From Hydrogenimonas sp. (GTDB lineage Bacteria > Campylobacterota > Campylobacteria > Campylobacterales > Hydrogenimonadaceae): 56,187 nt of DNA. The notes below the pieces were generated by a model. It was not told the origin of the DNA and searched no databases. It saw only the letters and a program-made list of their open reading frames with translations. Shown piece by piece: positions 1-56,187 of the stretch. Positions within the stretch are counted from its first letter, which is position 1, and every line of letters starts with the position of its first letter. The position numbers and the translations under genes were made by a program. Where the stretch lies: contig WFYC01000036.1 of NCBI GenBank assembly GCA_015490295.1, positions 1 to 56,187 of the forward strand, in the 5' to 3' direction.

Positions 1-95
1 GGGATATAGGGGGTGGAATTTGGGATTTGGGGGATGGGGTATCGCTTTCGGAACCGTACTCCATATTCGCATCTCCATATCCTATATCCAAATAT
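1..95. repeat. Degenerate 7-bp arrays in inverted halves, inside rmlB
   Basis: Positions 1-42 split into six 7-mers on the plus strand: GGGATAT, AGGGGGT, GGAATTT, GGGATTT, GGGGGAT, GGGGTAT. Positions 61-95 split into five 7-mers that on the minus strand read ATATTTG, GATATAG, GATATGG, AGATGCG, AATATGG, i.e. a related motif in the opposite orientation. The 18-bp centre lets GGGGTA (36-41) pair with TACTCC (57-62). The plus-strand motif matches the array at 15714-15769. The array may extend beyond position 1. Confidence 0.7.
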
Positions 96-475
96 CTCTC
101 TTTGTATTTGAAAGGGCCGTCCATCCACTGCTTATAGGCTACGTCCAGCAGGGTGAACGTTCCGTTTACGTTTGTCTCTATGAAGACACCCGGGTTCTTG
201 ATGGAGTTGTCCACATGAGATTCGGCGGCGAAGTGGATGACTCCTTGAATATCGTACTCGTTGAAAATCTGTTCCACAAGTTCACGGTTACAGATGTCGC
301 CTTTTATAAACCTGTATCTGGGATGGTTCTCGACCTCTTTCAGGTTTTCGAGGCTGCCGGCATATGTTAGTAGATCGAGATTTACAATCTGATACTTAGG
401 ATACTTTTGCAGAAAGTATGGAACGAAGTTCGAGCCTATGAAACCTGCACATCCGGTTACCAATATATTCTTCAT
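1..475 (-). CDS. rmlB: dTDP-glucose 4,6-dehydratase, N-terminal part (runs off window)
   Basis: Catalyses dehydration of dTDP-glucose to the 4-keto-6-deoxy sugar in dTDP-rhamnose-type sugar synthesis in the cytoplasm. Seen: ATG at 475 (ATGA overlap with the rmlA stop), Rossmann motif GCAGFIGSN near residues 9-17, the [12 protein letters not shown] segment, and [12 protein letters not shown], all typical of RmlB; the frame stays open to the window edge (about 158 codons). The family then normally continues to a STDEVYG-type motif, which is not reached here. Odd: after the conserved NVNGTFTLL helix the protein enters a low-complexity stretch encoded by 7-bp repeats (positions 1-95), at a place where RmlB proteins have a variable surface loop. 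It could be a tolerated in-frame insertion or the start of a disrupted gene; the missing 3' part decides. Confidence 0.9.
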
Positions 476-1341
476 TTCGCTTTCGCCATCTCTATCATGT
501 ATTGTCCATATTCAGACTTCATGTACGGTTTCGCCAGTTCGATGAGCTGATCGGAGCTTATCCACCCTTTATAGTGGGCTATTTCTTCTATACACGCGAC
601 TTTGTAGCCCTGTCTGTGCTCTATGGTGCGGATGAAACTGCTCGCTTCCGCAAGGCTTTCGTGAGTACCCGTATCGAGCCACGCGTAACCGCGTCTGAGC
701 AGTTGGACTTCGAGTTTCCCGCGTTTTAGATACTCCTGGTTTACAGAAGTTATCTCCAGTTCTCCTCTGGCTGAGGGTTTTACGCTTTTTGCTATCTCTA
801 TGACGTCATTGTCGTAAAAATAGAGCCCTGTAACTGCAAAGTTGCTTTTTGGTTTTTCAGGTTTCTCTTCTATGGAGATCACTTTGAGATCTTCATCGAA
901 CTCCACGACGCCGAAACGCTCCGGGTCTTTTACCTGGTATCCGAAAATTGTGGCGCCGCTCTCTTTGGATGCGGCCTTTTCCAGGATAGGGGTGAGCCCC
1001 GGACCGTAGAAGATATTGTCACCCAATATAAGACATACATTGTCGTCATCGATAAACTCTTCACCTATTATAAAAGCCTGGGCAAGCCCGTCGGGGCTCT
1101 TTTGTACAGCGTAGCTGAAGCTCATTCCCAGATGGCTTCCGTCTCCGAGAAGCTCTTCGAATCTGCCGATATCGCTGGGGGTGGAGATTATCAACACCTC
1201 TTTTATCCCAGCCAGCATAACTACGGACAGGGGGTAGTATATCATCGGTTTGTCGTATACGGGCAGAAGCTGCTTGCTGATAACTTCGGTTATGGGGTAG
1301 AGGCGTGTACCGCTGCCGCCTGCCAGGATAATTGCTTTCAT
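472..1341 (-). CDS. rmlA: Glucose-1-phosphate thymidylyltransferase
   Basis: Makes dTDP-glucose from dTTP and glucose-1-phosphate, the first step of dTDP-rhamnose synthesis. The 289-aa length is normal for RmlA. The nucleotide-binding signature [11 protein letters not shown] lies near residues 7-17, followed by [16 protein letters not shown] and the LGDNIFYG and [10 protein letters not shown] segments expected of the family. It overlaps the start of rmlB by ATGA, so the two are translationally coupled on the minus strand. It is divergent from cysD across a 218-bp AT-rich gap. RfbA is a synonym. Confidence is high. Confidence 0.95.
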
Positions 1342-1559
1342 GCGAGTCAGTTCTTTATATTGAAATTTCTAAATAAATAGTAAACTGCCATAGACACTAT
1401 TAATCTTAATGAAAAAATAATTATAAAGTGGTTAAATTGGCTAAAAAATCAAAGAGAATAGAATGGATGATACAAAAGTTAACTATAAAAACTGGGCAAT
1501 CTCTTTTTAAAAAGTTTTTCAATATAATTGTATTCCAAAACTGAACAAAAAGATTTAAC
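1342..1559. promoter_or_regulatory. Divergent rmlA / cysD promoter region
   Basis: This 218-bp AT-rich gap separates the divergently transcribed rmlA and cysD genes. A TATAAT hexamer at 1523-1528 lies 31 bp before the cysD ATG and is a reasonable plus-strand -10 element. The cysD ribosome binding site is weak (AAAAAGA before the ATG at 1560). No clear operator was recognised. Confidence 0.45.
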
Positions 1560-2468
1560 ATGAGTGAACAGAGAATGACGCACCTAAAACAGCTCGAAGC
1601 CGAAAGTATATATATACTGCGTGAAGTGGCGGCTACATTTTCCAATCCGGTCATGATGTACTCGATCGGTAAAGACAGCTCGGTTATGCTCCACCTTGCG
1701 ATGAAAGCCTTTTACCCTGCCAAACCGCCCTTTCCGCTGCTGCATGTAGATACGCTCTGGAAGTTCAAAGAGATGATAGAGTTTCGCGACAGGCGGGTCA
1801 AAGAGCTTGGAGTGGACCTGGTGGTGCACTCCAACCCGGAAGGTATCGAAATGGGCATCAACCCGTTCGTTCACGGCTCTAAAGTACATACGGACATTAT
1901 GAAGACGCAGGCTCTTAAACAGGCCCTGAATGCGGGTGGATACGATGCCGTAATCGGGGGGGCGAGGCGTGACGAAGAGAAGAGCCGCGCCAAGGAGCGG
2001 ATCTTCTCATTCAGAGACAAAAACCACCGCTGGGACCCGAAAAACCAGAGGCCCGAGCTCTGGAGTCTTTTCAATACCAAAATCCACAAGGGCGAGAGTG
2101 TCAGGGTTTTTCCCCTTTCGAACTGGACCGAACTCGATATCTGGCAGTATATATATCTCGAAGATATTCCGATCGTACCGCTATATTTCGCAAAAGAGCG
2201 TCCGGTAGTCGAGTATGAAGGCGCCAAGATTATGGTCGATGACGAAAGAATGCCGGAAGAGCTGAGAAAAAAGGCGAAAATGGAGAAAGTCCGCTTCAGA
2301 ACCCTGGGCTGCTACCCTCTAAGCGGCGCCATAGAGTCCAATGCCTCCACCCTGCCGGAGGTTATAAGCGAGATGCTTCTAAGCCGCAACAGCGAGCGCG
2401 AAGGGAGGCTCATAGACAAGGACCAGGAAGGGTCGATGGAGAAGAAGAAGATTGAAGGGTATTTCTAA
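1560..2468 (+). CDS. cysD: Sulfate adenylyltransferase, small subunit
   Basis: The PP-loop subunit of ATP sulfurylase; with CysN it forms adenosine 5'-phosphosulfate (APS) from ATP and sulfate. The 302-aa length equals that of the E. coli protein. The PP-loop motif SIGKDS is at residues 35-40, followed by [10 protein letters not shown] and the [20 protein letters not shown] segment characteristic of CysD. It is the first gene of a plus-strand operon. Normally cysN follows directly; here a four-helix-bundle gene lies between them. A small AGCC-TTCG-GGCT hairpin (2470-2481) begins immediately after the stop codon. Confidence 0.96.
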
Positions 2469-2469
2469 C

Positions 2470-2481
2470 AGCCTTCGGGCT
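2470..2481 (+). other. Short UUCG-loop hairpin after cysD
   Basis: AGCC (2470-2473), TTCG loop, GGCT (2478-2481). It is a 4-bp stem with a very stable UUCG tetraloop, just after the cysD stop and just before the heptamer array. There is no uridine run, so it is more likely a processing or pausing structure than a terminator. Confidence 0.4.
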
Positions 2482-2508
2482 TTCGTCATTCGTATTTCAT
2501 TATTGGCA
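2481..2508 (+). repeat. 7-bp array (ATTCGTN type), left flank of the four-helix-bundle gene
   Basis: Four consecutive 7-mers: TTTCGTC, ATTCGTA, TTTCATT, ATTGGCA. They end three bases before the ATG of the next gene. The same type in inverted orientation flanks the other side of that gene (2894-2921), and both arrays end inward in TTGG. A third copy lies at 4346-4408. Confidence 0.7.
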
Positions 2509-2510
2509 AA

Positions 2511-2933
2511 ATGGAGAAATTCCGAATGAAATGTGAAAATCTGGAGGTTTGGAAGCAGTCAGCAGCATTGAGTGCCGACATTTATTTGAACCTGGCCGAT
2601 ATGAAAGATTTCGGTTTTAAAGATCAGCTAACACGGGCGGGGCTCTCTATACCAAGCAATATAGCTGAAGGTATGGAAAGGATTTCGCAGCAGGAGAAAA
2701 TTCGATTTCTTGACATCGCCAGAGCCTCTTCGGCAGAGGCGATGACTCAGGTTTATATCGGAATGAAGATCAAATACATTACACCGGACAAAGGAAAGGA
2801 GTGGATAGAAAGACTCGATCATATTGCAAAGATGATCAGCTCGTTGATCAATTCAATCAATCAGACCATTTCAAATAATAAAAAGAGAAACACCAATGAC
2901 GAACAACGAACAACGAACAACTATAGCCGATGA
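2511..2933 (+). CDS. Four-helix-bundle protein of the S23 / Avd-like family
   Basis: A 140-aa helical protein. The N-terminal motif NLEVWKQSAAL, the central RAGLSIPSNIAEGMER and the following FLDIARASSAEA match the four-helix-bundle family found in 23S rRNA intervening sequences and related to the accessory protein Avd of diversity-generating retroelements (family knowledge). Its molecular role is not established; no reverse transcriptase or variable repeat is visible here. ATG 2511 is used; ATG 2526 is also possible and closer to the family start. It splits cysD from cysN. Its last 13 codons (about 2894-2933) are made of the 7-bp array and overlap cysN by 38 bp, so the C-terminal NNKKRNTNDEQRTTNN tail is probably a repeat-derived extension. 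Inward-facing arrays on both sides suggest it arrived as a unit. Confidence 0.88.
   Translation: MEKFRMKCENLEVWKQSAALSADIYLNLADMKDFGFKDQLTRAGLSIPSNIAEGMERISQQEKIRFLDIARASSAEAMTQVYIGMKIKYITPDKGKEWIERLDHIAKMISSLINSINQTISNNKKRNTNDEQRTTNNYSR
2894..2921 (-). repeat. 7-bp array (GTTCGTT type), right flank, inverted
   Basis: Plus strand: CAATGAC followed by three exact copies of GAACAAC; on the minus strand this is a GTTCGTT-type repeat that ends inward in TTGG. It is related to the left array 2481-2508 but in opposite orientation. It codes at once for the tail of the four-helix-bundle protein and for the first residues of CysN (NNEQRTT in both products, because 21 bp is both three repeats and seven codons). 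Confidence 0.75.
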
Positions 2934-4344
2934 CATCATCGGCTATCTGAAGCAACACGAAAACAAGCAGATGCTTCGCTTCATTACGTGCGGGAGCGTG
3001 GATGACGGGAAGTCTACGCTTATCGGGCGTCTGCTCTATGACAGCAAGATGATCTTTGAAGATCAGCTGGCCGCAGTGAAAAGCGAGACTAAAAAGTACG
3101 GTACCGTGGGTGATGCCGAGATAGATTTCGCGCTTCTGATCGACGGTCTTCAGAGTGAAAGGGAGCAGGGTATTACCATAGATGTGGCTTACCGCTTTTT
3201 CGCTACCGACAGACGCAAATATATAATAGCCGATACCCCCGGGCACGAGCAGTATACGCGCAATATGGTTACGGGTGCGAGTACGGCCGATCTTGCCGTT
3301 ATTTTGATAGATGCCAGAAAAGGTGTACTGACCCAGACGAGGCGCCACTCGTTTCTCGTGAGTCTTCTCGGCATTCGGAATATTGTTGTCGCCGTAAACA
3401 AGATGGATCTTGTCGACTATAGCGAAGAGCGTTTCAATGAGATAATTGTAGATTACGAGCGGATGTATGAGCAACTGAGATTTTCTCTGCCCTACAAGAG
3501 TTTCCGCCAAAAGATAGATTTCATTCCGATGTCTGCACTTAAAGGGGACAATGTAGTCGAAAACTCAGCAAAAATGAGCTGGTACGAGGGAGCCGCTCTT
3601 TTGCCCTATCTCGATACGGTGACGATAGAGAGAAGCGACTTCAAGGCGTTTCGTTTTCCGGTACAGTATGTGAACCGTCCGAATCTCGATTTTCGCGGTT
3701 TTGCCGGTACTATAGCTTCCGGCACTATAGAACGAGGCGAGAGGATTGTAGTTTATCCGTCTCAAAAGAGCTCCGGCATCAAGTCTATAGTTTTGCCTTT
3801 GAGCCCGGAAAAAGAGTGCTCGATGGCCGAAGAAGCCGGTTTTCCGATGGCCGTTACGCTTACACTCGATGACGAAATAGATATATCCCGTGGCGATCTG
3901 ATCGTAAAAGAGGGGGATAAACCGCCCCATTTCAGCGACAGTTTCGAAGCGATGCTCGTCTGGATGGATGAAGAGCCGCTGAAGAGCAGGGAGTATATTG
4001 TCAAACTCTACTCCAAAGAGGTCAATGCGGTTGTAAGTTCCATTATGTTCAAGCGGGATGTCAACGACTGGGAGAAGATAGAGGCCAAAAGCCTCGAACT
4101 CAACGACATCGCCAGGGTAAAGATCGACCTTACACAAAAGGTCGCGTTCGATCTTTATGAAGAGAACAAGCGTACCGGAGCTTTCATAATGATAGACAAG
4201 ATCACCAACAATACCGTGGCGGCCGGAATGATAGCCGGTATCTCCACCAGGCATAAAACCGAGAGGGTCTATACTGAGGCGGAAAAGGCTTTGAATGCGT
4301 TTGTAAGGGAGCATTTCCCGGAGTGGGAGTGCAAGGAGATATGA
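2896..4344 (+). CDS. cysN: Sulfate adenylyltransferase, GTPase subunit
   Basis: The GTPase subunit that couples GTP hydrolysis to APS formation by CysD. The 482 residues match the family (about 475 without a kinase domain). Visible motifs: P-loop GSVDDGKS (33-40), DTPGH (113-117), NKMD (168-171), then elongation-factor-like beta barrels. No APS kinase domain is fused; separate kinase genes follow. ATG 2896 is preceded by AAAGAGAAA as ribosome binding site and lies inside the upstream gene. The first nine or so residues are encoded by the 7-bp array, so the natural N-terminus was altered or supplied by the repeat; conservation resumes around IADDIIGYLKQHENKQMLRF. Confidence 0.96.
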   Translation: MTNNEQRTTIADDIIGYLKQHENKQMLRFITCGSVDDGKSTLIGRLLYDSKMIFEDQLAAVKSETKKYGTVGDAEIDFALLIDGLQSEREQGITIDVAYRFFATDRRKYIIADTPGHEQYTRNMVTGASTADLAVILIDARKGVLTQTRRHSFLVSLLGIRNIVVAVNKMDLVDYSEERFNEIIVDYERMYEQLRFSLPYKSFRQKIDFIPMSALKGDNVVENSAKMSWYEGAALLPYLDTVTIERSDFKAFRFPVQYVNRPNLDFRGFAGTIASGTIERGERIVVYPSQKSSGIKSIVLPLSPEKECSMAEEAGFPMAVTLTLDDEIDISRGDLIVKEGDKPPHFSDSFEAMLVWMDEEPLKSREYIVKLYSKEVNAVVSSIMFKRDVNDWEKIEAKSLELNDIARVKIDLTQKVAFDLYEENKRTGAFIMIDKITNNTVAAGMIAGISTRHKTERVYTEAEKALNAFVREHFPEWECKEI

Positions 4345-4345
4345 G

Positions 4346-4408
4346 ATTCGTTGAGCGTTATCCGTTGTCGGTGATTCGTGATTCGATTTTTGTAATTCAA
4401 AACAATCG
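4346..4408 (+). repeat. Solo 7-bp array (ATTCGTN type) after cysN
   Basis: Nine consecutive 7-mers starting two bases after the cysN stop: ATTCGTT, GAGCGTT, ATCCGTT, GTCGGTG, ATTCGTG, ATTCGAT, TTTTGTA, ATTCAAA, ACAATCG. The consensus is ATTCGTN with increasing decay rightwards. It has the same orientation as the array at 2481-2508, but no four-helix-bundle gene is attached. It fills most of the cysN to APS-kinase-like gene gap. Confidence 0.65.
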
Positions 4409-4446
4409 GATAACAAGAAGATAATTTATGAATCAAAGATTTTTGA

Positions 4447-5172
4447 ATGTATAAAGAGACCAACCTCCGCTCTATCGCCAAAGGTGTCAGCTGGCGCTTC
4501 GTCGCCACGGGAACCACCATCACTATCGTATATATCTTTTTCGGCAGGCTCGATCTCGCCGTCGCGGCCGGGGTCATCGAGACCGTGTTGAAGATAGCTC
4601 TCTATTGGGGGCATGAAAAGGTTTGGCAGAGAGTCAGGTTCGGCAAAAAGCGTATAGAGCCTTTTAATGTCTGGTTTACGGGTCTGCCGCTGAGCGGAAA
4701 GAGTACAATCGCCGACAAACTCTATGCAAAGCTTCAGAAGCTCGATATTCCCATCGAGCGGATAGATTCCAAAGATATTAGAGAGCTCATTCCCGACCTG
4801 GGCTACACCAGGGAGGATAGAAACCGCCATATGAAGCGCATAGGCCACCTCATACAGACCCTGCAGAAAAACTCCATCTCTACTGTGGCTTCGTTCGTTT
4901 CGCCCTACAGGGAGTCGAGAAAAGCGATCCGCACCATGGTAAAAAACAATATCGTAGTCTATGTAAAAGCGGACCTGGAGTCGTGCAAGAAGCGCGACTA
5001 TAAAGGGGTCTACAAGAGGGCTTTGGACGGAGAGCTTAAAAACTTTACCGGCATAAGCGATGTCTACGAAGAGCCGCAGCATGCCGAGATCGTAATAGAT
5101 ACGGAGAAGACCGACCCGGACGAAGCGGCGGAAATTGTCTTCAGGTATATAAAGAAGCACTACATAAAATAG
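4447..5172 (+). CDS. DUF2061 membrane domain fused to an APS-kinase-like domain
   Basis: A 241-aa two-part protein. Residues 1-65 hold a DUF2061-type membrane segment (WRFVATGTTITIVYIFFG, then a second hydrophobic helix ending near GHEKVW). Residues 72-241 resemble adenylylsulfate kinase: P-loop GLPLSGKST (79-87), VASFVSPYRESR, and the GVYKRALDGELKNFTGISDVYEEP segment. The APS-binding DGDN motif of true CysC is replaced by IDSKDIR (106-112), so substrate or activity may differ. It is followed 15 bp later by a canonical cysC. It may be a membrane-anchored paralogue that channels or senses APS/PAPS; this is inference. Confidence 0.85.
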   Translation: MYKETNLRSIAKGVSWRFVATGTTITIVYIFFGRLDLAVAAGVIETVLKIALYWGHEKVWQRVRFGKKRIEPFNVWFTGLPLSGKSTIADKLYAKLQKLDIPIERIDSKDIRELIPDLGYTREDRNRHMKRIGHLIQTLQKNSISTVASFVSPYRESRKAIRTMVKNNIVVYVKADLESCKKRDYKGVYKRALDGELKNFTGISDVYEEPQHAEIVIDTEKTDPDEAAEIVFRYIKKHYIK

Positions 5173-5187
5173 AGAATAGGAGCGGCA

Positions 5188-5817
5188 TTGGAGTATAGAA
5201 GCAGAGAGTCGAAAAAGGGTACGAATGTTGTCTGGCACAACCATAAGATTACGAAGGCTCAGCGCTCGGCGCTGAAAAAGCAGCGTCCCTGTATATTGTG
5301 GTTTACCGGGCTCAGCGGCTCCGGCAAATCCACCATAGCCAATGCGGTGGAAGGAAGACTCTATGAGATGGGCAGGCACACATACCTGCTCGACGGAGAC
5401 AACATAAGACACGGCCTGAACAGGGAGCTTGGGTTTAGCGACGAAGACAGGGTGGAGAATATCCGACGTATAGGGGAGGTCTCTAAACTCTTCGTAGATA
5501 GCGGAACGATCGTTCTCTCTGCTTTTATATCACCTTTTAAGAGTGATAGGATGAAAGTGAGGGAGCTTGTGGAAGAGGGTGAGTTCATAGAGATCTTTGT
5601 CGATGTTCCGCTTGAGGTCTGCGAAGCGAGAGACCCCAAAGGGCTCTACAAAAAAGCGAGGAGGGGCGAAATAGGCGACTTTACCGGAATCAGCTCCCCT
5701 TACGAACCGCCCGAAAATCCGGAGATAAGGCTTCCGGCACATGAACAGAGTATCGAAGAGTCTGTAGAGCAGATTGTAGACTATTTGAGAGAGAGAGGAT
5801 ACCTCGATGGGAAGTAG
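5188..5817 (+). CDS. cysC: Adenylylsulfate (APS) kinase
   Basis: Phosphorylates APS to PAPS. The 209-aa protein has P-loop GLSGSGKST (41-49), [10 protein letters not shown] (from residue 69), [21 protein letters not shown] and FISPFKSDR, all canonical. The start is TTG at 5188 with AGGAG five bases upstream. It overlaps cysQ by 11 bp, so the operon continues. Since no PAPS or APS reductase is present in the window, the PAPS may feed assimilation elsewhere or sulfotransfer; the adjacent nucleotide-sugar genes make surface sulfation worth considering (inference). Confidence 0.95.
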
Positions 5818-6673
5818 AGAGAGCGGGAAGAGAGCGGAGTTTTTGGAGTCTGTAAATTTGGACGATGTCGTAAAGATCGCTATTGAAGCCGGCAGAGAGG
5901 TTATGAAGATATACGCAAGAGATTTCAATGTCGAATACAAAGAGGACGCTTCACCGCTGACGGAAGCCGACCTGCACGCCAACGAGGTAATCTGCTCAGG
6001 CCTGAAAAAACTTTGGCCGCAAACACCCATTCTTTCGGAAGAGAATAGAGAAATTCCGTACGAGGAGAGGAGAGAGTGGGAGTTTTTCTGGTGTATTGAC
6101 CCGATAGACGGTACGAAAGAGTTTATAAAAAAGAGCGGTGAATTTACCATAAATATAGCTTTGGTGAATAAAGACACTCCGGTTCTGGGTGTAGTATTTG
6201 CGCCGGCGATCGGGACTATATACTATTCAAAAAGAGGAAGCGGCGCATGGAAAGCTTCGGTGGATGAGGAATGGAGCCTCAAAGAGGATTCGAAAAAGAG
6301 ACTTCCGCTCGTTGTTGATGATTCAAAAGGAGTCGGTAAAGACGGGATTGTCGTGGTGGCCAGCAAATCACACCTGAACGAAGAGACAAAAAGCTTTATA
6401 GGCTCTCTCGAAGAGGAGAACGGGAGGGTTGTACGCATATCCAAAGGGAGCTCTCTTAAACTTCTGATGGTGGCTGAAGGTACGGCAGATATCTACCCCA
6501 GACTCGGGCCTACGATGGAGTGGGATACCGCTGCTGCCGACGCTATAGTTCGTGAGAGCGGAAAGGTGGTTTTGAATGCGGATGGAGTAGTTGACATTGG
6601 TGAGCTTGAGAATATGCCTTCCTTGACTTATAATAAGCATAACTTGCTAAACCCCTGGTTTATAGTTCAGTAA
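5807..6673 (+). CDS. cysQ: 3'(2'),5'-bisphosphate nucleotidase
   Basis: Removes the 3' phosphate of PAP (and PAPS), recycling the inhibitory by-product of PAPS-using reactions. It belongs to the inositol-monophosphatase fold. The metal-binding motif DPIDGTKE is at residues 98-105 and the second motif WDTAAADAI at about 239-247. The 288-aa length is slightly above E. coli CysQ because of an N-terminal extension. ATG 5807 lies inside the end of cysC. The following 60 bp hold no clear terminator before the riboswitch leader. Confidence 0.92.
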
Positions 6674-7059
6674 AATTAATATATTTGATTTAGTTTTTTG
6701 TTATTGTGTCTATGGTATTATTTAAAAGCTAATAAATTGCCAAACCTGTTGTGAAGCAGGGACGGAAAGCCATGGGTCTTTATCGCTCCACTTTTCTAAA
6801 GCTGTAAAGATCGCCAGGTTGCCTCTTGTGTCAAGAGTAAATATTGATGAAAAAAGAATCTCATCAGCTCACCGAATGCTTCCTTCCCTCTTCATTTTTG
6901 TTTTGTCAAGATGCGTTTTTTTAAATCGTGTGCATGATTCATTAACGAGAATGAATATCTTGTCTTGTAGAGATAAAGTTATACTACAATCTCTCCTTGG
7001 CAGGTCAGTTATAATAATGATTTTGCACCGACTGACTGAATGACTTGGGAGGTCAAACC
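6674..7059 (+). promoter_or_regulatory. Long leader region of the DUF1800/DUF1501 operon
   Basis: A 386-bp non-coding stretch. A TATTAT hexamer at 6716-6721 could be the -10 of a promoter starting near 6728, just before the riboswitch. After the aptamer comes a short perfect hairpin CTCTTG-TGT-CAAGAG (6823-6837) and then about 220 nt of AT-rich sequence. I saw no strong GC-rich terminator with a uridine run, so the mode of control (termination, translation or processing) is unclear. The open frame 6819-7043 shows no coding character. Confidence 0.5.
6733..6825 (+). ncRNA. c-di-GMP-I riboswitch (GEMM-I) aptamer
   Basis: Conserved core CAAACC (6741-6746), a six-bp P2 stem CCTGTT/AGCAGG (6745-6750 and 6755-6760) closed by the GNRA tetraloop GTGA, the joining element GGGACGGAAAGCC (6759-6771; consensus GGGACGCAAAGCC), a P3 stem TCTTTA/TAAAGA (6777-6782 and 6805-6810), and the 3' element GCCAGGTTGCC (6813-6823). 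Order, spacing and tetraloop fit the GEMM-I family, which binds cyclic di-GMP. Two deviations: one C-to-G change in the joining element and one mismatch in the terminal P1 pairing (GCCAA against TTGCC). It most likely controls the genes at 7060-10019. Confidence 0.8.
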
Positions 7060-8688
7060 ATGTTTAGAAACATTTTTGTCGTTTTATCCGCAATGCTGAT
7101 ATCTCTGACTCTATTTACCGGCTGCGGAGGAGTGTCGACAGATGAAGAGTCTGTCGTATCACAGGATGATAGCAGCAATCCTGCAATAACTACCGCATCT
7201 TTATCGCTGGAGACGATAGATGACGACGGCTTCAACTCTTTAAGTGAAGAGGATAGGCTCTATGTTGCTAGAAAACTGTACTCTACCATATATAAGGGAG
7301 TGGAGTATAAAAAACTCAAAGAGCAGATCGATACAAAAAAGTTTATAAGTGACTTTGCAACGATTTTAAGTGCAGATGTAAAGCAGCCTGATCTGATGAA
7401 AATGGAAGCCTATATCCCGTACGACCCTTCACTTGAGGCGCACGATTATCAGGAGGACAGTACAGAACGATATGCCGGGAATATAAAACAGGAGATATTT
7501 TCGCGCCTCTACTATACGGAAATCGGCCGAGAGTATTTCAACAAGTGGATCGCCTATGTGCTGACGCAGACCATTCTATTCTCTCCGGCAAGGGAGGTAG
7601 AGAGTGTCGTTCCGTTTCCGGAGTTTATACGCAACGTCTACTACCGGCTGGCCGACAGGCTCGATGAGGGAAAGAGTATAAAAGAGATAGTTTACGAGCA
7701 TATGATCTCCAAAGAGAACTGGGGGCGTTTCAGAAGCCCGGAAGACAACGGTCGGGAGATGCTTGAGATCTGGCTCGGAAACTACGATGACGAGCCGGTG
7801 CCGATAGCGGCGAAAGCCCTTCAGAACTGGAGGTTCGAGAACTACTATGATTCAAGTATCGGGTGGCAAGTCTACGATTTTTACCGTGACGAACCGGGGG
7901 TCGATCTGAACGAGTCGGTTGAGCTTTTCGGCTTTACACTCAAGAACGGCTACGACTTCTTCAGGATGGTTACGGAACATCCCGACTTCATGCCTACGGT
8001 TGTTTCCAGGATAATTGACTACTTCTTTCCTACGATTGGTGAAGATGAGCGGGCTGCTATTGTAGAGAAGATTCTTGTTGAGAGGCCGGAATCCTTTCAG
8101 CATATTTTCAGGCAAGTTCTCTTTTCGAAAAAATACCTCTTCGAGTCGGACAAGGTCAAGAGCATAGAAGAGGTTTTCTACCCTATGGTAGAGTCTCTGC
8201 CGTACCATGTCATAAAAAACTCATGGATATGGGCGTGGGCTTCAAATATAAAAGGGCTTGCGGCAGCCATGGAGCTGTCGAATCAGAAGTCTATGTGGAA
8301 CAAGCTCGGGCGTGACAATGATCTGCCGACGGACACTCTAAGTATTAATTATTACCATCAATTTGTAAGAGACGGTATTCTACTGGCCCAGTGTGACGAC
8401 CCCGAGAACGAATATCAGGAGGGTATAGTATTCAGTTGGCTCGACGAACGACTCGATTACACGACGATGGAGTCTTATATAGACGGGATATTCCTGGAAG
8501 TTTTGGGGCGTCGTGCCAATGACGCCGAAAAGACGACACTCACAGACCTTGCGAAAAGTGCCGGTTGGGATGAAAAGTTTCAGGAGTGGTCGTGGCAGAG
8601 ATACAATCTCTCGAAACTAGCACGCGATTATATGAGCAGACTTAGCGAAGTATACAGGTATAAGCGTATTGAAGGAGCTATAGAATGA
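7060..8688 (+). CDS. DUF1800-like lipoprotein
   Basis: A 542-aa exported lipoprotein: signal peptide with lipobox LFTGC, Cys22. The start is ATG 7060 with GGGAGG at 7047-7052; an in-frame TTG 15 bp upstream overlaps that site and is less likely. The middle (GREMLEIWLGNYDD... AAKALQNWRF... EHPDFMPTVVSRIIDYFF) has the pattern of DUF1800 proteins (ExLELF.LG.Y, ALTGWR, HP...A.KL..FF) but is very divergent, so the family call is tentative. Its direct partner (ATGA overlap) is a DUF1501 protein, the usual neighbour of DUF1800, which strengthens the assignment. Function is unknown; the riboswitch upstream ties it to c-di-GMP and thus perhaps to surface or matrix behaviour. Confidence 0.7.
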   Translation: MFRNIFVVLSAMLISLTLFTGCGGVSTDEESVVSQDDSSNPAITTASLSLETIDDDGFNSLSEEDRLYVARKLYSTIYKGVEYKKLKEQIDTKKFISDFATILSADVKQPDLMKMEAYIPYDPSLEAHDYQEDSTERYAGNIKQEIFSRLYYTEIGREYFNKWIAYVLTQTILFSPAREVESVVPFPEFIRNVYYRLADRLDEGKSIKEIVYEHMISKENWGRFRSPEDNGREMLEIWLGNYDDEPVPIAAKALQNWRFENYYDSSIGWQVYDFYRDEPGVDLNESVELFGFTLKNGYDFFRMVTEHPDFMPTVVSRIIDYFFPTIGEDERAAIVEKILVERPESFQHIFRQVLFSKKYLFESDKVKSIEEVFYPMVESLPYHVIKNSWIWAWASNIKGLAAAMELSNQKSMWNKLGRDNDLPTDTLSINYYHQFVRDGILLAQCDDPENEYQEGIVFSWLDERLDYTTMESYIDGIFLEVLGRRANDAEKTTLTDLAKSAGWDEKFQEWSWQRYNLSKLARDYMSRLSEVYRYKRIEGAIE

Positions 8689-10019
8689 GACGAAGAGAGT
8701 TTATAAAAACCACACTGAGCATGATGGCGGCTGTAGGTCTTGCGCCCGATCTTTTAAGAGCCGCCGAGCTGACGAGTCTGCCGCTTGGAGATGTGAGTCT
8801 GGATAAGAGTATATACGATAAAAACGAGACACAGACCCTTCTGATCTTCCTGGTCGGCGGGATGAGTGATTTCGTTGGAAATGCTACACATCTCGAACAG
8901 ATAAGAATAGAGGATCTTTCCTATAAACCCTACCCCGATACCGGATTCACCGTTACACAAGACGGTTTCTGGCAGGAGGGAGGCGGTGCAGATCTGCAGA
9001 GTATGCTCGATGACAAAACGATACAGACTACATATTTCAGAACCGCTATGGCAAAGGATGAGAGCAGGTCGCATGGATTGAACCAAAGAAGATTCATGCA
9101 CGGCCATCCGACTGTAGAGTCTGGTATGCCGATAACCCTGATGCATGTGCTGAACAGATACAATCTTGTGGATGAGAATACACTCATGCCGTACGTAAGG
9201 CTTGCGGGAGGTCTGCAGTTTTACGATGACAGAGGGGCGGGGTATACGCTCCCTGGTCATCTTCGCCCTGTAACCATTGAGGTTCCGTCCCAGGCGGGAG
9301 GCGAGATGGGAAACCCATATGAAAGAGTGAGCATATGGGATGACGTGAACCTTGAAGATGGTATAGAGATGCTCAGCTACGAGCAGAACGACCTTAACGA
9401 TCCTATCTCGTCTGCACTTCAGAGGAGAAAGAGCATAAGTGATTTTATCGATAGAATCAGAGGTGAAGCGCTCCCGCCCGGTGTAGAGTACCCGACCCAC
9501 AGAACCGGGCGTATTTTGGAGACAGCCATGCGCATACTTGTCGCCAACCCCGATACGAAAGTGATAAGTACGGAGCCGGGTAACCGGTGGGACGATCACT
9601 CGAATGCACTTACAGCCCACCGGGAGCATGCTACCGAGCTGTTTGAAGCTATCTCTGCGGCTATGAAGCATATGAAAGCGGCCGGAAAAGACAATATAAA
9701 TATTGTTGTCTACGGTGACTTCGGCAGAAACTACAATATAAACAGTTCGGACGGATGGGACCACGGCAACAACCAGGTGGTCTACTGGTTCGGCGGGGAG
9801 CGCTACCTGAACTCCCTTGGAGTTGTGGGAGAGACCGATCTGTATGTGTGGTTGAGAAAAGCACGCCTCTTCAGTCGCCCGAAGGAGGCTACCTTCGAGT
9901 TTGAGCCTTACAGTGTGGCCTCGACCTTCTACAGGCTTTACGGCATAACCAATCCCGAAGTGCTTACCGGTGGGTACGGTGTGATAGCCCCGCCCCAACA
10001 GAGCTTTTTGAAAGTGTAA
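8685..10019 (+). CDS. DUF1501 family protein, Tat-exported
   Basis: A 444-aa protein with an N-terminal twin-arginine signal (RRREFIK at residues 2-8, then a hydrophobic stretch and a likely cleavage after LLRAA). FLVGGMSDF near residue 55 and GDFGRNYNINSSDGWDHGNN (from residue 344) match the conserved C-terminal core of DUF1501, a sulfatase/alkaline-phosphatase-like fold. Biochemical role is unknown. It overlaps the preceding lipoprotein gene by four bases and ends before a hairpin at 10033-10056. Export by Tat suggests folding or cofactor loading in the cytoplasm. Confidence 0.85.
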   Translation: MRRREFIKTTLSMMAAVGLAPDLLRAAELTSLPLGDVSLDKSIYDKNETQTLLIFLVGGMSDFVGNATHLEQIRIEDLSYKPYPDTGFTVTQDGFWQEGGGADLQSMLDDKTIQTTYFRTAMAKDESRSHGLNQRRFMHGHPTVESGMPITLMHVLNRYNLVDENTLMPYVRLAGGLQFYDDRGAGYTLPGHLRPVTIEVPSQAGGEMGNPYERVSIWDDVNLEDGIEMLSYEQNDLNDPISSALQRRKSISDFIDRIRGEALPPGVEYPTHRTGRILETAMRILVANPDTKVISTEPGNRWDDHSNALTAHREHATELFEAISAAMKHMKAAGKDNINIVVYGDFGRNYNINSSDGWDHGNNQVVYWFGGERYLNSLGVVGETDLYVWLRKARLFSRPKEATFEFEPYSVASTFYRLYGITNPEVLTGGYGVIAPPQQSFLKV

Positions 10020-10032
10020 AACTCCTCATCGG

Positions 10033-10056
10033 AAAGCCGCCGGTTTAGGTGGCTTT
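10033..10056. terminator. Hairpin between convergent genes, possible bidirectional terminator
   Basis: AAAGCCGCC (10033-10041), a six-base loop and GGTGGCTTT (10048-10056) form a 9-bp stem with one G-T pair, between the DUF1501 gene and the oppositely transcribed wecA-like gene. Short T runs occur on both strands (TTT at each stem end), so it may stop transcription both ways, weakly. Confidence 0.5.
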
Positions 10057-10085
10057 GGTCTCTGCACTTCCTTGCTTGATGTAGA

Positions 10086-11114
10086 CTATTCCGATCTCTT
10101 CTTCTTGGGCTTTTTACGCCGTTTTATACGCTGGTCGAAGAGGTTCAGCATTATAAAAAAGAGTATTCCGAACAGAATGAGCGACATGAAGTTGTCGGAG
10201 TGCCTCAGCTGTACCCCGATAATGGTGAAGGCTATCTGTATATATACGAGCAGAATGACTGTGTAGGGTATATCTTCGTACCGTTTGTAGAGTATATGGT
10301 GCATATGTGTCTTGTCGGCCGAGAAGATCGAGAGGCCGCGCTGTTTTCTTCGGACCATTACGATGAACGTATCCAGAACAGGCAGCACCACTATGAACAG
10401 AACCGCCATCGGCTCTATGAAATTCATTGCCCGGACTGCCAGAATAGCGACTATGAAGCCCAGTGTCAAAGAGCCGCTGTCGCCCATAAAGACTCTTGCC
10501 GGGTGCCAGTTGAAGATCATAAAGGCCGCCACTCCCGCCATACTTACGGCCGAGAGCATTATCATCAGCTCATCGTGGTTCACGTAGCCTATCCATAGAA
10601 ACGCTCCCATCATAACCATCGAGATCGTTCCCGCCAGGCCGTCGAGACCGTCTGTAAGGTTCAGTGCGTTCGTGAAGCCGGTTATCGCAAAAACGGTAAA
10701 AGGGATCGCAATGAGAAGAGGCAGATCTATCTCGTAACCGATGTAGTGGCCCAGAGATTTTATGTAAATCCCTTTTACGCATAGCAGCAGGGTGGCGAAA
10801 ATTATGAAGAGGAACTTCTTTTTTGGAGAGAGCCCCGCATAGTCGTCGAGGAGTCCGGCTATAAAGACTATGGCTATCGCGACATAGACGTAGTAGTACT
10901 CCTGCAGCCGGTTGAGGTCGAAAAATACGGCGGTGAAAGAGACCAGAAGCATGGCCGAAACGAAGCAGGTACCGGCTCCGCGGGGAATAGGGTTTTTATG
11001 CATGCTTCTTTCGTTCGGAATATCTACCAGCCCAAACTCCGGAGCCTTTTTTATAAATAGTATCGTACATACCAGAGTTATGCCGAACGTTATAAGCATC
11101 AGGATGAAAATCAT
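10086..11114 (-). CDS. wecA: Undecaprenyl-phosphate glycosyl-1-phosphate transferase (WecA/MraY superfamily)
   Basis: An integral membrane enzyme that transfers a sugar-1-phosphate (typically GlcNAc) from UDP-sugar to undecaprenyl phosphate, starting O-antigen or other glycan assembly. The 342-aa protein has about ten hydrophobic segments. Family motifs: GLLDDYAG, NALNLTDGLDGLAG, HPARVFMGDSGSL and a histidine-rich HMHHIL in the last cytosolic loop, as in WecA rather than MraY. Start set at ATG 11114 with AGGA five bases upstream; an upstream in-frame codon at 11153 has no such site. The exact sugar substrate cannot be read from sequence. A highly basic KRRKKPKKKR tail ends the protein. Confidence 0.85.
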   Translation of the reverse strand: MIFILMLITFGITLVCTILFIKKAPEFGLVDIPNERSMHKNPIPRGAGTCFVSAMLLVSFTAVFFDLNRLQEYYYVYVAIAIVFIAGLLDDYAGLSPKKKFLFIIFATLLLCVKGIYIKSLGHYIGYEIDLPLLIAIPFTVFAITGFTNALNLTDGLDGLAGTISMVMMGAFLWIGYVNHDELMIMLSAVSMAGVAAFMIFNWHPARVFMGDSGSLTLGFIVAILAVRAMNFIEPMAVLFIVVLPVLDTFIVMVRRKQRGLSIFSADKTHMHHILYKRYEDIPYTVILLVYIQIAFTIIGVQLRHSDNFMSLILFGILFFIMLNLFDQRIKRRKKPKKKRSE

Positions 11115-11277
11115 ACTGTTCCTATCTATAATATAGCCTATACTGCACAGCAATTTGTGCCGCGGGTAAAGTATCGGTTGTCAATCCAAATATTTTTTAT
11201 TTGATAATATACAATTTTAACGTAACGGAAGTTTAAAAGAGATTAACGGCAGCTGTTTCGAGGTGCCAGCGAGCACT

Positions 11278-11913
11278 CTAAGAGTCTAAAATTTTTCTAA
11301 CTGCAGCCGAGCACATGGCAAGTCCGAAAGAGCCTGTTACACCAACGAAGCTCCCTTTTTGCGTGCATTTCGGGCTTTCTGGGCTGAATAGCGCGGGATA
11401 ATCCTCTTTGAATTCGCTCTTTTTGAGCTCGTATCTGATCTTTCTGGCGAAAGGGTCGCCGTATGTTTTCCAGATCGAGGCGATCTCTATTTTGGTCGGG
11501 TCCAGCTTTCTCGCTCCGCCGGTGGCGCTTATGAGTTTAGGCCAGGTTTTATGCGCGAGTGCTATTTTCGCCCTGATATCGTCGATCGCATCCAGCACGA
11601 GATCGTATGGTGCAAAGTCGAAATTTTCAATCCAATCGGCATCTATTTTGGCTTCGATGGGAGTTACGGTTGGGTAGAGCTCCACAAGCCTGTGCACCTT
11701 TACGGCGCCGACTCTGTCGCTTCCTATCTGGCGGTTTTGGTTGGTTTCGTCGTATCTGTCGAAATCTACTATCGTTATATCCTCCACTCCGCTTCTAAAG
11801 AGGCAGTCGAGGCAGAAGCTTCCGACCCCCCCGACTCCAAGAAGCAGCACTTTCGCGCTTCTAAGCTTTTCAAAATCCTCCCCCATCAGCATTCTGCAGC
11901 GCTCGTATCTCAT
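11278..11913 (-). CDS. tcdA: tRNA threonylcarbamoyladenosine dehydratase (TcdA/YgdL-like)
   Basis: A ThiF/E1-like ATP-dependent enzyme that cyclises t6A37 of tRNA. The 211-aa length is shorter than E. coli TcdA (268). The nucleotide-binding GVGGVGS is at 26-32, followed by IVDFDRYDETNQNRQ, DAIDDIRAKIAL and the conserved SATGGARKLDPTKIEI and GSFVGVTGSFGL segments. Start at ATG 11913, overlapping the surE stop (ATGA); a GTG at 11919 is the alternative. A generic ThiF-family role is possible, but motif match to TcdA is good. Confidence 0.85.
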   Translation of the reverse strand: MRYERCRMLMGEDFEKLRSAKVLLLGVGGVGSFCLDCLFRSGVEDITIVDFDRYDETNQNRQIGSDRVGAVKVHRLVELYPTVTPIEAKIDADWIENFDFAPYDLVLDAIDDIRAKIALAHKTWPKLISATGGARKLDPTKIEIASIWKTYGDPFARKIRYELKKSEFKEDYPALFSPESPKCTQKGSFVGVTGSFGLAMCSAAVRKILDS

Positions 11914-12689
11914 AACCACCCCTTCAGCCGCTCTATATCTTCATGACTTGTCAGGTCCAATTGTATGGGAGTGATGGAGACGTAGTCGTTCTTTATCGCT
12001 TCGAAGTCGCACAGCCGCTTTTCATCCGGAATCCACTCCAGCGGGTGGAGCCCCAGCCAGTAGTACTCTTCACCCCTCGGGTTGCGATGCATATGGGCAT
12101 CGTTGCCGTAGAGGCGGTAGCCGGCCTTCGTGATTTCGTACCCTCTGCAATCTTTTGGCTGAATAGGCGGTACGTTTACATTCAAAAAGCGGCGCTTGCC
12201 GAGAGGAAACCCCTCTTCTAGAATCTTTTTGCATATCGTGTATGCCGCCTCTTTGGCCAATTCGAAACCGAGCTCTTCGATCTTCTGGCATCGGCTTCTG
12301 CATACCTGGCTTATCGCTACACCGGGAATTCCCTGCAGCACCGCCTCCATCGCCGCGGCCGCGGTACCGCTGTAGGTGATATCCTCTCCCATGTTGGCCC
12401 CTTTGTTTATGCCGCTGACTACGAGGTCGGGCTGGCGCTCTTCATCGAAAAGTGCGTATTTGCTGAGATATACGCAGTCTGTAGGAGTTCCGTCGTCGAG
12501 TTTGAAGAAGTCGTCGTCGATCTCCACAAAACGCAGAGGGCGCGTGAGTGTCAGGCTGTGGCCGCATGCCGATTTTTCGAGGGTGGGAGCCACTACCGTC
12601 ACATGGCCCAGGGGCCTTAAAGCTTCCACAAGGGCGTGCAGACCCTCGGACTCGAAGCCGTCGTCGTTCGTTACCAGTATTCTTTTCAT
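11910..12689 (-). CDS. surE: 5'/3'-nucleotidase SurE
   Basis: A metal-dependent nucleoside monophosphate phosphatase linked to stationary-phase survival. The 259-aa protein starts MKRILVTNDDGF, where NDDG (residues 8-11) is the catalytic metal site, and carries the SGINKGANMGEDITYSGTAAAAMEA signature. It forms a two-gene operon with tcdA. Its promoter is likely the minus-strand TATAAT within the palindrome at 12715-12728, giving a leader of only about 20 nt. Confidence 0.95.
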   Translation of the reverse strand: MKRILVTNDDGFESEGLHALVEALRPLGHVTVVAPTLEKSACGHSLTLTRPLRFVEIDDDFFKLDDGTPTDCVYLSKYALFDEERQPDLVVSGINKGANMGEDITYSGTAAAAMEAVLQGIPGVAISQVCRSRCQKIEELGFELAKEAAYTICKKILEEGFPLGKRRFLNVNVPPIQPKDCRGYEITKAGYRLYGNDAHMHRNPRGEEYYWLGLHPLEWIPDEKRLCDFEAIKNDYVSITPIQLDLTSHEDIERLKGWL

Positions 12690-12714
12690 TTCATCCTGTC
12701 CGGAAAAGTTTTGG

Positions 12715-12728
12715 TGTATTATAATACA
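12715..12728. promoter_or_regulatory. Palindromic bidirectional promoter core (surE and 12802 gene)
   Basis: TGTATTATAATACA is a perfect 14-bp palindrome containing a TATAAT on each strand (12720-12725 plus; 12723-12718 minus). It lies between divergent genes, at a fitting distance from both (about 29 bp from the surE ATG, 77 bp from the plus-strand start). Overlapping mirrored -10 elements imply that the two directions share one core and compete. Confidence 0.55.
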
Positions 12729-12735
12729 ATATGGT

Positions 12736-12769
12736 AAAACGGTGGTGGAGCTTTTTGAAGCACCGTTTT
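12736..12769 (+). other. Leader hairpin, attenuator-like
   Basis: AAAACGGTG (12736-12744) pairs perfectly with CACCGTTTT (12761-12769); the last bases give a short T run as in an intrinsic terminator. An inner GCTT/AAGC stem sits in the loop. It would lie at the very 5' end of the transcript starting near 12732, so it could stop or stabilise that RNA. Confidence 0.45.
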
Positions 12770-12801
12770 CGTAAATATATTTCGGTTATGAAGGATCATG
12801 C

Positions 12802-13161
12802 TTGAAAGATACTCCGGTAGCCCTTTTGGGAGGTATCTTGTACTATGTAGAGAAAGATGGGGTGCTCTGTTCGCTGCGTGAGGGTAGAAGGGTAGTGGAG
12901 TGTGAGGATCTCAAAGAGCCTGCAGCCATCTGTGCCGGTGTCGGCGGATGCGGAAACTACCGTATCTTCATAGCGGACGCCGCAGACATGGGATTGAAGG
13001 TGTTCGATCCGCTGAATCGCCGTCTTGATCTGCTGGCAACCCTTCCGGGCCTGCCCACCGCAATCGCGAAAGAGGAGTGCAGGCTTGTCGTAGCCGTTGA
13101 AAACGCCATTGTGGAGTTCGATCTAAAAAGTCTCGAGATCGTGGGGAACTATCCTGTATGA
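12802..13161 (+). CDS. Small protein of unknown function, possible partial beta-propeller
   Basis: 119 aa starting at TTG 12802, with AAGGA at 12791-12795. The sequence alternates short beta-like strands (ILYYVEKDGVLCSL, YRIFIADAADMGLKVFDP, LATLPGLPTAIAKEECRLVVAVENAIVEFDL) in the style of WD/NHL repeats, but it is too short for a full propeller. No signal peptide or membrane segment. The stop overlaps the lpxB start by ATGA, so co-translation with lpxB is likely. I do not recognise the family. Confidence 0.7.
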   Translation: MKDTPVALLGGILYYVEKDGVLCSLREGRRVVECEDLKEPAAICAGVGGCGNYRIFIADAADMGLKVFDPLNRRLDLLATLPGLPTAIAKEECRLVVAVENAIVEFDLKSLEIVGNYPV

Positions 13162-14186
13162 AGCTGCTTGTAAGCGCCCTGGAGCCTTCGGCGAACCTGC
13201 ATCTGAAATATCTGCTCAAAGAGTTCGAAGGTGTAGAGATTTTCGGAATTTTCGACCGTGAGCTCGGAAAGCCTCTTTACGGGATGGATGAGTTTTCGGT
13301 AATGGGTGTTGTCGATGTGCTCATGAAATATTTCAAAGGTAAAGAGGCTGTAGCAGAGATGGCATCACTGGCCAAGGGATGTGACAAAGTACTGCTCATA
13401 GACGCTCCGGCATTCAATATTCCGCTGGCGAAAGAGATAAAGAGGAGATATCCCGAAAAAGAGATCGTCTACTATATTCTTCCAAAAGTCTGGGCCTGGA
13501 AGCGAAAGAGAGCCGCTTTGGTAGAACGCTACTGCGACCGCCTGGCTTCAATATTTCCTTTCGAGTCGAAATTTTACGAGAGGGCCGAATATGTAGGCAA
13601 CCCGCTGCTCGACGAGATAGAGGTGGAGAGAAAGCCTTATGAAGAGTGCGAGACGGTAGCTTTTCTGCCCGGAAGCAGAAAGAGTGAAATTACCAGGCTT
13701 ATGCCTGTTTTCAAGGAGACGGCGGCCGCGTTGGAGGGTCGAAGAAAACTGCTGGTAATCCCATCTTTCATAGATGAAGAGAAAATTTCCGAATGGTATG
13801 GAGATATAAGTGGTTTCGAAGTGGCGGCGGATACGCACGAAGCTGTGGCGCAGAGCCATTTTGCCTTTGTGTGCAGCGGAACTGCGACTCTGGAGACCGC
13901 CCTCATAGGCACACCTTTCGTGCTCGTCTACAGGGCGCGGCCGCTGGACTATGCCATAGGGCGCTTTTTCGTGAAGCTGCCGCATGTCGGGCTGGCCAAC
14001 ATCATAATGGATTTCGAAGGAGAAGAGCCCCTTCATCCGGAAATATTTCAGGACGATGTAAACAGCTCCAACCTTCTGCACCACTACGAGAGCATGGACA
14101 GGGCGGACTTCGCCGCAAGATCTCGGCGGCTTAGAGAGATTTTGAAACACGGAAGCGCCGCCGCGGTCGCAAAAATGATACAATAA
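13158..14186 (+). CDS. lpxB: Lipid-A-disaccharide synthase
   Basis: A glycosyltransferase (GT19) joining UDP-diacylglucosamine and lipid X to form the lipid A disaccharide at the inner membrane. The 342 aa are short against E. coli (382). Recognised: the KVWAWKRKR motif, GNPLLDEI, LPGSRKSEI (nucleotide-binding) and CSGTATLETALIGTPFVLVYRA. The N-terminal SALEPSANLH corresponds to SAGEASGDLH of most LpxB proteins and is notably divergent, as in related Campylobacterota proteins as far as I recall. It is coupled to the preceding small gene. Confidence 0.92.
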   Translation: MKLLVSALEPSANLHLKYLLKEFEGVEIFGIFDRELGKPLYGMDEFSVMGVVDVLMKYFKGKEAVAEMASLAKGCDKVLLIDAPAFNIPLAKEIKRRYPEKEIVYYILPKVWAWKRKRAALVERYCDRLASIFPFESKFYERAEYVGNPLLDEIEVERKPYEECETVAFLPGSRKSEITRLMPVFKETAAALEGRRKLLVIPSFIDEEKISEWYGDISGFEVAADTHEAVAQSHFAFVCSGTATLETALIGTPFVLVYRARPLDYAIGRFFVKLPHVGLANIIMDFEGEEPLHPEIFQDDVNSSNLLHHYESMDRADFAARSRRLREILKHGSAAAVAKMIQ

Positions 14187-14209
14187 CCAAAAAAGTTCGG
14201 GGAGATTTT

Positions 14210-14701
14210 ATGCAGAAAGAGCCGATGACCGAATACGGTTTCAAAAAACTTAGCGAAGAGTTGGAGTATCTCAAAACAGAGGCCCGGCCGGCCGTAGCCA
14301 AAGAGATAGAAAAAGCGCGCGAGCTGGGCGACCTGAAAGAGAACGCCGAGTATCATGCGGCCAAAGAGAAGCAGGGTTTGATGGAGGCGCGTATATCCGA
14401 ACTCGAAGATATTCTGGGTCGTGCGCAGGTGGTGGACCCATCCGCACTGGAGCACAAGCGCGTAAGCTTCGGTTCGACCGTGACACTGGTAGATCTTGAC
14501 ACCGACGAGGAGGTGACCTATACCATAGTCGGTGCCAGCGAAGCGAATCCCGATAAGGGACTGATATCTTATCACTCGCCGCTTTCACGCCAACTTATCG
14601 GAAAAGAGCCGGGAGATGAGGTGCGCATGAAGCTTCCCGGAGGAGAGAAAGATTACGAGATAGAGCAGGTCTGCTACAAAGAGATCTGTTTCGGGGTCTG
14701 A
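14210..14701 (+). CDS. greA: Transcription elongation factor GreA
   Basis: Stimulates RNA polymerase transcript cleavage to rescue backtracked complexes. The 163-aa length is standard. The N-terminal coiled coil with the acidic tip (ELGDLKENAEYHAAKEKQ) and the C-terminal FKBP-like domain (VSFGSTVTLVDLDTDEEVTYTIVG, ISYHSPLSRQLIGKEPGDEV) are clear. A GGGGAG ribosome binding site precedes ATG 14210. It lies between lpxB and argC with two bases to the latter. Confidence 0.97.
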   Translation: MQKEPMTEYGFKKLSEELEYLKTEARPAVAKEIEKARELGDLKENAEYHAAKEKQGLMEARISELEDILGRAQVVDPSALEHKRVSFGSTVTLVDLDTDEEVTYTIVGASEANPDKGLISYHSPLSRQLIGKEPGDEVRMKLPGGEKDYEIEQVCYKEICFGV

Positions 14702-14703
14702 TC

Positions 14704-15711
14704 GTGATTCCTGTAGCCGTCATAGGCGCCAGCGGGTATACCGGTCTGGAGCTTATAAAGATTCTATTGCAGCATCCGGAGTTTGATCTAGTTTATGTAG
14801 CGGCCAGTGAAGGTGGAACTTCCACCGATGCGCTACATCCGGCGCTGGCGAAACTCTTTTCTGTTCCGGTCGAGAAGGCTGATGCCGCCGAAGTCGCTTC
14901 GAAGGCTCAGCTTGCATTTTTGGCACTTCCGCACAAAACCGCCATGGGGTTCGCCTCGGAACTTCTCGCGCATGGAGTCAAAGTGGTAGACCTCTCCGCA
15001 GATTACCGCCTCAAGCAGGAGACGTATGAAGAGTATTACTGCCCGCACGTAGATGCAAAGAATCTTCCCGAAGCGGTCTACGGACTCCCCGAGTTTTACC
15101 GCGAAAAGATAAAAAAGAGCCGCCTTGTCGCCAACCCAGGATGCTACCCTACCGCCTCTCTTCTGGGCCTTTTGCCCTTCATTCCCCACATAAAAGAGGG
15201 TTCACCTATATATATAGATGCAAAAAGCGGTGTGAGTGGAGCGGGCAAGAAGCTTTCGGCATCTACACACTATGTGAATATAAACGAGAACATATTTGCC
15301 TACAACCCCGTCACGCACCGCCATGCACCGGAAATTGCAGAGAAGATAGATGACCTTTTCGTTACGCAGGTGGATGTAAACTTCGTTCCACACCTGATTC
15401 CGGTAACAAGAGGAATGCTCTGCAGTGTATATATGCAGCTGGAAAACAAGATAGACCCGATAGCGGTTTTGAACGATATCTACAAAGATGAGCCTTTTGT
15501 CCGTATCAGAACCGAACCGGTCGACATAAAATCTGTAGCCGGTACGAATTTCTGCGACATATACGCAGTAAGAAACGGAGACTCCCTCTTTATATCTTCG
15601 GCTATTGACAATCTTTTAAGAGGGGCGAGTTCACAGGCGGTTGTGAATGCCAATATCGTCTGCGGACTCGACGAGGGGCTTGGTATTCCGCTTTTCGCTT
15701 ATGTGCCTTAG
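14704..15711 (+). CDS. argC: N-acetyl-gamma-glutamyl-phosphate reductase
   Basis: Third step of arginine synthesis: NADPH reduction of N-acetylglutamyl phosphate to the semialdehyde. The 335-aa protein starts at GTG with a Rossmann motif GASGYTGLEL and carries the active-site cysteine in ANPGCYPTAS (Cys147) plus the VPHLIPVTRGML segment. It is tightly packed after greA. The stop at 15709-15711 abuts the 7-bp array. Confidence 0.96.
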   Translation: MIPVAVIGASGYTGLELIKILLQHPEFDLVYVAASEGGTSTDALHPALAKLFSVPVEKADAAEVASKAQLAFLALPHKTAMGFASELLAHGVKVVDLSADYRLKQETYEEYYCPHVDAKNLPEAVYGLPEFYREKIKKSRLVANPGCYPTASLLGLLPFIPHIKEGSPIYIDAKSGVSGAGKKLSASTHYVNINENIFAYNPVTHRHAPEIAEKIDDLFVTQVDVNFVPHLIPVTRGMLCSVYMQLENKIDPIAVLNDIYKDEPFVRIRTEPVDIKSVAGTNFCDIYAVRNGDSLFISSAIDNLLRGASSQAVVNANIVCGLDEGLGIPLFAYVP

Positions 15712-15713
15712 TT

Positions 15714-15769
15714 GGGATATGGGATTTGGGATTTGGGGTTTAGGTTTTGGATTTTAGTTTTTAGTTTTT
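15714..15769 (+). repeat. 7-bp array (GGGATTT type)
   Basis: Eight consecutive 7-mers start two bases after the argC stop: GGGATAT, GGGATTT, GGGATTT, GGGGTTT, AGGTTTT, GGATTTT, AGTTTTT, AGTTTTT. There is a left-to-right drift from GGGATTT to AGTTTTT. The array ends just before the ribosome binding region GAGGGG of the next gene. It is similar to the repeats inside rmlB at 1-42. No four-helix-bundle gene is adjacent. Confidence 0.8.
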
Positions 15770-15776
15770 TTGAGGG

Positions 15777-16514
15777 GTGGTGTTGGAGATTATTTTGAAG
15801 GATGGGGCATGGTTTGTCGCCGACTCTCACTATGCCCATTACAACACCGCTCTTTACGACTTTCTTTCTGCGCTCGACCCGGCCGATCTTCCTCCTCAGA
15901 TGTTTCTCATGGGCGACATTTTCGACCTTCTTTTCGGATATGCACAAAATTCGATTCAACCAAACAGAAAAATGGTCGATCTTTTAAAACAGATTGCCAG
16001 GCAATGCGAGGTGATCTATCTTGAGGGCAACCACGATTTCGGTCTCGAACCGCTCTTCGGCAGATCGGTTAGGGTGGTTCCGCGATCACGTCAGCCGCTG
16101 TCGGCGGTGTATGGCGGAGGGCGAATGGCTCTTCATCACGGAGATCTGCTGCAGGGAGTCGGATACGAGATATATACGGCGCTGATTCGCAACCGTAATA
16201 TAGACCGTATTCTGAATCTTGCCGACAGTGCCTCAAACGGTGCTGTTATAGGATGGCTTGAACGATACAACCGGAACAAGAAGCCCTGTTACAAGATAGA
16301 TGATTTTGAAAAGCGAATGCAGAGTCGACTGGATATTCTAAAGAAGAGATACAGCTTCGATACTTGGATCGAAGGCCACTTCCACCAGAATGTCCGTTTC
16401 GACTACGACGGTATGAGCTATTTCAATCTTCCCGCGTTCGCCTGCGCTAAAACATATATTGTCACCCGCTTGATCGGAGACTCTGTGGAGTTTGAAGAGA
16501 TAGCAGTGACTTAA
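15777..16514 (+). CDS. UDP-2,3-diacylglucosamine pyrophosphatase-like metallophosphatase
   Basis: A calcineurin-like phosphoesterase of 245 aa. Metal motifs: DSH (16-18), GDIFD (46-50), GNHD (84-87), HHGD and GHFH (200-203). Size and gene neighbourhood (lpxB close by) suggest LpxH, which makes lipid X in lipid A synthesis; LpxH normally has GNRD where this has GNHD, so another phosphatase is possible. The start is uncertain: GTG 15777, GTG 15780 or TTG 15783; the GAGGGG at 15772-15777 fits the latter two better. Ten bases separate it from cheV. Confidence 0.8.
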   Translation: MVLEIILKDGAWFVADSHYAHYNTALYDFLSALDPADLPPQMFLMGDIFDLLFGYAQNSIQPNRKMVDLLKQIARQCEVIYLEGNHDFGLEPLFGRSVRVVPRSRQPLSAVYGGGRMALHHGDLLQGVGYEIYTALIRNRNIDRILNLADSASNGAVIGWLERYNRNKKPCYKIDDFEKRMQSRLDILKKRYSFDTWIEGHFHQNVRFDYDGMSYFNLPAFACAKTYIVTRLIGDSVEFEEIAVT

Positions 16515-16524
16515 AAGGCGCAAT

Positions 16525-17475
16525 ATGGGATCAAAAGGCGACATACTTCAAGTAGGCACCAATGAGCTGGAACTGGTCGATTTTCGTATCTTTAAAGAGG
16601 AAAACGGCAAGGTATACGAGGGTATTTACGGAATAAACGTCTCAAAAGTCAGAGAGATTATCAAATATCCGAAACTTACCGAGCTTCCGGGGGTACCGGA
16701 ATTTATAGAGGGAATCTTCGATCTCAGGGGTGTAGTTATTCCTGTAGTCGATCTCGCCAGGTGGATGGGTATCACTCCTCCGCAGAACCAGGAGATTCAC
16801 CCCCGTGTCATCATAGCCGAATTCAACAACATCCTTATAGGTTTCGTCGTCCACGAAGCGAAGAGGATTCGGCGAATCAGCTGGGCGGATATAGAGCCGG
16901 CCTCTTTCTCATCGGGGGAGGGGGTTTTGGACAAAAGCAAGATTACAGGCGTAACGAGGATAGAGAACGACGAGGTTCTGCTGATTCTCGATCTCGAGAG
17001 TGTGGTCGAAGAGCTGGGGTTTTATCAGCCCGATGTCGAGTCGGATGTGAATATAGACAAGTTCAGCGGTACGGCGATGGTGCTCGACGACAGCCTGACG
17101 GCCAGAAAGATAGTAAAAGAGGCTCTGCACAAGATGGGTTTTTCGGTCGTGGAGGCGAAAGACGGGGAAGAGGGGCTCGAAAAGCTCGACGAGCTGTATG
17201 AACATTACGGTGAGAGAGTGACCGATGAGTTGAAGATCATTGTATCGGATGTAGAGATGCCAAGGATGGACGGGTTTCATTTCGCGGCCAAGGCGAAGGA
17301 GGATCCACGTTTCGAAGAGATTCCGATCGTATTCAACTCCTCTATCAGTGACCATTTCAGTGAAGAGCGTGGCAAAGAGGCCGGCGGAGAAGGGTATATG
17401 GTCAAGTTTGATGCAAACGTCTTTTTCGCAGAGATTTCCAAAATCGTGCGTTCACATATCAAGACGGCTTCATAA
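16525..17475 (+). CDS. cheV: Chemotaxis coupling protein CheV
   Basis: A 316-aa CheW-receiver fusion: residues about 15-160 form the CheW domain (IYGINVSKVREIIKYP... GIFDLRGVVIPVVDLARWMG) and 185-310 the receiver, with the acidic pair in VLDDSLTARK and the phosphorylated Asp242 in SDVEMPRMDG. It links receptors to CheA and may act as phosphate sink or adaptation factor. First of cheV-cheA-cheW, the arrangement known from Helicobacter and Campylobacter. Confidence 0.96.
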   Translation: MGSKGDILQVGTNELELVDFRIFKEENGKVYEGIYGINVSKVREIIKYPKLTELPGVPEFIEGIFDLRGVVIPVVDLARWMGITPPQNQEIHPRVIIAEFNNILIGFVVHEAKRIRRISWADIEPASFSSGEGVLDKSKITGVTRIENDEVLLILDLESVVEELGFYQPDVESDVNIDKFSGTAMVLDDSLTARKIVKEALHKMGFSVVEAKDGEEGLEKLDELYEHYGERVTDELKIIVSDVEMPRMDGFHFAAKAKEDPRFEEIPIVFNSSISDHFSEERGKEAGGEGYMVKFDANVFFAEISKIVRSHIKTAS

Positions 17476-17486
17476 AGGATTATAGT

Positions 17487-19799
17487 ATGGATGAATTTCA
17501 GGAAATATTGGAAGACTTTCTGGTAGAAGCTTTTGAGATGATCGAACAGCTCGACAACGATCTCATAGAGCTCGAAAACAGTCCGGACGATCTGGACCTG
17601 CTAAACCGTATATTTCGCGTTGCGCATACGATCAAAGGTTCGAGCTCGTTTTTGAACTTCGATGTGCTGACCCATCTGACCCATCATATGGAAGATGTAC
17701 TCAACAAAGCCAGGAGAGGGGAGTTGAGCATAACACCGGAAATCATGGATGTGGTTCTGGAGTCGACCGACAAGATGAAGGCGCTTTTGGATCACATTAA
17801 GGAGACCGGCAGTGACGAAGGTGCGATAGATGTTGGCCCAACCGTAAAGCGTCTTGAGGCTATATTCAGCGGTGAAAAGGCCTCTGAAGAGAGTCGACCC
17901 CAGGCTGCCGAACCGGAGCCTGCACCGGAACCGGAAGCCGAGGAGAAAGAGCTCTCCGAGATGAGCGAGGAGGAGGTTGAAGCCGAAATAGAGCGCCTTT
18001 TGGCCCAGCGCCAGGAGGAGGATCGCAGGCGCAGGGAGGCGAAAAAGGCTCAGCAGGAGAAAGAAGCCGTACTCATGCCTGCAAAAGAGGAGAAGAGTCC
18101 CGCATCCAAACCGCAGAAAAAAGTGGAATCCAAACCGGCACCCAAAGAGCGAAAGACAACGGTGGAACAGACGATCCGCGTAGATGTGAAGCGCCTGGAT
18201 GATCTGATGAACCTCATAGGGGAGCTCGTGTTAGGCAAAAACCGCTTGCTCAAAATCTACGACGACGTTGAGGAGCGCTACGAGGGTGAACAGTTCCTCG
18301 AAGAGCTGAACCAGGTCGTCTCTTCAGTCTCTTTGGTGACGACCGATCTGCAGATCGCGGTAATGAAGACACGAATGCTGCCCATAGGTAAAGTCTTCAA
18401 CAAATTCCCGCGAATGGTACGCGATCTGTCGAGAGAGCTACATAAAGAGATCGAGCTCATAATCAGCGGTGAAGAGACGGAGCTCGACAAATCTATCGTA
18501 GAGGAGATAGGCGATCCGCTTGTGCATATAATAAGAAACTCATGTGACCACGGTATAGAGCTGCCGGAAGAGAGGGTGGCGAAAGGCAAGCCTGCCAAGG
18601 GGACCGTACAGCTAAAAGCCTACAACGAAGGTAACCATATCATCATCGAGATCGTGGACGACGGTAAAGGGCTTGATGCCGATATGCTGAAGATGAAGGC
18701 CGTGGAGAAGGGGCTTATCAGCGAAAAAGAGGCTGACCAGATGAGTGACAAAGAGGCCTATATGCTCATCTTCAAACCTGGCTTCTCGACAGCGGCGCAG
18801 GTGACGAATGTTTCAGGCCGTGGAGTCGGTATGGATGTCGTAAGGAGTAATATAGAGAAGCTAAACGGCATTATAGAGATCGATTCCGAAGTTGGAAAAG
18901 GTACTACTCTGAAACTCAAGATTCCGTTGACCCTGGCGATAATCCAGTCGCTTCTTGTAAGTGTTCAGGAGGAGTACTACGCCATTCCACTTGCATCGGT
19001 TCTCGAGACCGTCAGAATCACCCCCGACGAGATACAGAGCGTAGAGGGCCGAAGCGTTTTGAGACTGCGTGACGAAGTGCTCTCTCTCGTACATCTTGCA
19101 GACCTCTTCGACGTAGAGAGGGTTTTCAGCATGGGTGAGCACGCCTATGTGGTCATCATCGGCATAGCCGAGACCAAAATAGGCCTCATTGTGGACTCGC
19201 TGATAGGCCAGGAGGAGGTCGTCATAAAATCTCTTGGAGAGTATCTCAAAGGGATAGAGGGGATCGCGGGAGCTACGATAAGGGGCGACGGAAGAGTCAC
19301 TCTTATTGTGGATGTGGGTGCGCTTATGGATATGGCCAAAAGCGTGAAGAGCTCCATGCAGAACCTCGAAGACAACCTGCAAAAAGGAGAGAAGAGTTCT
19401 CCCGAAGACTACAATATTCTGGTGGTAGACGACAGCAAAACCGACAGAAGCATTATGAAAAGAGCGCTCGAACCCCTCGGTGTGACCATCACTGAGGCTA
19501 CAAACGGAGTAGAGGCTCTAAATCTGATGAAAGATGGCAGCAAGAGCTTCGACGCGGCTCTTATAGACATAGAGATGCCGCGAATGGACGGCTACACTCT
19601 TGCGGCCGAGATAAGGAAATTCAACAAGTTCAAGATGGTGCCGCTCATTGCCGTGACGAGCCGAACCAGCAGGAGCGACAGGATGCGCGGGGTGGAGGTG
19701 GGGATGACCGAGTATATAACCAAGCCGTACACTCCGGAGTATCTAATGAATGTAGTGGCGAGAAATATAAACCTTAACGTACTGGAGCATATGTCATGA
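17487..19799 (+). CDS. cheA: Chemotaxis histidine kinase CheA with C-terminal receiver
   Basis: 770 aa. Domain order: Hpt P1 (phospho-His47 in VAHTIKGSSSF), acidic/charged linker (about 135-220), dimerisation P3 (IRVDVKRLDDLMNLIGELVLGKNRL), ATPase P4 (IIRNSCDHGIELPEER, VDDGKGLD, GRGVGMDVV), CheW-like P5, and a receiver at about 645-765 with Asp694 (DIEMPRMDG). The fused receiver (CheAY) is typical of Campylobacterota. The stop overlaps the cheW start. No separate P2 domain is evident. Confidence 0.97.
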   Translation: MDEFQEILEDFLVEAFEMIEQLDNDLIELENSPDDLDLLNRIFRVAHTIKGSSSFLNFDVLTHLTHHMEDVLNKARRGELSITPEIMDVVLESTDKMKALLDHIKETGSDEGAIDVGPTVKRLEAIFSGEKASEESRPQAAEPEPAPEPEAEEKELSEMSEEEVEAEIERLLAQRQEEDRRRREAKKAQQEKEAVLMPAKEEKSPASKPQKKVESKPAPKERKTTVEQTIRVDVKRLDDLMNLIGELVLGKNRLLKIYDDVEERYEGEQFLEELNQVVSSVSLVTTDLQIAVMKTRMLPIGKVFNKFPRMVRDLSRELHKEIELIISGEETELDKSIVEEIGDPLVHIIRNSCDHGIELPEERVAKGKPAKGTVQLKAYNEGNHIIIEIVDDGKGLDADMLKMKAVEKGLISEKEADQMSDKEAYMLIFKPGFSTAAQVTNVSGRGVGMDVVRSNIEKLNGIIEIDSEVGKGTTLKLKIPLTLAIIQSLLVSVQEEYYAIPLASVLETVRITPDEIQSVEGRSVLRLRDEVLSLVHLADLFDVERVFSMGEHAYVVIIGIAETKIGLIVDSLIGQEEVVIKSLGEYLKGIEGIAGATIRGDGRVTLIVDVGALMDMAKSVKSSMQNLEDNLQKGEKSSPEDYNILVVDDSKTDRSIMKRALEPLGVTITEATNGVEALNLMKDGSKSFDAALIDIEMPRMDGYTLAAEIRKFNKFKMVPLIAVTSRTSRSDRMRGVEVGMTEYITKPYTPEYLMNVVARNINLNVLEHMS

Positions 19800-20293
19800 G
19801 CAATCGGATAGAGCAGGTTCTGAAAAAGCAGCAGGAGCAGCAGAAGGCTCCGAGTGAGAGTGAGATAGAAAACGTTATCCAACTCGTCGGGTTCATGGTG
19901 GGGGAGGAGGAGTTTGCGGTGCCGATTTTGGGTATTCAGGAGATTATAAAACCCATAGAGTATACAAGAACACCGAAGACTCCACCTTACGTTCTGGGAG
20001 TTTTCAACCTCAGGGGGAGCGTTCTGCCGCTGATAGATTTGAGGATGAAGTTCGGTCTGTCGAGATCGAAAGAGAATGAAGATACGCGATATATGGTTAT
20101 AAAACACAACGACGAGGTGGCGGGATTCGTCATAGACAGGCTTACGCAGGCGACGCGAATAAAAGAGAGCGCCATCGATCCGGCGCCGGAGACACTGAAC
20201 GACGATCAAAACTTCATATACGGTGTCGGAAAGCAGAAAGACAAGCTCATATCGATACTGAATGTAGAGGCGCTTTTGAAGCGCGACTTTTGA
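19796..20293 (+). CDS. cheW: Chemotaxis coupling protein CheW
   Basis: A 165-aa CheW-domain protein that scaffolds receptors and CheA. After a charged, Gln-rich N-terminal extension (residues 1-30), the domain reads LVGFMVGEEEFAVPILGIQEIIKP and VFNLRGSVLPLIDLRMKFGL. It overlaps cheA by ATGA. It is convergent with the metF-like gene, with only ten bases between stops and no obvious hairpin. Confidence 0.95.
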   Translation: MSNRIEQVLKKQQEQQKAPSESEIENVIQLVGFMVGEEEFAVPILGIQEIIKPIEYTRTPKTPPYVLGVFNLRGSVLPLIDLRMKFGLSRSKENEDTRYMVIKHNDEVAGFVIDRLTQATRIKESAIDPAPETLNDDQNFIYGVGKQKDKLISILNVEALLKRDF

Positions 20294-20303
20294 GTTCCGG
20301 GCC

Positions 20304-21215
20304 TCAGTCGAGCAGAGCCTTGGCCAGGCTGAAGCGGTTCGCCGTCATCAGATGGATTTTCGGATGGATCTCTTTGACGGTCTCGAAGATCTCGCGGCTT
20401 AGGGCCAGACCTCTCTTCTCTTCCTCCCTCTCCCCCTTTTTATGCGCTTCGTAGAGTGTGTCTATCCACTCTTTCGGTACATGGATACCCGGAACGTGAG
20501 AGGCCAGAAACTGCGCCGTACGCAGTCTTGTAACAGGGAAGAGCCCAAGAATGAGCACCCCGTTTCTGTTGCCGCTTTGTACCTTCGCCTCCTCGAAAAG
20601 CTCGAGCAGTGTAAGCGCGTTGCGTTCGTCGAATACCGGCTGCGTGATTATGCCAAGAGCCCCGTGGCTCAGCTTTTTGGTGAATTTTTTTAGAAGCGTT
20701 TTGGGGTTTTTCGCAAAGGCGTTGCTTACGGCGAAAGGGTATATCGGCCGCGGTTTGATACCGAATTCGCGCCCCGCGTAGTCTATGCCGGCGTTGAAAC
20801 ATTTGATGATATCCAGAAGCATCGAGCTGTCGCTTTCAAAGACTCCTTTTGCCGCAGGCTGGTCGCTTATTTTTGCCGGATCTCCGGTTAGAGCCAGAAT
20901 GGCGCGCACGTCTATTTCGTTGGCTCCCAGCAGGTCCGACTGCAGCGCGATTTTGTTGCGGTCTCTCATGCTCATTGTCGCCAAAACCGGCTTTTTGAAG
21001 CGCTCCTGCAGCCGCATGGCGGCTATTATGGAGCTGTACTTGAGCTTCGCCAGAGGATTGTCCGTAGTGCTGAAGCCGTCGACACGCTCCGGGAGGCCAA
21101 GCTCCTCTATCTTATCTATTACCGGTGTGAACGAGGCGTCGTGTTTCGGGGTGGTTTCGAGCGTGATATAAGCCGCTTTGGGGTCTTGAAGTTTTTTTAT
21201 AAGCTGTTCGAACAT
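20304..21215 (-). CDS. metF: Methylenetetrahydrofolate reductase family protein
   Basis: A 303-aa TIM-barrel flavoprotein of the MTHFR family, reducing 5,10-methylene-THF to 5-methyl-THF for methionine synthesis. Seen: N-terminal ITLETTPKHD, DPLAK-like TTDNPLAKLKYSS, the ALTGDP motif after LLGANEIDVRAI, and the FDER-containing ITQPVFDERNAL. The N-terminus differs from E. coli MetF (FEFFPP motif is ITLETTP here), so this is a divergent or C1-pathway version; substrate is not certain. It is divergent from serB across 107 bp, where a minus-strand TATAAT is visible. Confidence 0.8.
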   Translation of the reverse strand: MFEQLIKKLQDPKAAYITLETTPKHDASFTPVIDKIEELGLPERVDGFSTTDNPLAKLKYSSIIAAMRLQERFKKPVLATMSMRDRNKIALQSDLLGANEIDVRAILALTGDPAKISDQPAAKGVFESDSSMLLDIIKCFNAGIDYAGREFGIKPRPIYPFAVSNAFAKNPKTLLKKFTKKLSHGALGIITQPVFDERNALTLLELFEEAKVQSGNRNGVLILGLFPVTRLRTAQFLASHVPGIHVPKEWIDTLYEAHKKGEREEEKRGLALSREIFETVKEIHPKIHLMTANRFSLAKALLD

Positions 21216-21322
21216 TTTATTCCGTTATCTATATGTTATTTTGATTTGGATATTATATCACTTGTTTTAGGCGGCGGCCATATGCGGCACCGCTCTTACG
21301 GCATTTAAGGAGATGATATTTC

Positions 21323-21946
21323 ATGAAACTTGCGGTATTCGATTTCGACTCCACACTAATGGACGGCGAGACGATCGACTTTCTTGCCGAGCCCCTCGGG
21401 CTGAAGGAGAAGGTTGCGGTAATAACGGAGCGGGCTATGCGGGGAGAGCTCGACTTTTTCGAAAGCCTGACTACCAGAGTTCAGCTTCTGGAGGGTCTCG
21501 AGACAGAAACCGTCGACTCCATTTGCCGCAACCTTCCGTTTATGCCCGGCGCCAAAGAGACGATAGAGGAGCTTAAAAAGAGGGGCTACAGGGTCGTCGT
21601 TTTCAGCGGCGGTTTCAGAAACGCCACCTCGCACGCCAGGGAGGTTTTGGGATTCGATGCCGATTTCTCCAACGTTCTGCACTCAAGAGACGGCCGTCTT
21701 ACGGGACTTGTGGGTGGAGATATGATGTTCGACTTCTCCAAAGGGGATATGCTCGTGAGGCTTCAGCGGCTCCTTGGGGTCGGTCCCGAAGATACTCTCA
21801 CCGTAGGCGACGGAGCCAACGACCGCAGCATGTTCGAGCACGCGAAGACGAAGATAGCCTTTTGCGCGAAAGAGATTTTGAAAAAAGAGGCGAATGTCGT
21901 AATAGATGAAAAAGATCTCACCCAGATACTGATGCATGTCTCTTAG
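21323..21946 (+). CDS. serB: Phosphoserine phosphatase
   Basis: A HAD-family hydrolase making serine from phosphoserine. 207 aa, with catalytic DFDST (Asp7 nucleophile, Asp9 acid/base), FSGGFR (motif II), Lys in the AKTK region and GDGANDRSM (motif III). It lacks the N-terminal ACT-type domain of E. coli SerB, as is usual in this group. It has a good AAGGAGATG ribosome binding region and overlaps the ABC transporter gene by 11 bp. Confidence 0.93.
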   Translation: MKLAVFDFDSTLMDGETIDFLAEPLGLKEKVAVITERAMRGELDFFESLTTRVQLLEGLETETVDSICRNLPFMPGAKETIEELKKRGYRVVVFSGGFRNATSHAREVLGFDADFSNVLHSRDGRLTGLVGGDMMFDFSKGDMLVRLQRLLGVGPEDTLTVGDGANDRSMFEHAKTKIAFCAKEILKKEANVVIDEKDLTQILMHVS

Positions 21947-23717
21947 TCTCTCTTCGGTTTTCGATTCTGTAAAGCGGTATAAAAGGGAGCTCGTAGCCGG
22001 CAATCTGGTAGCTCTGCTTGCGGCGCTCGTAAGCGTGCCGACGCCGCTTCTGATACCGATACTTGTAGATGAGGTTCTGCTGAAAAAGAGCCACACCGTA
22101 ACAGGCTGGATAGATGCCCATATTATGCCGATGCAGACTCTCGGCTACGTTTTGACGATTCTTTTGGCCACCGTGATTTTGCGCATAGCATACACGGGGC
22201 TGAGCATCGTGCAGACCAAGATATTTATGCAGATATCCAAAGATGTCACATACAAGATCCGCACCGATGCGCTGGAACACCTGAAGCGCATATCGATGAA
22301 GGCGTACGAGACTTCACGCTCCGGCGCTATAGCCTCCAAGCTCGTTACCGATGTCGAGACCGTGGATACATTTATCGCATCGACCGTCAGCAGGCTCATT
22401 ATCTCCGTCTTGTCGCTTGTCGGGATCGCCGTTGTGCTGCTTTGGATCCACTGGGGGCTTGCCTTTTTTATCATAGTTTTGAACCCGCTGGTCATCACGT
22501 TCACCACGAAACTTGCCCGAAAGGTTTCGAAACTCAAAAAAGAGGAGAACAGGGCGATCGAAGCGTTTCAGTCGGCTCTTACCGAGACACTCGACCTCTT
22601 CGGGCAGATACGGGCGTCGAATCAGGAGGAGTGGTTCTTCTCCCTGCTCAAAGGGCGCGCCCGTGACGTGAAGGTGCGTAGTACGGACTTCGGATGGAAG
22701 AGCGACGCCGCGAGTCGCGTATCGTACCTGACTTTTCTGGCCGGCTACGAAGTCTTCAGAGCCGCAAGCATACTGGCCGTGGCCTTTTCCGATCTTAGTA
22801 TAGGTATGATGCTGGCGGTTTTCGGCTACCTATGGTACATGGTGACGCCGGTGCAGGATATTTTGGGGATCCAGTATGCGCTGCACAACGCAAGGGCGGC
22901 GATCGATCGCATTAACGAAGTTATGAGCATGCCCAAAGAGCCGCACTACCCGCACTTGAAAAACCCGTTTGAAGCCGAGAGGGTCGGGGTGCGGCTTCAG
23001 GGTGTCAGTTTCGGCTACTCCGCCGACTCTTTGGTGCTCAAAGATCTGAACTTCAGGGCAGAACCTTCCCAAAGAGTTGCGCTGGTAGGAGCCAGCGGTT
23101 CCGGAAAAACGACTCTGGCGCAGCTGATAGTCGGCTTCTACCCGGTGGAGAAGGGGAGTCTCTTTTTCAACGATGTAGATGTAAAAGAGATAGGACTCGA
23201 TGTCGTCAGGGAGCATGTAAACCTCGTGCTCCAAAGTCCCAAACTCTTTCACGATACGATAAGATTCAACATCACCCTCGGAAAAGATATCGACGACGGC
23301 AGAATCTGGGAGGCGCTGGAGATGGCTCAGATGAGAGAGGTGGTATCGCGTTTTGAAAAGGGGCTCGATACAGTTGTGGGCCGTGAGGGAATCAAACTCT
23401 CGGGAGGCCAGCGCCAGCGGATCGCGATAGCCAGGATGATCACGGCCGATCCCAAGATCGCGATTCTGGACGAGTCGACTTCGGCCCTGGATGTGCATAC
23501 GGAAGCGCACCTCTACGAAGCGCTCGAACCCTTTTTCGCTTCGCGCACCACTATCATGATAGCGCACAGGCTCAGCACGATCCGCAAAGCAGACTATATA
23601 TACGTTCTTGAAAACGGCCGCATCGTCGAAGAGGGAACGCACGAAGAGCTGCTTGAAAAGGAGGGGGTCTATATGGGATACATTAAACAGTCGGAGGGTT
23701 GTCATGGAGTGGTTTGA
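21936..23717 (+). CDS. ABC transporter, permease-ATPase fusion (MsbA-like)
   Basis: A 593-aa half-transporter: six transmembrane helices in residues 1-320, then the ATPase with Walker A GASGSGKTT (385-393), the signature LSGGQ (488-492), Walker B IAILDESTSALD and the switch histidine in IAHRLST. The lipid-A-flippase MsbA type is the closest general match and fits the neighbouring envelope genes, but lipid or drug export cannot be told apart from sequence. It starts inside the end of serB and overlaps uppP. Confidence 0.9.
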   Translation: MSLSLSSVFDSVKRYKRELVAGNLVALLAALVSVPTPLLIPILVDEVLLKKSHTVTGWIDAHIMPMQTLGYVLTILLATVILRIAYTGLSIVQTKIFMQISKDVTYKIRTDALEHLKRISMKAYETSRSGAIASKLVTDVETVDTFIASTVSRLIISVLSLVGIAVVLLWIHWGLAFFIIVLNPLVITFTTKLARKVSKLKKEENRAIEAFQSALTETLDLFGQIRASNQEEWFFSLLKGRARDVKVRSTDFGWKSDAASRVSYLTFLAGYEVFRAASILAVAFSDLSIGMMLAVFGYLWYMVTPVQDILGIQYALHNARAAIDRINEVMSMPKEPHYPHLKNPFEAERVGVRLQGVSFGYSADSLVLKDLNFRAEPSQRVALVGASGSGKTTLAQLIVGFYPVEKGSLFFNDVDVKEIGLDVVREHVNLVLQSPKLFHDTIRFNITLGKDIDDGRIWEALEMAQMREVVSRFEKGLDTVVGREGIKLSGGQRQRIAIARMITADPKIAILDESTSALDVHTEAHLYEALEPFFASRTTIMIAHRLSTIRKADYIYVLENGRIVEEGTHEELLEKEGVYMGYIKQSEGCHGVV

Positions 23718-24468
23718 TGCCGTAATTTTGGGTATTGTCGAGGGTGTCACCGAGTTTTTGCCCGTCTCTTCCACGGGGCACCTGATTTTGGCTTCGAAAC
23801 TGATGGGGATAGAGCAGACCGATATACACAAGACTTTCGAGGTCGTCATACAGCTTGGATCGATACTTGCGGTTATCTTCGCTTTTAGAGAGAAGATCTT
23901 TACCAATCTCGAGCTCTGGAAGAGGCTCATTGTCGGCTTTTTCCCTACCGTCGTACTCGGCTTCACCCTCTACAAGACGATAAAGTCGCTTTTCGCTCCG
24001 GAGACGGTGGCGTATATGCTCATTGCCGGCGGTATCGCTTTTATAGTCATCGAGCTCTTCTACAAAGAGAAGGAGCACCATGTGGCCCATGTGGAGGATG
24101 TGAGCTACAAACAGGCCTTCATGATCGGTCTTTTCCAGTCTCTTGCCATGGTTCCGGGTACTTCGCGCTCGGGGGCTACGATAATAGGGGGGCTTCTGAT
24201 AGGTCTGAAGCGCAAGACGGCCACGGAGTTCAGTTTTCTTCTCGCGGTGCCCACGATGCTTGCGGCCACAGCCTATGACATACTGAAAAACTACCGCCAC
24301 TTCGCACTCGACGATGTACAGTCGCTGGCCATAGGTTTCGTTACGGCATTCATAGTGGCACTGATGATCATACGCTGGTTTCTTTCGTTCGTTAAAAAAC
24401 ATACTTTCATTCCTTTCGGAATTTATCGTATAATTGTGGGAATAATATTTTTGGCGGTTGTATTATGA
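23704..24468 (+). CDS. uppP: Undecaprenyl-diphosphatase
   Basis: A membrane phosphatase that converts undecaprenyl pyrophosphate to the monophosphate carrier used for peptidoglycan and glycan synthesis. 254 aa with the two signatures GIVEGVTEFLPVSSTGHL and AMVPGTSRSGATI, and about eight hydrophobic helices. ATG 23704 is chosen: GGAGG at 23693-23697 precedes it and the protein then begins at the family position (MEWFDAVILG). The start lies inside the upstream gene; the stop overlaps the Sel1 gene. Confidence 0.96.
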   Translation: MEWFDAVILGIVEGVTEFLPVSSTGHLILASKLMGIEQTDIHKTFEVVIQLGSILAVIFAFREKIFTNLELWKRLIVGFFPTVVLGFTLYKTIKSLFAPETVAYMLIAGGIAFIVIELFYKEKEHHVAHVEDVSYKQAFMIGLFQSLAMVPGTSRSGATIIGGLLIGLKRKTATEFSFLLAVPTMLAATAYDILKNYRHFALDDVQSLAIGFVTAFIVALMIIRWFLSFVKKHTFIPFGIYRIIVGIIFLAVVL

Positions 24469-25157
24469 GCGGATATTTCGACATGGCGGCACAGCTTTAC
24501 AGCGACGGCGACAAGGGTTCGGCTTTCAACGCCTTTTTGGAACTCGCTCTCGATGGAGATGTGAGGGCCCAGGCGATGGTCGGCTACATGCTCGAAAACG
24601 GCGAGGGGACCGAACGGAACATTCCCGAAGCTATCGGCTGGTACGAGCGTGCGGCCGCAGCGGGAAGCGATGTGGCCGACTTCAACCTCGGTCACCTTTT
24701 TAGAAGCGGAAAAGCGGGTGCGGTAGACGAAGGGCGCGCTTTCAACCACTTCATGAAAGCGGCGAGGGCCGGAAACGTGCACGCGATGTTCGAAACGGCC
24801 CAGATGCTGGAACACGGAGCCGGGGTCGCAAAGAGTCCCGAGCGGGCCGCCGTATGGTACGAGTCGGCCGCAAGATACGGCCATACCGAGGCGCAAAACT
24901 GCATAGGCGCAATGTACCAGGAGGGGCACGGTGTACCGCGCGATTACGAAAAGGCGAAAGAGTGGTACGAAAAGGCGGCCGAACGGAACCATCCGCGTGC
25001 CATGTACAACCTCGGTATGCTCTACGACAAGGGATTCGGCGTCGAAATAGACCGTGAAAAGGCGCTGGAGTGGTGCCGTAAAGCGGCACACGCCGGCCAC
25101 GAAAAGGCAAAAGGTATTATACGAAGACTACAGGAAGAGGGGAAGATAATCTTTTGA
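24465..25157 (+). CDS. Sel1-repeat (TPR-like) protein
   Basis: A 230-aa soluble protein built of five to six 36-residue Sel1-like repeats, recognisable by A.. GYMLENGEGTERNIPEAIGWYERAAA, then ...GAGVAKSPERAAVWYESAARYG and ...GFGVEIDREKALEWCRKAAHAG. No signal peptide is evident, unlike the secreted HcpA-type relatives of Helicobacter. Such repeats mediate protein-protein contacts. It is translationally coupled to uppP and to the following CAP protein. Confidence 0.9.
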   Translation: MSGYFDMAAQLYSDGDKGSAFNAFLELALDGDVRAQAMVGYMLENGEGTERNIPEAIGWYERAAAAGSDVADFNLGHLFRSGKAGAVDEGRAFNHFMKAARAGNVHAMFETAQMLEHGAGVAKSPERAAVWYESAARYGHTEAQNCIGAMYQEGHGVPRDYEKAKEWYEKAAERNHPRAMYNLGMLYDKGFGVEIDREKALEWCRKAAHAGHEKAKGIIRRLQEEGKIIF

Positions 25158-26440
25158 GAAAACTGCTTCTTTTTCTGGCCGTTTTGGGTGTAGCTTACTG
25201 GGGGTATATCAACTTTTTCATCGAAAAGGAGCTCCAGGCCGTACCTGTGGAGAGGGTCGTCGATGAGCCTTCCGCAGATCCTGTCATAGAAGGGATGGAG
25301 GCGAGGCTCTATCTGAACTCTTTGCGCCAGAAGGGGGGGCTTCCATCGTTCTACGGAAACGAGTCGCTCGAAAAGGCGGCGGCTTTACACGCATCATATC
25401 TGGCCAAAAACCGTACGGACGGACACTACCAGGTCCCTGAACTGCCCGGTTTCAGCGGAAAAACCCCGGCAGATCGTGCGGTAAAGGCTGGATACCCTTC
25501 AAGGATGGTTCAAGAGAACCTATCCAGCGGAAATATCGATTTCAAAGACTCCGTAGATGGGCTTTTTTCCGCCATATACCACCGTTTCGGGTTTTTGGAT
25601 TCCGTGATGGACGAGATAGGCATAGCCTATGCCGAAGATGTTTTCGGAAGGAGAATCTACGTATACGATATGGGCAACTACAATGTAGCGAGACTGTGCA
25701 GAGAAGAGGAGCGTTTTACGCAAGGGAGATATATTACCGGTATCTGTACGCAGAGTGACAAGAAGATATCTTCGCGGAGATTTGAAAAGGTACTTGATAC
25801 CAACCGGAAGCAGTCCAAAGATATCATATTGTGGCCGTATGACGGACAGGAGGATGTTCCTCCCGCCTTTTTCGAAGAGATCCCCGACCCTCTGCCGGAT
25901 TACTCCGTAAGCGGGTATCCGATAAGCATCGTCTTCAACGACCTCTATTTCAAGCGTGTAAAGGTTGTCTCGTTCAGGCTCTACAGCGACGTGAGCGGTG
26001 AGGAGGTTCCGGTGCGGCTGATGGATAGCGGCAACGACCCGAACCTTCTTCTTAAAAAGAACCAATTTGCCATATTTCCGCTCGAGAGACTCGATTACGA
26101 TACGAACTACACGGCCGTCGTCAACTTTACTGCCGGCCCCAAAAGTTTCGAGAGGGAGTGGCACTTCAGGACGCGAAGTTTCGATGCAGATATTCTGAAG
26201 GTGGCTTCGGAGAGCGCGGAGTTCAAAATAGAGGCCGGCAAAAGCTATGTCCTCTACCTGCAGCCGCATGGCCCCAACGACCTTTTGAAAGATGTGGTTC
26301 ATCCGCGGGGTACGGTGGTGGAGAGGATAGATGCGAACACCTTCATGCTCAAAGTCGCCGAAGGTATGAGCGGTCCGGTCGTCATAAAGGCAGGCGAAAG
26401 GAGAGTCAGGCTCGATATTTCAGGTAGTCCGGATCAGTAG
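25154..26440 (+). CDS. CAP-domain (SCP/PR1-like) membrane-anchored protein
   Basis: 428 aa, TTG start overlapping the previous stop (TTGA). An N-terminal hydrophobic helix (residues 3-22) anchors or exports it. Residues about 48-180 match the CAP fold: LYLNSLRQKGGLPSF, LEKAAALHASYLAKN, GHYQ, and ENLSSG... AIYHRFGFLDSVMDEIGIAYA. The C-terminal half contains an Ig-like beta-rich region (YPISIVFND... FRLYSD...) and a final strand-rich domain. Function is unknown; CAP proteins bind lipids or act as structural extracellular proteins. It converges with cheR, overlapping it by 7 bp. Confidence 0.82.
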   Translation: MRKLLLFLAVLGVAYWGYINFFIEKELQAVPVERVVDEPSADPVIEGMEARLYLNSLRQKGGLPSFYGNESLEKAAALHASYLAKNRTDGHYQVPELPGFSGKTPADRAVKAGYPSRMVQENLSSGNIDFKDSVDGLFSAIYHRFGFLDSVMDEIGIAYAEDVFGRRIYVYDMGNYNVARLCREEERFTQGRYITGICTQSDKKISSRRFEKVLDTNRKQSKDIILWPYDGQEDVPPAFFEEIPDPLPDYSVSGYPISIVFNDLYFKRVKVVSFRLYSDVSGEEVPVRLMDSGNDPNLLLKKNQFAIFPLERLDYDTNYTAVVNFTAGPKSFEREWHFRTRSFDADILKVASESAEFKIEAGKSYVLYLQPHGPNDLLKDVVHPRGTVVERIDANTFMLKVAEGMSGPVVIKAGERRVRLDISGSPDQ

Positions 26441-27282
26441 ATGGCGCGATAGTATGTCGTTCGCCCCTTATGCACCTTTTCGAAACCTTCGGGGGTAAAC
26501 GAGACATCGGCGTGGCCGAGAAAGAGCACTCCACCCGGTTTCAGGACGCTTCGCAACCGGGAGACGGCCTCTCTCTTCTGCTCATCCGTGAAGTAGATCA
26601 TCATATTTCTTGAAAAAACGGCGTCGAATTTTCCCAAAAGGGTGAACTCACGGTCGAAGATATTCTTATATACAAAGCTGGCATATCTTTTAAAGAGTCT
26701 ATCTATACAGTACTCTTCGCCACTTCTGAAAAAACAGCTCTCTTTTACGGAATCGGGAAGCTGGGATACGGAGCGCTGCGAGTAGCATCCCCTCTCCGCG
26801 GCGGCGAGCGAGTCTGTGTTTATATCGATGCCCGTAATATGCAAAGAGGGAGGAATCGAGGCGTTTTCGTGCAGGTAGAGTAGTATCGAATAGACCTCTT
26901 CGCCGCTCGAGCATGGAGCCGAGAGTATCGAAGAGCAGCGGTTGGAGCGGATATGTTCGGCGACGGCTTCGATCTGGTCGAGTTCGCGATAGAAGTAGGT
27001 TTCACCGACGGTCAGTGCGTTTATAAGCGATCTTTTTGTCCGTTCCGAATCTCTATATTTTGCAAACAGCTCTCTGAATGAGTTGAATCCGTTTTTTATC
27101 GCGAAGCGCTCCAGCTTGCGAACGGTGATCGCCTCCTGTCTGCGATAGTCGAGGCCGTACTCCCCTTTTATCTCTTTTAGCAACTCTTTCGCATCGCTAA
27201 CGTCGAAGTTTTGACGTATTGGTGCAGGGCCGCCGCTTCGCTCATGCGGACCGGTTTTGTCTCTTTTGAACCACGATAACAT
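26434..27282 (-). CDS. cheR: Chemotaxis protein methyltransferase CheR
   Basis: Methylates receptor glutamates using SAM. From ATG 27282 the protein has 282 aa; AAGGAG eight bases upstream supports this start over an upstream frame extension. The helical N-domain is followed by the SAM-binding part (LSAPCSSGEEVYSI, ITGIDINTDSL, KFDAVFSRNMMIYF, GGVLFLGHADV). The ATG overlaps the cheB stop (TGATG), so the adaptation pair is coupled. Confidence 0.95.
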   Translation of the reverse strand: MLSWFKRDKTGPHERSGGPAPIRQNFDVSDAKELLKEIKGEYGLDYRRQEAITVRKLERFAIKNGFNSFRELFAKYRDSERTKRSLINALTVGETYFYRELDQIEAVAEHIRSNRCSSILSAPCSSGEEVYSILLYLHENASIPPSLHITGIDINTDSLAAAERGCYSQRSVSQLPDSVKESCFFRSGEEYCIDRLFKRYASFVYKNIFDREFTLLGKFDAVFSRNMMIYFTDEQKREAVSRLRSVLKPGGVLFLGHADVSFTPEGFEKVHKGRTTYYRAIY

Positions 27283-27869
27283 CAGACTTCTCTCCTTATG
27301 TACTCCACGATATCCCATATCGGTGCGATTTTTTGAGCCGCACCCAGCTCCGCGGCCGCTTTCGGCATTCCGTAAACCGGGGATGTGGACTCGTCCTGTA
27401 CGACCGTTTTGTGCCCCCTCTCCTTCAGTTTCAGAAGACCGCGGGCGCCGTCCGAACCTATACCGCTGAGCACAAAAGCGCAGATACGAACCTTTTCGAG
27501 ATCCGCGGCGGAGAGAAAAAGGGTATCTATGGTCGGGTGGTAAAAACCATCTTCACAATCTACCGTCTCAAGATAAATCTCCCTGCCGCTTTTGTGTAGT
27601 ACGGCGGTATCGCTTAGAATATATATCGCGCCTTTTTCGAGGCTGACTCTGCCCTCCGCAAATAGGGAGGGCAGAGCGCTTATACGGCCGAGCCTGCCGG
27701 CAAACGAAGCGAGAGATATTTTGTCCATATGTTGTGCAACGACAACGGCGGCATCGATTTTGCGCGGCAGTGAGGAGGCGATGGACTCTATGAGCCCCGG
27801 CCCCCCTGTGGATGCGCCGATCAGTATCAGTTTTTCAGGTATTGGGTTATTCAAATTTTCTTCCTGCAT
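27282..27869 (-). CDS. cheB: Chemotaxis methylesterase CheB, catalytic domain only
   Basis: A 195-aa methylesterase/amidase that removes receptor methyl groups. The catalytic serine is in IGASTGGP, the histidine in VVAQHM, and the aspartate region in LSGIGSDGARG. The N-terminal receiver and linker of enteric CheB are absent, as in Campylobacter jejuni, so activity cannot be controlled by phosphorylation through its own receiver. It is coupled to cheR. Confidence 0.95.
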   Translation of the reverse strand: MQEENLNNPIPEKLILIGASTGGPGLIESIASSLPRKIDAAVVVAQHMDKISLASFAGRLGRISALPSLFAEGRVSLEKGAIYILSDTAVLHKSGREIYLETVDCEDGFYHPTIDTLFLSAADLEKVRICAFVLSGIGSDGARGLLKLKERGHKTVVQDESTSPVYGMPKAAAELGAAQKIAPIWDIVEYIRREV

Positions 27870-27971
27870 TAATATGTAGATCGGCTCTTTTTTTAAAAAT
27901 GAAATGAAAATAGAATTTTTTCATGGTACATTTATATTGTTTAACGAAAATACCCAAAAAAGGAGTTTTCA

Positions 27972-28280
27972 ATGGCAACAGAGATCAAGAAGTACCATAT
28001 CCTCTTCTACGGAAGTCCGAAGGGGTACCAGACAAACAGGGCCCAGATAGCCCTTTACGACGCCAAAAGCAGGGTCAAAGCCTATGTCCGCTTCAACGAT
28101 CCGGGCATGTTTTTCGAAAACGATTACGAGAGCAACGGCATTATCCATATGCACCTGCCCAGTGCCATGTTCGAAAACGTGCTCGATGTTCTAAGAAACG
28201 AGAAGCCGGTCTACATCTATTTTGCGCAAAACCGCGGTTTTCTCTCTACATCGGCGGAGCCCGTAGGCGAAGGGGAGTAG
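27972..28280 (+). CDS. Conserved-looking small protein of unknown function
   Basis: 102 aa, soluble, mixed alpha/beta (KKYHILFYGSPKG, IALYDAKSRVKAYVRFNDPG, IHMHLPSAMFENVLDVLRNEKPVYIYFAQNRGF). A good AAAAAAGGAG site precedes the ATG at 27972. It stands alone between cheB and a chemoreceptor gene on the other strand. I do not recognise the family; the composition and ribosome binding site argue that it is real. Confidence 0.75.
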   Translation: MATEIKKYHILFYGSPKGYQTNRAQIALYDAKSRVKAYVRFNDPGMFFENDYESNGIIHMHLPSAMFENVLDVLRNEKPVYIYFAQNRGFLSTSAEPVGEGE

Positions 28281-28319
28281 CCCGGCCCGGGCGCGTCCTG
28301 AGGCGGGGCGCTTCCTCTT

Positions 28320-29894
28320 TTAGGTCTTAAAGAGCTCAAGCCTGTGGCTCAGCTCTTCGGTCAGTCTGCTCAGGTGCTCGGCCGCTCCCGCGATCTCTTC
28401 GACGCTTCTTGCGTTGTGTGTAGAAATTTCGGTTATGTTTTTCATGTTTTCGATTACATCTTTCATCTCCCGGGCTATCTCGTTAGAGCTTCTGGCAGAC
28501 TCTCTGCTAACCTGAGCCGCCTCCTTCAGTACACCGTTGACGCTCGCTATCTCCTCTTCTACCTCCGTAACCTGCGTGACCGCCGCTTCGAAATCTTTCG
28601 CGTTAGCCTGCATTTCGCCGCTTATGTCGTTGATCGACTGAATCACCAGGTTTATCGTGGCGGTGATTTCGGAGAGGCTCTTTTGCGTACGCTCCGCAAG
28701 CTTCCTTACCTCGTCGGCGACCACGGCGAAACCTCTGCCGTGCTCTCCGGCACGTGCCGCCTCTATAGCGGCGTTTAGTGCCAGCAGGTTTGTCTGATCG
28801 GCTATGTCGCTTATGATATCCAGCACCTCTTTGACGCCGTTCGCCTCCTCCTGAAGGTGTATTATGTTTTGTGCAAGGTCGGACTCTTTTGCACCTGTAT
28901 GGTTGATTGTATCGAGAAGGTTGCCTATGCTTCTGTTGGCCCGTTCGAGAGTCTGCGCCGCCTCGAGAACGTTCTTTTCGCTGGCGTTTACCGTGCTTAC
29001 CGCCTCTTGAAGCGCTTCGAACACCTCCTCCCCTGTCTTCGACGTATCCGCCACGAGGGCCGCTTCATCTTCGGCCCTTCGGCCGATTTCAAGTGCCGTT
29101 GCAGAGAGTTCTGCCGCGACCGACGAGTTTTCGCTCCCGTTAGATTTCGCTTCGGCCACCGTCGTGTGCACCTTGTCGATGAAGAGGTTTATCTTTTGCG
29201 CGAGTGTTCCGATTTCGTTCTTCCCGATTACGGGTATCCTTTTCGTCAGGTCTCCGTCGCTGCCGGCGAGATCTTCGGCCGCATCCTGAATCGTGCGGAG
29301 GTTTTTGGCTATGAAACCGGATACATAGAGTGAGATAATCACTGCAATCACTATTGCGGCAACTCCGGTAGATATAAGTATCGTCTCCAACCGTAAAACT
29401 TCGCCATGACTCTTTTCGAGCAGCCCTTTTTGTATGGAGGCGATCTTTTTTTCGACTCTGTCGAGATGTTCCATGATCTCTTTTTGAAGCTTTTGTGACT
29501 TTTTGAGTGCCTCTTCTTCGGGCAAATTTATTACGGTGTCATATTTCCTGACTAGCCCGTAAACATTCTGAAGAAGCCTTTTGGCCTCCTTCTCTTCTAT
29601 TTTCGACTCCGCTCTCTTTATGGAACTGTACAGACTCTTTTTGACCCGATTATAGCTCTTGAGGTTTTTCTGGTTACCCGTAGTTATATAGGTATCTGCC
29701 CACAATACGCTTTGAAGCATCCGCTTTTGTATATCCGACACTTCCCTTAAAATCTTGTCCGACTCTTTTATGTCGGAGATGCCGTTTTCCGATACCGATA
29801 TCGCCTTAATCGCAAGGGCTACATTGATTGCAAGCAACACGACAATAGCTACGAACGAAACGAGAAGGATCTTTCTCATGCTCATGTTGTTCAT
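28320..29894 (-). CDS. Methyl-accepting chemotaxis protein
   Basis: A 524-aa transmembrane chemoreceptor. TM1 at about 8-30, a helical periplasmic sensor of about 140 residues, TM2 at about 172-192, a HAMP region, then the long signalling coiled coil with the hairpin tip [41 protein letters not shown]. The sensor is all-helical with acidic/basic heptads, like four-helix-bundle ligand domains. The ligand cannot be inferred. It ends without a CheR-tethering pentapeptide. Confidence 0.95.
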
Positions 29895-30026
29895 CTTTCC
29901 GCCTTTTGGGAGACTGTTTTAAAACTTGTGATTGAATCAGTTCGTACTCACCGCAGCCGGAGCCTGGGATGTGTCGAACCGTATTTGTAATTGTAGAAAA
30001 TAAAAAGTGTCAAATATGTGTCATTG

Positions 30027-30707
30027 TCAAAAGATTAGGCGGTACCCGGTGCCAAAGCGGTTCTCAATCAGCTCCGACGGAAGCTTTTTCCTGAAGCGTT
30101 TTATGAGTGATTTCAGCGCATCGGTGCTGAGGTCTTTGTCGTAATTTATATAGAAGAGTTCGCTTATTCGCTGTATCGACAGATATTTGCCAGGATGCTG
30201 AACCAGCAGCGATACAAAGAGCCTCTCGCTATTGCTGAGCCCCAGTGTACGTCCCTTGTATGTAAGGACGAGCGCCGTTTTGTCGAATATGTAAGAGTCG
30301 GCCAGCTTCAAAAGAGGCGGATCCAGCTTCTTCAGCTGAGAAGAGGCGGTTTCCAGAGCCTCGACAAGATCGCTGCGGCGTATCGGTTTTATCAGGTACT
30401 TGGTTATATTCAGCTCCGTGGCTTTGAGCAGTCTCTCTCTGTCGCTGTAGGCGGTCATCATTATAACCCTTGTCCTGTCGTCCTCTCTCCTGATCTTCTC
30501 TACCAGGCTGAGTCCGTCGATTTTCGGCAGCAAGATGTCGCTTAGGAGAATATCGGGCCTCTTTTCGCGGTATAGCCGCAGCGCCTGTGCACCGTCGGCG
30601 GCCTCATAGACCTTTTTGAAGAGGTTTGAAAGAAACGATGCGTAGGATCTTCTTATATTCTCTTCATCTTCAGCGTAGAGGATCGTATACTCTTTAAACG
30701 TTTTCAT
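30027..30707 (-). CDS. Response regulator, OmpR-like
   Basis: 226 aa: an N-terminal receiver (acidic EDE at 13-15, phospho-Asp57 in SDILLPKIDG, Lys in YLIKPI) and a C-terminal winged-helix region (LGLSNSERLFVSLLVQHPGKYLS... ALKSLIKRFRKKLP... NRFGTGYRLIF). It partners the sensor kinase directly upstream (ATGA overlap). The target is unknown. Confidence 0.9.
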   Translation of the reverse strand: MKTFKEYTILYAEDEENIRRSYASFLSNLFKKVYEAADGAQALRLYREKRPDILLSDILLPKIDGLSLVEKIRREDDRTRVIMMTAYSDRERLLKATELNITKYLIKPIRRSDLVEALETASSQLKKLDPPLLKLADSYIFDKTALVLTYKGRTLGLSNSERLFVSLLVQHPGKYLSIQRISELFYINYDKDLSTDALKSLIKRFRKKLPSELIENRFGTGYRLIF

Positions 30708-31774
30708 GATGCTCCTTTGAACGAGAGTCTGAAGGTGGTGACGAGAGGATCGATAAGCTCCAGCCTCCCCTGCATTCTGTTTTCGACGATCATTTTCGCC
30801 ATATAGAGGCCGATTCCGCGCCCTCTCTCTTTGAATTTCGTCGTGAAATAGGGGTCGAACATCTGCTGAACGGTCTCTGCAGGTACTCCACCCGCGTTGT
30901 CGCGGATGAATAGTTCGTAAAGTACGCTCCCTTTTAAGCTGGATGTGCGGGAGACTATCTCTATCTTCGCAGGGGCCGTTTCGCTCTTTTGAAGCGCATC
31001 AACCGCATTGTTCAAAATAACTAGAAGCACATGGACGAACTCCTTTTTCGAGCCTACTATTTTACAGCTATCGTCTATCTTTGTCTCTACCTTTATGGAG
31101 TGTTTCTCCAGCCTGGAGCCGATGAGCGAAAGGGCGCTCTCTACGCTCTGCACCGGATCGAAGAGCTCCATCGTTTCGGATGGGGTCATGAACTCCTGAA
31201 AGCTCTCTATCGTCTCTCCCATGAAAGATGTGAGGTTCTCGAATCTCTCGAAGTAGCGTTCGAATCTATCCCCGCCGAGCTCGTTTCGGGAAAAGTCGCT
31301 CTCCATATCGAGCAAGAGTGCATTTATCTCGGCGAGCGGCTGCTTCCACTGGTGAGCTATGTTGCTCAGCAGCTGGCCCATCTGTGCGAGACGCGACTGG
31401 TGCGAGAGCATCGCTTCGCTCTCTCTCATCCTCTCTTGAAGTCGGCGGCAGTCAACTTTTTTTGGGGCCGAATCTTCAAGCGGCCTGCACCGGCCGTAAA
31501 ACCCGGCGATGTTCTTGTCGGCATCGAATAGGATGAACCTTTTGACGCCAAGATAGATGATCTTTCCCTCTCTGTCCGAAATCTCTACAACGATCTCGTT
31601 TGAAAGCGGAATTTCAGGGGCCGAAAACGGAGCGGCCTCTCCCAGGAGCTCTTCGGGGCGGTATCCGAGAAGGTTTGTGACGCTTCCGTTGATATAGAGC
31701 AGCTTTCCGTAGCCGTCGCTCTGCCACAAAATGTCGTCGGCGATTTCCGCGAGCCGCATATAATCTATTTTCAC
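30704..31774 (-). CDS. PAS-domain sensor histidine kinase, cytoplasmic
   Basis: 356 aa. A PAS domain (residues about 8-95) has no membrane segments, so sensing is cytoplasmic. The H-box NIAHQWKQPL (His131) is of the HWxQPL subtype common in Campylobacterota. The ATPase shows NNAVDAL (N-box), DNAGGVP (G1), FKERGRGIGLYMAK (G2). It forms a two-gene operon with the response regulator. Confidence 0.92.
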   Translation of the reverse strand: MKIDYMRLAEIADDILWQSDGYGKLLYINGSVTNLLGYRPEELLGEAAPFSAPEIPLSNEIVVEISDREGKIIYLGVKRFILFDADKNIAGFYGRCRPLEDSAPKKVDCRRLQERMRESEAMLSHQSRLAQMGQLLSNIAHQWKQPLAEINALLLDMESDFSRNELGGDRFERYFERFENLTSFMGETIESFQEFMTPSETMELFDPVQSVESALSLIGSRLEKHSIKVETKIDDSCKIVGSKKEFVHVLLVILNNAVDALQKSETAPAKIEIVSRTSSLKGSVLYELFIRDNAGGVPAETVQQMFDPYFTTKFKERGRGIGLYMAKMIVENRMQGRLELIDPLVTTFRLSFKGAS

Positions 31775-31849
31775 GTCTACCTACCCGATTTATGCTTTTC
31801 TCAAATTGTCGAAAGTATCTGTACCGATATAATCGGCTAAAAAGAGCTT

Positions 31850-32761
31850 TTATGCAAGTCGGTGGATTACGGGCCACAAGAGGGCGAAGTAGAGCAGGAA
31901 AAAGAGTGAGCTTGCAAATACCAAAGCGGCGGTATCTTTGGGCAGACAGTTAAAGAGGGCGGCGAAGTTTACGTTCGCGACCGCAAGGGGGGTGATGAGT
32001 TCCATCAGCAGAATCGACACCACGAACGGATCCATACCGCCAAACCGCAGGATAATGTAGGCGGTCGCCGGAAGTATGAAAAACTTTACCGCCCCTACGG
32101 CCTTTAGAAGCTTCATGTCGAGATGCTCTATGCGCACACCGGCAAGATAGATGCCGAAGAGCAGAAGCTGAACGACTATGGAGGCGTAGGCTCCAAGCTT
32201 CAGGTTCGCCTCGATCGCCTGCGGAATATGAACTCCCAGAAGGTTTACGCAGAGTGCCGCAAGCGCACTCCAGAGTATCGGCATCTTTACGACGTTGAGC
32301 AGAGACTCTTTGGTGCCGTAGCTGCCCGAGGAGTAGATATAGACCCCTACGGTGTTGACAAATAGGACGTTTGCCAGGTTTATCATCGTGGTGTAGGGAA
32401 CGCTCTCTTCGCCGAATATCGCGATGCCGAGCGGGATTCCGAGGTTGGCGGTGTTTCCAACGAGTGACGCCACCAGAAAAACGGCTCTCTTTTTTCTGTC
32501 GCCGAAGAGTTTTTTGGAGATCGGGAGCATCGGGATAAAAAGGAGCGTCACGACCGCCAGGTACCATGCCGGCGCTTCGAAGACATCGGGGTTCAGAGGC
32601 TGCGAGGTGAGCCCCCAGAATGTCAAAAAGGGCTGAAGTATATAAACCGAAATAAGAATGAGAGAGCGCTCGTGCAGCTCCTCTTTGAACTTCCACTTGC
32701 CAAAAGCTCCAAGCGCTACGAAAAAGTATATTCCCAAAATCGAGAGCAAAAGCGATAACAT
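31850..32761 (-). CDS. AEC-family transporter (auxin efflux carrier-like)
   Basis: A 303-aa membrane protein with about ten hydrophobic helices; conserved GNTANLGIPLGIAIFG and the C-terminal ELITPLAVANVNFAALF match the AEC family, which moves organic anions. Substrate is unknown. Start: ATG 32761 begins at the family position; the longer frame from TTG 32800 runs through promoter-like sequence. A TATAAT (minus strand, 32773-32768) ends only six bases before the ATG and no Shine-Dalgarno is visible, which points to a leaderless mRNA. Confidence 0.88.
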   Translation of the reverse strand: MLSLLLSILGIYFFVALGAFGKWKFKEELHERSLILISVYILQPFLTFWGLTSQPLNPDVFEAPAWYLAVVTLLFIPMLPISKKLFGDRKKRAVFLVASLVGNTANLGIPLGIAIFGEESVPYTTMINLANVLFVNTVGVYIYSSGSYGTKESLLNVVKMPILWSALAALCVNLLGVHIPQAIEANLKLGAYASIVVQLLLFGIYLAGVRIEHLDMKLLKAVGAVKFFILPATAYIILRFGGMDPFVVSILLMELITPLAVANVNFAALFNCLPKDTAALVFASSLFFLLYFALLWPVIHRLA

Positions 32762-32767
32762 GGGTCG

Positions 32768-32773
32768 ATTATA
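32768..32773 (-). promoter_or_regulatory. -10 element placed for a leaderless AEC transcript
   Basis: TATAAT on the minus strand ends six bases upstream of the ATG at 32761, so transcription would begin at or next to the A of the start codon. No purine-rich binding site lies between. Confidence 0.4.
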
Positions 32774-32984
32774 GTATAATTTATATAGATTGGAGCACAA
32801 AACCGAAAGAGATTTTCAACCGCTGCCTGAAAAGAGCGGGTTGTCGTATCGACTCCGGAGAGATTGACAAATATTTGCGGCATCGCCGTTATAGCGTACC
32901 GAAGGGTCCGTGCAGTATAATACACCTGTAAGATGGGGTCACTATCTGTGCACCCCGGATATGCTATCGGGAATGGAGGGAATA

Positions 32985-33221
32985 ATGGAAAAAGATGCGA
33001 TCATGAAGGAGCTTCGGGCTTACGAAGATAGAAGAGACGAGTTCTACAGGTTTCTAGATGAACATATACCTCACGATGCAACTACAGGGCTTTACGACTT
33101 CCGCAACAAGGTTATGCTCGATGCCGAAAAGGTCTACGAACTCTTTCATAAGCTCGACTACCAGGCCAGGAAGATTCGGGGAATCGTAGTCAACGAGATT
33201 TTGGAGAGAGAGCAGAGTTGA
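32985..33221 (+). CDS. Small cytoplasmic protein of unknown function
   Basis: 78 aa, charged and helical (MEKDAIMKELRAYEDRRDEF... DFRNKVMLDAEKVYELFHKLDYQARKIRG). ATG 32985 with GGAGGG just upstream is preferred over GTG 32910, whose extension would be translated from the promoter region (a TATAAT lies at 32915-32920). It overlaps the next gene by TTGA. Family not recognised. Confidence 0.75.
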   Translation: MEKDAIMKELRAYEDRRDEFYRFLDEHIPHDATTGLYDFRNKVMLDAEKVYELFHKLDYQARKIRGIVVNEILEREQS

Positions 33222-33583
33222 CACTTCTCTTTCTGCTCATAGCCGCTGCCGCGGGTGTCGTGGTGCTGGTTTACGAAAAGAGACAGCGTGACGAGAACCT
33301 GCAGAAGTTTCAGAACTACGTTGCCGGCCTTGTAAACACCGAGGGGCTTACAGGGCAGGAGAGGTTAAAGAGTGTCATCGAGCTTTTCGGAAGCAACGGT
33401 TATAAAATCGAGGAGATAGAGGGCGATCTCGTTACCGCGAGCAGGCGGGAGTTCAGTGTGGGTGCCGCACTGCTTTGGCTGTCGGCTGCGGGGGTCGGTC
33501 TGATTATCTATCTGATCTACTACTTTTTGAAAAAACCTGAAAAGATGGTCGCGGATCTTCAAAAGGGGACTATCCGTGCCTGA
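33218..33583 (+). CDS. Small membrane protein of unknown function
   Basis: 121 aa with two hydrophobic helices: residues 2-18 (LLFLLIAAAAGVVVLV) and about 80-104 (ALLWLSAAGVGLIIYLIYYF), separated by a charged, partly cytoplasmic segment. The start is TTG overlapping the previous stop. It overlaps the YchJ-like gene by eight bases, so three small genes form one transcript. No family recognised. Confidence 0.75.
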   Translation: MTLLFLLIAAAAGVVVLVYEKRQRDENLQKFQNYVAGLVNTEGLTGQERLKSVIELFGSNGYKIEEIEGDLVTASRREFSVGAALLWLSAAGVGLIIYLIYYFLKKPEKMVADLQKGTIRA

Positions 33584-33965
33584 GTGCCCTTGCGGATCGG
33601 CGGCTTTATACGAAGAGTGCTGCGGCAGGTATATCGAAAAAGGGCTCAAGCCGCCGACCGCCGAAGCGCTGATGCGTTCGCGCTACAGTGCTTATGTTAA
33701 GGGTGTACCTGAGTATATAGCCCAAACGGCGCTCGAACCTCCCCCGATCCGGGAGATCGTGAAGGCGATCGAAGAGACGGAGTTCCTCTCTTTAGAGCTC
33801 ATAGAGACGAAGAGGGGAGTGGCGCTTGACAAAAAAGGGGTCGTAGAGTTCAAAGCCCGCTATGTCACAGGGGGAGCGGAGGGTGTTTTGCACGAGCGCT
33901 CCGCTTTCGTAAAAAAAAGAGGGGTCTGGCTCTACGACGAGGAGGGCTCTCTCGTCATGTCGTAG
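33576..33965 (+). CDS. YchJ-like SEC-C motif protein
   Basis: 129 aa. The N-terminal zinc motif CPCGSAALYEECCGRY and the following LMRSRYSAYVKGVPEYIAQT match the YchJ (UPF0225) family, an NTF2-like domain with a SEC-C zinc finger. Function is unknown. GTG start at 33576. It is the last gene of the small operon and lies convergent to the haemoglobin gene. Confidence 0.88.
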   Translation: MPECPCGSAALYEECCGRYIEKGLKPPTAEALMRSRYSAYVKGVPEYIAQTALEPPPIREIVKAIEETEFLSLELIETKRGVALDKKGVVEFKARYVTGGAEGVLHERSAFVKKRGVWLYDEEGSLVMS

Positions 33966-33975
33966 CTTCTACGGC

Positions 33976-34458
33976 TCACACTTTCGCCAGGTCTTCGAAG
34001 GCGCGTGCGTTCCTTGGACGGTTTATCAGCATCTTCGAGTACTCGTCGAGGAATCTGAAGTACGACTCGGTTAGCGCGGGGTCTACATCCGATGCGCTCT
34101 CGAGAAGCACTTCCCTCCAGGTGCCGAGCCACTCCGTTCTATGTTTTTCGTTTATGCTGAAGGGTTTGTGCATCTTTATCTGGTCTACATGCCCCATCTC
34201 TTCGCTGTAGCGTTTGGGCCCTCCGGCGATTTCGGCGAAATATTTGCCGTTGTGCTCCTTGATCTTCTCTATCTCCTCATCTTCCTGCGGAAAGAAAAAG
34301 GCGATATCGCTCTCGACAATCTTGTCGTAAAAGAGGCCAATCATCTCTTTGAAACCCTCTTCGCCGCCGACCGCTTCGTAGAAGCGCGGGTCGGGCAGCG
34401 GAATCTCCTCCTCTTTCGGGATGTTCTCTGGATCGTAGGGTGTGATTGTAAGTTCCAT
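33976..34458 (-). CDS. Truncated haemoglobin, group II-like
   Basis: 160 aa: a 28-residue acidic extension, then a 2-on-2 globin (FYEAVGGEEGFKEMIGLFYDKI, YFAEIAGGPKRYSEEMGHVDQIKMHKPFSINEKHRTEWLGTW). The YxxxxGGPxxY segment and the proximal His in the KMHKPF region fit group II. Such proteins bind O2 or NO and help nitrosative-stress defence, which suits a nitrate-respiring cell (inference). Confidence 0.85.
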   Translation of the reverse strand: MELTITPYDPENIPKEEEIPLPDPRFYEAVGGEEGFKEMIGLFYDKIVESDIAFFFPQEDEEIEKIKEHNGKYFAEIAGGPKRYSEEMGHVDQIKMHKPFSINEKHRTEWLGTWREVLLESASDVDPALTESYFRFLDEYSKMLINRPRNARAFEDLAKV

Positions 34459-34543
34459 ACTCTCTTCTCCGGATATTTTGTGCTACTTTACCATACTAAA
34501 AAGAGTTTTACGATAAATTATTCCATTAATTAACCCGAAAAAG

Positions 34544-35455
34544 ATGAGGATGATGAAATTTGTAATACTGGACACCGAAACGACCGGTGCGCAAGAGCAA
34601 GACAGAATCTGCCAGCTCGCCTTCATAGTGGCCGAACCGCAGCTTGTCGGAACGGTTGTGAATGAGATACACGAAGATCTCTGTAAACCTCCTCTGCCTA
34701 TCTCGTACGGTGCAATGGCGGTGCACCACATAACCAACGAGCAGGTTCGGGACAAGCCTTTGTGCACCGAAACGGAAAGCTGGCGGCGTCTTCTTGAGCT
34801 TAACAGGCCACAGAACTATCTGGTTATCCAGAATGCCGAGTTCGATCTTGCGATGCTCGGAAAAGAGGGTTTCGTCTCGAATATGGTGCTTATAGACACA
34901 CTACGCTGTCTGCGGCACCTCTATCCCGATCTGGAGTCGCATGGTCTGCAGTATGTACGCTATGCATTCGGGCTCTACAAAAGCGAGACGAAAGAGGCTA
35001 AATCGGCCGGTGTCAAAATTCGGGCGCACGATGCTCTTGGTGACGTTCTGGTGCTGAAGCTCCTTTTGGATCATCTTCTTGCCGAGCATAGTGCAGACGA
35101 GCTTGCGGAGCTTACGAAAAAACCCATAACCTACAAAACCTTCAGGTTCGGAAAATATAAAGACGAAGATATCGTGGAGGTGGCGAAAAAGGACCCTGGT
35201 TACCTGGAGTGGATGCTGACGGAAAAAGAGGGTGGAGAGGGGCTCGACGAAGATTGGCACCAGACACTGGAAAATGCGCTCAAGATTGCGGAAGAAGAGG
35301 CGGTCTGGCTCTTTCCGTTCGGTAAATATAAGGGGCAGAGTATAGAGGAGATAGCATCGCACGATATAGGTTATCTTAGATGGAGTCTCGAAAACATGGA
35401 CAGACTATCGGCCGGTATGAGAAGGGCGATATCGAGGGTTCTCGGAGATTTGTAG
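34544..35455 (+). CDS. DnaQ-like 3'-5' exonuclease with two C-terminal DUF3820-type modules
   Basis: 303 aa. The N-terminal DEDD exonuclease domain (residues 1-180) has FVILDTETTG (Exo I), QNAEFDLAMLG (Exo II) and HDALGDVLVLKLL (Exo III, His...Asp). Two short modules follow: FRFGKYKDEDIVEVAKKDPGYLEWML and FPFGKYKGQSIEEIASHDIGYLRWSL, each of the DUF3820 type (FGKYKG...YL.W). The duplication is unusual. Starts ATG 34544, 34550 and 34553 are all possible. It resembles the proofreading subunit only in its nuclease domain, so repair or RNA processing is equally likely. Confidence 0.85.
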   Translation: MRMMKFVILDTETTGAQEQDRICQLAFIVAEPQLVGTVVNEIHEDLCKPPLPISYGAMAVHHITNEQVRDKPLCTETESWRRLLELNRPQNYLVIQNAEFDLAMLGKEGFVSNMVLIDTLRCLRHLYPDLESHGLQYVRYAFGLYKSETKEAKSAGVKIRAHDALGDVLVLKLLLDHLLAEHSADELAELTKKPITYKTFRFGKYKDEDIVEVAKKDPGYLEWMLTEKEGGEGLDEDWHQTLENALKIAEEEAVWLFPFGKYKGQSIEEIASHDIGYLRWSLENMDRLSAGMRRAISRVLGDL

Positions 35456-35475
35456 GTTATAGCCAGAAAAGGGTA

Positions 35476-35507
35476 TAAAAAAAGCCGGATACCGCGAGGC
35501 ATCCGGC
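35476..35507 (-). terminator. Intrinsic terminator of the cytochrome c genes
   Basis: On the minus strand GCCGGAT (35507-35501), a ten-base loop and ATCCGGC (35490-35484) form a perfect 7-bp stem followed by seven T residues (35483-35477). It ends transcription coming from the tandem cytochrome genes. Confidence 0.85.
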
Positions 35508-35523
35508 AAAATGAAGCTTCTGC

Positions 35524-35823
35524 TTACTTAAGACCGTGGATGTACTCTGCAACAGTCTGGATATCGGCATCGCTCAAAGAAGCCACCTGGCTCTTCATCA
35601 TCATACCCATGCCGTGCTTGTTGGTTTTACCGGCTTTGTATCCTTTGAGATCCTCAACAAGTGTAGCAACGTCCATACCGCCGATAACGGCAGATTTACC
35701 GAGAGCTTTCTTCTCACCTTTTGCACCGTGGCATCCGGCACACTTCTTGTAGAGTGCGGCTCCGTCGGCCATTACGAGTGAAGCCGCTCCTGCGAGCATC
35801 AGTGCGAGTGTAACTTTTTTCAT
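35524..35823 (-). CDS. c553-type cytochrome c, copy 1 (downstream)
   Basis: 99 aa: signal peptide (residues 1-19), haem motif CAGCH (28-32) and a Met-rich distal region GMGMMMKSQ as sixth ligand source. A small periplasmic electron carrier of the c553 class. It differs from copy 2 at only four residues (17, 25, and two near 89-90). It lies 42 bp downstream of copy 2 and just before a strong terminator, so it is probably on the same transcript. Confidence 0.93.
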   Translation of the reverse strand: MKKVTLALMLAGAASLVMADGAALYKKCAGCHGAKGEKKALGKSAVIGGMDVATLVEDLKGYKAGKTNKHGMGMMMKSQVASLSDADIQTVAEYIHGLK

Positions 35824-35865
35824 TTTGTCTCCTTGTTTTTAAGATTTGGTTTTTTGGGTTTTAGC

Positions 35866-36165
35866 TTACTTCAGACCGTGGATATACTCGGCAAGAGCCT
35901 GTATATCGGCATCGCTCAAAGAAGCCACCTGGCTTTTCATCATCATGCCCATGCCGTGCTTGTTTGTTTTGCCGGCTTTGTATCCTTTGAGGTCCTCAAC
36001 AAGTGTAGCAACGTCCATACCACCGATAACGGCAGACTTTCCGAGAGCTTTCTTCTCACCTTTTGCACCGTGGCATCCGGCACACTTTTTAAACAGGGCG
36101 GCTCCGTCTGCCATTGCGAGTGAAGCTGCTCCTGCGAGCATCAGTGCGAGTGTAACTTTTTTCAT
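35866..36165 (-). CDS. c553-type cytochrome c, copy 2 (upstream)
   Basis: 99 aa, nearly identical to the neighbouring copy, with CAGCH at 28-32 and the same signal peptide. It carries electrons in the periplasm, possibly between a bc1-type complex and terminal oxidase or reductases. A minus-strand TATAAC and an AAAGGAG site precede the ATG at 36165, so it is the leading gene of the pair. High identity suggests a recent tandem duplication or gene conversion. Confidence 0.93.
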   Translation of the reverse strand: MKKVTLALMLAGAASLAMADGAALFKKCAGCHGAKGEKKALGKSAVIGGMDVATLVEDLKGYKAGKTNKHGMGMMMKSQVASLSDADIQALAEYIHGLK

Positions 36166-36219
36166 TTTATCTCCTTTACAAAAAGTTATAATTGGAAATT
36201 GTACCAGACCGGCTTTAAA

Positions 36220-36552
36220 TTAGCAAGAGGGTACGTTTCCGCTGTCGTTAGCATACTCGTATGCAAAGTCGTAAAGATCGTCGATATACTTCTTGAACTT
36301 GTCGCTGTGGAAGTATTTGTCGCCTTTGGGGCAGAGTTTGCCCATCTCATCGGCGAACTTGCCGCTCTCTTTTATCTCTTCCCACTCATCCTGTGAGTGT
36401 TTGGCGGCAAATTTCGCTCCGTTAAAACCGCATAGCTTCTTTACTTTCTTCTGATAGATCTTCTGGCCTTTGTCCACATCGGCAGATGCTGTGACGGCCG
36501 TCAGGCTCATCATGAAGAAGCCGGCTGCGAGCAGCGTAAGTAGCTTTCTCAT
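36220..36552 (-). CDS. Periplasmic cytochrome-c-like protein without a haem motif
   Basis: 110 aa. Signal peptide (residues 1-24, ending TASA). The mature part (GQKIYQKKVKKLCGFNGAKFAAKHSQDEWEEI... KLCPKGD) has the outline of a small cytochrome c, but where CxxCH is expected it reads CGFNG, so covalent haem attachment looks impossible. It has three cysteines (KKLC, KLCP and C-terminal PSC). Relatives in Campylobacterota are often just called cytochrome c; that label would be misleading here. Confidence 0.7.
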   Translation of the reverse strand: MRKLLTLLAAGFFMMSLTAVTASADVDKGQKIYQKKVKKLCGFNGAKFAAKHSQDEWEEIKESGKFADEMGKLCPKGDKYFHSDKFKKYIDDLYDFAYEYANDSGNVPSC

Positions 36553-36627
36553 CTAAACCTCCTATTTTTGATACCCACATTGTAAAGGACAATCGTGGAG
36601 TGATCGTGAAAAGGATTCTATCACAAA

Positions 36628-36966
36628 CTATTCGATCTTGCCAAATACCTTATATTTGTCCCAGTAGGTATCTATCGCTTTCCTGAGATCCTCGTCCGAG
36701 AGGTCGGTCTTCGGCATAAGTCCGTAACGCGACACCAACTCTTCTGTGGCAAGTGAAGCCTTTCTCCTCGGGTGTTTGAGGTAGTTTCTAAGCGCCTGTT
36801 TAACCCGCCTTTCACTGCTGTATTTAAGTAAATAGTTAAAGAAGAATTTGTCTAACGAAACCGGCATATTTTCATGACACTTGACGCAGTTTTGTTCATA
36901 GATATTTATATCTGTAGAGAGAAGAGGTGATAGTATGAGTAGAATCGTAACAGCTATGCGTCCCAT
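36628..36966 (-). CDS. Small c-type cytochrome or haem-binding periplasmic protein
   Basis: 112 aa with an N-terminal export signal (residues 1-18), one haem motif CVKCH (about 27-31) and a highly basic helical remainder (RRVKQALRNYLKHPRRKAS) with a likely Met ligand in GLMPKTDLS. It overlaps the sensor kinase gene upstream by 13 bp, so it may be the last gene of a regulatory operon with it. The partner and redox role are unknown. Confidence 0.8.
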   Translation of the reverse strand: MGRIAVTILLILSPLLSTDINIYEQNCVKCHENMPVSLDKFFFNYLLKYSSERRVKQALRNYLKHPRRKASLATEELVSRYGLMPKTDLSDEDLRKAIDTYWDKYKVFGKIE

Positions 36967-38150
36967 TTTACGGCAACCTCCGATCCGTGTCCTTTCTGCG
37001 AGTCGATCTCTATTTCGAGATCGTACTCCTGTGCGATCATCGCTACAATATTCAACCCTATGCCGAAGCCTCCCGCACCGCTGTCGAACCGTTTGTAGCG
37101 TTTGAATACCTCTTTTATCTGTTTTTCGTCCATACCTATGCCGCTGTCTTTGACGATCAATTCACCCGGGCGCAGTCTTACGAATATCTCTCCGCCTCTG
37201 CGGTTGTACTTTACTGCATTGGAGAGAAGGTTGTCTACGAGACGGGCCATCTTGTTCTCATCTATGTATAGCGTTATGCCCGGTTGTATATCGGTCTCGA
37301 TGCCGATCTTTTTCGATTCGGCCAATATTCTGAAGTAGTCGACTCTCTCCTGTACGAGAGCGCTGAGATCGACATCGCTGTTTTGCGATACTATATTGTG
37401 GTTAAGGGCCAGATATGTAAGATCCTGGTAGATTGTGCTAATCGTCCTGGCCCCTATCTCTATACGTTTGATCTTTTTCGCGGTTTTGGGCTCCAGTCGA
37501 TCTGTCTCTATCATCTCGATATTGCTCAGTATCGCACTGACCGGAGTGTTGAGCTCGTGAGTTGTATCTTTTATGAATCTGTCCAGCAGGTGAATGGCGT
37601 CTCTCATGGGTGAAAGAAAGAGGCGCATCAGCATCACCCCGGCCCCAAGGAAGATGACAAGCAGAAAGCCGCCGTATATCAGTATGTTTCTCCATGCCTG
37701 AGCAAACCATTTTCGGTCGTCGTCTATCTCCACTACCGTATATTTGGTGCCGAGGTAGTAGGAGTCGAGAACGTGTATATACTGGATGACACCGTCGGTC
37801 GTGTAGATCACCTTTTCAAGCTGCACACCTTCAGGGTGTTTGAGGGTAGAGAAGATCTGAACGTGGTCTGCATCGTAGATGGCGGACCTGTAGAGCGGAT
37901 TTCTGGGGTATGTTCTGTATCGGTCGAAGTAGATATGAAGCAGCTTCAACCCGTCTATCAGCTCTTTGGAGTACTCTTCGAGCTCGAGCCTTTTTGTCTG
38001 GAGCATCAGATCTTTCTGGAGCTTGAAGTAGATCGTCGAGCCCAATATCAGTATCATCAGGACAAGGAACGAGTATAGCCCTATGAAGCGGACGAGGGTG
38101 ATCCGCTCGCTACGGTTGATACCTGTAGCCGTAACGTTTGATACTGACAA
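36954..38150 (-). CDS. Membrane sensor histidine kinase
   Basis: 398 aa. TM1 at about 22-42, a periplasmic sensor of about 115 residues, TM2 at about 157-180, then the H-box KDTTHELNTPVSAI (His198), N-box DNLLSNAVKYN, G1 DSGIGM and G2 GGFGIGLNIV. It belongs to the HAMP-less type. It overlaps its response regulator gene (38110) by 41 bp. The signal is unknown; a cytochrome gene follows, so redox or electron-transport sensing is conceivable. Confidence 0.92.
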   Translation of the reverse strand: MSVSNVTATGINRSERITLVRFIGLYSFLVLMILILGSTIYFKLQKDLMLQTKRLELEEYSKELIDGLKLLHIYFDRYRTYPRNPLYRSAIYDADHVQIFSTLKHPEGVQLEKVIYTTDGVIQYIHVLDSYYLGTKYTVVEIDDDRKWFAQAWRNILIYGGFLLVIFLGAGVMLMRLFLSPMRDAIHLLDRFIKDTTHELNTPVSAILSNIEMIETDRLEPKTAKKIKRIEIGARTISTIYQDLTYLALNHNIVSQNSDVDLSALVQERVDYFRILAESKKIGIETDIQPGITLYIDENKMARLVDNLLSNAVKYNRRGGEIFVRLRPGELIVKDSGIGMDEKQIKEVFKRYKRFDSGAGGFGIGLNIVAMIAQEYDLEIEIDSQKGHGSEVAVKWDA

Positions 38151-38784
38151 TTTTATCTTTCCCTATTATTTTTCTCAGATTCTTGATGTATGTACGAAGA
38201 GAGGATTCGCTTGGTGTCTCGTCGTAGCTCCAGAGGTGTTCGTATATGGTATCGTGTCCTATCACCTCGTCGGGTCTGCTTAAAAATAGTTTCAGCAGTG
38301 TAAGCTCCTTTGGCTGCAGGGAGGCGGGTTCATCTTTTATATAGAGAGTACCGCCTACAGAGTCGAAGGTGACTCCCGGAGCAATCTCGATTCTGGGGCT
38401 CTTTTTGTGTGAAAATTTTCTCTTGAGAAGCGACTCCATGCGTAGAAGCAGCTCTTTCAGTGCGAAAGGCTTTCTTATGTAGTCGTCGGCTCCGCTTTCG
38501 TAACCCTCTTCGAGGTTTTCGAGCGTATCGAGAGAAGTTATGAATATAGCCGGTGTATCTACGCCGTTTGAGCGGGCATACTTCAAAAGCTCGAAACCGT
38601 TCGTTCCGGGTACGTTCACATCCAGAAGCAGAAGGTCGTAGCGTTTTTCGTAGAGCTTCTCTTCCGCCTCTTCGCCGGTATATGCAGTCTCTACCTCGAA
38701 ACCCTCATCTTCGAGAAATTCGGCAACGGTATCGCTCAGATTGGTGTCGTCTTCGAGCAGAAAGACTCTATTTCTTTTCGACAT
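38110..38784 (-). CDS. Response regulator, OmpR family
   Basis: 224 aa from ATG 38784: receiver (EDD at 11-13, phospho-Asp55 in LLLDVNVPG, Lys in DYIRKPF) and a winged-helix DNA-binding domain (LQPKELTLLKLFLSRPDEVIGHDTIYEHLW... LRTYIKNLRKIIGKD... KRYGYRYQP). It partners the kinase that follows. Its start overlaps the end of the small secreted protein gene by 17 bp. Confidence 0.93.
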   Translation of the reverse strand: MSKRNRVFLLEDDTNLSDTVAEFLEDEGFEVETAYTGEEAEEKLYEKRYDLLLLDVNVPGTNGFELLKYARSNGVDTPAIFITSLDTLENLEEGYESGADDYIRKPFALKELLLRMESLLKRKFSHKKSPRIEIAPGVTFDSVGGTLYIKDEPASLQPKELTLLKLFLSRPDEVIGHDTIYEHLWSYDETPSESSLRTYIKNLRKIIGKDKIVSIKRYGYRYQP

Positions 38785-38992
38785 GGGCCAACTCATCCAC
38801 TTTTTTTCTATAGAGCCGCTTCTCTTTCGGAGTCATTGCGGGCTCTCTTTTTTTCAGCTCATGCATTATCACTGCGATATTTTTTCCTCCCGGATGCAGC
38901 GAAGCTATCAGCTCCTGAGTGCTTCTCTCCGTATAGTCGATCGCCGATAAAAGAGCTGAAGAGAGAAGCAGTGCCGACAAGACCCTAAGCAT
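38768..38992 (-). CDS. Small exported DUF1104-like protein
   Basis: 74 aa: a signal peptide (LRVLSALLLSSALLSA) and a mature helical part (YTERSTQELIASLHPGG... REPAMTPKEKRLYRKKVDELA) like the DUF1104 family common in Campylobacterota (YS..STEEL....... MTPEER). Function is unknown. It is the first gene before the response regulator, so it could be a periplasmic accessory factor of that sensor system. Confidence 0.75.
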   Translation of the reverse strand: MLRVLSALLLSSALLSAIDYTERSTQELIASLHPGGKNIAVIMHELKKREPAMTPKEKRLYRKKVDELAHVEKK

Positions 38993-38995
38993 CGC

Positions 38996-39430
38996 TTAAC
39001 CTGTATGTCTGGCTACAAGTTCGGCGATTTGGCCTGCTGGCAGAGCCCCGCTGACGCGATCGACCTCCACGCCCCCTTTGAAGACGATGATGGTGGGGAT
39101 TCCGCGTATTCCGAAAGGTGCTGCCAGCTGCTGGAACTGCTCGGTGTTAACCTTTGCAAACTGCGCTTTGAGGGGGAACCGCTCCGCAGCCTCTTCATAT
39201 GCGGGCGCCATCATGCGGCAGGGGCCGCACCAGGGTGCCCAGAAGTCTACTACGACCGGAATGTCGCTCTTTTGAATATGTATATGGAAAGTTTCCGGTG
39301 TAAGCTCGACGGGGTGGGTATCGAGCAGTGATCCGCGGCAGTAGCCGCAGACGGCTTTGTTGTAGTGCTCTTTGAGCGGTATTCTGTTCACTTTGTGGCA
39401 GTGAGGACAGACAACATGTATATTTGCCAT
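38996..39430 (-). CDS. trxC: Thioredoxin with N-terminal zinc ribbon (thioredoxin 2 type)
   Basis: 144 aa. The zinc ribbon has Cys8, Cys11, Cys28, Cys31; the thioredoxin fold has the active site WCGPC (67-71) and the cis-proline GIPTII. It reduces disulfides in the cytoplasm; TrxC-type proteins are tied to oxidative stress. Cytochrome and two-component genes follow, but nothing shows a shared transcript. Divergent from the aminotransferase gene. Confidence 0.92.
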   Translation of the reverse strand: MANIHVVCPHCHKVNRIPLKEHYNKAVCGYCRGSLLDTHPVELTPETFHIHIQKSDIPVVVDFWAPWCGPCRMMAPAYEEAAERFPLKAQFAKVNTEQFQQLAAPFGIRGIPTIIVFKGGVEVDRVSGALPAGQIAELVARHTG

Positions 39431-39526
39431 CTTCTCTCCTTCTAGTCCATTTTATTGAGTCTGATATAATTTTACCTCAATTTTTGGAGCGCTTTTGTAC
39501 AATAGGTATCAAAAAAGGGATAATCT

Positions 39527-40660
39527 TTGCAGTTTGAGACCTATCCGTTCGAGAAGCTGGCCATGCTTCTTGAAGATATCACACCGGCGAAAGAGTACGA
39601 TCCTATAACTTTGACAATAGGTGAGCCGCAGTTCGAGACGCCGGAGTTCATAACCGAAGCGCTCTGCACAAATGCCTCATTGCTGAAAAAGTACCCCAAA
39701 ACTTCTGGCGAGCCGGGGCTCAGGGAGGCTATGCGCGGTTTTGTGAAGAGGCGCTTTCATATAGAGCTGGACGATTCGCAGATAATTCCGACATTTGGAA
39801 CGAGGGAGCTTCTTTTCAACTTTCCGCAGTTTCTGCTTGCCGATAAAAAAGATCCGAAAATGGCCTTCACGAACCCCTTTTACCAGATATATGAGGGTGC
39901 GGCCATAGCCTCGGGGGCAGGGGTGCTACATCTTGACCTGCTCAAAGAGAACGGATTTTTGCCGAAAATCGACGAGAGAGAGCTTGCCGGATGCGACCTG
40001 GTGATTCTGAACTTTCCGAACAATCCCACAGCCTCCGTAATGGACAAAGAGAGTATGGTGGAGTGGGTGAGGCTGGCCCTGAAGCACGACTTTGTGCTTC
40101 TGAACGACGAGTGTTACAGCGAGATATATACCTCTGCACCGCCGCCGTCGATACTGCAGGCTTCCATCGAGGCTGATAATCCGGGCTTCAAAAACGTTGT
40201 AGCTATAAACTCCGTCTCCAAACGCTCGAGCGCACCGGGGCTTCGAAGCGGCTTCATAGCCGGTGACGACGAGATTTTGAAACGATACATGCGCTACCGA
40301 ACATATGTGGGCTGCGCTTCTCCTCTGCCGCTTCAGGCTGCTGCCGCCGCCGCATGGAGCGACGAGGAGCATGTGATGGGCTTTCGCGAAAAATATAGGG
40401 AAAACTTCGAGATCGCGAAGGAGATCCTCGGTATAGAGGTGCCCGGGGCCACCTTCTATATCTGGCTCGAAGTTGGTGATGAGCTGGAGTTTACAAAGAG
40501 GCTCTATGAGCGCTACAATGTCAAAGTTCTGCCTGGAAGCTTCTTGGGGCGCGAAGGTGTAGGCCAAGGGTATGTAAGAATCGCGCTGGTCGAAGAGGCT
40601 TCGAGGACGATAGAGGCCATGAAGCGGATAAAAGCCTATCTCGAAGATACAAAATGGTGA
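39527..40660 (+). CDS. dapC: Class I/II aminotransferase, probably succinyldiaminopimelate transaminase
   Basis: A 377-aa PLP enzyme (fold type I). TTG start with AAAAAAGGGA upstream. Motifs: LTIGEPQFETPEF, NFPNNPTASVM, LNDECYSEIYT and the PLP lysine Lys232 in NSVSKRSSAPGLRSG. The overall pattern resembles the lysine-pathway DapC-type enzymes of Campylobacterota; aspartate or other keto-acid specificity cannot be excluded. No lysine gene lies next to it. Confidence 0.82.
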   Translation: MQFETYPFEKLAMLLEDITPAKEYDPITLTIGEPQFETPEFITEALCTNASLLKKYPKTSGEPGLREAMRGFVKRRFHIELDDSQIIPTFGTRELLFNFPQFLLADKKDPKMAFTNPFYQIYEGAAIASGAGVLHLDLLKENGFLPKIDERELAGCDLVILNFPNNPTASVMDKESMVEWVRLALKHDFVLLNDECYSEIYTSAPPPSILQASIEADNPGFKNVVAINSVSKRSSAPGLRSGFIAGDDEILKRYMRYRTYVGCASPLPLQAAAAAAWSDEEHVMGFREKYRENFEIAKEILGIEVPGATFYIWLEVGDELEFTKRLYERYNVKVLPGSFLGREGVGQGYVRIALVEEASRTIEAMKRIKAYLEDTKW

Positions 40661-40793
40661 CGTCGTCTCGAAATCTAAGATTTCGAAGCTTTAGGGGGTT
40701 GTAGGGCCGGTCAGGCCCTGCCGGATTGCGGGCTTTGCCCGGAATCCGTGTAACATAAATGAAACTATAATATACCAAACAACAGGAACGAAA
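40661..40793. repeat. Cluster of three hairpins after dapC
   Basis: Within the 133-bp gap: TCGAAATCT/AGATTTCGA with a one-base centre (40668-40686), AGGGCC/GGCCCT with a five-base loop (40703-40719) and CGGATT..CGGGC/GCCCG..AATCCG with a TTT loop (40722-40748). No uridine run follows, so these are REP-like or processing structures rather than a standard terminator. A TATAAT-like TATAAT at 40768-40773 may be the promoter of the next gene. Confidence 0.5.
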
Positions 40794-41375
40794 ATGCAAA
40801 AGAGTGAATTTGAAGATCTGAAAAAGAACCCGCAGTTCATGCTCGATCTTACCCAGAGGGAAGAGGCGGCCGTAAAAGCGAAGGATGTAGCAGGAATGTA
40901 CGAGGTTCTGGATACCGCGGTTATGCTGGACCTGCCGGCAGAGAGGCTAAACCGTATCTATACCGAGATACTCCAGACCGTTTTCGACCGTCTCGCCGAC
41001 AAGCTGGCGGCGAACTCCCTTTTTGACCTGTCGGATCGAAGTGATCTCTACACGGTCAGGGGGATATACGAGCACGGCATAGAGCGCTACAGCGAAAACG
41101 ACTTCAAGGGGGCCAAAGAGATCTTTCTGATCATCCACCACACTGCGGGCGACGAGACTATAAGCGAAGCCATGATGCCCCATATCGCCGCCGCCGCTTC
41201 GAAGATGGCTTTCGACGATTTCATAGATGAACTGGTAGATGTGGAAAACCCCAACGAGAGCGAAAGATACGGCTTTTTTCTTACGAACTTCAAACCTTCG
41301 GTAGAGGGGTTCATGAAAGAGAAGGCGGGTGTGCTGGAAGAGGCGCTCAAAGAGCTGGAGACGCTGAAGAAGTGA
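40794..41375 (+). CDS. Cytoplasmic helical protein of unknown function
   Basis: 193 aa, almost entirely alpha-helical and acidic (QREEAAVKAKDVAGMYEVLDTAVML, YTVRGIYEHGIERYSENDFKGAKEIFLIIHHTAGDE), with a TPR-like feel in the middle. No signal or membrane segment. Its stop overlaps the murC start (GTGA), so it is co-translated with murC and mutS2. I do not recognise a family; it could be a chaperone-like adaptor, but that is a guess. Confidence 0.75.
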   Translation: MQKSEFEDLKKNPQFMLDLTQREEAAVKAKDVAGMYEVLDTAVMLDLPAERLNRIYTEILQTVFDRLADKLAANSLFDLSDRSDLYTVRGIYEHGIERYSENDFKGAKEIFLIIHHTAGDETISEAMMPHIAAAASKMAFDDFIDELVDVENPNESERYGFFLTNFKPSVEGFMKEKAGVLEEALKELETLKK

Positions 41376-42688
41376 GAATTCATTTCATAGGCATAGGAGG
41401 CATAGGGATATCGGCCCTTGCCAAATTCATGGCCGGTGAGGGGTATACCGTAAGCGGCTCGGATCTGCGTCAGAGCGAAATTACCGACGAGCTGGCGCTC
41501 AAATTCGGGGCGAAGATAACGATTCCGCACCACGGTGATGCCGTCGAGGGTGCCGATATGGTTATACACTCCGCTGCGGTAAGAAAGAACAACCCGGAAT
41601 ATATCCGCGCCAAAGAGACGGGAATACCTCTTTATGCAAGAAAAGAGGCACTGAAGTTCATTCTTCGGGACAAAAGGGTCTATGCGGTAGGCGGAGCGCA
41701 CGGCAAGAGTACCACTTCCGCGATGCTGGCGGAACTTATGCCTGAAAGCAATGCAGTTATAGGAGCGATATCCAAAGCTTTCCACTCCAATGTCCGAACG
41801 ACAAAGAATTCAGAGGTTGTATTTGAAGCGGACGAGAGCGATGCAAGCTTTCTGAACTGTAATCCATATATGGCTGTCGTTACAAATGTCGAACCAGAAC
41901 ATATGGAGTATTATGAGTACGATCTCGAGCGCTTCTATACGGCATACGAAGAGTTTTTGCGTCTGGCCGAGATAAGAGTCGTAAACGGCGAAGATCCTTT
42001 TCTTTCGGAGCTCGAACTCGAAGCTGTCAGGCTCTATCCGAGCCGTGAGATCGAAGAGGTCGAGTATGCGCTCGTGGACGGCGAGCCGTTTACCCGTTTC
42101 AGGCTGGCGGATATGGGCAGGTTCGAAGTATTTGGAATAGGAGAGCATATTGCGATAGACGCCTCCCTTGCGATATTGGCGGCGTCGAGCGCCGGTATCG
42201 ATGTTGAGCTGATAAGGGAGAACCTGAGAAACTACAGGGGGATAAAGAAGCGCTTCGACATAATAGAGAAGAGGCCCGGATTCGTCGTCATAGACGACTA
42301 CGGGCACCATCCGACCGAGATAAAAGCGACGATGAAGGCCCTCGAAACGTATGCGGATATGCTCGGTTTTTCGAAGATAAGAGCGGTCTGGCAGCCGCAT
42401 AAATACAGCCGCACTATCGACAATCTGCAAGGGTTCGTCGACTCTTTCGCAGGTGTGGACGAGTTGGTGATTCTGCCCATATGGGCAGCCGGCGAAGTAG
42501 AGATACCGATAGATCTGCGCGGAGCGTTCGGCGGTTACGATCCGATCATGGCGGAGCGCGTAACGAGAGAGGAGGGCAAGGTAAAGATCGTCGATAAACG
42601 CGGCGATCTGATCAGAAGTTTCGACGATGGGCTCGTAGTAGCGTTTGGGGCGGGCGATATAACCTACCAGATCAGGGGGTTGAAATAG
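41372..42688 (+). CDS. murC: UDP-N-acetylmuramate--L-alanine ligase
   Basis: Adds the first amino acid to the peptidoglycan precursor. 438 aa, GTG start. The N-terminal GIGGIGISALAKFM and the ATP-binding GGAHGKST (107-114; the family usually has GTHGKT) are present, with FEADESDASFL and DDYGHHPTEIKATMKA characteristic of MurC. The start overlaps the preceding gene and the stop overlaps mutS2 by one base. Confidence 0.95.
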   Translation: MRIHFIGIGGIGISALAKFMAGEGYTVSGSDLRQSEITDELALKFGAKITIPHHGDAVEGADMVIHSAAVRKNNPEYIRAKETGIPLYARKEALKFILRDKRVYAVGGAHGKSTTSAMLAELMPESNAVIGAISKAFHSNVRTTKNSEVVFEADESDASFLNCNPYMAVVTNVEPEHMEYYEYDLERFYTAYEEFLRLAEIRVVNGEDPFLSELELEAVRLYPSREIEEVEYALVDGEPFTRFRLADMGRFEVFGIGEHIAIDASLAILAASSAGIDVELIRENLRNYRGIKKRFDIIEKRPGFVVIDDYGHHPTEIKATMKALETYADMLGFSKIRAVWQPHKYSRTIDNLQGFVDSFAGVDELVILPIWAAGEVEIPIDLRGAFGGYDPIMAERVTREEGKVKIVDKRGDLIRSFDDGLVVAFGAGDITYQIRGLK

Positions 42689-44925
42689 TGGAGCAGGAGC
42701 TTTCGGAAAAAAGAGCGGATGAATTGAAGATCGTCAAACAGCTCGATCTCGAAGAGTACGTAGGGCGCTTGAGAGAACTGTTCGCCCGCCGGAAACCTCT
42801 CTATATGGAGGGCGACAGAGGGCTTCATTACAGATTTGTAAAAGCTCTTGAAAGCGTCGCGTTCAAAGCGCCGCCCAAGGTCGGGAAGCTCGACGATCTA
42901 TGGATGCGTCTCTCCAAACAGGGTGTACCCGGGCTGAAGGAGATTTTCGAGGCCGTTAAGATAGTACGCTATTTTCTCTACCTCAAAAGCCTCAAGATAG
43001 AGGGCGAGGTTGGAGAGTGGCTGGATAGTATCGAGATTCCGGACGAAATAGCTGCGATAGAGGCGATGTTCGATGAGAGTGGAAAACTTCTTGAGAGTGT
43101 TGACGAGCGCCTGGCATCGCTAAACAGCGCTTTGAAGCAGAATAAAGAGGCGATAAGGCAGACACTTACGAGACTGCTTGGCAGCGCCAAGCTCGCTCCT
43201 TATCTGGTCGACAGGCAGGTGCACTATATCAACGATGAAGAGGCTCTTCTTTTAAGAGGAGGTTTCAACCATGTATTGAAAGGCACCATAATCGGCCGTA
43301 CCACAGCGGGATTCTTCTATGTTCTGCCCGAAGCGGTCGACAAACTGAAAGAGAAGGAGTCGGGTATCGCCGGCAGGCTCGAGGAGCTCTATTATGAAAT
43401 AGCGAAAAAGACGGGCACCGTAATGGCAGGATGGGTGAAGTTTTTTCGCTTTTTAGACCGCGCCTTCGACCGCTTCGACCATTACCAGGCAAGGGTCGAG
43501 ATGGCCCGCATGGAGGATCTGGTCTTTATGCTCCCCGACAGTTCCGATTCGATAATCCTGAAAGATTTCGTCCACCCGGCGCTTTCACACCCGAAGCCGG
43601 TGAGCATAGATTTCGACAAACCGGTGCTGATGATTACCGGCGTCAACGCGGGGGGAAAGACGATGCTTCTGAAGTCTATCCTCACTTCCGCATGGCTGGC
43701 TAAGCATCTGCTTCCGATGAGGTGTGACCGGCACAGGAGCAGAATCGGGAGTTTCCGCAGAATCGAAGCGATAATAGAGGATCCGCAGAGTGTAAAAAAC
43801 GATATATCGACCTTTGCCGGCCGTATGCGCCAGTTTTCACGCCTTTTCGGCCAAAACGGTGTACTTGTAGGAGTCGACGAGATAGAGCTCGGAACCGACA
43901 GCGACGAAGCGGCCAGCCTTTTTAAAGTGATGATAGAGGAGCTGATAAAACGTAGAATAAAGATAGTGGTTACAACCCACCACAAACGGCTCGCGGCCAT
44001 GATGGCCGGCGATGAGCGGGTGGAACTCGCTGCGGCTCTCTATGACGAGAAGAACCGGGTGCCAACGTACACCTTTTTGCAGGGTATCATCGGAAAGAGT
44101 TACGCGTTCGAGACAGCCGAGAGGTACGGGGTGCCGAAAAATATAGTGAAGCTGGCAAAGGTCGAGTATGGAGAGGACAAAGAGCGGCTCAACGAGCTTA
44201 TAGAGCGCTCGAGTACCCTGGAGAGAGACTTGCGCCGAAAGAGGGATGAGCTGGAGCGCAAGATAGAGGAGCTGGAGCGGCAAAAAGAGCACTACAGAGA
44301 GCTGAACGACTCGATGGAGTCGGAACTGAGGGCAAAGAAACGGGAGCTCGAAAAGATATATCAAGAGGCGGTGAAGCAGGCCAGGGAAGCGCTGAAACTC
44401 AAAGACGAAAGATCGATCCACCGTCAGTTGAGCCGTGCGCACAAGAGTGTGCAGAGAGCGAAAATCGAATCGCCGAAGAGATTGGAGAGGTTCGAGGTCG
44501 GCGACAGGGTGAAGTACCGAAAGAACAAGGGGGTGATCATATCTCTGAAGGCCGAAGAGGCCACTATAGACGTAGACGGAATAAAACTTCGCGTTCCGAT
44601 CGGTGAACTGAAGCGTTCGGGCAACCCGCCGCCCGCCGCCGCAAAAGTGAAGAGTACGGTGTCGCTTGAGCGCAGCAGGGCTGCGGCCGGAGTAAAGCTC
44701 GATCTTCACGGGCTGAGAGCCGAAGAGGCGCTGGAGAGACTCGATAGATTCCTGTCGGATGCCCTGCTGGCCGGATTTGACGAGGTGCTAGTATATCACG
44801 GTATAGGCACCGGGAAATTGGCCCATGCGGTACGCACATTTTTAAAAGAGCATCCGAGCGTGATATCTTTTCATGATGCGCCGCAGCATATGGGAGGTTT
44901 CGGAGCGACGGTAGTGGAGCTCTGA
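42688..44925 (+). CDS. mutS2: MutS2 family ATPase with Smr domain
   Basis: 745 aa, GTG start. Not a mismatch-repair MutS: lever/clamp helices, then ATPase with Walker A GVNAGGKT (318-325), GVDEIELGTDSDEA as Walker B region and VTTHHKRL, a long coiled coil (about 500-590), a KOW-like segment and the C-terminal Smr nuclease-like domain (VKLDLHGLRAEEALERLDRFL from 669, then the GIGTGKLAHAV motif). Known roles of the family: suppressing homologous recombination and, in some bacteria, ribosome-collision rescue. Operon with murC. Confidence 0.94.
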   Translation: MEQELSEKRADELKIVKQLDLEEYVGRLRELFARRKPLYMEGDRGLHYRFVKALESVAFKAPPKVGKLDDLWMRLSKQGVPGLKEIFEAVKIVRYFLYLKSLKIEGEVGEWLDSIEIPDEIAAIEAMFDESGKLLESVDERLASLNSALKQNKEAIRQTLTRLLGSAKLAPYLVDRQVHYINDEEALLLRGGFNHVLKGTIIGRTTAGFFYVLPEAVDKLKEKESGIAGRLEELYYEIAKKTGTVMAGWVKFFRFLDRAFDRFDHYQARVEMARMEDLVFMLPDSSDSIILKDFVHPALSHPKPVSIDFDKPVLMITGVNAGGKTMLLKSILTSAWLAKHLLPMRCDRHRSRIGSFRRIEAIIEDPQSVKNDISTFAGRMRQFSRLFGQNGVLVGVDEIELGTDSDEAASLFKVMIEELIKRRIKIVVTTHHKRLAAMMAGDERVELAAALYDEKNRVPTYTFLQGIIGKSYAFETAERYGVPKNIVKLAKVEYGEDKERLNELIERSSTLERDLRRKRDELERKIEELERQKEHYRELNDSMESELRAKKRELEKIYQEAVKQAREALKLKDERSIHRQLSRAHKSVQRAKIESPKRLERFEVGDRVKYRKNKGVIISLKAEEATIDVDGIKLRVPIGELKRSGNPPPAAAKVKSTVSLERSRAAAGVKLDLHGLRAEEALERLDRFLSDALLAGFDEVLVYHGIGTGKLAHAVRTFLKEHPSVISFHDAPQHMGGFGATVVEL

Positions 44926-44983
44926 TTTTCTTTTTGGGCCGCTTTTAGTATAATCTATGCAAATAGTCCAAACGGAGATCGAA

Positions 44984-45970
44984 ATGGAAAAGATACACAA
45001 TCTGGTAATCATAGGCGCGGGTCCTGCAGGAATCGCTACGGCGGTGGAGAGCTATATACTTGGAATCCGCGATATCGTGGTTTTGGAGAAAGATCAGAAC
45101 CATAATGCCACGATACGAAAATACTACAAAGATAACAAGCGGGTGGACAAGGATTGGAAAGGCCAGAAGGTGGAGCTCGACGGCAACATCTACTTCGTGG
45201 ACGGAACCAAAGAGAGCACCCTCGATTTTTTCGACGAGATAATCGCCCATCACTCGGTTGAGCTCCGTACACATACGGAGGTACAGAAGATCGTAAAAAA
45301 CGGCGATATTTTCGATGTGATGATAGCGGGAGGAAGTGTAAAAGCGCGCTATGTGGTAGTGACGATAGGCCGCATGGGAAAGCCGAACAAACCGGACTAC
45401 AAAATACCCGCATCGATCAGGAAGAGAGTCAACTACACTCTCGACGATTGCGGTGAAGGAGAGAAGATACTGGTCGTAGGCGGCGGCGATTCGGCTGTGG
45501 AGTATGCGGTCGACCTGGCGGAGAAAAACGATGTGACGATCTGCTACAGGCGTGAAACCTTCAGGCGTGCGAATCCCACCAATCAGAGCGCTATCGCAAA
45601 CGCTATCGCCCACGGGGAGGTAAGACCCTACCTCGGGGTGAATATCGAAGGTCTGGAAGATGACGGCGGAAAGGTTAGGGTGATCTTTGCGGAGAGGGAG
45701 CCGGAGAGTTTCGACCGGGTAGTCTATGCGATAGGCGGAACGACGCCGAGCGCATTTTTACAGGGCTCCGGCATTCGTGTAGAAGATGGCAAGCCCGTGC
45801 ATGACGAAAACTACATGACGGATGTACCGGGCCTTTATGTGGCGGGCGACATAACCCAGGAGTCTGGAGGCTCCATAGCCCTGGGCCTCAATCACGGGTA
45901 TGCGATAGCCCGCCATATAATGGAGAGGATGAGAGGCCGCGAAGGGTGTAAAGAGTCGTTGGCGGAGTGA
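44984..45970 (+). CDS. FAD/NAD(P)-dependent oxidoreductase, thioredoxin-reductase-like without redox disulfide
   Basis: 328 aa from ATG 44984 (GGAG upstream; a TATAAT at 44949-44954). FAD-binding GAGPAG is at 11-16, the NAD(P)-binding VVGGGDSAVEYA near 173-184, and the C-terminal FAD motif GLYVAGDITQESGGSIALGLNHGY. The CxxC of true thioredoxin reductases is absent, so it is more like YpdA/ferredoxin-NADP reductase types. The electron partner is unknown. It lies 11 bp upstream of the GGDEF-EAL gene. Confidence 0.88.
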   Translation: MEKIHNLVIIGAGPAGIATAVESYILGIRDIVVLEKDQNHNATIRKYYKDNKRVDKDWKGQKVELDGNIYFVDGTKESTLDFFDEIIAHHSVELRTHTEVQKIVKNGDIFDVMIAGGSVKARYVVVTIGRMGKPNKPDYKIPASIRKRVNYTLDDCGEGEKILVVGGGDSAVEYAVDLAEKNDVTICYRRETFRRANPTNQSAIANAIAHGEVRPYLGVNIEGLEDDGGKVRVIFAEREPESFDRVVYAIGGTTPSAFLQGSGIRVEDGKPVHDENYMTDVPGLYVAGDITQESGGSIALGLNHGYAIARHIMERMRGREGCKESLAE

Positions 45971-45980
45971 TGAGACCGTA

Positions 45981-48296
45981 ATGTTTGACCGATTGGCGGA
46001 AAGTGTGCGGAGTCTATTGGGCAGATTGATGCCGGAAGAGCAGATTCTGCACCTGTTTTTGCGTGAACATCTGTTGATAATGCTCTGCAAAAAAGCTCCG
46101 GTCACGATGAGCGCCGTAATAGTACTGGCGACGGTGATTCTCATACTTTTTTTCCCTTTCGCAAACCCTTATGTTATCGGAGGGTGGTACATCTGTGTAG
46201 CTGTTTTGAGTCTGCTGCGCCTGCTCAAAGTGCGAAAAGGTTGCCAGAGTATGCTGAAGCCTCTTGATGAACGTTACGGCTCTTTCCGTAAAGAGGCATT
46301 TCTAATGGCGTTGCTTTGGGGTTTTGCGGCACTCATTTTCTTTCCGCAGAGTGATACGCTGTATCAGATGCTTCTCATATTTTTCATACTTCTTCTTGCA
46401 TCGGCAAGTGCCGTGAATCTTGCAATAGACAGGTCCATCGCCGAGATATATGTATATTTTCTGTTGGCTCCACTCTCTTTGAGACTGCTTATCGAAGGCG
46501 ATATTTTCCATATCGGTCTATCTGCCGCTATTTTGCTCTACGGAGCTTTGCTGCTTATGAGCATAAGGCAGATCGGATCCGTTATGCAGAAGGGGATGAG
46601 GCAGCATTCGCAGCTGACGCAACTGCAGAACAGAATGAGAATGGTTCTGGAACAGACCCCGGCCGGAATATTCAATTACGACAGAGAGTTGAAGATAGTG
46701 GAGTGCAACCGCGCTTTCACCGATCTGCTCGGTGTTTCCAAAGAGCAGGTGATAGGTTTGGATCTGCACGGTATGAGAGATAGGAAGCTGCTTGAAATTC
46801 TAAAACAGGTTCTGCGCGAAAAACGTACACTCAGGTACGACGGCCCCTACACAAGCATGTTGAGCGGCAAAGAGATATGGATAAGTGCCACTATAGCGCC
46901 GCTGCTCGATTCGGACGGGAAGCTGGAGGGGGCCATAGGTGCAGTTGAAGACAAGACACAGGAGCATGAGGCGTTCGAGAAGGCGGAATTTCTGGCCTAC
47001 CACGATTCACTGACCTCTCTTCCGAACAGAAAGCTTCTCGGAGACAGATTCGACTCTCAAATAGCGCAGGCCGGGAGAAAGAGGCACTATTCCGCTCTGC
47101 TTTTTCTGGATCTGGACCGTTTCAAACATATAAACGATACCTACGGCCACAATATAGGCGACGAACTGCTGAAAGAGAGTGCGAGAAGGCTTTTGAGGGT
47201 GCTGCGCAAAAGCGACACCGTCTGCCGTCTGGGCGGTGACGAGTTTATTATATTTCTTCCTATGATCAGCGACGATCTGGCAAAAAGTGTAAACCACACC
47301 CTTTTGGTAGGCCAGAAGATCCACAAAGCTCTGGCCGAGCAGTATGAAATCGGAAAACACAAACTCTATATATCCACAAGTATCGGTGCCGTGATGATAG
47401 GAACCAGAGGAGAGTCGCTCGATGAGGTGCTAAGGTGTGCCGATATCGCGATGTACCATGCCAAAAAGTTGGGCAGGGGGATGACCAGTTTCTATGAAGA
47501 TTTTATGGATGAGCAACTTAAAAACAGTATTCGTATGGAGAAGGAACTCAGACATGCGATAGACAGAGATGAACTGAAACTCTATTTCCAGCCGATCGCA
47601 GCCATTGCAACCAACGAAATAGTAGGAGCCGAAGCACTTCTTAGATGGGAGCATCCAAGCGGTATGACGATAATGCCTTCCGAGTTCATTCCCGTCGCCG
47701 AAGAGTCTCAGCTTATCCATCAGATTGGAGTATGGGTTATAGAGAGTGTGTGCCGAACCCTGAATAGGTGGGAGTCGCAAAAGAAGATACCGTTATCGTA
47801 TATAAGCCTCAATATAAGTCCGAAACAGCTTCGCTACAACGGCTTTTTCGAACGTGTTTCAGAGATTATCGACATGAGTGGAGCCGATCCTTCGAAGATC
47901 AGATTCGAGATCACAGAGAGCGTACTCATTGAAGATAGCGAGCGGGCAAAAGAGCTCATCGGACGCTTCAAAGCGAAAGGAATAGAGTTCATGATAGACG
48001 ATTTCGGGACCGGCTACTCCTCTTTGTCCTATCTGAAGAGGTTTGAATTCGAGACTATCAAAATAGATAAGTCGTTCATAAGAGATATTCTCAAGGATGA
48101 AGACGATATTGCACTCGTAAAAGCGATTTTGGACATCGCGAGACAGTTCGGTTATGCCGTTATAGCCGAAGGGGTAGAGACCAGGGAACAAAGAGAGAGG
48201 CTCGAAGAGCTCGACTCCTCCATTCTCTACCAGGGTTATCTATACAGCAGGCCTCTGTGCGAGGCGGAGTTTTTACAACTTATGCGAAACTCTTAG
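45981..48296 (+). CDS. Membrane GGDEF-EAL protein with PAS domain
   Basis: 771 aa. Six or so TM helices in residues 30-195, a PAS domain (about 215-330), a diguanylate cyclase domain with intact GGDEF (418-422) and an EAL phosphodiesterase domain with EAL (551-553), NISPKQLR, ITESVLIED, DDFGTGYSS and EGVE. Both active sites look complete, so it may make and break c-di-GMP, with the balance set by the sensor part. It could supply the signal read by the riboswitch at 6733-6825 (inference). Confidence 0.95.
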   Translation: MFDRLAESVRSLLGRLMPEEQILHLFLREHLLIMLCKKAPVTMSAVIVLATVILILFFPFANPYVIGGWYICVAVLSLLRLLKVRKGCQSMLKPLDERYGSFRKEAFLMALLWGFAALIFFPQSDTLYQMLLIFFILLLASASAVNLAIDRSIAEIYVYFLLAPLSLRLLIEGDIFHIGLSAAILLYGALLLMSIRQIGSVMQKGMRQHSQLTQLQNRMRMVLEQTPAGIFNYDRELKIVECNRAFTDLLGVSKEQVIGLDLHGMRDRKLLEILKQVLREKRTLRYDGPYTSMLSGKEIWISATIAPLLDSDGKLEGAIGAVEDKTQEHEAFEKAEFLAYHDSLTSLPNRKLLGDRFDSQIAQAGRKRHYSALLFLDLDRFKHINDTYGHNIGDELLKESARRLLRVLRKSDTVCRLGGDEFIIFLPMISDDLAKSVNHTLLVGQKIHKALAEQYEIGKHKLYISTSIGAVMIGTRGESLDEVLRCADIAMYHAKKLGRGMTSFYEDFMDEQLKNSIRMEKELRHAIDRDELKLYFQPIAAIATNEIVGAEALLRWEHPSGMTIMPSEFIPVAEESQLIHQIGVWVIESVCRTLNRWESQKKIPLSYISLNISPKQLRYNGFFERVSEIIDMSGADPSKIRFEITESVLIEDSERAKELIGRFKAKGIEFMIDDFGTGYSSLSYLKRFEFETIKIDKSFIRDILKDEDDIALVKAILDIARQFGYAVIAEGVETREQRERLEELDSSILYQGYLYSRPLCEAEFLQLMRNS

Positions 48297-48318
48297 AAAC
48301 TTAGTTGCGTAACCACGA

Positions 48319-48672
48319 TCAGAAACTCATTTTTTTCAAGTCTCCGTGATAGACGATATCTTCCGCCCTTATCGAATCATCATTGAGCATCTCCGGGACA
48401 TTGGCACCCGTTTCAAGCTTCGAGCGCTCCTTTTCGAGCTCCTCTTCACTGTACGCCATCATCATATCGGCGGCGATAACGTGAGGTACGGCCTGGATCA
48501 TTTTGACCTTTCGTATCTCTTCTCCTACATCTTCACCTTCTACCGTTACGATGATTTTTCCAATCGATTTGTCGTGAAAATGGTAGTCGCAAAAATCGGC
48601 CTCTTTTAGCTTTTCAACCACTTCGTCCACATATTCGCTTCTAACCTGTACTACAATACTCGATATATTCAT
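48319..48672 (-). CDS. napD: Nitrate reductase assembly chaperone NapD
   Basis: 117 aa. A ferredoxin-like fold protein that binds the NapA Tat signal and helps its maturation. The NISSIVVQVR start and beta-alpha-beta pattern fit NapD; it has a charged 30-residue C-terminal extension. It is last in the operon and overlaps napL by ATGA. No clear terminator is visible in the 22 bp before the GGDEF-EAL gene end. Confidence 0.85.
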   Translation of the reverse strand: MNISSIVVQVRSEYVDEVVEKLKEADFCDYHFHDKSIGKIIVTVEGEDVGEEIRKVKMIQAVPHVIAADMMMAYSEEELEKERSKLETGANVPEMLNDDSIRAEDIVYHGDLKKMSF

Positions 48673-49628
48673 GGAATCCTCCAGATTAAGATTTTGTTGT
48701 CGTCGCTCGAGCTTATAAGCTCCTTGTCGTTTATGAAGACGATAGTATTGAGAGTCGAACTCTGTCCAACCAGTCGATACTTCATCTCTTTCGCGGAGTT
48801 GTCGAAAATGCCGATGTCGTTATGTTCGTTCAAGCTGAAAGCGCTCAACGACGCATCTTCGTTGAGTGCTCCGGCATAGACGAGAAATTCGGTATCGTAT
48901 ACCGTCATACTGCCTGACGGAACACTGTATAGTACCGCTTTTTTGTCTTTGCCGCATGCAAGAACAGTTCTGTTTTTGTAATCGACTTTGAAAACTTCGT
49001 CCTTGTTGCCGCCCTCGAGTCTTTTCAAAACTTTTCCGCTCATCACATCTACTATATATACGATGCCCGACTCGCAGGTGCTTGCAACCCTAGTATGGTC
49101 TTCGTTGAGTTGAAAATCGGAAAAGACGGAGAGGCTCAGCTTGTTCCTGTAGATCTCCCTTTTTGTCGAGATCTCGAACAGAATCAGCTCGTCGCTCATA
49201 GTGGCGATGAGCAGATGATCGTCATCAACGAATCTGACTTCCCTCATCGATATGTGGGCTTTTTTATCCAGCAGCCTCTCCATCTTACCGTTTTGACGAA
49301 TATAGAGCACCCTCTCTCCCCCCTCGTCCTGAACCAGAATGAGAACCCTTTTTCCGCGTCTGTCCACATCTACACCGAAAACTTTCGGGTTTATCTCGTC
49401 TCCCATGAAGTCATGGATTTTTCCAAACTCCACTTTAGAAAGCATTTTGCGGCTCTTCCAGTCGTAAACCTCCATCTTTCCCGCATCCGTGGCTGCGTAG
49501 AGGGTGGAACCTTTGACCACTATTTCGATGACGTTCCCTTCCGTTTCGATATATGCTTGGGGCTTTACAACGACCGGTGCCGCCGATACCATTACGAAGG
49601 CGGCGAGCAGTACAAAAAAACTCTTCAT
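48669..49628 (-). CDS. napL: NapL, periplasmic WD40-like nitrate reductase accessory protein
   Basis: 319 aa: a signal peptide (residues 1-17, ending VSA-AP) and a seven-bladed propeller of WD-like repeats (GSTLYAATDAGKMEVYDWKS, ELILFEISTKREIY, GIVYIVDVMSGKVLKRLEG). NapL is specific to Campylobacterota nap operons; in the group it is needed or helpful for Nap maturation, mechanism unknown. It sits 12 bp after napF. Confidence 0.85.
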   Translation of the reverse strand: MKSFFVLLAAFVMVSAAPVVVKPQAYIETEGNVIEIVVKGSTLYAATDAGKMEVYDWKSRKMLSKVEFGKIHDFMGDEINPKVFGVDVDRRGKRVLILVQDEGGERVLYIRQNGKMERLLDKKAHISMREVRFVDDDHLLIATMSDELILFEISTKREIYRNKLSLSVFSDFQLNEDHTRVASTCESGIVYIVDVMSGKVLKRLEGGNKDEVFKVDYKNRTVLACGKDKKAVLYSVPSGSMTVYDTEFLVYAGALNEDASLSAFSLNEHNDIGIFDNSAKEMKYRLVGQSSTLNTIVFINDKELISSSDDNKILIWRIP

Positions 49629-49640
49629 TCTCCTATCCTT

Positions 49641-50141
49641 TCAGCTCGACACAATATTTATAGCATTGGATGGGCACACATGAATGCACCATCCGCATCC
49701 TGTACATCTGTCGGATACGATCTCCGGCCTGAAAAGGCCCAGAAAAGAGATGGCATCTTCAAGGCACGGGTCTTTACAGCTGCTGCAGATACTCTGATGC
49801 CACGCCATGCACTTTAAAACATCTATTTGCACTTCGACATTTATAGAGTTTATCGTTTTATCGCTTAAAACTCCGGCTTCACACGCTTCAAGGCACGCAT
49901 CACAGAAGGTGCATCCTCTGTTCGAAAACGAAAGCTTGGGAGTGCCGTCTTGCTCGATCTCTATTATCTCCTCTTCACACACTCCGGCGCACGGTTTGTC
50001 GATGCATTCCGGACAGAGTCTGAGAAAAAGAGCTGGATCGCTGTTGTAAGGAGGCCTTATAGGGGTTTGCGACTCTCTCTTCTCCCCTTTGAATGCCGAG
50101 GAGAGAGAGGCGAAAATGCCTCTTCTCCCTTCGTCGACCAT
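49641..50141 (-). CDS. napF: Ferredoxin-type protein NapF
   Basis: 166 aa from ATG 50141, which directly follows the napB stop; an in-frame codon 78 bases upstream (inside napB) is unlikely. Four-cluster iron-sulfur protein: CPECIDKPCAGVC, CTFCDACLEAC, CSSCKDPC and CTGCGWCIHVCP. NapF is implicated in loading or reducing NapA in the cytoplasm. Family call is supported by its place between napB and napL. Confidence 0.88.
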   Translation of the reverse strand: MVDEGRRGIFASLSSAFKGEKRESQTPIRPPYNSDPALFLRLCPECIDKPCAGVCEEEIIEIEQDGTPKLSFSNRGCTFCDACLEACEAGVLSDKTINSINVEVQIDVLKCMAWHQSICSSCKDPCLEDAISFLGLFRPEIVSDRCTGCGWCIHVCPSNAINIVSS

Positions 50142-50142
50142 C

Positions 50143-50718
50143 TTACTTGACACCTTCGTTGAGGACGTCGATGAGATTCGATTTGCTCTTCTCGTCCGCT
50201 CTTCTGAAATCGGGCTCAAACGTGTTTTTCACAAGTGTAGGAACATTTGCCTGAGGAACATGGCACTGAGAGCAGTTGAAACGCTGCTCGGCCAAGTGGT
50301 TCAGCATCTTCTGAGTTCTGAAGTCCATGAAGTGCGTTTTCGGAATAGGTGTGGCACCTACGCTTTTGGCGACATCCGGCATATGGCACCCCAGGCAGGC
50401 GTTGTTCCCTGTTTTGATGGGGAGCAGTCCGTCTACGCTGTGCGGAATCAGCGGAGGTGCGTTTTCATACGATCGCTCGAAGCGTTTTGCACTTCCCGGA
50501 GCGGCGGATGTGTACTCCGCTCTTACCGGAGCGGTCGTCTGTTCCGTATAGAGGTTCTCTCTACGCAGTCCAAGCTCCTCCTCCGTCACTATCGGAGCGT
50601 TTTTGGCATTGAGCTCCTGTTCATCCATCTGTACGGCACTCTCCGCGGTTTTGTTGGCACAGGCGCTCATGCCCAGTACCAATGCAGCCGAAAGCGCCAT
50701 TAGAATCATCTTTTTCAT
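50143..50718 (-). CDS. napB: Periplasmic nitrate reductase, dihaem cytochrome subunit NapB
   Basis: 191 aa. Two haem motifs CLGCH (108-112) and CSQCH (149-153), with the axial His region PHSVDGLLPI, all as in NapB. It passes electrons to NapA. Odd: the export signal ends in a lipobox-like MSAC with Cys20, whereas NapB is usually a soluble periplasmic protein; if processed it would be membrane-tethered. Overlaps napH by ATGA. Confidence 0.93.
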   Translation of the reverse strand: MKKMILMALSAALVLGMSACANKTAESAVQMDEQELNAKNAPIVTEEELGLRRENLYTEQTTAPVRAEYTSAAPGSAKRFERSYENAPPLIPHSVDGLLPIKTGNNACLGCHMPDVAKSVGATPIPKTHFMDFRTQKMLNHLAEQRFNCSQCHVPQANVPTLVKNTFEPDFRRADEKSKSNLIDVLNEGVK

Positions 50719-51545
50719 CGGTTTTCTCCTTTGGCTTTACTTGTTGCAAAATCTCTTATACTAAACCCGAGTGCGTCATCGTCGCACACTTCGATACAGC
50801 GTGCGCAGTTGACACATTCACCCATATTGACCGTCGTACTCTCTTTACCAATCATAAACAGCACTTCGCTCTCCGGACAGACCTCTTTGCATTTCATACA
50901 CAGAGTGCAGTTCGGCTGGTTGTGGCGCACCCTGATCAGGCTGAAACGGCCGATCAGCGAATATACACCCCCAAGCGGACAGATATGTCCGCACCAGCCG
51001 TTTTTCACTCCGAAGAGGTCGAACAGAAAGATCGCAAAGAGCACGCCGCCCGTCATCCCCATTCCGAAGATCACTCCCCGGTTGAAGATAGTGATGGGGC
51101 TGACAAGCTCGAATGCCGCCAGTCCCGTGATCGCAGAGACTATCAGCGAGAGAACCAGAACCCAATACCTGGCGTTGCGGCTAACCCAAACTTTTCTCTC
51201 CGCTTTGTCGAGCAGAAGTTTGCGTCTCAGCCAGTTCGCAAGGTCGGTCACCATGTTGACGGGACAGACCCAGCTGCAGAACGCCCTTCCTCCGACTATG
51301 CCGTAAAATAGTATGACGATCGCTGCTCCGATAAAGACGTCTATACCCATCACGGCACCGGCCGAGAGCATCTGCAGTATCGCGAACGGATCCGCGAGCG
51401 GTACGGTCTGAAAGAGCGTCGAAGAGCTCAGTGTACCGGTCAGGATATTCCAGCCGTACGCATTGGCTGAAAAATAGAGAAAAAGGAGTCCGACTTGAGT
51501 GAAACGTCGCAGCAGTAGATACCGCATTTTATATATTCTACTCAT
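50715..51545 (-). CDS. napH: Quinol dehydrogenase membrane component NapH
   Basis: 276 aa from ATG 51545 (GAGGGG upstream, inside napG). Four TM helices (about 12-32, 60-82, 120-140, 155-175), the CxxxCP motif FCSWVCPVNM and cytoplasmic clusters CTLCMKCKEVCPE and CVNCARCIEVCDD. With NapG it oxidises menaquinol and feeds NapB. A later ATG (MRYLLLRRF) is an alternative start. Confidence 0.92.
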   Translation of the reverse strand: MSRIYKMRYLLLRRFTQVGLLFLYFSANAYGWNILTGTLSSSTLFQTVPLADPFAILQMLSAGAVMGIDVFIGAAIVILFYGIVGGRAFCSWVCPVNMVTDLANWLRRKLLLDKAERKVWVSRNARYWVLVLSLIVSAITGLAAFELVSPITIFNRGVIFGMGMTGGVLFAIFLFDLFGVKNGWCGHICPLGGVYSLIGRFSLIRVRHNQPNCTLCMKCKEVCPESEVLFMIGKESTTVNMGECVNCARCIEVCDDDALGFSIRDFATSKAKGENR

Positions 51546-52374
51546 CGAACAGCCCCTCATCCAAATTCAGGTAGTCCTGCGGGCTCTTTTCGCTGCGTTT
51601 CGTCTTTGTCTGCAGCCTGTTTATGTCGCGCTCTTTGATGCGCTCCTGGTCCTTTTCGCTCCACCCTTTTACGTAGTAGTCTCCCGGTTTGCCCATAGCC
51701 ACATCTCTGGGCAGGACGAAGATGGCCGCCTTCTCGGTAACGCATGCATGCTCACAGAGGCCGCAGCCGGTACAGTGGTCTGCATGGACAACCGGAACCA
51801 GCTTGGCATGTTTGCCGGTACGCTCGTTGCGAATATATTCGATCGAAATCGCGTCGCCCAGAATAGGGCAGGCGCGATAGCAGGCATCGCACTGGATTCC
51901 CCAGTATGCGATGCACGATTCCGCATCGATAATAGCCAGCCCCATCTTCGCCTTGTTTATGTCGAGCACCTCTTTGCCATCCTTTACACTCGATACCGAT
52001 TTCTGGTCGAGCGCATTCGTCGGGCAGACAGGCACACACGGAATATCGGTGCACATGTAGCATGGGATCTCCCTCGGGATGAAGTAGGGAGTACCCATCG
52101 GGCGTCCGTCACCGGGTTTCGCTATGAGAAGCGTGTCGTATGGACACGCCTCCGCACACTGGCCGCACTTGATGCACATGCGCAGAAAATCTCTCTCCGG
52201 CAGTGCGCCCGGCGGGCGCAGCATCAGCGGTGAGGCTTTGGCCTCCTCCACATACCCGGTCCAGATTAGACCGCCGAGTGCGGATAGTCCGACGCTCTGG
52301 GCCATTATGGTCAGGAATCGCCGTCTCTCGGTGATTTTGGGCTTGGTATCTCTCTTCGGATTTTGAGTGTTCAA
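51538..52374 (-). CDS. napG: Quinol dehydrogenase ferredoxin subunit NapG
   Basis: 278 aa with a twin-arginine signal (ERRRFLT) and four 4Fe-4S cluster motifs: CIKCGQCAEACP, CYMCTDIPCVPVCP, CDACYRACP and CTGCGLCEHACV. It is the periplasmic electron carrier between NapH and NapB. It lies 44 bp after napA and overlaps napH by eight bases. Confidence 0.95.
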   Translation of the reverse strand: MNTQNPKRDTKPKITERRRFLTIMAQSVGLSALGGLIWTGYVEEAKASPLMLRPPGALPERDFLRMCIKCGQCAEACPYDTLLIAKPGDGRPMGTPYFIPREIPCYMCTDIPCVPVCPTNALDQKSVSSVKDGKEVLDINKAKMGLAIIDAESCIAYWGIQCDACYRACPILGDAISIEYIRNERTGKHAKLVPVVHADHCTGCGLCEHACVTEKAAIFVLPRDVAMGKPGDYYVKGWSEKDQERIKERDINRLQTKTKRSEKSPQDYLNLDEGLFDE

Positions 52375-52418
52375 AGACTCAATCCACCTTTACTTTTAAA
52401 TTTTTTTTTACGGCCTCT

Positions 52419-55223
52419 CTACGCTTTGTAGATCTTGACCGCACACTTTTTGTAGTCTGTCTGTTTCGACATAGGACATGTATGGTCCAGGCAGACTTTG
52501 TTGATGAATACGCGCTCATCGAACCACGGAACGAAAACGAGTCCTCTCGGAGGCCTGTTTCTGCCCCGTGTATCTATATGTGCCTTCACTTTTCCGCGGC
52601 GGCTCTCTATCCAGACCAGATCGCCGTCTTTGAGCCCCTTCGCTTTCGCATCTTTGGGGTTCATGTAGCAGAGTGCTTCGGGCATTGCTCTGTAGAGCTC
52701 GGGAACGCGCATCGTCATGGTACCGCTGTGCCAGTGCTCTATAACGCGACCGGTACAGAGCCATGTGTCGTAATCGCTGTCAGGGATTTCGGTCGGATCC
52801 ATGTACGGTCTGAAGAAGATTTTCGCCTTGTTCGGCAGAGCTATCTTTCCGAGGCTTGGATCGATCTTCTTGAGATTACCGCGCTTGATCTTCTTGAGTG
52901 CGGGGCCGTAGAATGCAAACTCTTCACCCGGCTTCGCATATTTGCGCGCATACGGATCGTACTTGACGTTGAATCGCCACGGAGTATCTTTTCCGTCTAC
53001 GACAGGCCATCTGAGACCGCGTACCCTGTGGTAGGTGTCGAAGTCGGCAAGGTCGTGTCCGTGCCCTGCACCGAACTTTCTGTACTCTTCCCAGAGCGCT
53101 TTCTGGATGAAGAATCCGTACCCTTTCCACGGTTTTCCGTCGGAGCCGATCACGTTGCGGTTGTCACCAAAGACTTCAGTGTTGTCGAAACCTTCACCGA
53201 TCGGATCGTCGGCTTTGAAGCTTCTGTACCAGTCGTTGGCGAAGAGGATTTCGAACATTGTCGTATCTTCGCTGTAACCCATCGCTTTCGCTTTTTCGAT
53301 GACGTTAGGAAGCTTTTTACCACCTTTTACCGTAGCTTCGCCCCACAGGTCTTTGACTGTAAAGCGCTTGGAGAGCTCTACCCACTGCCATGTATCGCTC
53401 ATCGCCTCGCCGACGGGAACGACCTGCTGTCTCCAGTGCTGTGTACGTCGCTCCGCGTTTCCGTAGGCTCCCCACTTCTCGTAGATCATCGCCGAAGGAA
53501 GAACGAGGTCTGAAACTTTTGCCGAAATTCCTGGATATCCGTCGGATGTTACGATGAAGCAGTCCATCTTTCTTGCGGCTTTGATCCAGTGGTTCGCATT
53601 GGCGGAGTCGTGATACGGGTTACAGACGTTGACCCATGCGAATTTGATCTTTCCGCTCTCGATCTGTCGATGGATATTCATGATGTGCTGATAACCTACC
53701 GGGTTGATTGTACCTTCAGGCAGCTTCCAGATCTTCTCGGCGATCTTTCTGTGTTTGGGGATTTTGACAAGCATGTCGGCCGGCAGACGGTGCGTAAAGG
53801 TTCCGACTTCGCGGGCTGTACCGCATGCCGAGGGCTGGCCTGTCAGAGAGAATGCGCCGCTGCCCGGTTTTGCCTGCTTGCCGAGAAGGAAGTGGACCAT
53901 ATAGGACTGCTCGTTTACCCAGCTTCCTCTTGTGTGCTGGTTCATACCCATTGTCCAGAAGCTGACCATTTTGCGGCTCTTGTCTATATAGAGGTCGCGC
54001 AGGGTCTCAAGCTTTTTCTTGAAGCTCTCCAGGCTCTCGTCAGGATCGCCTTTCGCTACTTTCGCCACATAGTCGAGAGTGTATGGTTCAAGACCCTTCT
54101 TGAACTCTTCGAAGCTGATCTCCCAGTGCCCGAGGGCGTGGCCTCTATGTTTCATCTCCATGACGTCGCCGGCTTTGTAGCCTAACGGAGCGAGTCCGGG
54201 TGCCTCTCTTTCGGAGACCACTTTGCTCTTCTCTTTGCGGATTGTTTCGAGCTCTTTGTCTGAGTATCCGAGCTTTTTGGCCTCATCCGGCATTCTCATA
54301 CCGTATCCGGTCTCTACGAATCCCGTAGCGAAAATCGTATGTTTTTTAACAAAATCCCAATCGATCACTTCCGGGTGGTTGTATACGATTTCGTGTGCGA
54401 GATAGTTCCACAGTGCCAGGTCCGTATTTGGTCGGAAGATTATCTCCATGTCGGCAAGGTCGGAACATCTGTGGCGGTATGTCGAGATGTTGACCACTTT
54501 GACGCGATCGGGATCGGAGAGTTTTCTGTCGGTTACGCGGGCCCAGAGAATCGGGTGCATCTCCGCCATGTTCGCGCCCCATGTCACGATTGTATCCGTG
54601 ATTTCGATATCGTCGTAGCAGCCTGACGGCTCATCGATACCGAAAGTCTGGAAGAAACCGACGACCGCAGATGCCATACAGTGGCGCGCGTTCGGGTCGA
54701 TCGCATTGGATCGGAATCCGGCCTTCATCATTTTGGCAGCCGCATAACCCTCTTGAATAGTGTACTGTCCGGAACCAAATACCGCTACAGCCTCGGGGCC
54801 GCCCTCTTTGAGAGCTTTGCGTATATGTTTCTCCATTTCGTCGAACGCACGTTTCCAACTGACCGGCCGGAACTTTCCGTTCTTTGCGAAATTACCCTTG
54901 TCGTCCATTCGCAGCAAGGGTGTAGTGAGACGGTCCGCACCGTACATGATTTTTGCGTTGAAGTATCCCTTGATACAGTTTAGTCCCCTGTTTACCGGTG
55001 CGGCCGGGTCTCCTTTGACCGCAACGATCTTTCCGTCTTTGGTCGCGACCATGATACCGCAACCGGTACCGCAGAAGCGGCAAACCGCTTTGTCCCATCG
55101 CCATCCGGCCTCGGCACTGCTTGCTTTGGCCTCTACTTCGGTAGGAACCGACATCCCAACAGCGCTTGCTGCCGTAGCGGCAGCAGCACTCTTGAGGAAG
55201 TCGCGTCTTGACATAGATGACAT
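52419..55223 (-). CDS. napA: Periplasmic nitrate reductase, catalytic subunit
   Basis: 934 aa, reducing nitrate to nitrite in the periplasm with a bis-MGD molybdenum centre. Tat signal SRRDFLK (Arg6, Arg7); the 4Fe-4S ligands C48, C51, C55 and a fourth in [10 protein letters not shown]; the Mo-ligand cysteine in [14 protein letters not shown]. The extra length against E. coli NapA (828) is typical of Campylobacterota. AGGAGG at 55235-55230 precedes the ATG. First gene of napAGHBFLD; expression probably depends on the Crp/Fnr-like site at 55358-55371. Confidence 0.97.
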
Positions 55224-55254
55224 ACTTTACCTCCTGTAAGATTAGCTACTTTCT

Positions 55255-55318
55255 GGAATCGCACTAGCACCCAGATTCAAAAAAATTAAATTTTCTTGAA
55301 TCTAGGCACTATGATTCC
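55255..55318 (-). promoter_or_regulatory. Large hairpin in the nap 5' leader
   Basis: On the minus strand: GGAATC (55318-55313) pairs with GATTCC (55260-55255), then, after a small interior loop, TAGTGCCT with GGGTGCTA (some G-T pairs), then AGATTCAAGAAAA with TTTTTTTGAATCT closed by a five-base loop. About 27 base pairs in 64 nt, starting close to the predicted mRNA 5' end (near 55323) and ending some 20 nt before the ribosome binding site. It may stabilise or regulate nap mRNA. Confidence 0.65.
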
Positions 55319-55331
55319 AATGCAAAGATAT

Positions 55332-55371
55332 TTTATAGGAAAGAAGATAAAATGTAGTTGATATAGGTCAA
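55332..55371 (-). promoter_or_regulatory. Class II Crp/Fnr-type promoter of nap
   Basis: TTGATATAGGTCAA (55358-55371) is an inverted repeat with the TTGA/TCAA core of Crp/Fnr-family sites. A minus-strand TATAAA (55337-55332) is centred 30 bp downstream, exactly the spacing of a class II activated promoter (site at about -41.5). This predicts oxygen- or nitrogen-oxide-dependent nap activation. Confidence 0.65.
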
Positions 55372-55484
55372 AATTTATTATTAGGATAAGAAGAGATTGT
55401 GATAGAAGTAATTTTTTTATAAATAAGAGCATGCCTCGTCGGCAAGTGCGGAAAATGACGGTTGAATATCGAAATGCAGGAGAT

Positions 55485-56123
55485 TTAGAGGTAGAAAGTT
55501 TCCAGCCCCTCTTTGTCTAGAACGGCTATCTCATCTTTTCTCTTTTCGATAAGACCGAGAGTGGCGAGTTTTTTCAATATTCTCGAGAGTGTTTCGGGAG
55601 TCATATTCAAATCGGCCGCTATATGGCTCTTTTTCAGCTTTCCCATCTCATGTTCGTGTTCGCATATGAATTTGGCGACTCTCGCGGTAGAGTTCATCAT
55701 CAGGTTTGTCGCGATCACGTTTTCGAGGTATTTGATCTTTTTTGAGAGCGACTTTATGAATGCGAAAGAGACTTCAGGATCTTTAAGAAACTCTTTTTCG
55801 AAAGCGTCGTAATCTATTATCAACGCCTTTCCGTCGGTTTCGAATTCTGCCGAAGCTGGATACCGCATATGTTCCAAATTGACGATTTCTGCTATCACAT
55901 CCATCGGGAAAAAGTGATGGAGTATCACTTTGTTTCCCTTCTGGTCAGTTTTATAGACCTGCAGCACTCCGTCTATCAGCACGATCAGTGATTTTGCCTC
56001 GTCTCCTTCGAAGAAGAGAATCGCTCCCTTCTTGTAGTCGACGATTTTGGAGATATCTTCCAGCCTGGCAAACTTTTCGTCGCTTAGATGTTTGAAAAGG
56101 TAAAAATTTCTAAAGCTTTGCAT
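55485..56123 (-). CDS. Crp/Fnr family transcription regulator
   Basis: 212 aa: an N-terminal cyclic-nucleotide-type beta-roll (residues 15-115), a dimerisation helix (about 117-145) and a winged helix with recognition helix NMTPETLSRILKKL. Glu177, Ser180 and Arg181 match the E..SR pattern that reads TTGA half-sites. There is no N-terminal cysteine cluster (only one Cys, at 154), so it is not an oxygen-sensing iron-sulfur FNR; it may sense NO or another ligand, like NssR or DNR types. It lies upstream of nap on the same strand, separated by 261 bp, and likely controls it (inference). Confidence 0.9.
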   Translation of the reverse strand: MQSFRNFYLFKHLSDEKFARLEDISKIVDYKKGAILFFEGDEAKSLIVLIDGVLQVYKTDQKGNKVILHHFFPMDVIAEIVNLEHMRYPASAEFETDGKALIIDYDAFEKEFLKDPEVSFAFIKSLSKKIKYLENVIATNLMMNSTARVAKFICEHEHEMGKLKKSHIAADLNMTPETLSRILKKLATLGLIEKRKDEIAVLDKEGLETFYL

Positions 56124-56187
56124 ACTTTTCCCATTTTCGACTTTTTAGGCATATTTTAGAAAAACCCCTATACATAATGATAGTAAA

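Follow-up and report, generated by a model that had tools for sequence, protein, structure and literature searches.

The closest described relatives of the element reported here are the intervening sequences (IVSs) of ribosomal RNA. In Coxiella, an rRNA IVS has complementary ends, is excised by RNase III, and carries GACAGAT heptamers, in a copy number that varies among strains, before an S23 ORF (PMC4990558). Heptamer repeats have also been published as STRR in cyanobacteria, GGGNATC in Xanthomonas and Nostoc, and TAACTGA in Beggiatoaceae; like the arrays described here, these are tandem 7-bp units, mostly intergenic, whose sequence varies by locus or genome, whereas the accessible parts of these accounts link them neither to an S23 gene nor to inverted arms around one gene (PMC4692102, PMC4679880). 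Paired arrays of opposite orientation in Geobacter were called regulator sites (PMC2700814), and a wide survey found heptamer repeats most abundant between bacterial genes, without a clue to their function (PMC6344855). Finally, Avd, the accessory protein of diversity-generating retroelements, is a pentamer with a fold related to that of S23 proteins (PMC10053308).

Beyond Coxiella, we found no published link between heptamers and S23, PF05635, TIGR02436 or four-helix-bundle proteins, in a search that covered few subscription journals and is no proof of novelty; the same limited coverage yielded no link of GxxExxY proteins to repeats and no S23 gene in RNase P RNA. Vioque reportedly found an STRR in an RNase P RNA gene in 1997. 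In a REPtron, inverted REP sequences stand on either side of a RAYT gene. The units described below resemble REPtrons in having a single gene between inverted repeats and, at other places in the genome, related repeats that stand alone; they differ in that S23 is no nuclease family and in that their repeats are tandem heptads that share no sequence.

The window analysed here is a 56,187-nucleotide stretch of Hydrogenimonas sp. DNA (contig WFYC01000036.1). A sequence-only reading of it had described an S23/four-helix-bundle gene lying within inward-facing 7-bp arrays between cysD and cysN, and this description holds: the ORF is a profile match to PF05635 (E 1.1e-30) and TIGR02436 (3.3e-29), and the arms face each other as inverted repeats. 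The unit, one S23 gene flanked by two inverted arrays, spans about 0.45 kb. The relevant features of the window are:

1560-2468, plus strand: cysD, the upstream host gene (CysD models)
2480-2510, plus strand: left arm of degenerate heptads (13/24 period-7 matches), of which 2482-2498 is complementary to the right arm
2511-2933, plus strand: S23/four-helix-bundle gene, 140 aa, with the domain at residues 9-110 (PF05635, TIGR02436; relatives 2gsc and 2rld)
2887-2925, minus strand: right arm of heptads reading ACGAACA on the plus strand, including the cysN start; 2887-2903 is complementary to 2482-2498
2896-4344, plus strand: cysN, the downstream host gene (CysN models; N-termini compared)
4349-4390, plus strand: solo heptad array 3' of cysN, without an S23 gene (19/28 matches)
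15705-15774, plus strand: solo heptad array 3' of ORF 14704-15711, without an S23 gene (24/28 matches)
13-48, plus strand: heptad-like array where the contig ends; an S23 gene was not seen here (19/28 matches)

Within the right array, ACGAACA is repeated perfectly over 2899-2921, and the 21 period-7 matches of 29 over 2890-2925 were equalled by none of 2000 dinucleotide shuffles. The left array falls below our array threshold of at least 19 period-7 matches in 28, and 15 of 2000 shuffles scored as high. Its segment TTCGTCATTCGTATTTC (2482-2498) matches the complement of 2887-2903, TTCGTCATTGGTGTTTC, at 15 of 17 bases, a match that 3 of 2000 shuffles of the left flank equalled. On their inward sides both arms lead into ATTGG, which bears out the earlier remark that the two arrays end alike. 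Across the 56 kb, four arrays with at least 19/28 matches were found at period 7, and none or one at each of periods 4-6 and 8-13. The start codon of cysN lies inside the right array, so that CysN begins with translated heptads: MTNNEQRTT is encoded by them, and the same stretch in genome G001 reads QNPKPSTQNPAPKTQN.

Compared with the IVSs of 23S rRNA in Coxiella and Leptospira, the window unit shares the arrangement of one S23 ORF between complementary ends (PMC4990558). It differs in lying between protein genes, outside rRNA; an Rfam search of window positions 1-20000 found no rRNA. The Coxiella ORF is, in addition, described as decaying (PMC4990558), whereas the window gene is under purifying selection: dN/dS was 0.05-0.13 in seven of nine protein pairs (dS exceeded 2 in four of the seven), the other two being saturated for synonymous change. 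PF05635 is the sole family matched by the window gene, which is thus not the Y1/HUH transposase gene of a REPtron, and profile search placed no known DNA-binding domain in the S23 protein. Relatives of solved structure are 2gsc (XCC0516, five chains) and 2rld; the match to 2gsc, read together with PMC10053308, suggests for the window protein a fold akin to that of Avd. The sequence-only reading had pointed from this kinship to retroelements. Speaking against such a link, reverse transcriptase (PF00078) was not found in 9 of the 11 carrier genomes searched, namely the window's own (82% complete) and 8 of 10 others, leaving dependence on such an enzyme unsupported. Also unlike the setting of Avd, the named neighbours of three S23 carriers are housekeeping genes.

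The window's genome (1.77 Mb, 82% complete) has PF05635 matches at three places, and heptads adjoin all three. The second (L002) lies between the genes for triosephosphate isomerase and enoyl-ACP reductase and has inverted AAACTAA-type heptads on both sides. The third (L003) is a 43-residue S23 remnant between the T2SSF and T2SSG genes, where (ACTCAAA)n extends into the T2SSG gene; similar remnants occur in G001 (L062) and G010 (L061). PF05635 is matched in all but one of 17 further species of the genus. The sequence-only reading had viewed the unit as inserted between cysD and cysN and had proposed comparing that junction among relatives, and the comparison agrees with insertion. Among 18 genomes, cysD is present in 10, at 17 places, and the junction is visible at 16 of them (the one exception, L081, is a 35-residue piece of cysD). 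Six junctions are filled by an S23 gene (G000, G001, G002, G004, G012, G013); five hold only an array (G009, the second copies of G000 and G001, and two pieces of G013 on separate contigs, perhaps a single locus); four are clean, with the stop codon of cysD and the start codon of cysN sharing bases in TAATG (G003, G015 and the second copies of G002 and G009); and one has a plain spacer (G017). The unit is therefore not fixed, and it stands where clean junctions have a stop codon overlapping a start codon. Another junction of this operon, between the two APS-kinase genes (5172/5188), holds neither gene nor array in the window and is occupied by an S23 gene in G004 (L058) and G012 (L010). This second S23 gene of G004 and G012 does not lie at the site of the window's solo array after cysN, and so gives no support to a reading of solo arrays as remnants.

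We then asked how the family at large compares. Scanned with the window's subfamily, named genomes gave at least 574 relatives, of which the best 80 were kept (L082-L161; Gammaproteobacteria, Bacteroidetes, Verrucomicrobia, Clostridia and others), and the 200-bp counts use the 74 of these with full flanks. In this set of the best 80 of at least 574, period-7 arrays lie within 200 bp upstream of 38/74 genes, downstream of 42/74 and on both sides of 29/74, while no other period from 4 to 13 reached more than 8/74 (at period 8). Background 200-bp windows from the same loci had a period-7 array in 122 of 5319 cases, and the other ORFs of these loci, our control, had one upstream in 47/727 and downstream in 54/727 (upstream enrichment of S23 genes over control ORFs, Fisher p ~2e-21). 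Arrays are found near the gene (37/74 and 39/74), drop to 0-2 by 200-500 bp, and upstream rise again more than 1 kb off, to at most 7/74. For 72 of these loci, neighbour orientation, a crude measure taken from the longest ORFs, was ++ at 46, -- at 11, +- at 9 and -+ at 6.

The same pattern was seen outside this set. Arrays flank S23 genes upstream and downstream, respectively, in 38/54 and 40/54 loci of the window's genus and order, 6/12 and 5/12 new loci from 16 named genomes, 13/29 and 10/29 in Bacteroidota, 14/26 and 13/26 in the phylum of an Oscillospiraceae genome, and 11/18 and 9/18 in the phylum of a Pseudomonas genome. Over all sets, 218 S23 genes have an array upstream in 121 cases, downstream in 121 and on at least one side in 149; 69 of the 218 have no array on either side. 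The larger sets are the top-scoring loci of each search and no random draws, and loci sharing a site are not independent. The total of 218 was reached by omitting remnants and broken or weak hits (L003, L029-L031, L059-L064, L266, L338), duplicates of genes already counted, 11 of the 57 loci L369-L425 that lack a full-length domain, and, of the 221 genes then kept, 3 with less than 120 bp of flank; the weak, armless hits L388 and L389 are included. PF05635 matches occurred in 29/60, 61/80, 22/101 and 20/100 genomes of our samples, the last three including a known carrier as their centre, with up to 16 matches in one genome. Viral contigs also yielded 17 loci. In flank autocorrelation, peaks stand at 7, 14 and 21 (z 20.1, 14.9, 11.6), with a smaller excess at 8 (z 4.8).

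Inverted arms, called at an inverted match score of at least 12, are also strongly tied to the family. Among the named loci from the best 80 of at least 574, 55/74 have inverted arms, compared with 11/74 when the same flanks are compared directly, 29/724 for inverted matches between flanks of different loci, and 24/727 at control ORFs. In all sets together, arms were called at 164/218 genes, and 54/218 fall below threshold. The enrichment check that the sequence-only reading had suggested thus comes out clearly, inverted arrays being far commoner at the S23 family than at other ORFs. The two arms of one locus agree on average at 5.9 of 7 positions (n=70). A search for a universal heptad motif gave nothing beyond composition (information 2.91, compared with 2.57-2.89 in ten shuffled sets); C is rare on the inward strand, at 79 of 686 letters. 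Arms are therefore strongly enriched at S23 genes, and the two arms are alike though heptads differ between loci and species. From these observations, S23 genes and their inverted heptad arms almost certainly form one unit.

If one protein reads both arms, they could match because they are its binding sites, the S23 protein serving as an autoregulator or nucleoid factor that steps in 7-base intervals. The size of the arrays fits such sites, 104 of 171 detected arrays having 4-5 units, as does the name given to the paired opposite arrays of Geobacter (PMC2700814). Heptads are also more alike when proteins are alike (Mantel r 0.18, 0/1000 permutations), with a mean of 4.48 of 7 at 60-80% protein identity. 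However, similarity between the heptads of two genes is at a floor of about 3.5 of 7 once protein identity is below 50%, which makes a lasting code between protein and heptad unlikely, and the protein lacks a known DNA-binding domain. We therefore consider binding sites as the whole explanation quite unlikely.

The history of the arms could be followed where species share a site. Loci of the genus and order fall on recurring sites of 9, 7, 6, 6, 5, 5 and 5 loci, five pairs and nine singles; site names are labels, and among them the names for cysD/cysN and for the sites of L002 and L003 alone rest on family search. Proteins of one site mostly cluster in the tree (19 label changes, compared with a shuffled mean of 39.5), the larger site groups are not single clades, and the G001 protein at cysD-cysN belongs to a different lineage. 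At shared sites, each upstream arm was compared with the downstream arm of its own locus and with that of a different species; of 216 such comparisons, the own arm fitted better in 183, worse in 27 and equally well in 6. The arm threshold of 12 is reached by 84/216 cross-species pairs, as common descent of the arms predicts, against 38/47 own pairs.

Could the unit instead be a classical non-autonomous transposon that carries the S23 gene as cargo and is moved by a transposase not seen here? Such an element would give a junction that is occupied in some copies and empty in others, as many as 16 family matches in one genome, and protein lineages of one site that are not always one clade, all of which are observed. 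Its arms, however, offer a transposase no common sequence, and, among the copies fetched from three multi-copy genomes (G101, G113 and G140, with 7, 8 and 8 copies), the closest protein pairs are 54, 68 and 75% identical, so that no recent copies were found and present-day movement was not seen. We judge this alternative highly improbable. The lack of a common heptad likewise separates S23 units from insertion sequences and MITEs, whose terminal inverted repeats are common to copies, and qualifies the term "terminal inverted repeats" used in the sequence-only reading: inverted arms there are, but the transposon sense of the term does not fit because no arm sequence is common to different loci. 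We hold it somewhat more likely than not that the unit is, or formerly was, mobile as DNA. Antisense insertion had appeared to be a sign of a unit at the DNA level: L142 and L145, from the best 80 of at least 574, are antisense to both Pfam-confirmed neighbours and have arms. It is a weak sign, because an inverted repeat folds in either transcript, and the third locus of that set confirmed antisense to both neighbours, L158, has an arm score of just 9.5.

Units also occur inside genes for functional RNAs. By Rfam placement, L378, L384, L394 and L387 lie in the 23S rRNA of four genomes and L381 lies in RNase P RNA, all of them in sense orientation. Arm scores are 25 for L378, 20.5 for L384, 19.5 for L394 and 22.5 for L381, with best period-7 counts of 19-23 in 28; L387 is broken, 43 residues matching the family, with a further heptad array inside the insert. 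The L381 insert begins in the terminal loop of a variable helix between ACAGAAA..ACCGCC and GGUAAGGGUG, which we take to be P12, and its arms prolong this host helix. Exact 23S, 16S and RNase P motifs marked no further gene among the 221 kept. The architecture of the window unit is thus found in 23S rRNA in three further genomes, as the kinship to rRNA intervening sequences proposed in the sequence-only reading would have it, and rRNA IVSs with S23 ORFs very probably belong to the same class as the window unit.

These placements bear on an explanation at the RNA level, in which the arms base-pair within a host transcript (mRNA, rRNA or RNase P RNA), RNase III or a similar enzyme cuts out the insert, as happens in known rRNA IVSs, whose removal is not followed by religation, and the match is kept because pairing is needed. 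The sense orientation of the units in 23S rRNA and RNase P RNA, the continuation of the RNase P RNA helix by the arms, and the excision of the Coxiella IVS by RNase III (PMC4990558) all favour it, and antisense insertion does not count against it, again because an inverted repeat folds in either transcript. Yet selection for an RNA stem should show as an excess of G.U mismatches, and arm mismatches show none: G.U and A.C number 96 and 94 in the first set and 117 and 126 in the larger one, so RNA pairing leaves no mark. RNA pairing does not explain the period of seven either. We hold pairing in RNA to be an unlikely account of the arms as a whole.

Heptad arrays are also found away from known S23 genes. 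In seven carrier genomes, 720 kb contained 25 arrays with at least 20/28 matches, 15 of them in G040 and G007, two in G016 and one each in G002 and G003; at least three arrays in G031 are AT-rich low complexity. Eight genomes of the order without a PF05635 match had 3 such arrays in 720 kb, all AT-rich. At the laxer 19/28 the contrast is smaller, with 31 arrays in 640 kb of carriers and 12 in 560 kb of non-carriers. In G007, arrays that do not match each other flank a repeat that contains no S23 gene. In G009, which belongs to the window's genus and has no PF05635 match, 160 kb contained 7 arrays, of which two lie about 50 bp from each other in inverted orientation; arrays therefore outlive the gene or do not need it.

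Such solo arrays, those of G009 included, are what one would expect if heptads arose by chance or plain replication slippage and merely happened to lie near S23 genes. Slippage, however, accounts neither for a period of seven nor for the inverted match between arms, and it is at odds with the contrast between carriers and non-carriers at the stricter threshold. It is further opposed by a second gene family, GxxExxY (PF13366), which has matches in 16 of 20 genomes that carry S23 genes: at 30 PF13366 loci in carrier genomes, one of them without an upstream flank, no period-7 array was found on either side. The heptad is therefore no general trait of solitary genes in these genomes, and the tie of the arrays to the S23 family, as first read from the window, is upheld. 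Slippage or chance is accordingly very improbable. PF13366 loci do have inverted arms (20/30, compared with 46/870 pairs of flanks from different loci) and a weak periodicity at 9-10 (z 3.2 each); it seems likely that PF13366 is a sister class with another unit length. In the window's genus it was found in none of 18 genomes.

Collectively, our data place units at gene junctions, within 23S rRNA, and in the terminal loop of an RNase P RNA helix, and we read them as a generalised intervening sequence. The arms would anneal with each other, both in RNA and in DNA that is single-stranded; the insert would then protrude as a hairpin and the host operon or RNA would be spared. Slippage and templated repair in the hairpin could add heptads and rewrite one arm from the other, so that the two arms stay alike even as their sequence drifts. 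By analogy with XCC0516 and Avd, the protein would be a pentamer that binds nucleic acid, and it might bind the arms and set the unit at seven. Where the gene is lost, a solo array could remain, and rRNA IVSs with an S23 ORF would be members that landed in rRNA. For arm maintenance by copying in a hairpin, we see the chances as even; action of the S23 protein on the arms is similarly balanced; and the explanation taken whole, hairpin copying and protein action included, we would put no higher or lower than the middle of the scale. The strengths attached to these five component claims (one unit, membership of the rRNA IVSs, mobility, copying and protein action) are judgements, not computed values.

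A generalised intervening sequence is a plausible origin for the heptamer repeats that are abundant in bacteria and have no explanation so far. Going further, we tentatively propose, as a possibility, that S23 genes are the makers or keepers of bacteria's commonest intergenic heptamer repeats and belong to a wider class of one-gene units with self-matching inverted arms. The family would set the unit, at 7 and sometimes 8 for S23 and about 9-10 for GxxExxY (PF13366), and any place that tolerates a hairpin, such as gene junctions, 23S rRNA and RNase P RNA, could be a home. The finding brings together rRNA intervening sequences, heptamer repeats and S23 proteins of no known function; with it, RNase P RNA joins the hosts of S23 units. 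In the arms, concerted evolution is seen between inverted repeats about 400 bp apart. A widespread, unexplained repeat is linked to one gene family, in an arrangement that recurs in many bacterial relatives, and the function of heptamer repeats would thereby become testable by the removal of one gene.

S23 units, in which the four-helix-bundle S23 gene (PF05635/TIGR02436) stands between two inverted arms that are often period-7 (heptad) arrays, were found inside RNA genes:

L381:1229-2003 (-), complete RNase P RNA (RF00010), interrupted by an S23 unit
L387, about 1440-1900, S23 insert within 23S rRNA

At the first of these loci, the insertion point is the terminal loop of one RNase P RNA helix. 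The insert in 23S rRNA carries an extra heptad array in its interior, and its family match covers only 43 residues. At L386 and L393, a tmRNA gene adjoins the S23 gene, which lies outside it.

Among the 74 named-genome relatives of the window's S23 gene with full 200-bp flanks, 8-bp arrays replace the 7-bp ones upstream in 4 and downstream in 8. Long heptad arrays also bound each copy of a repeat of about 100 bp in G007, a genome that carries S23 genes; when its left and right arrays were compared, we found no match between the two sides. The three copies lie at:

L229:6440-6800
L229:7780-8180
L230:9850-10270

The window itself holds further features:

4447-5172 (+), APS kinase fused to DUF2061
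5188-5817 (+), second APS kinase
6729-6826 (+), c-di-GMP-I riboswitch (59.6 bits)
35522-36176, a 342-bp unit repeated in tandem, roughly two copies (92% matches)

The junction between the two APS kinase genes is occupied by an S23 gene in genomes G004 and G012.

Inverted arms also surround GxxExxY (PF13366) genes, at 20 of 30 loci (L339-L368). Across these 30, the repeat unit is nearer 9-10 bp and no heptads were found. GxxExxY genes with inverted arms are possibly a sister class to S23 units.
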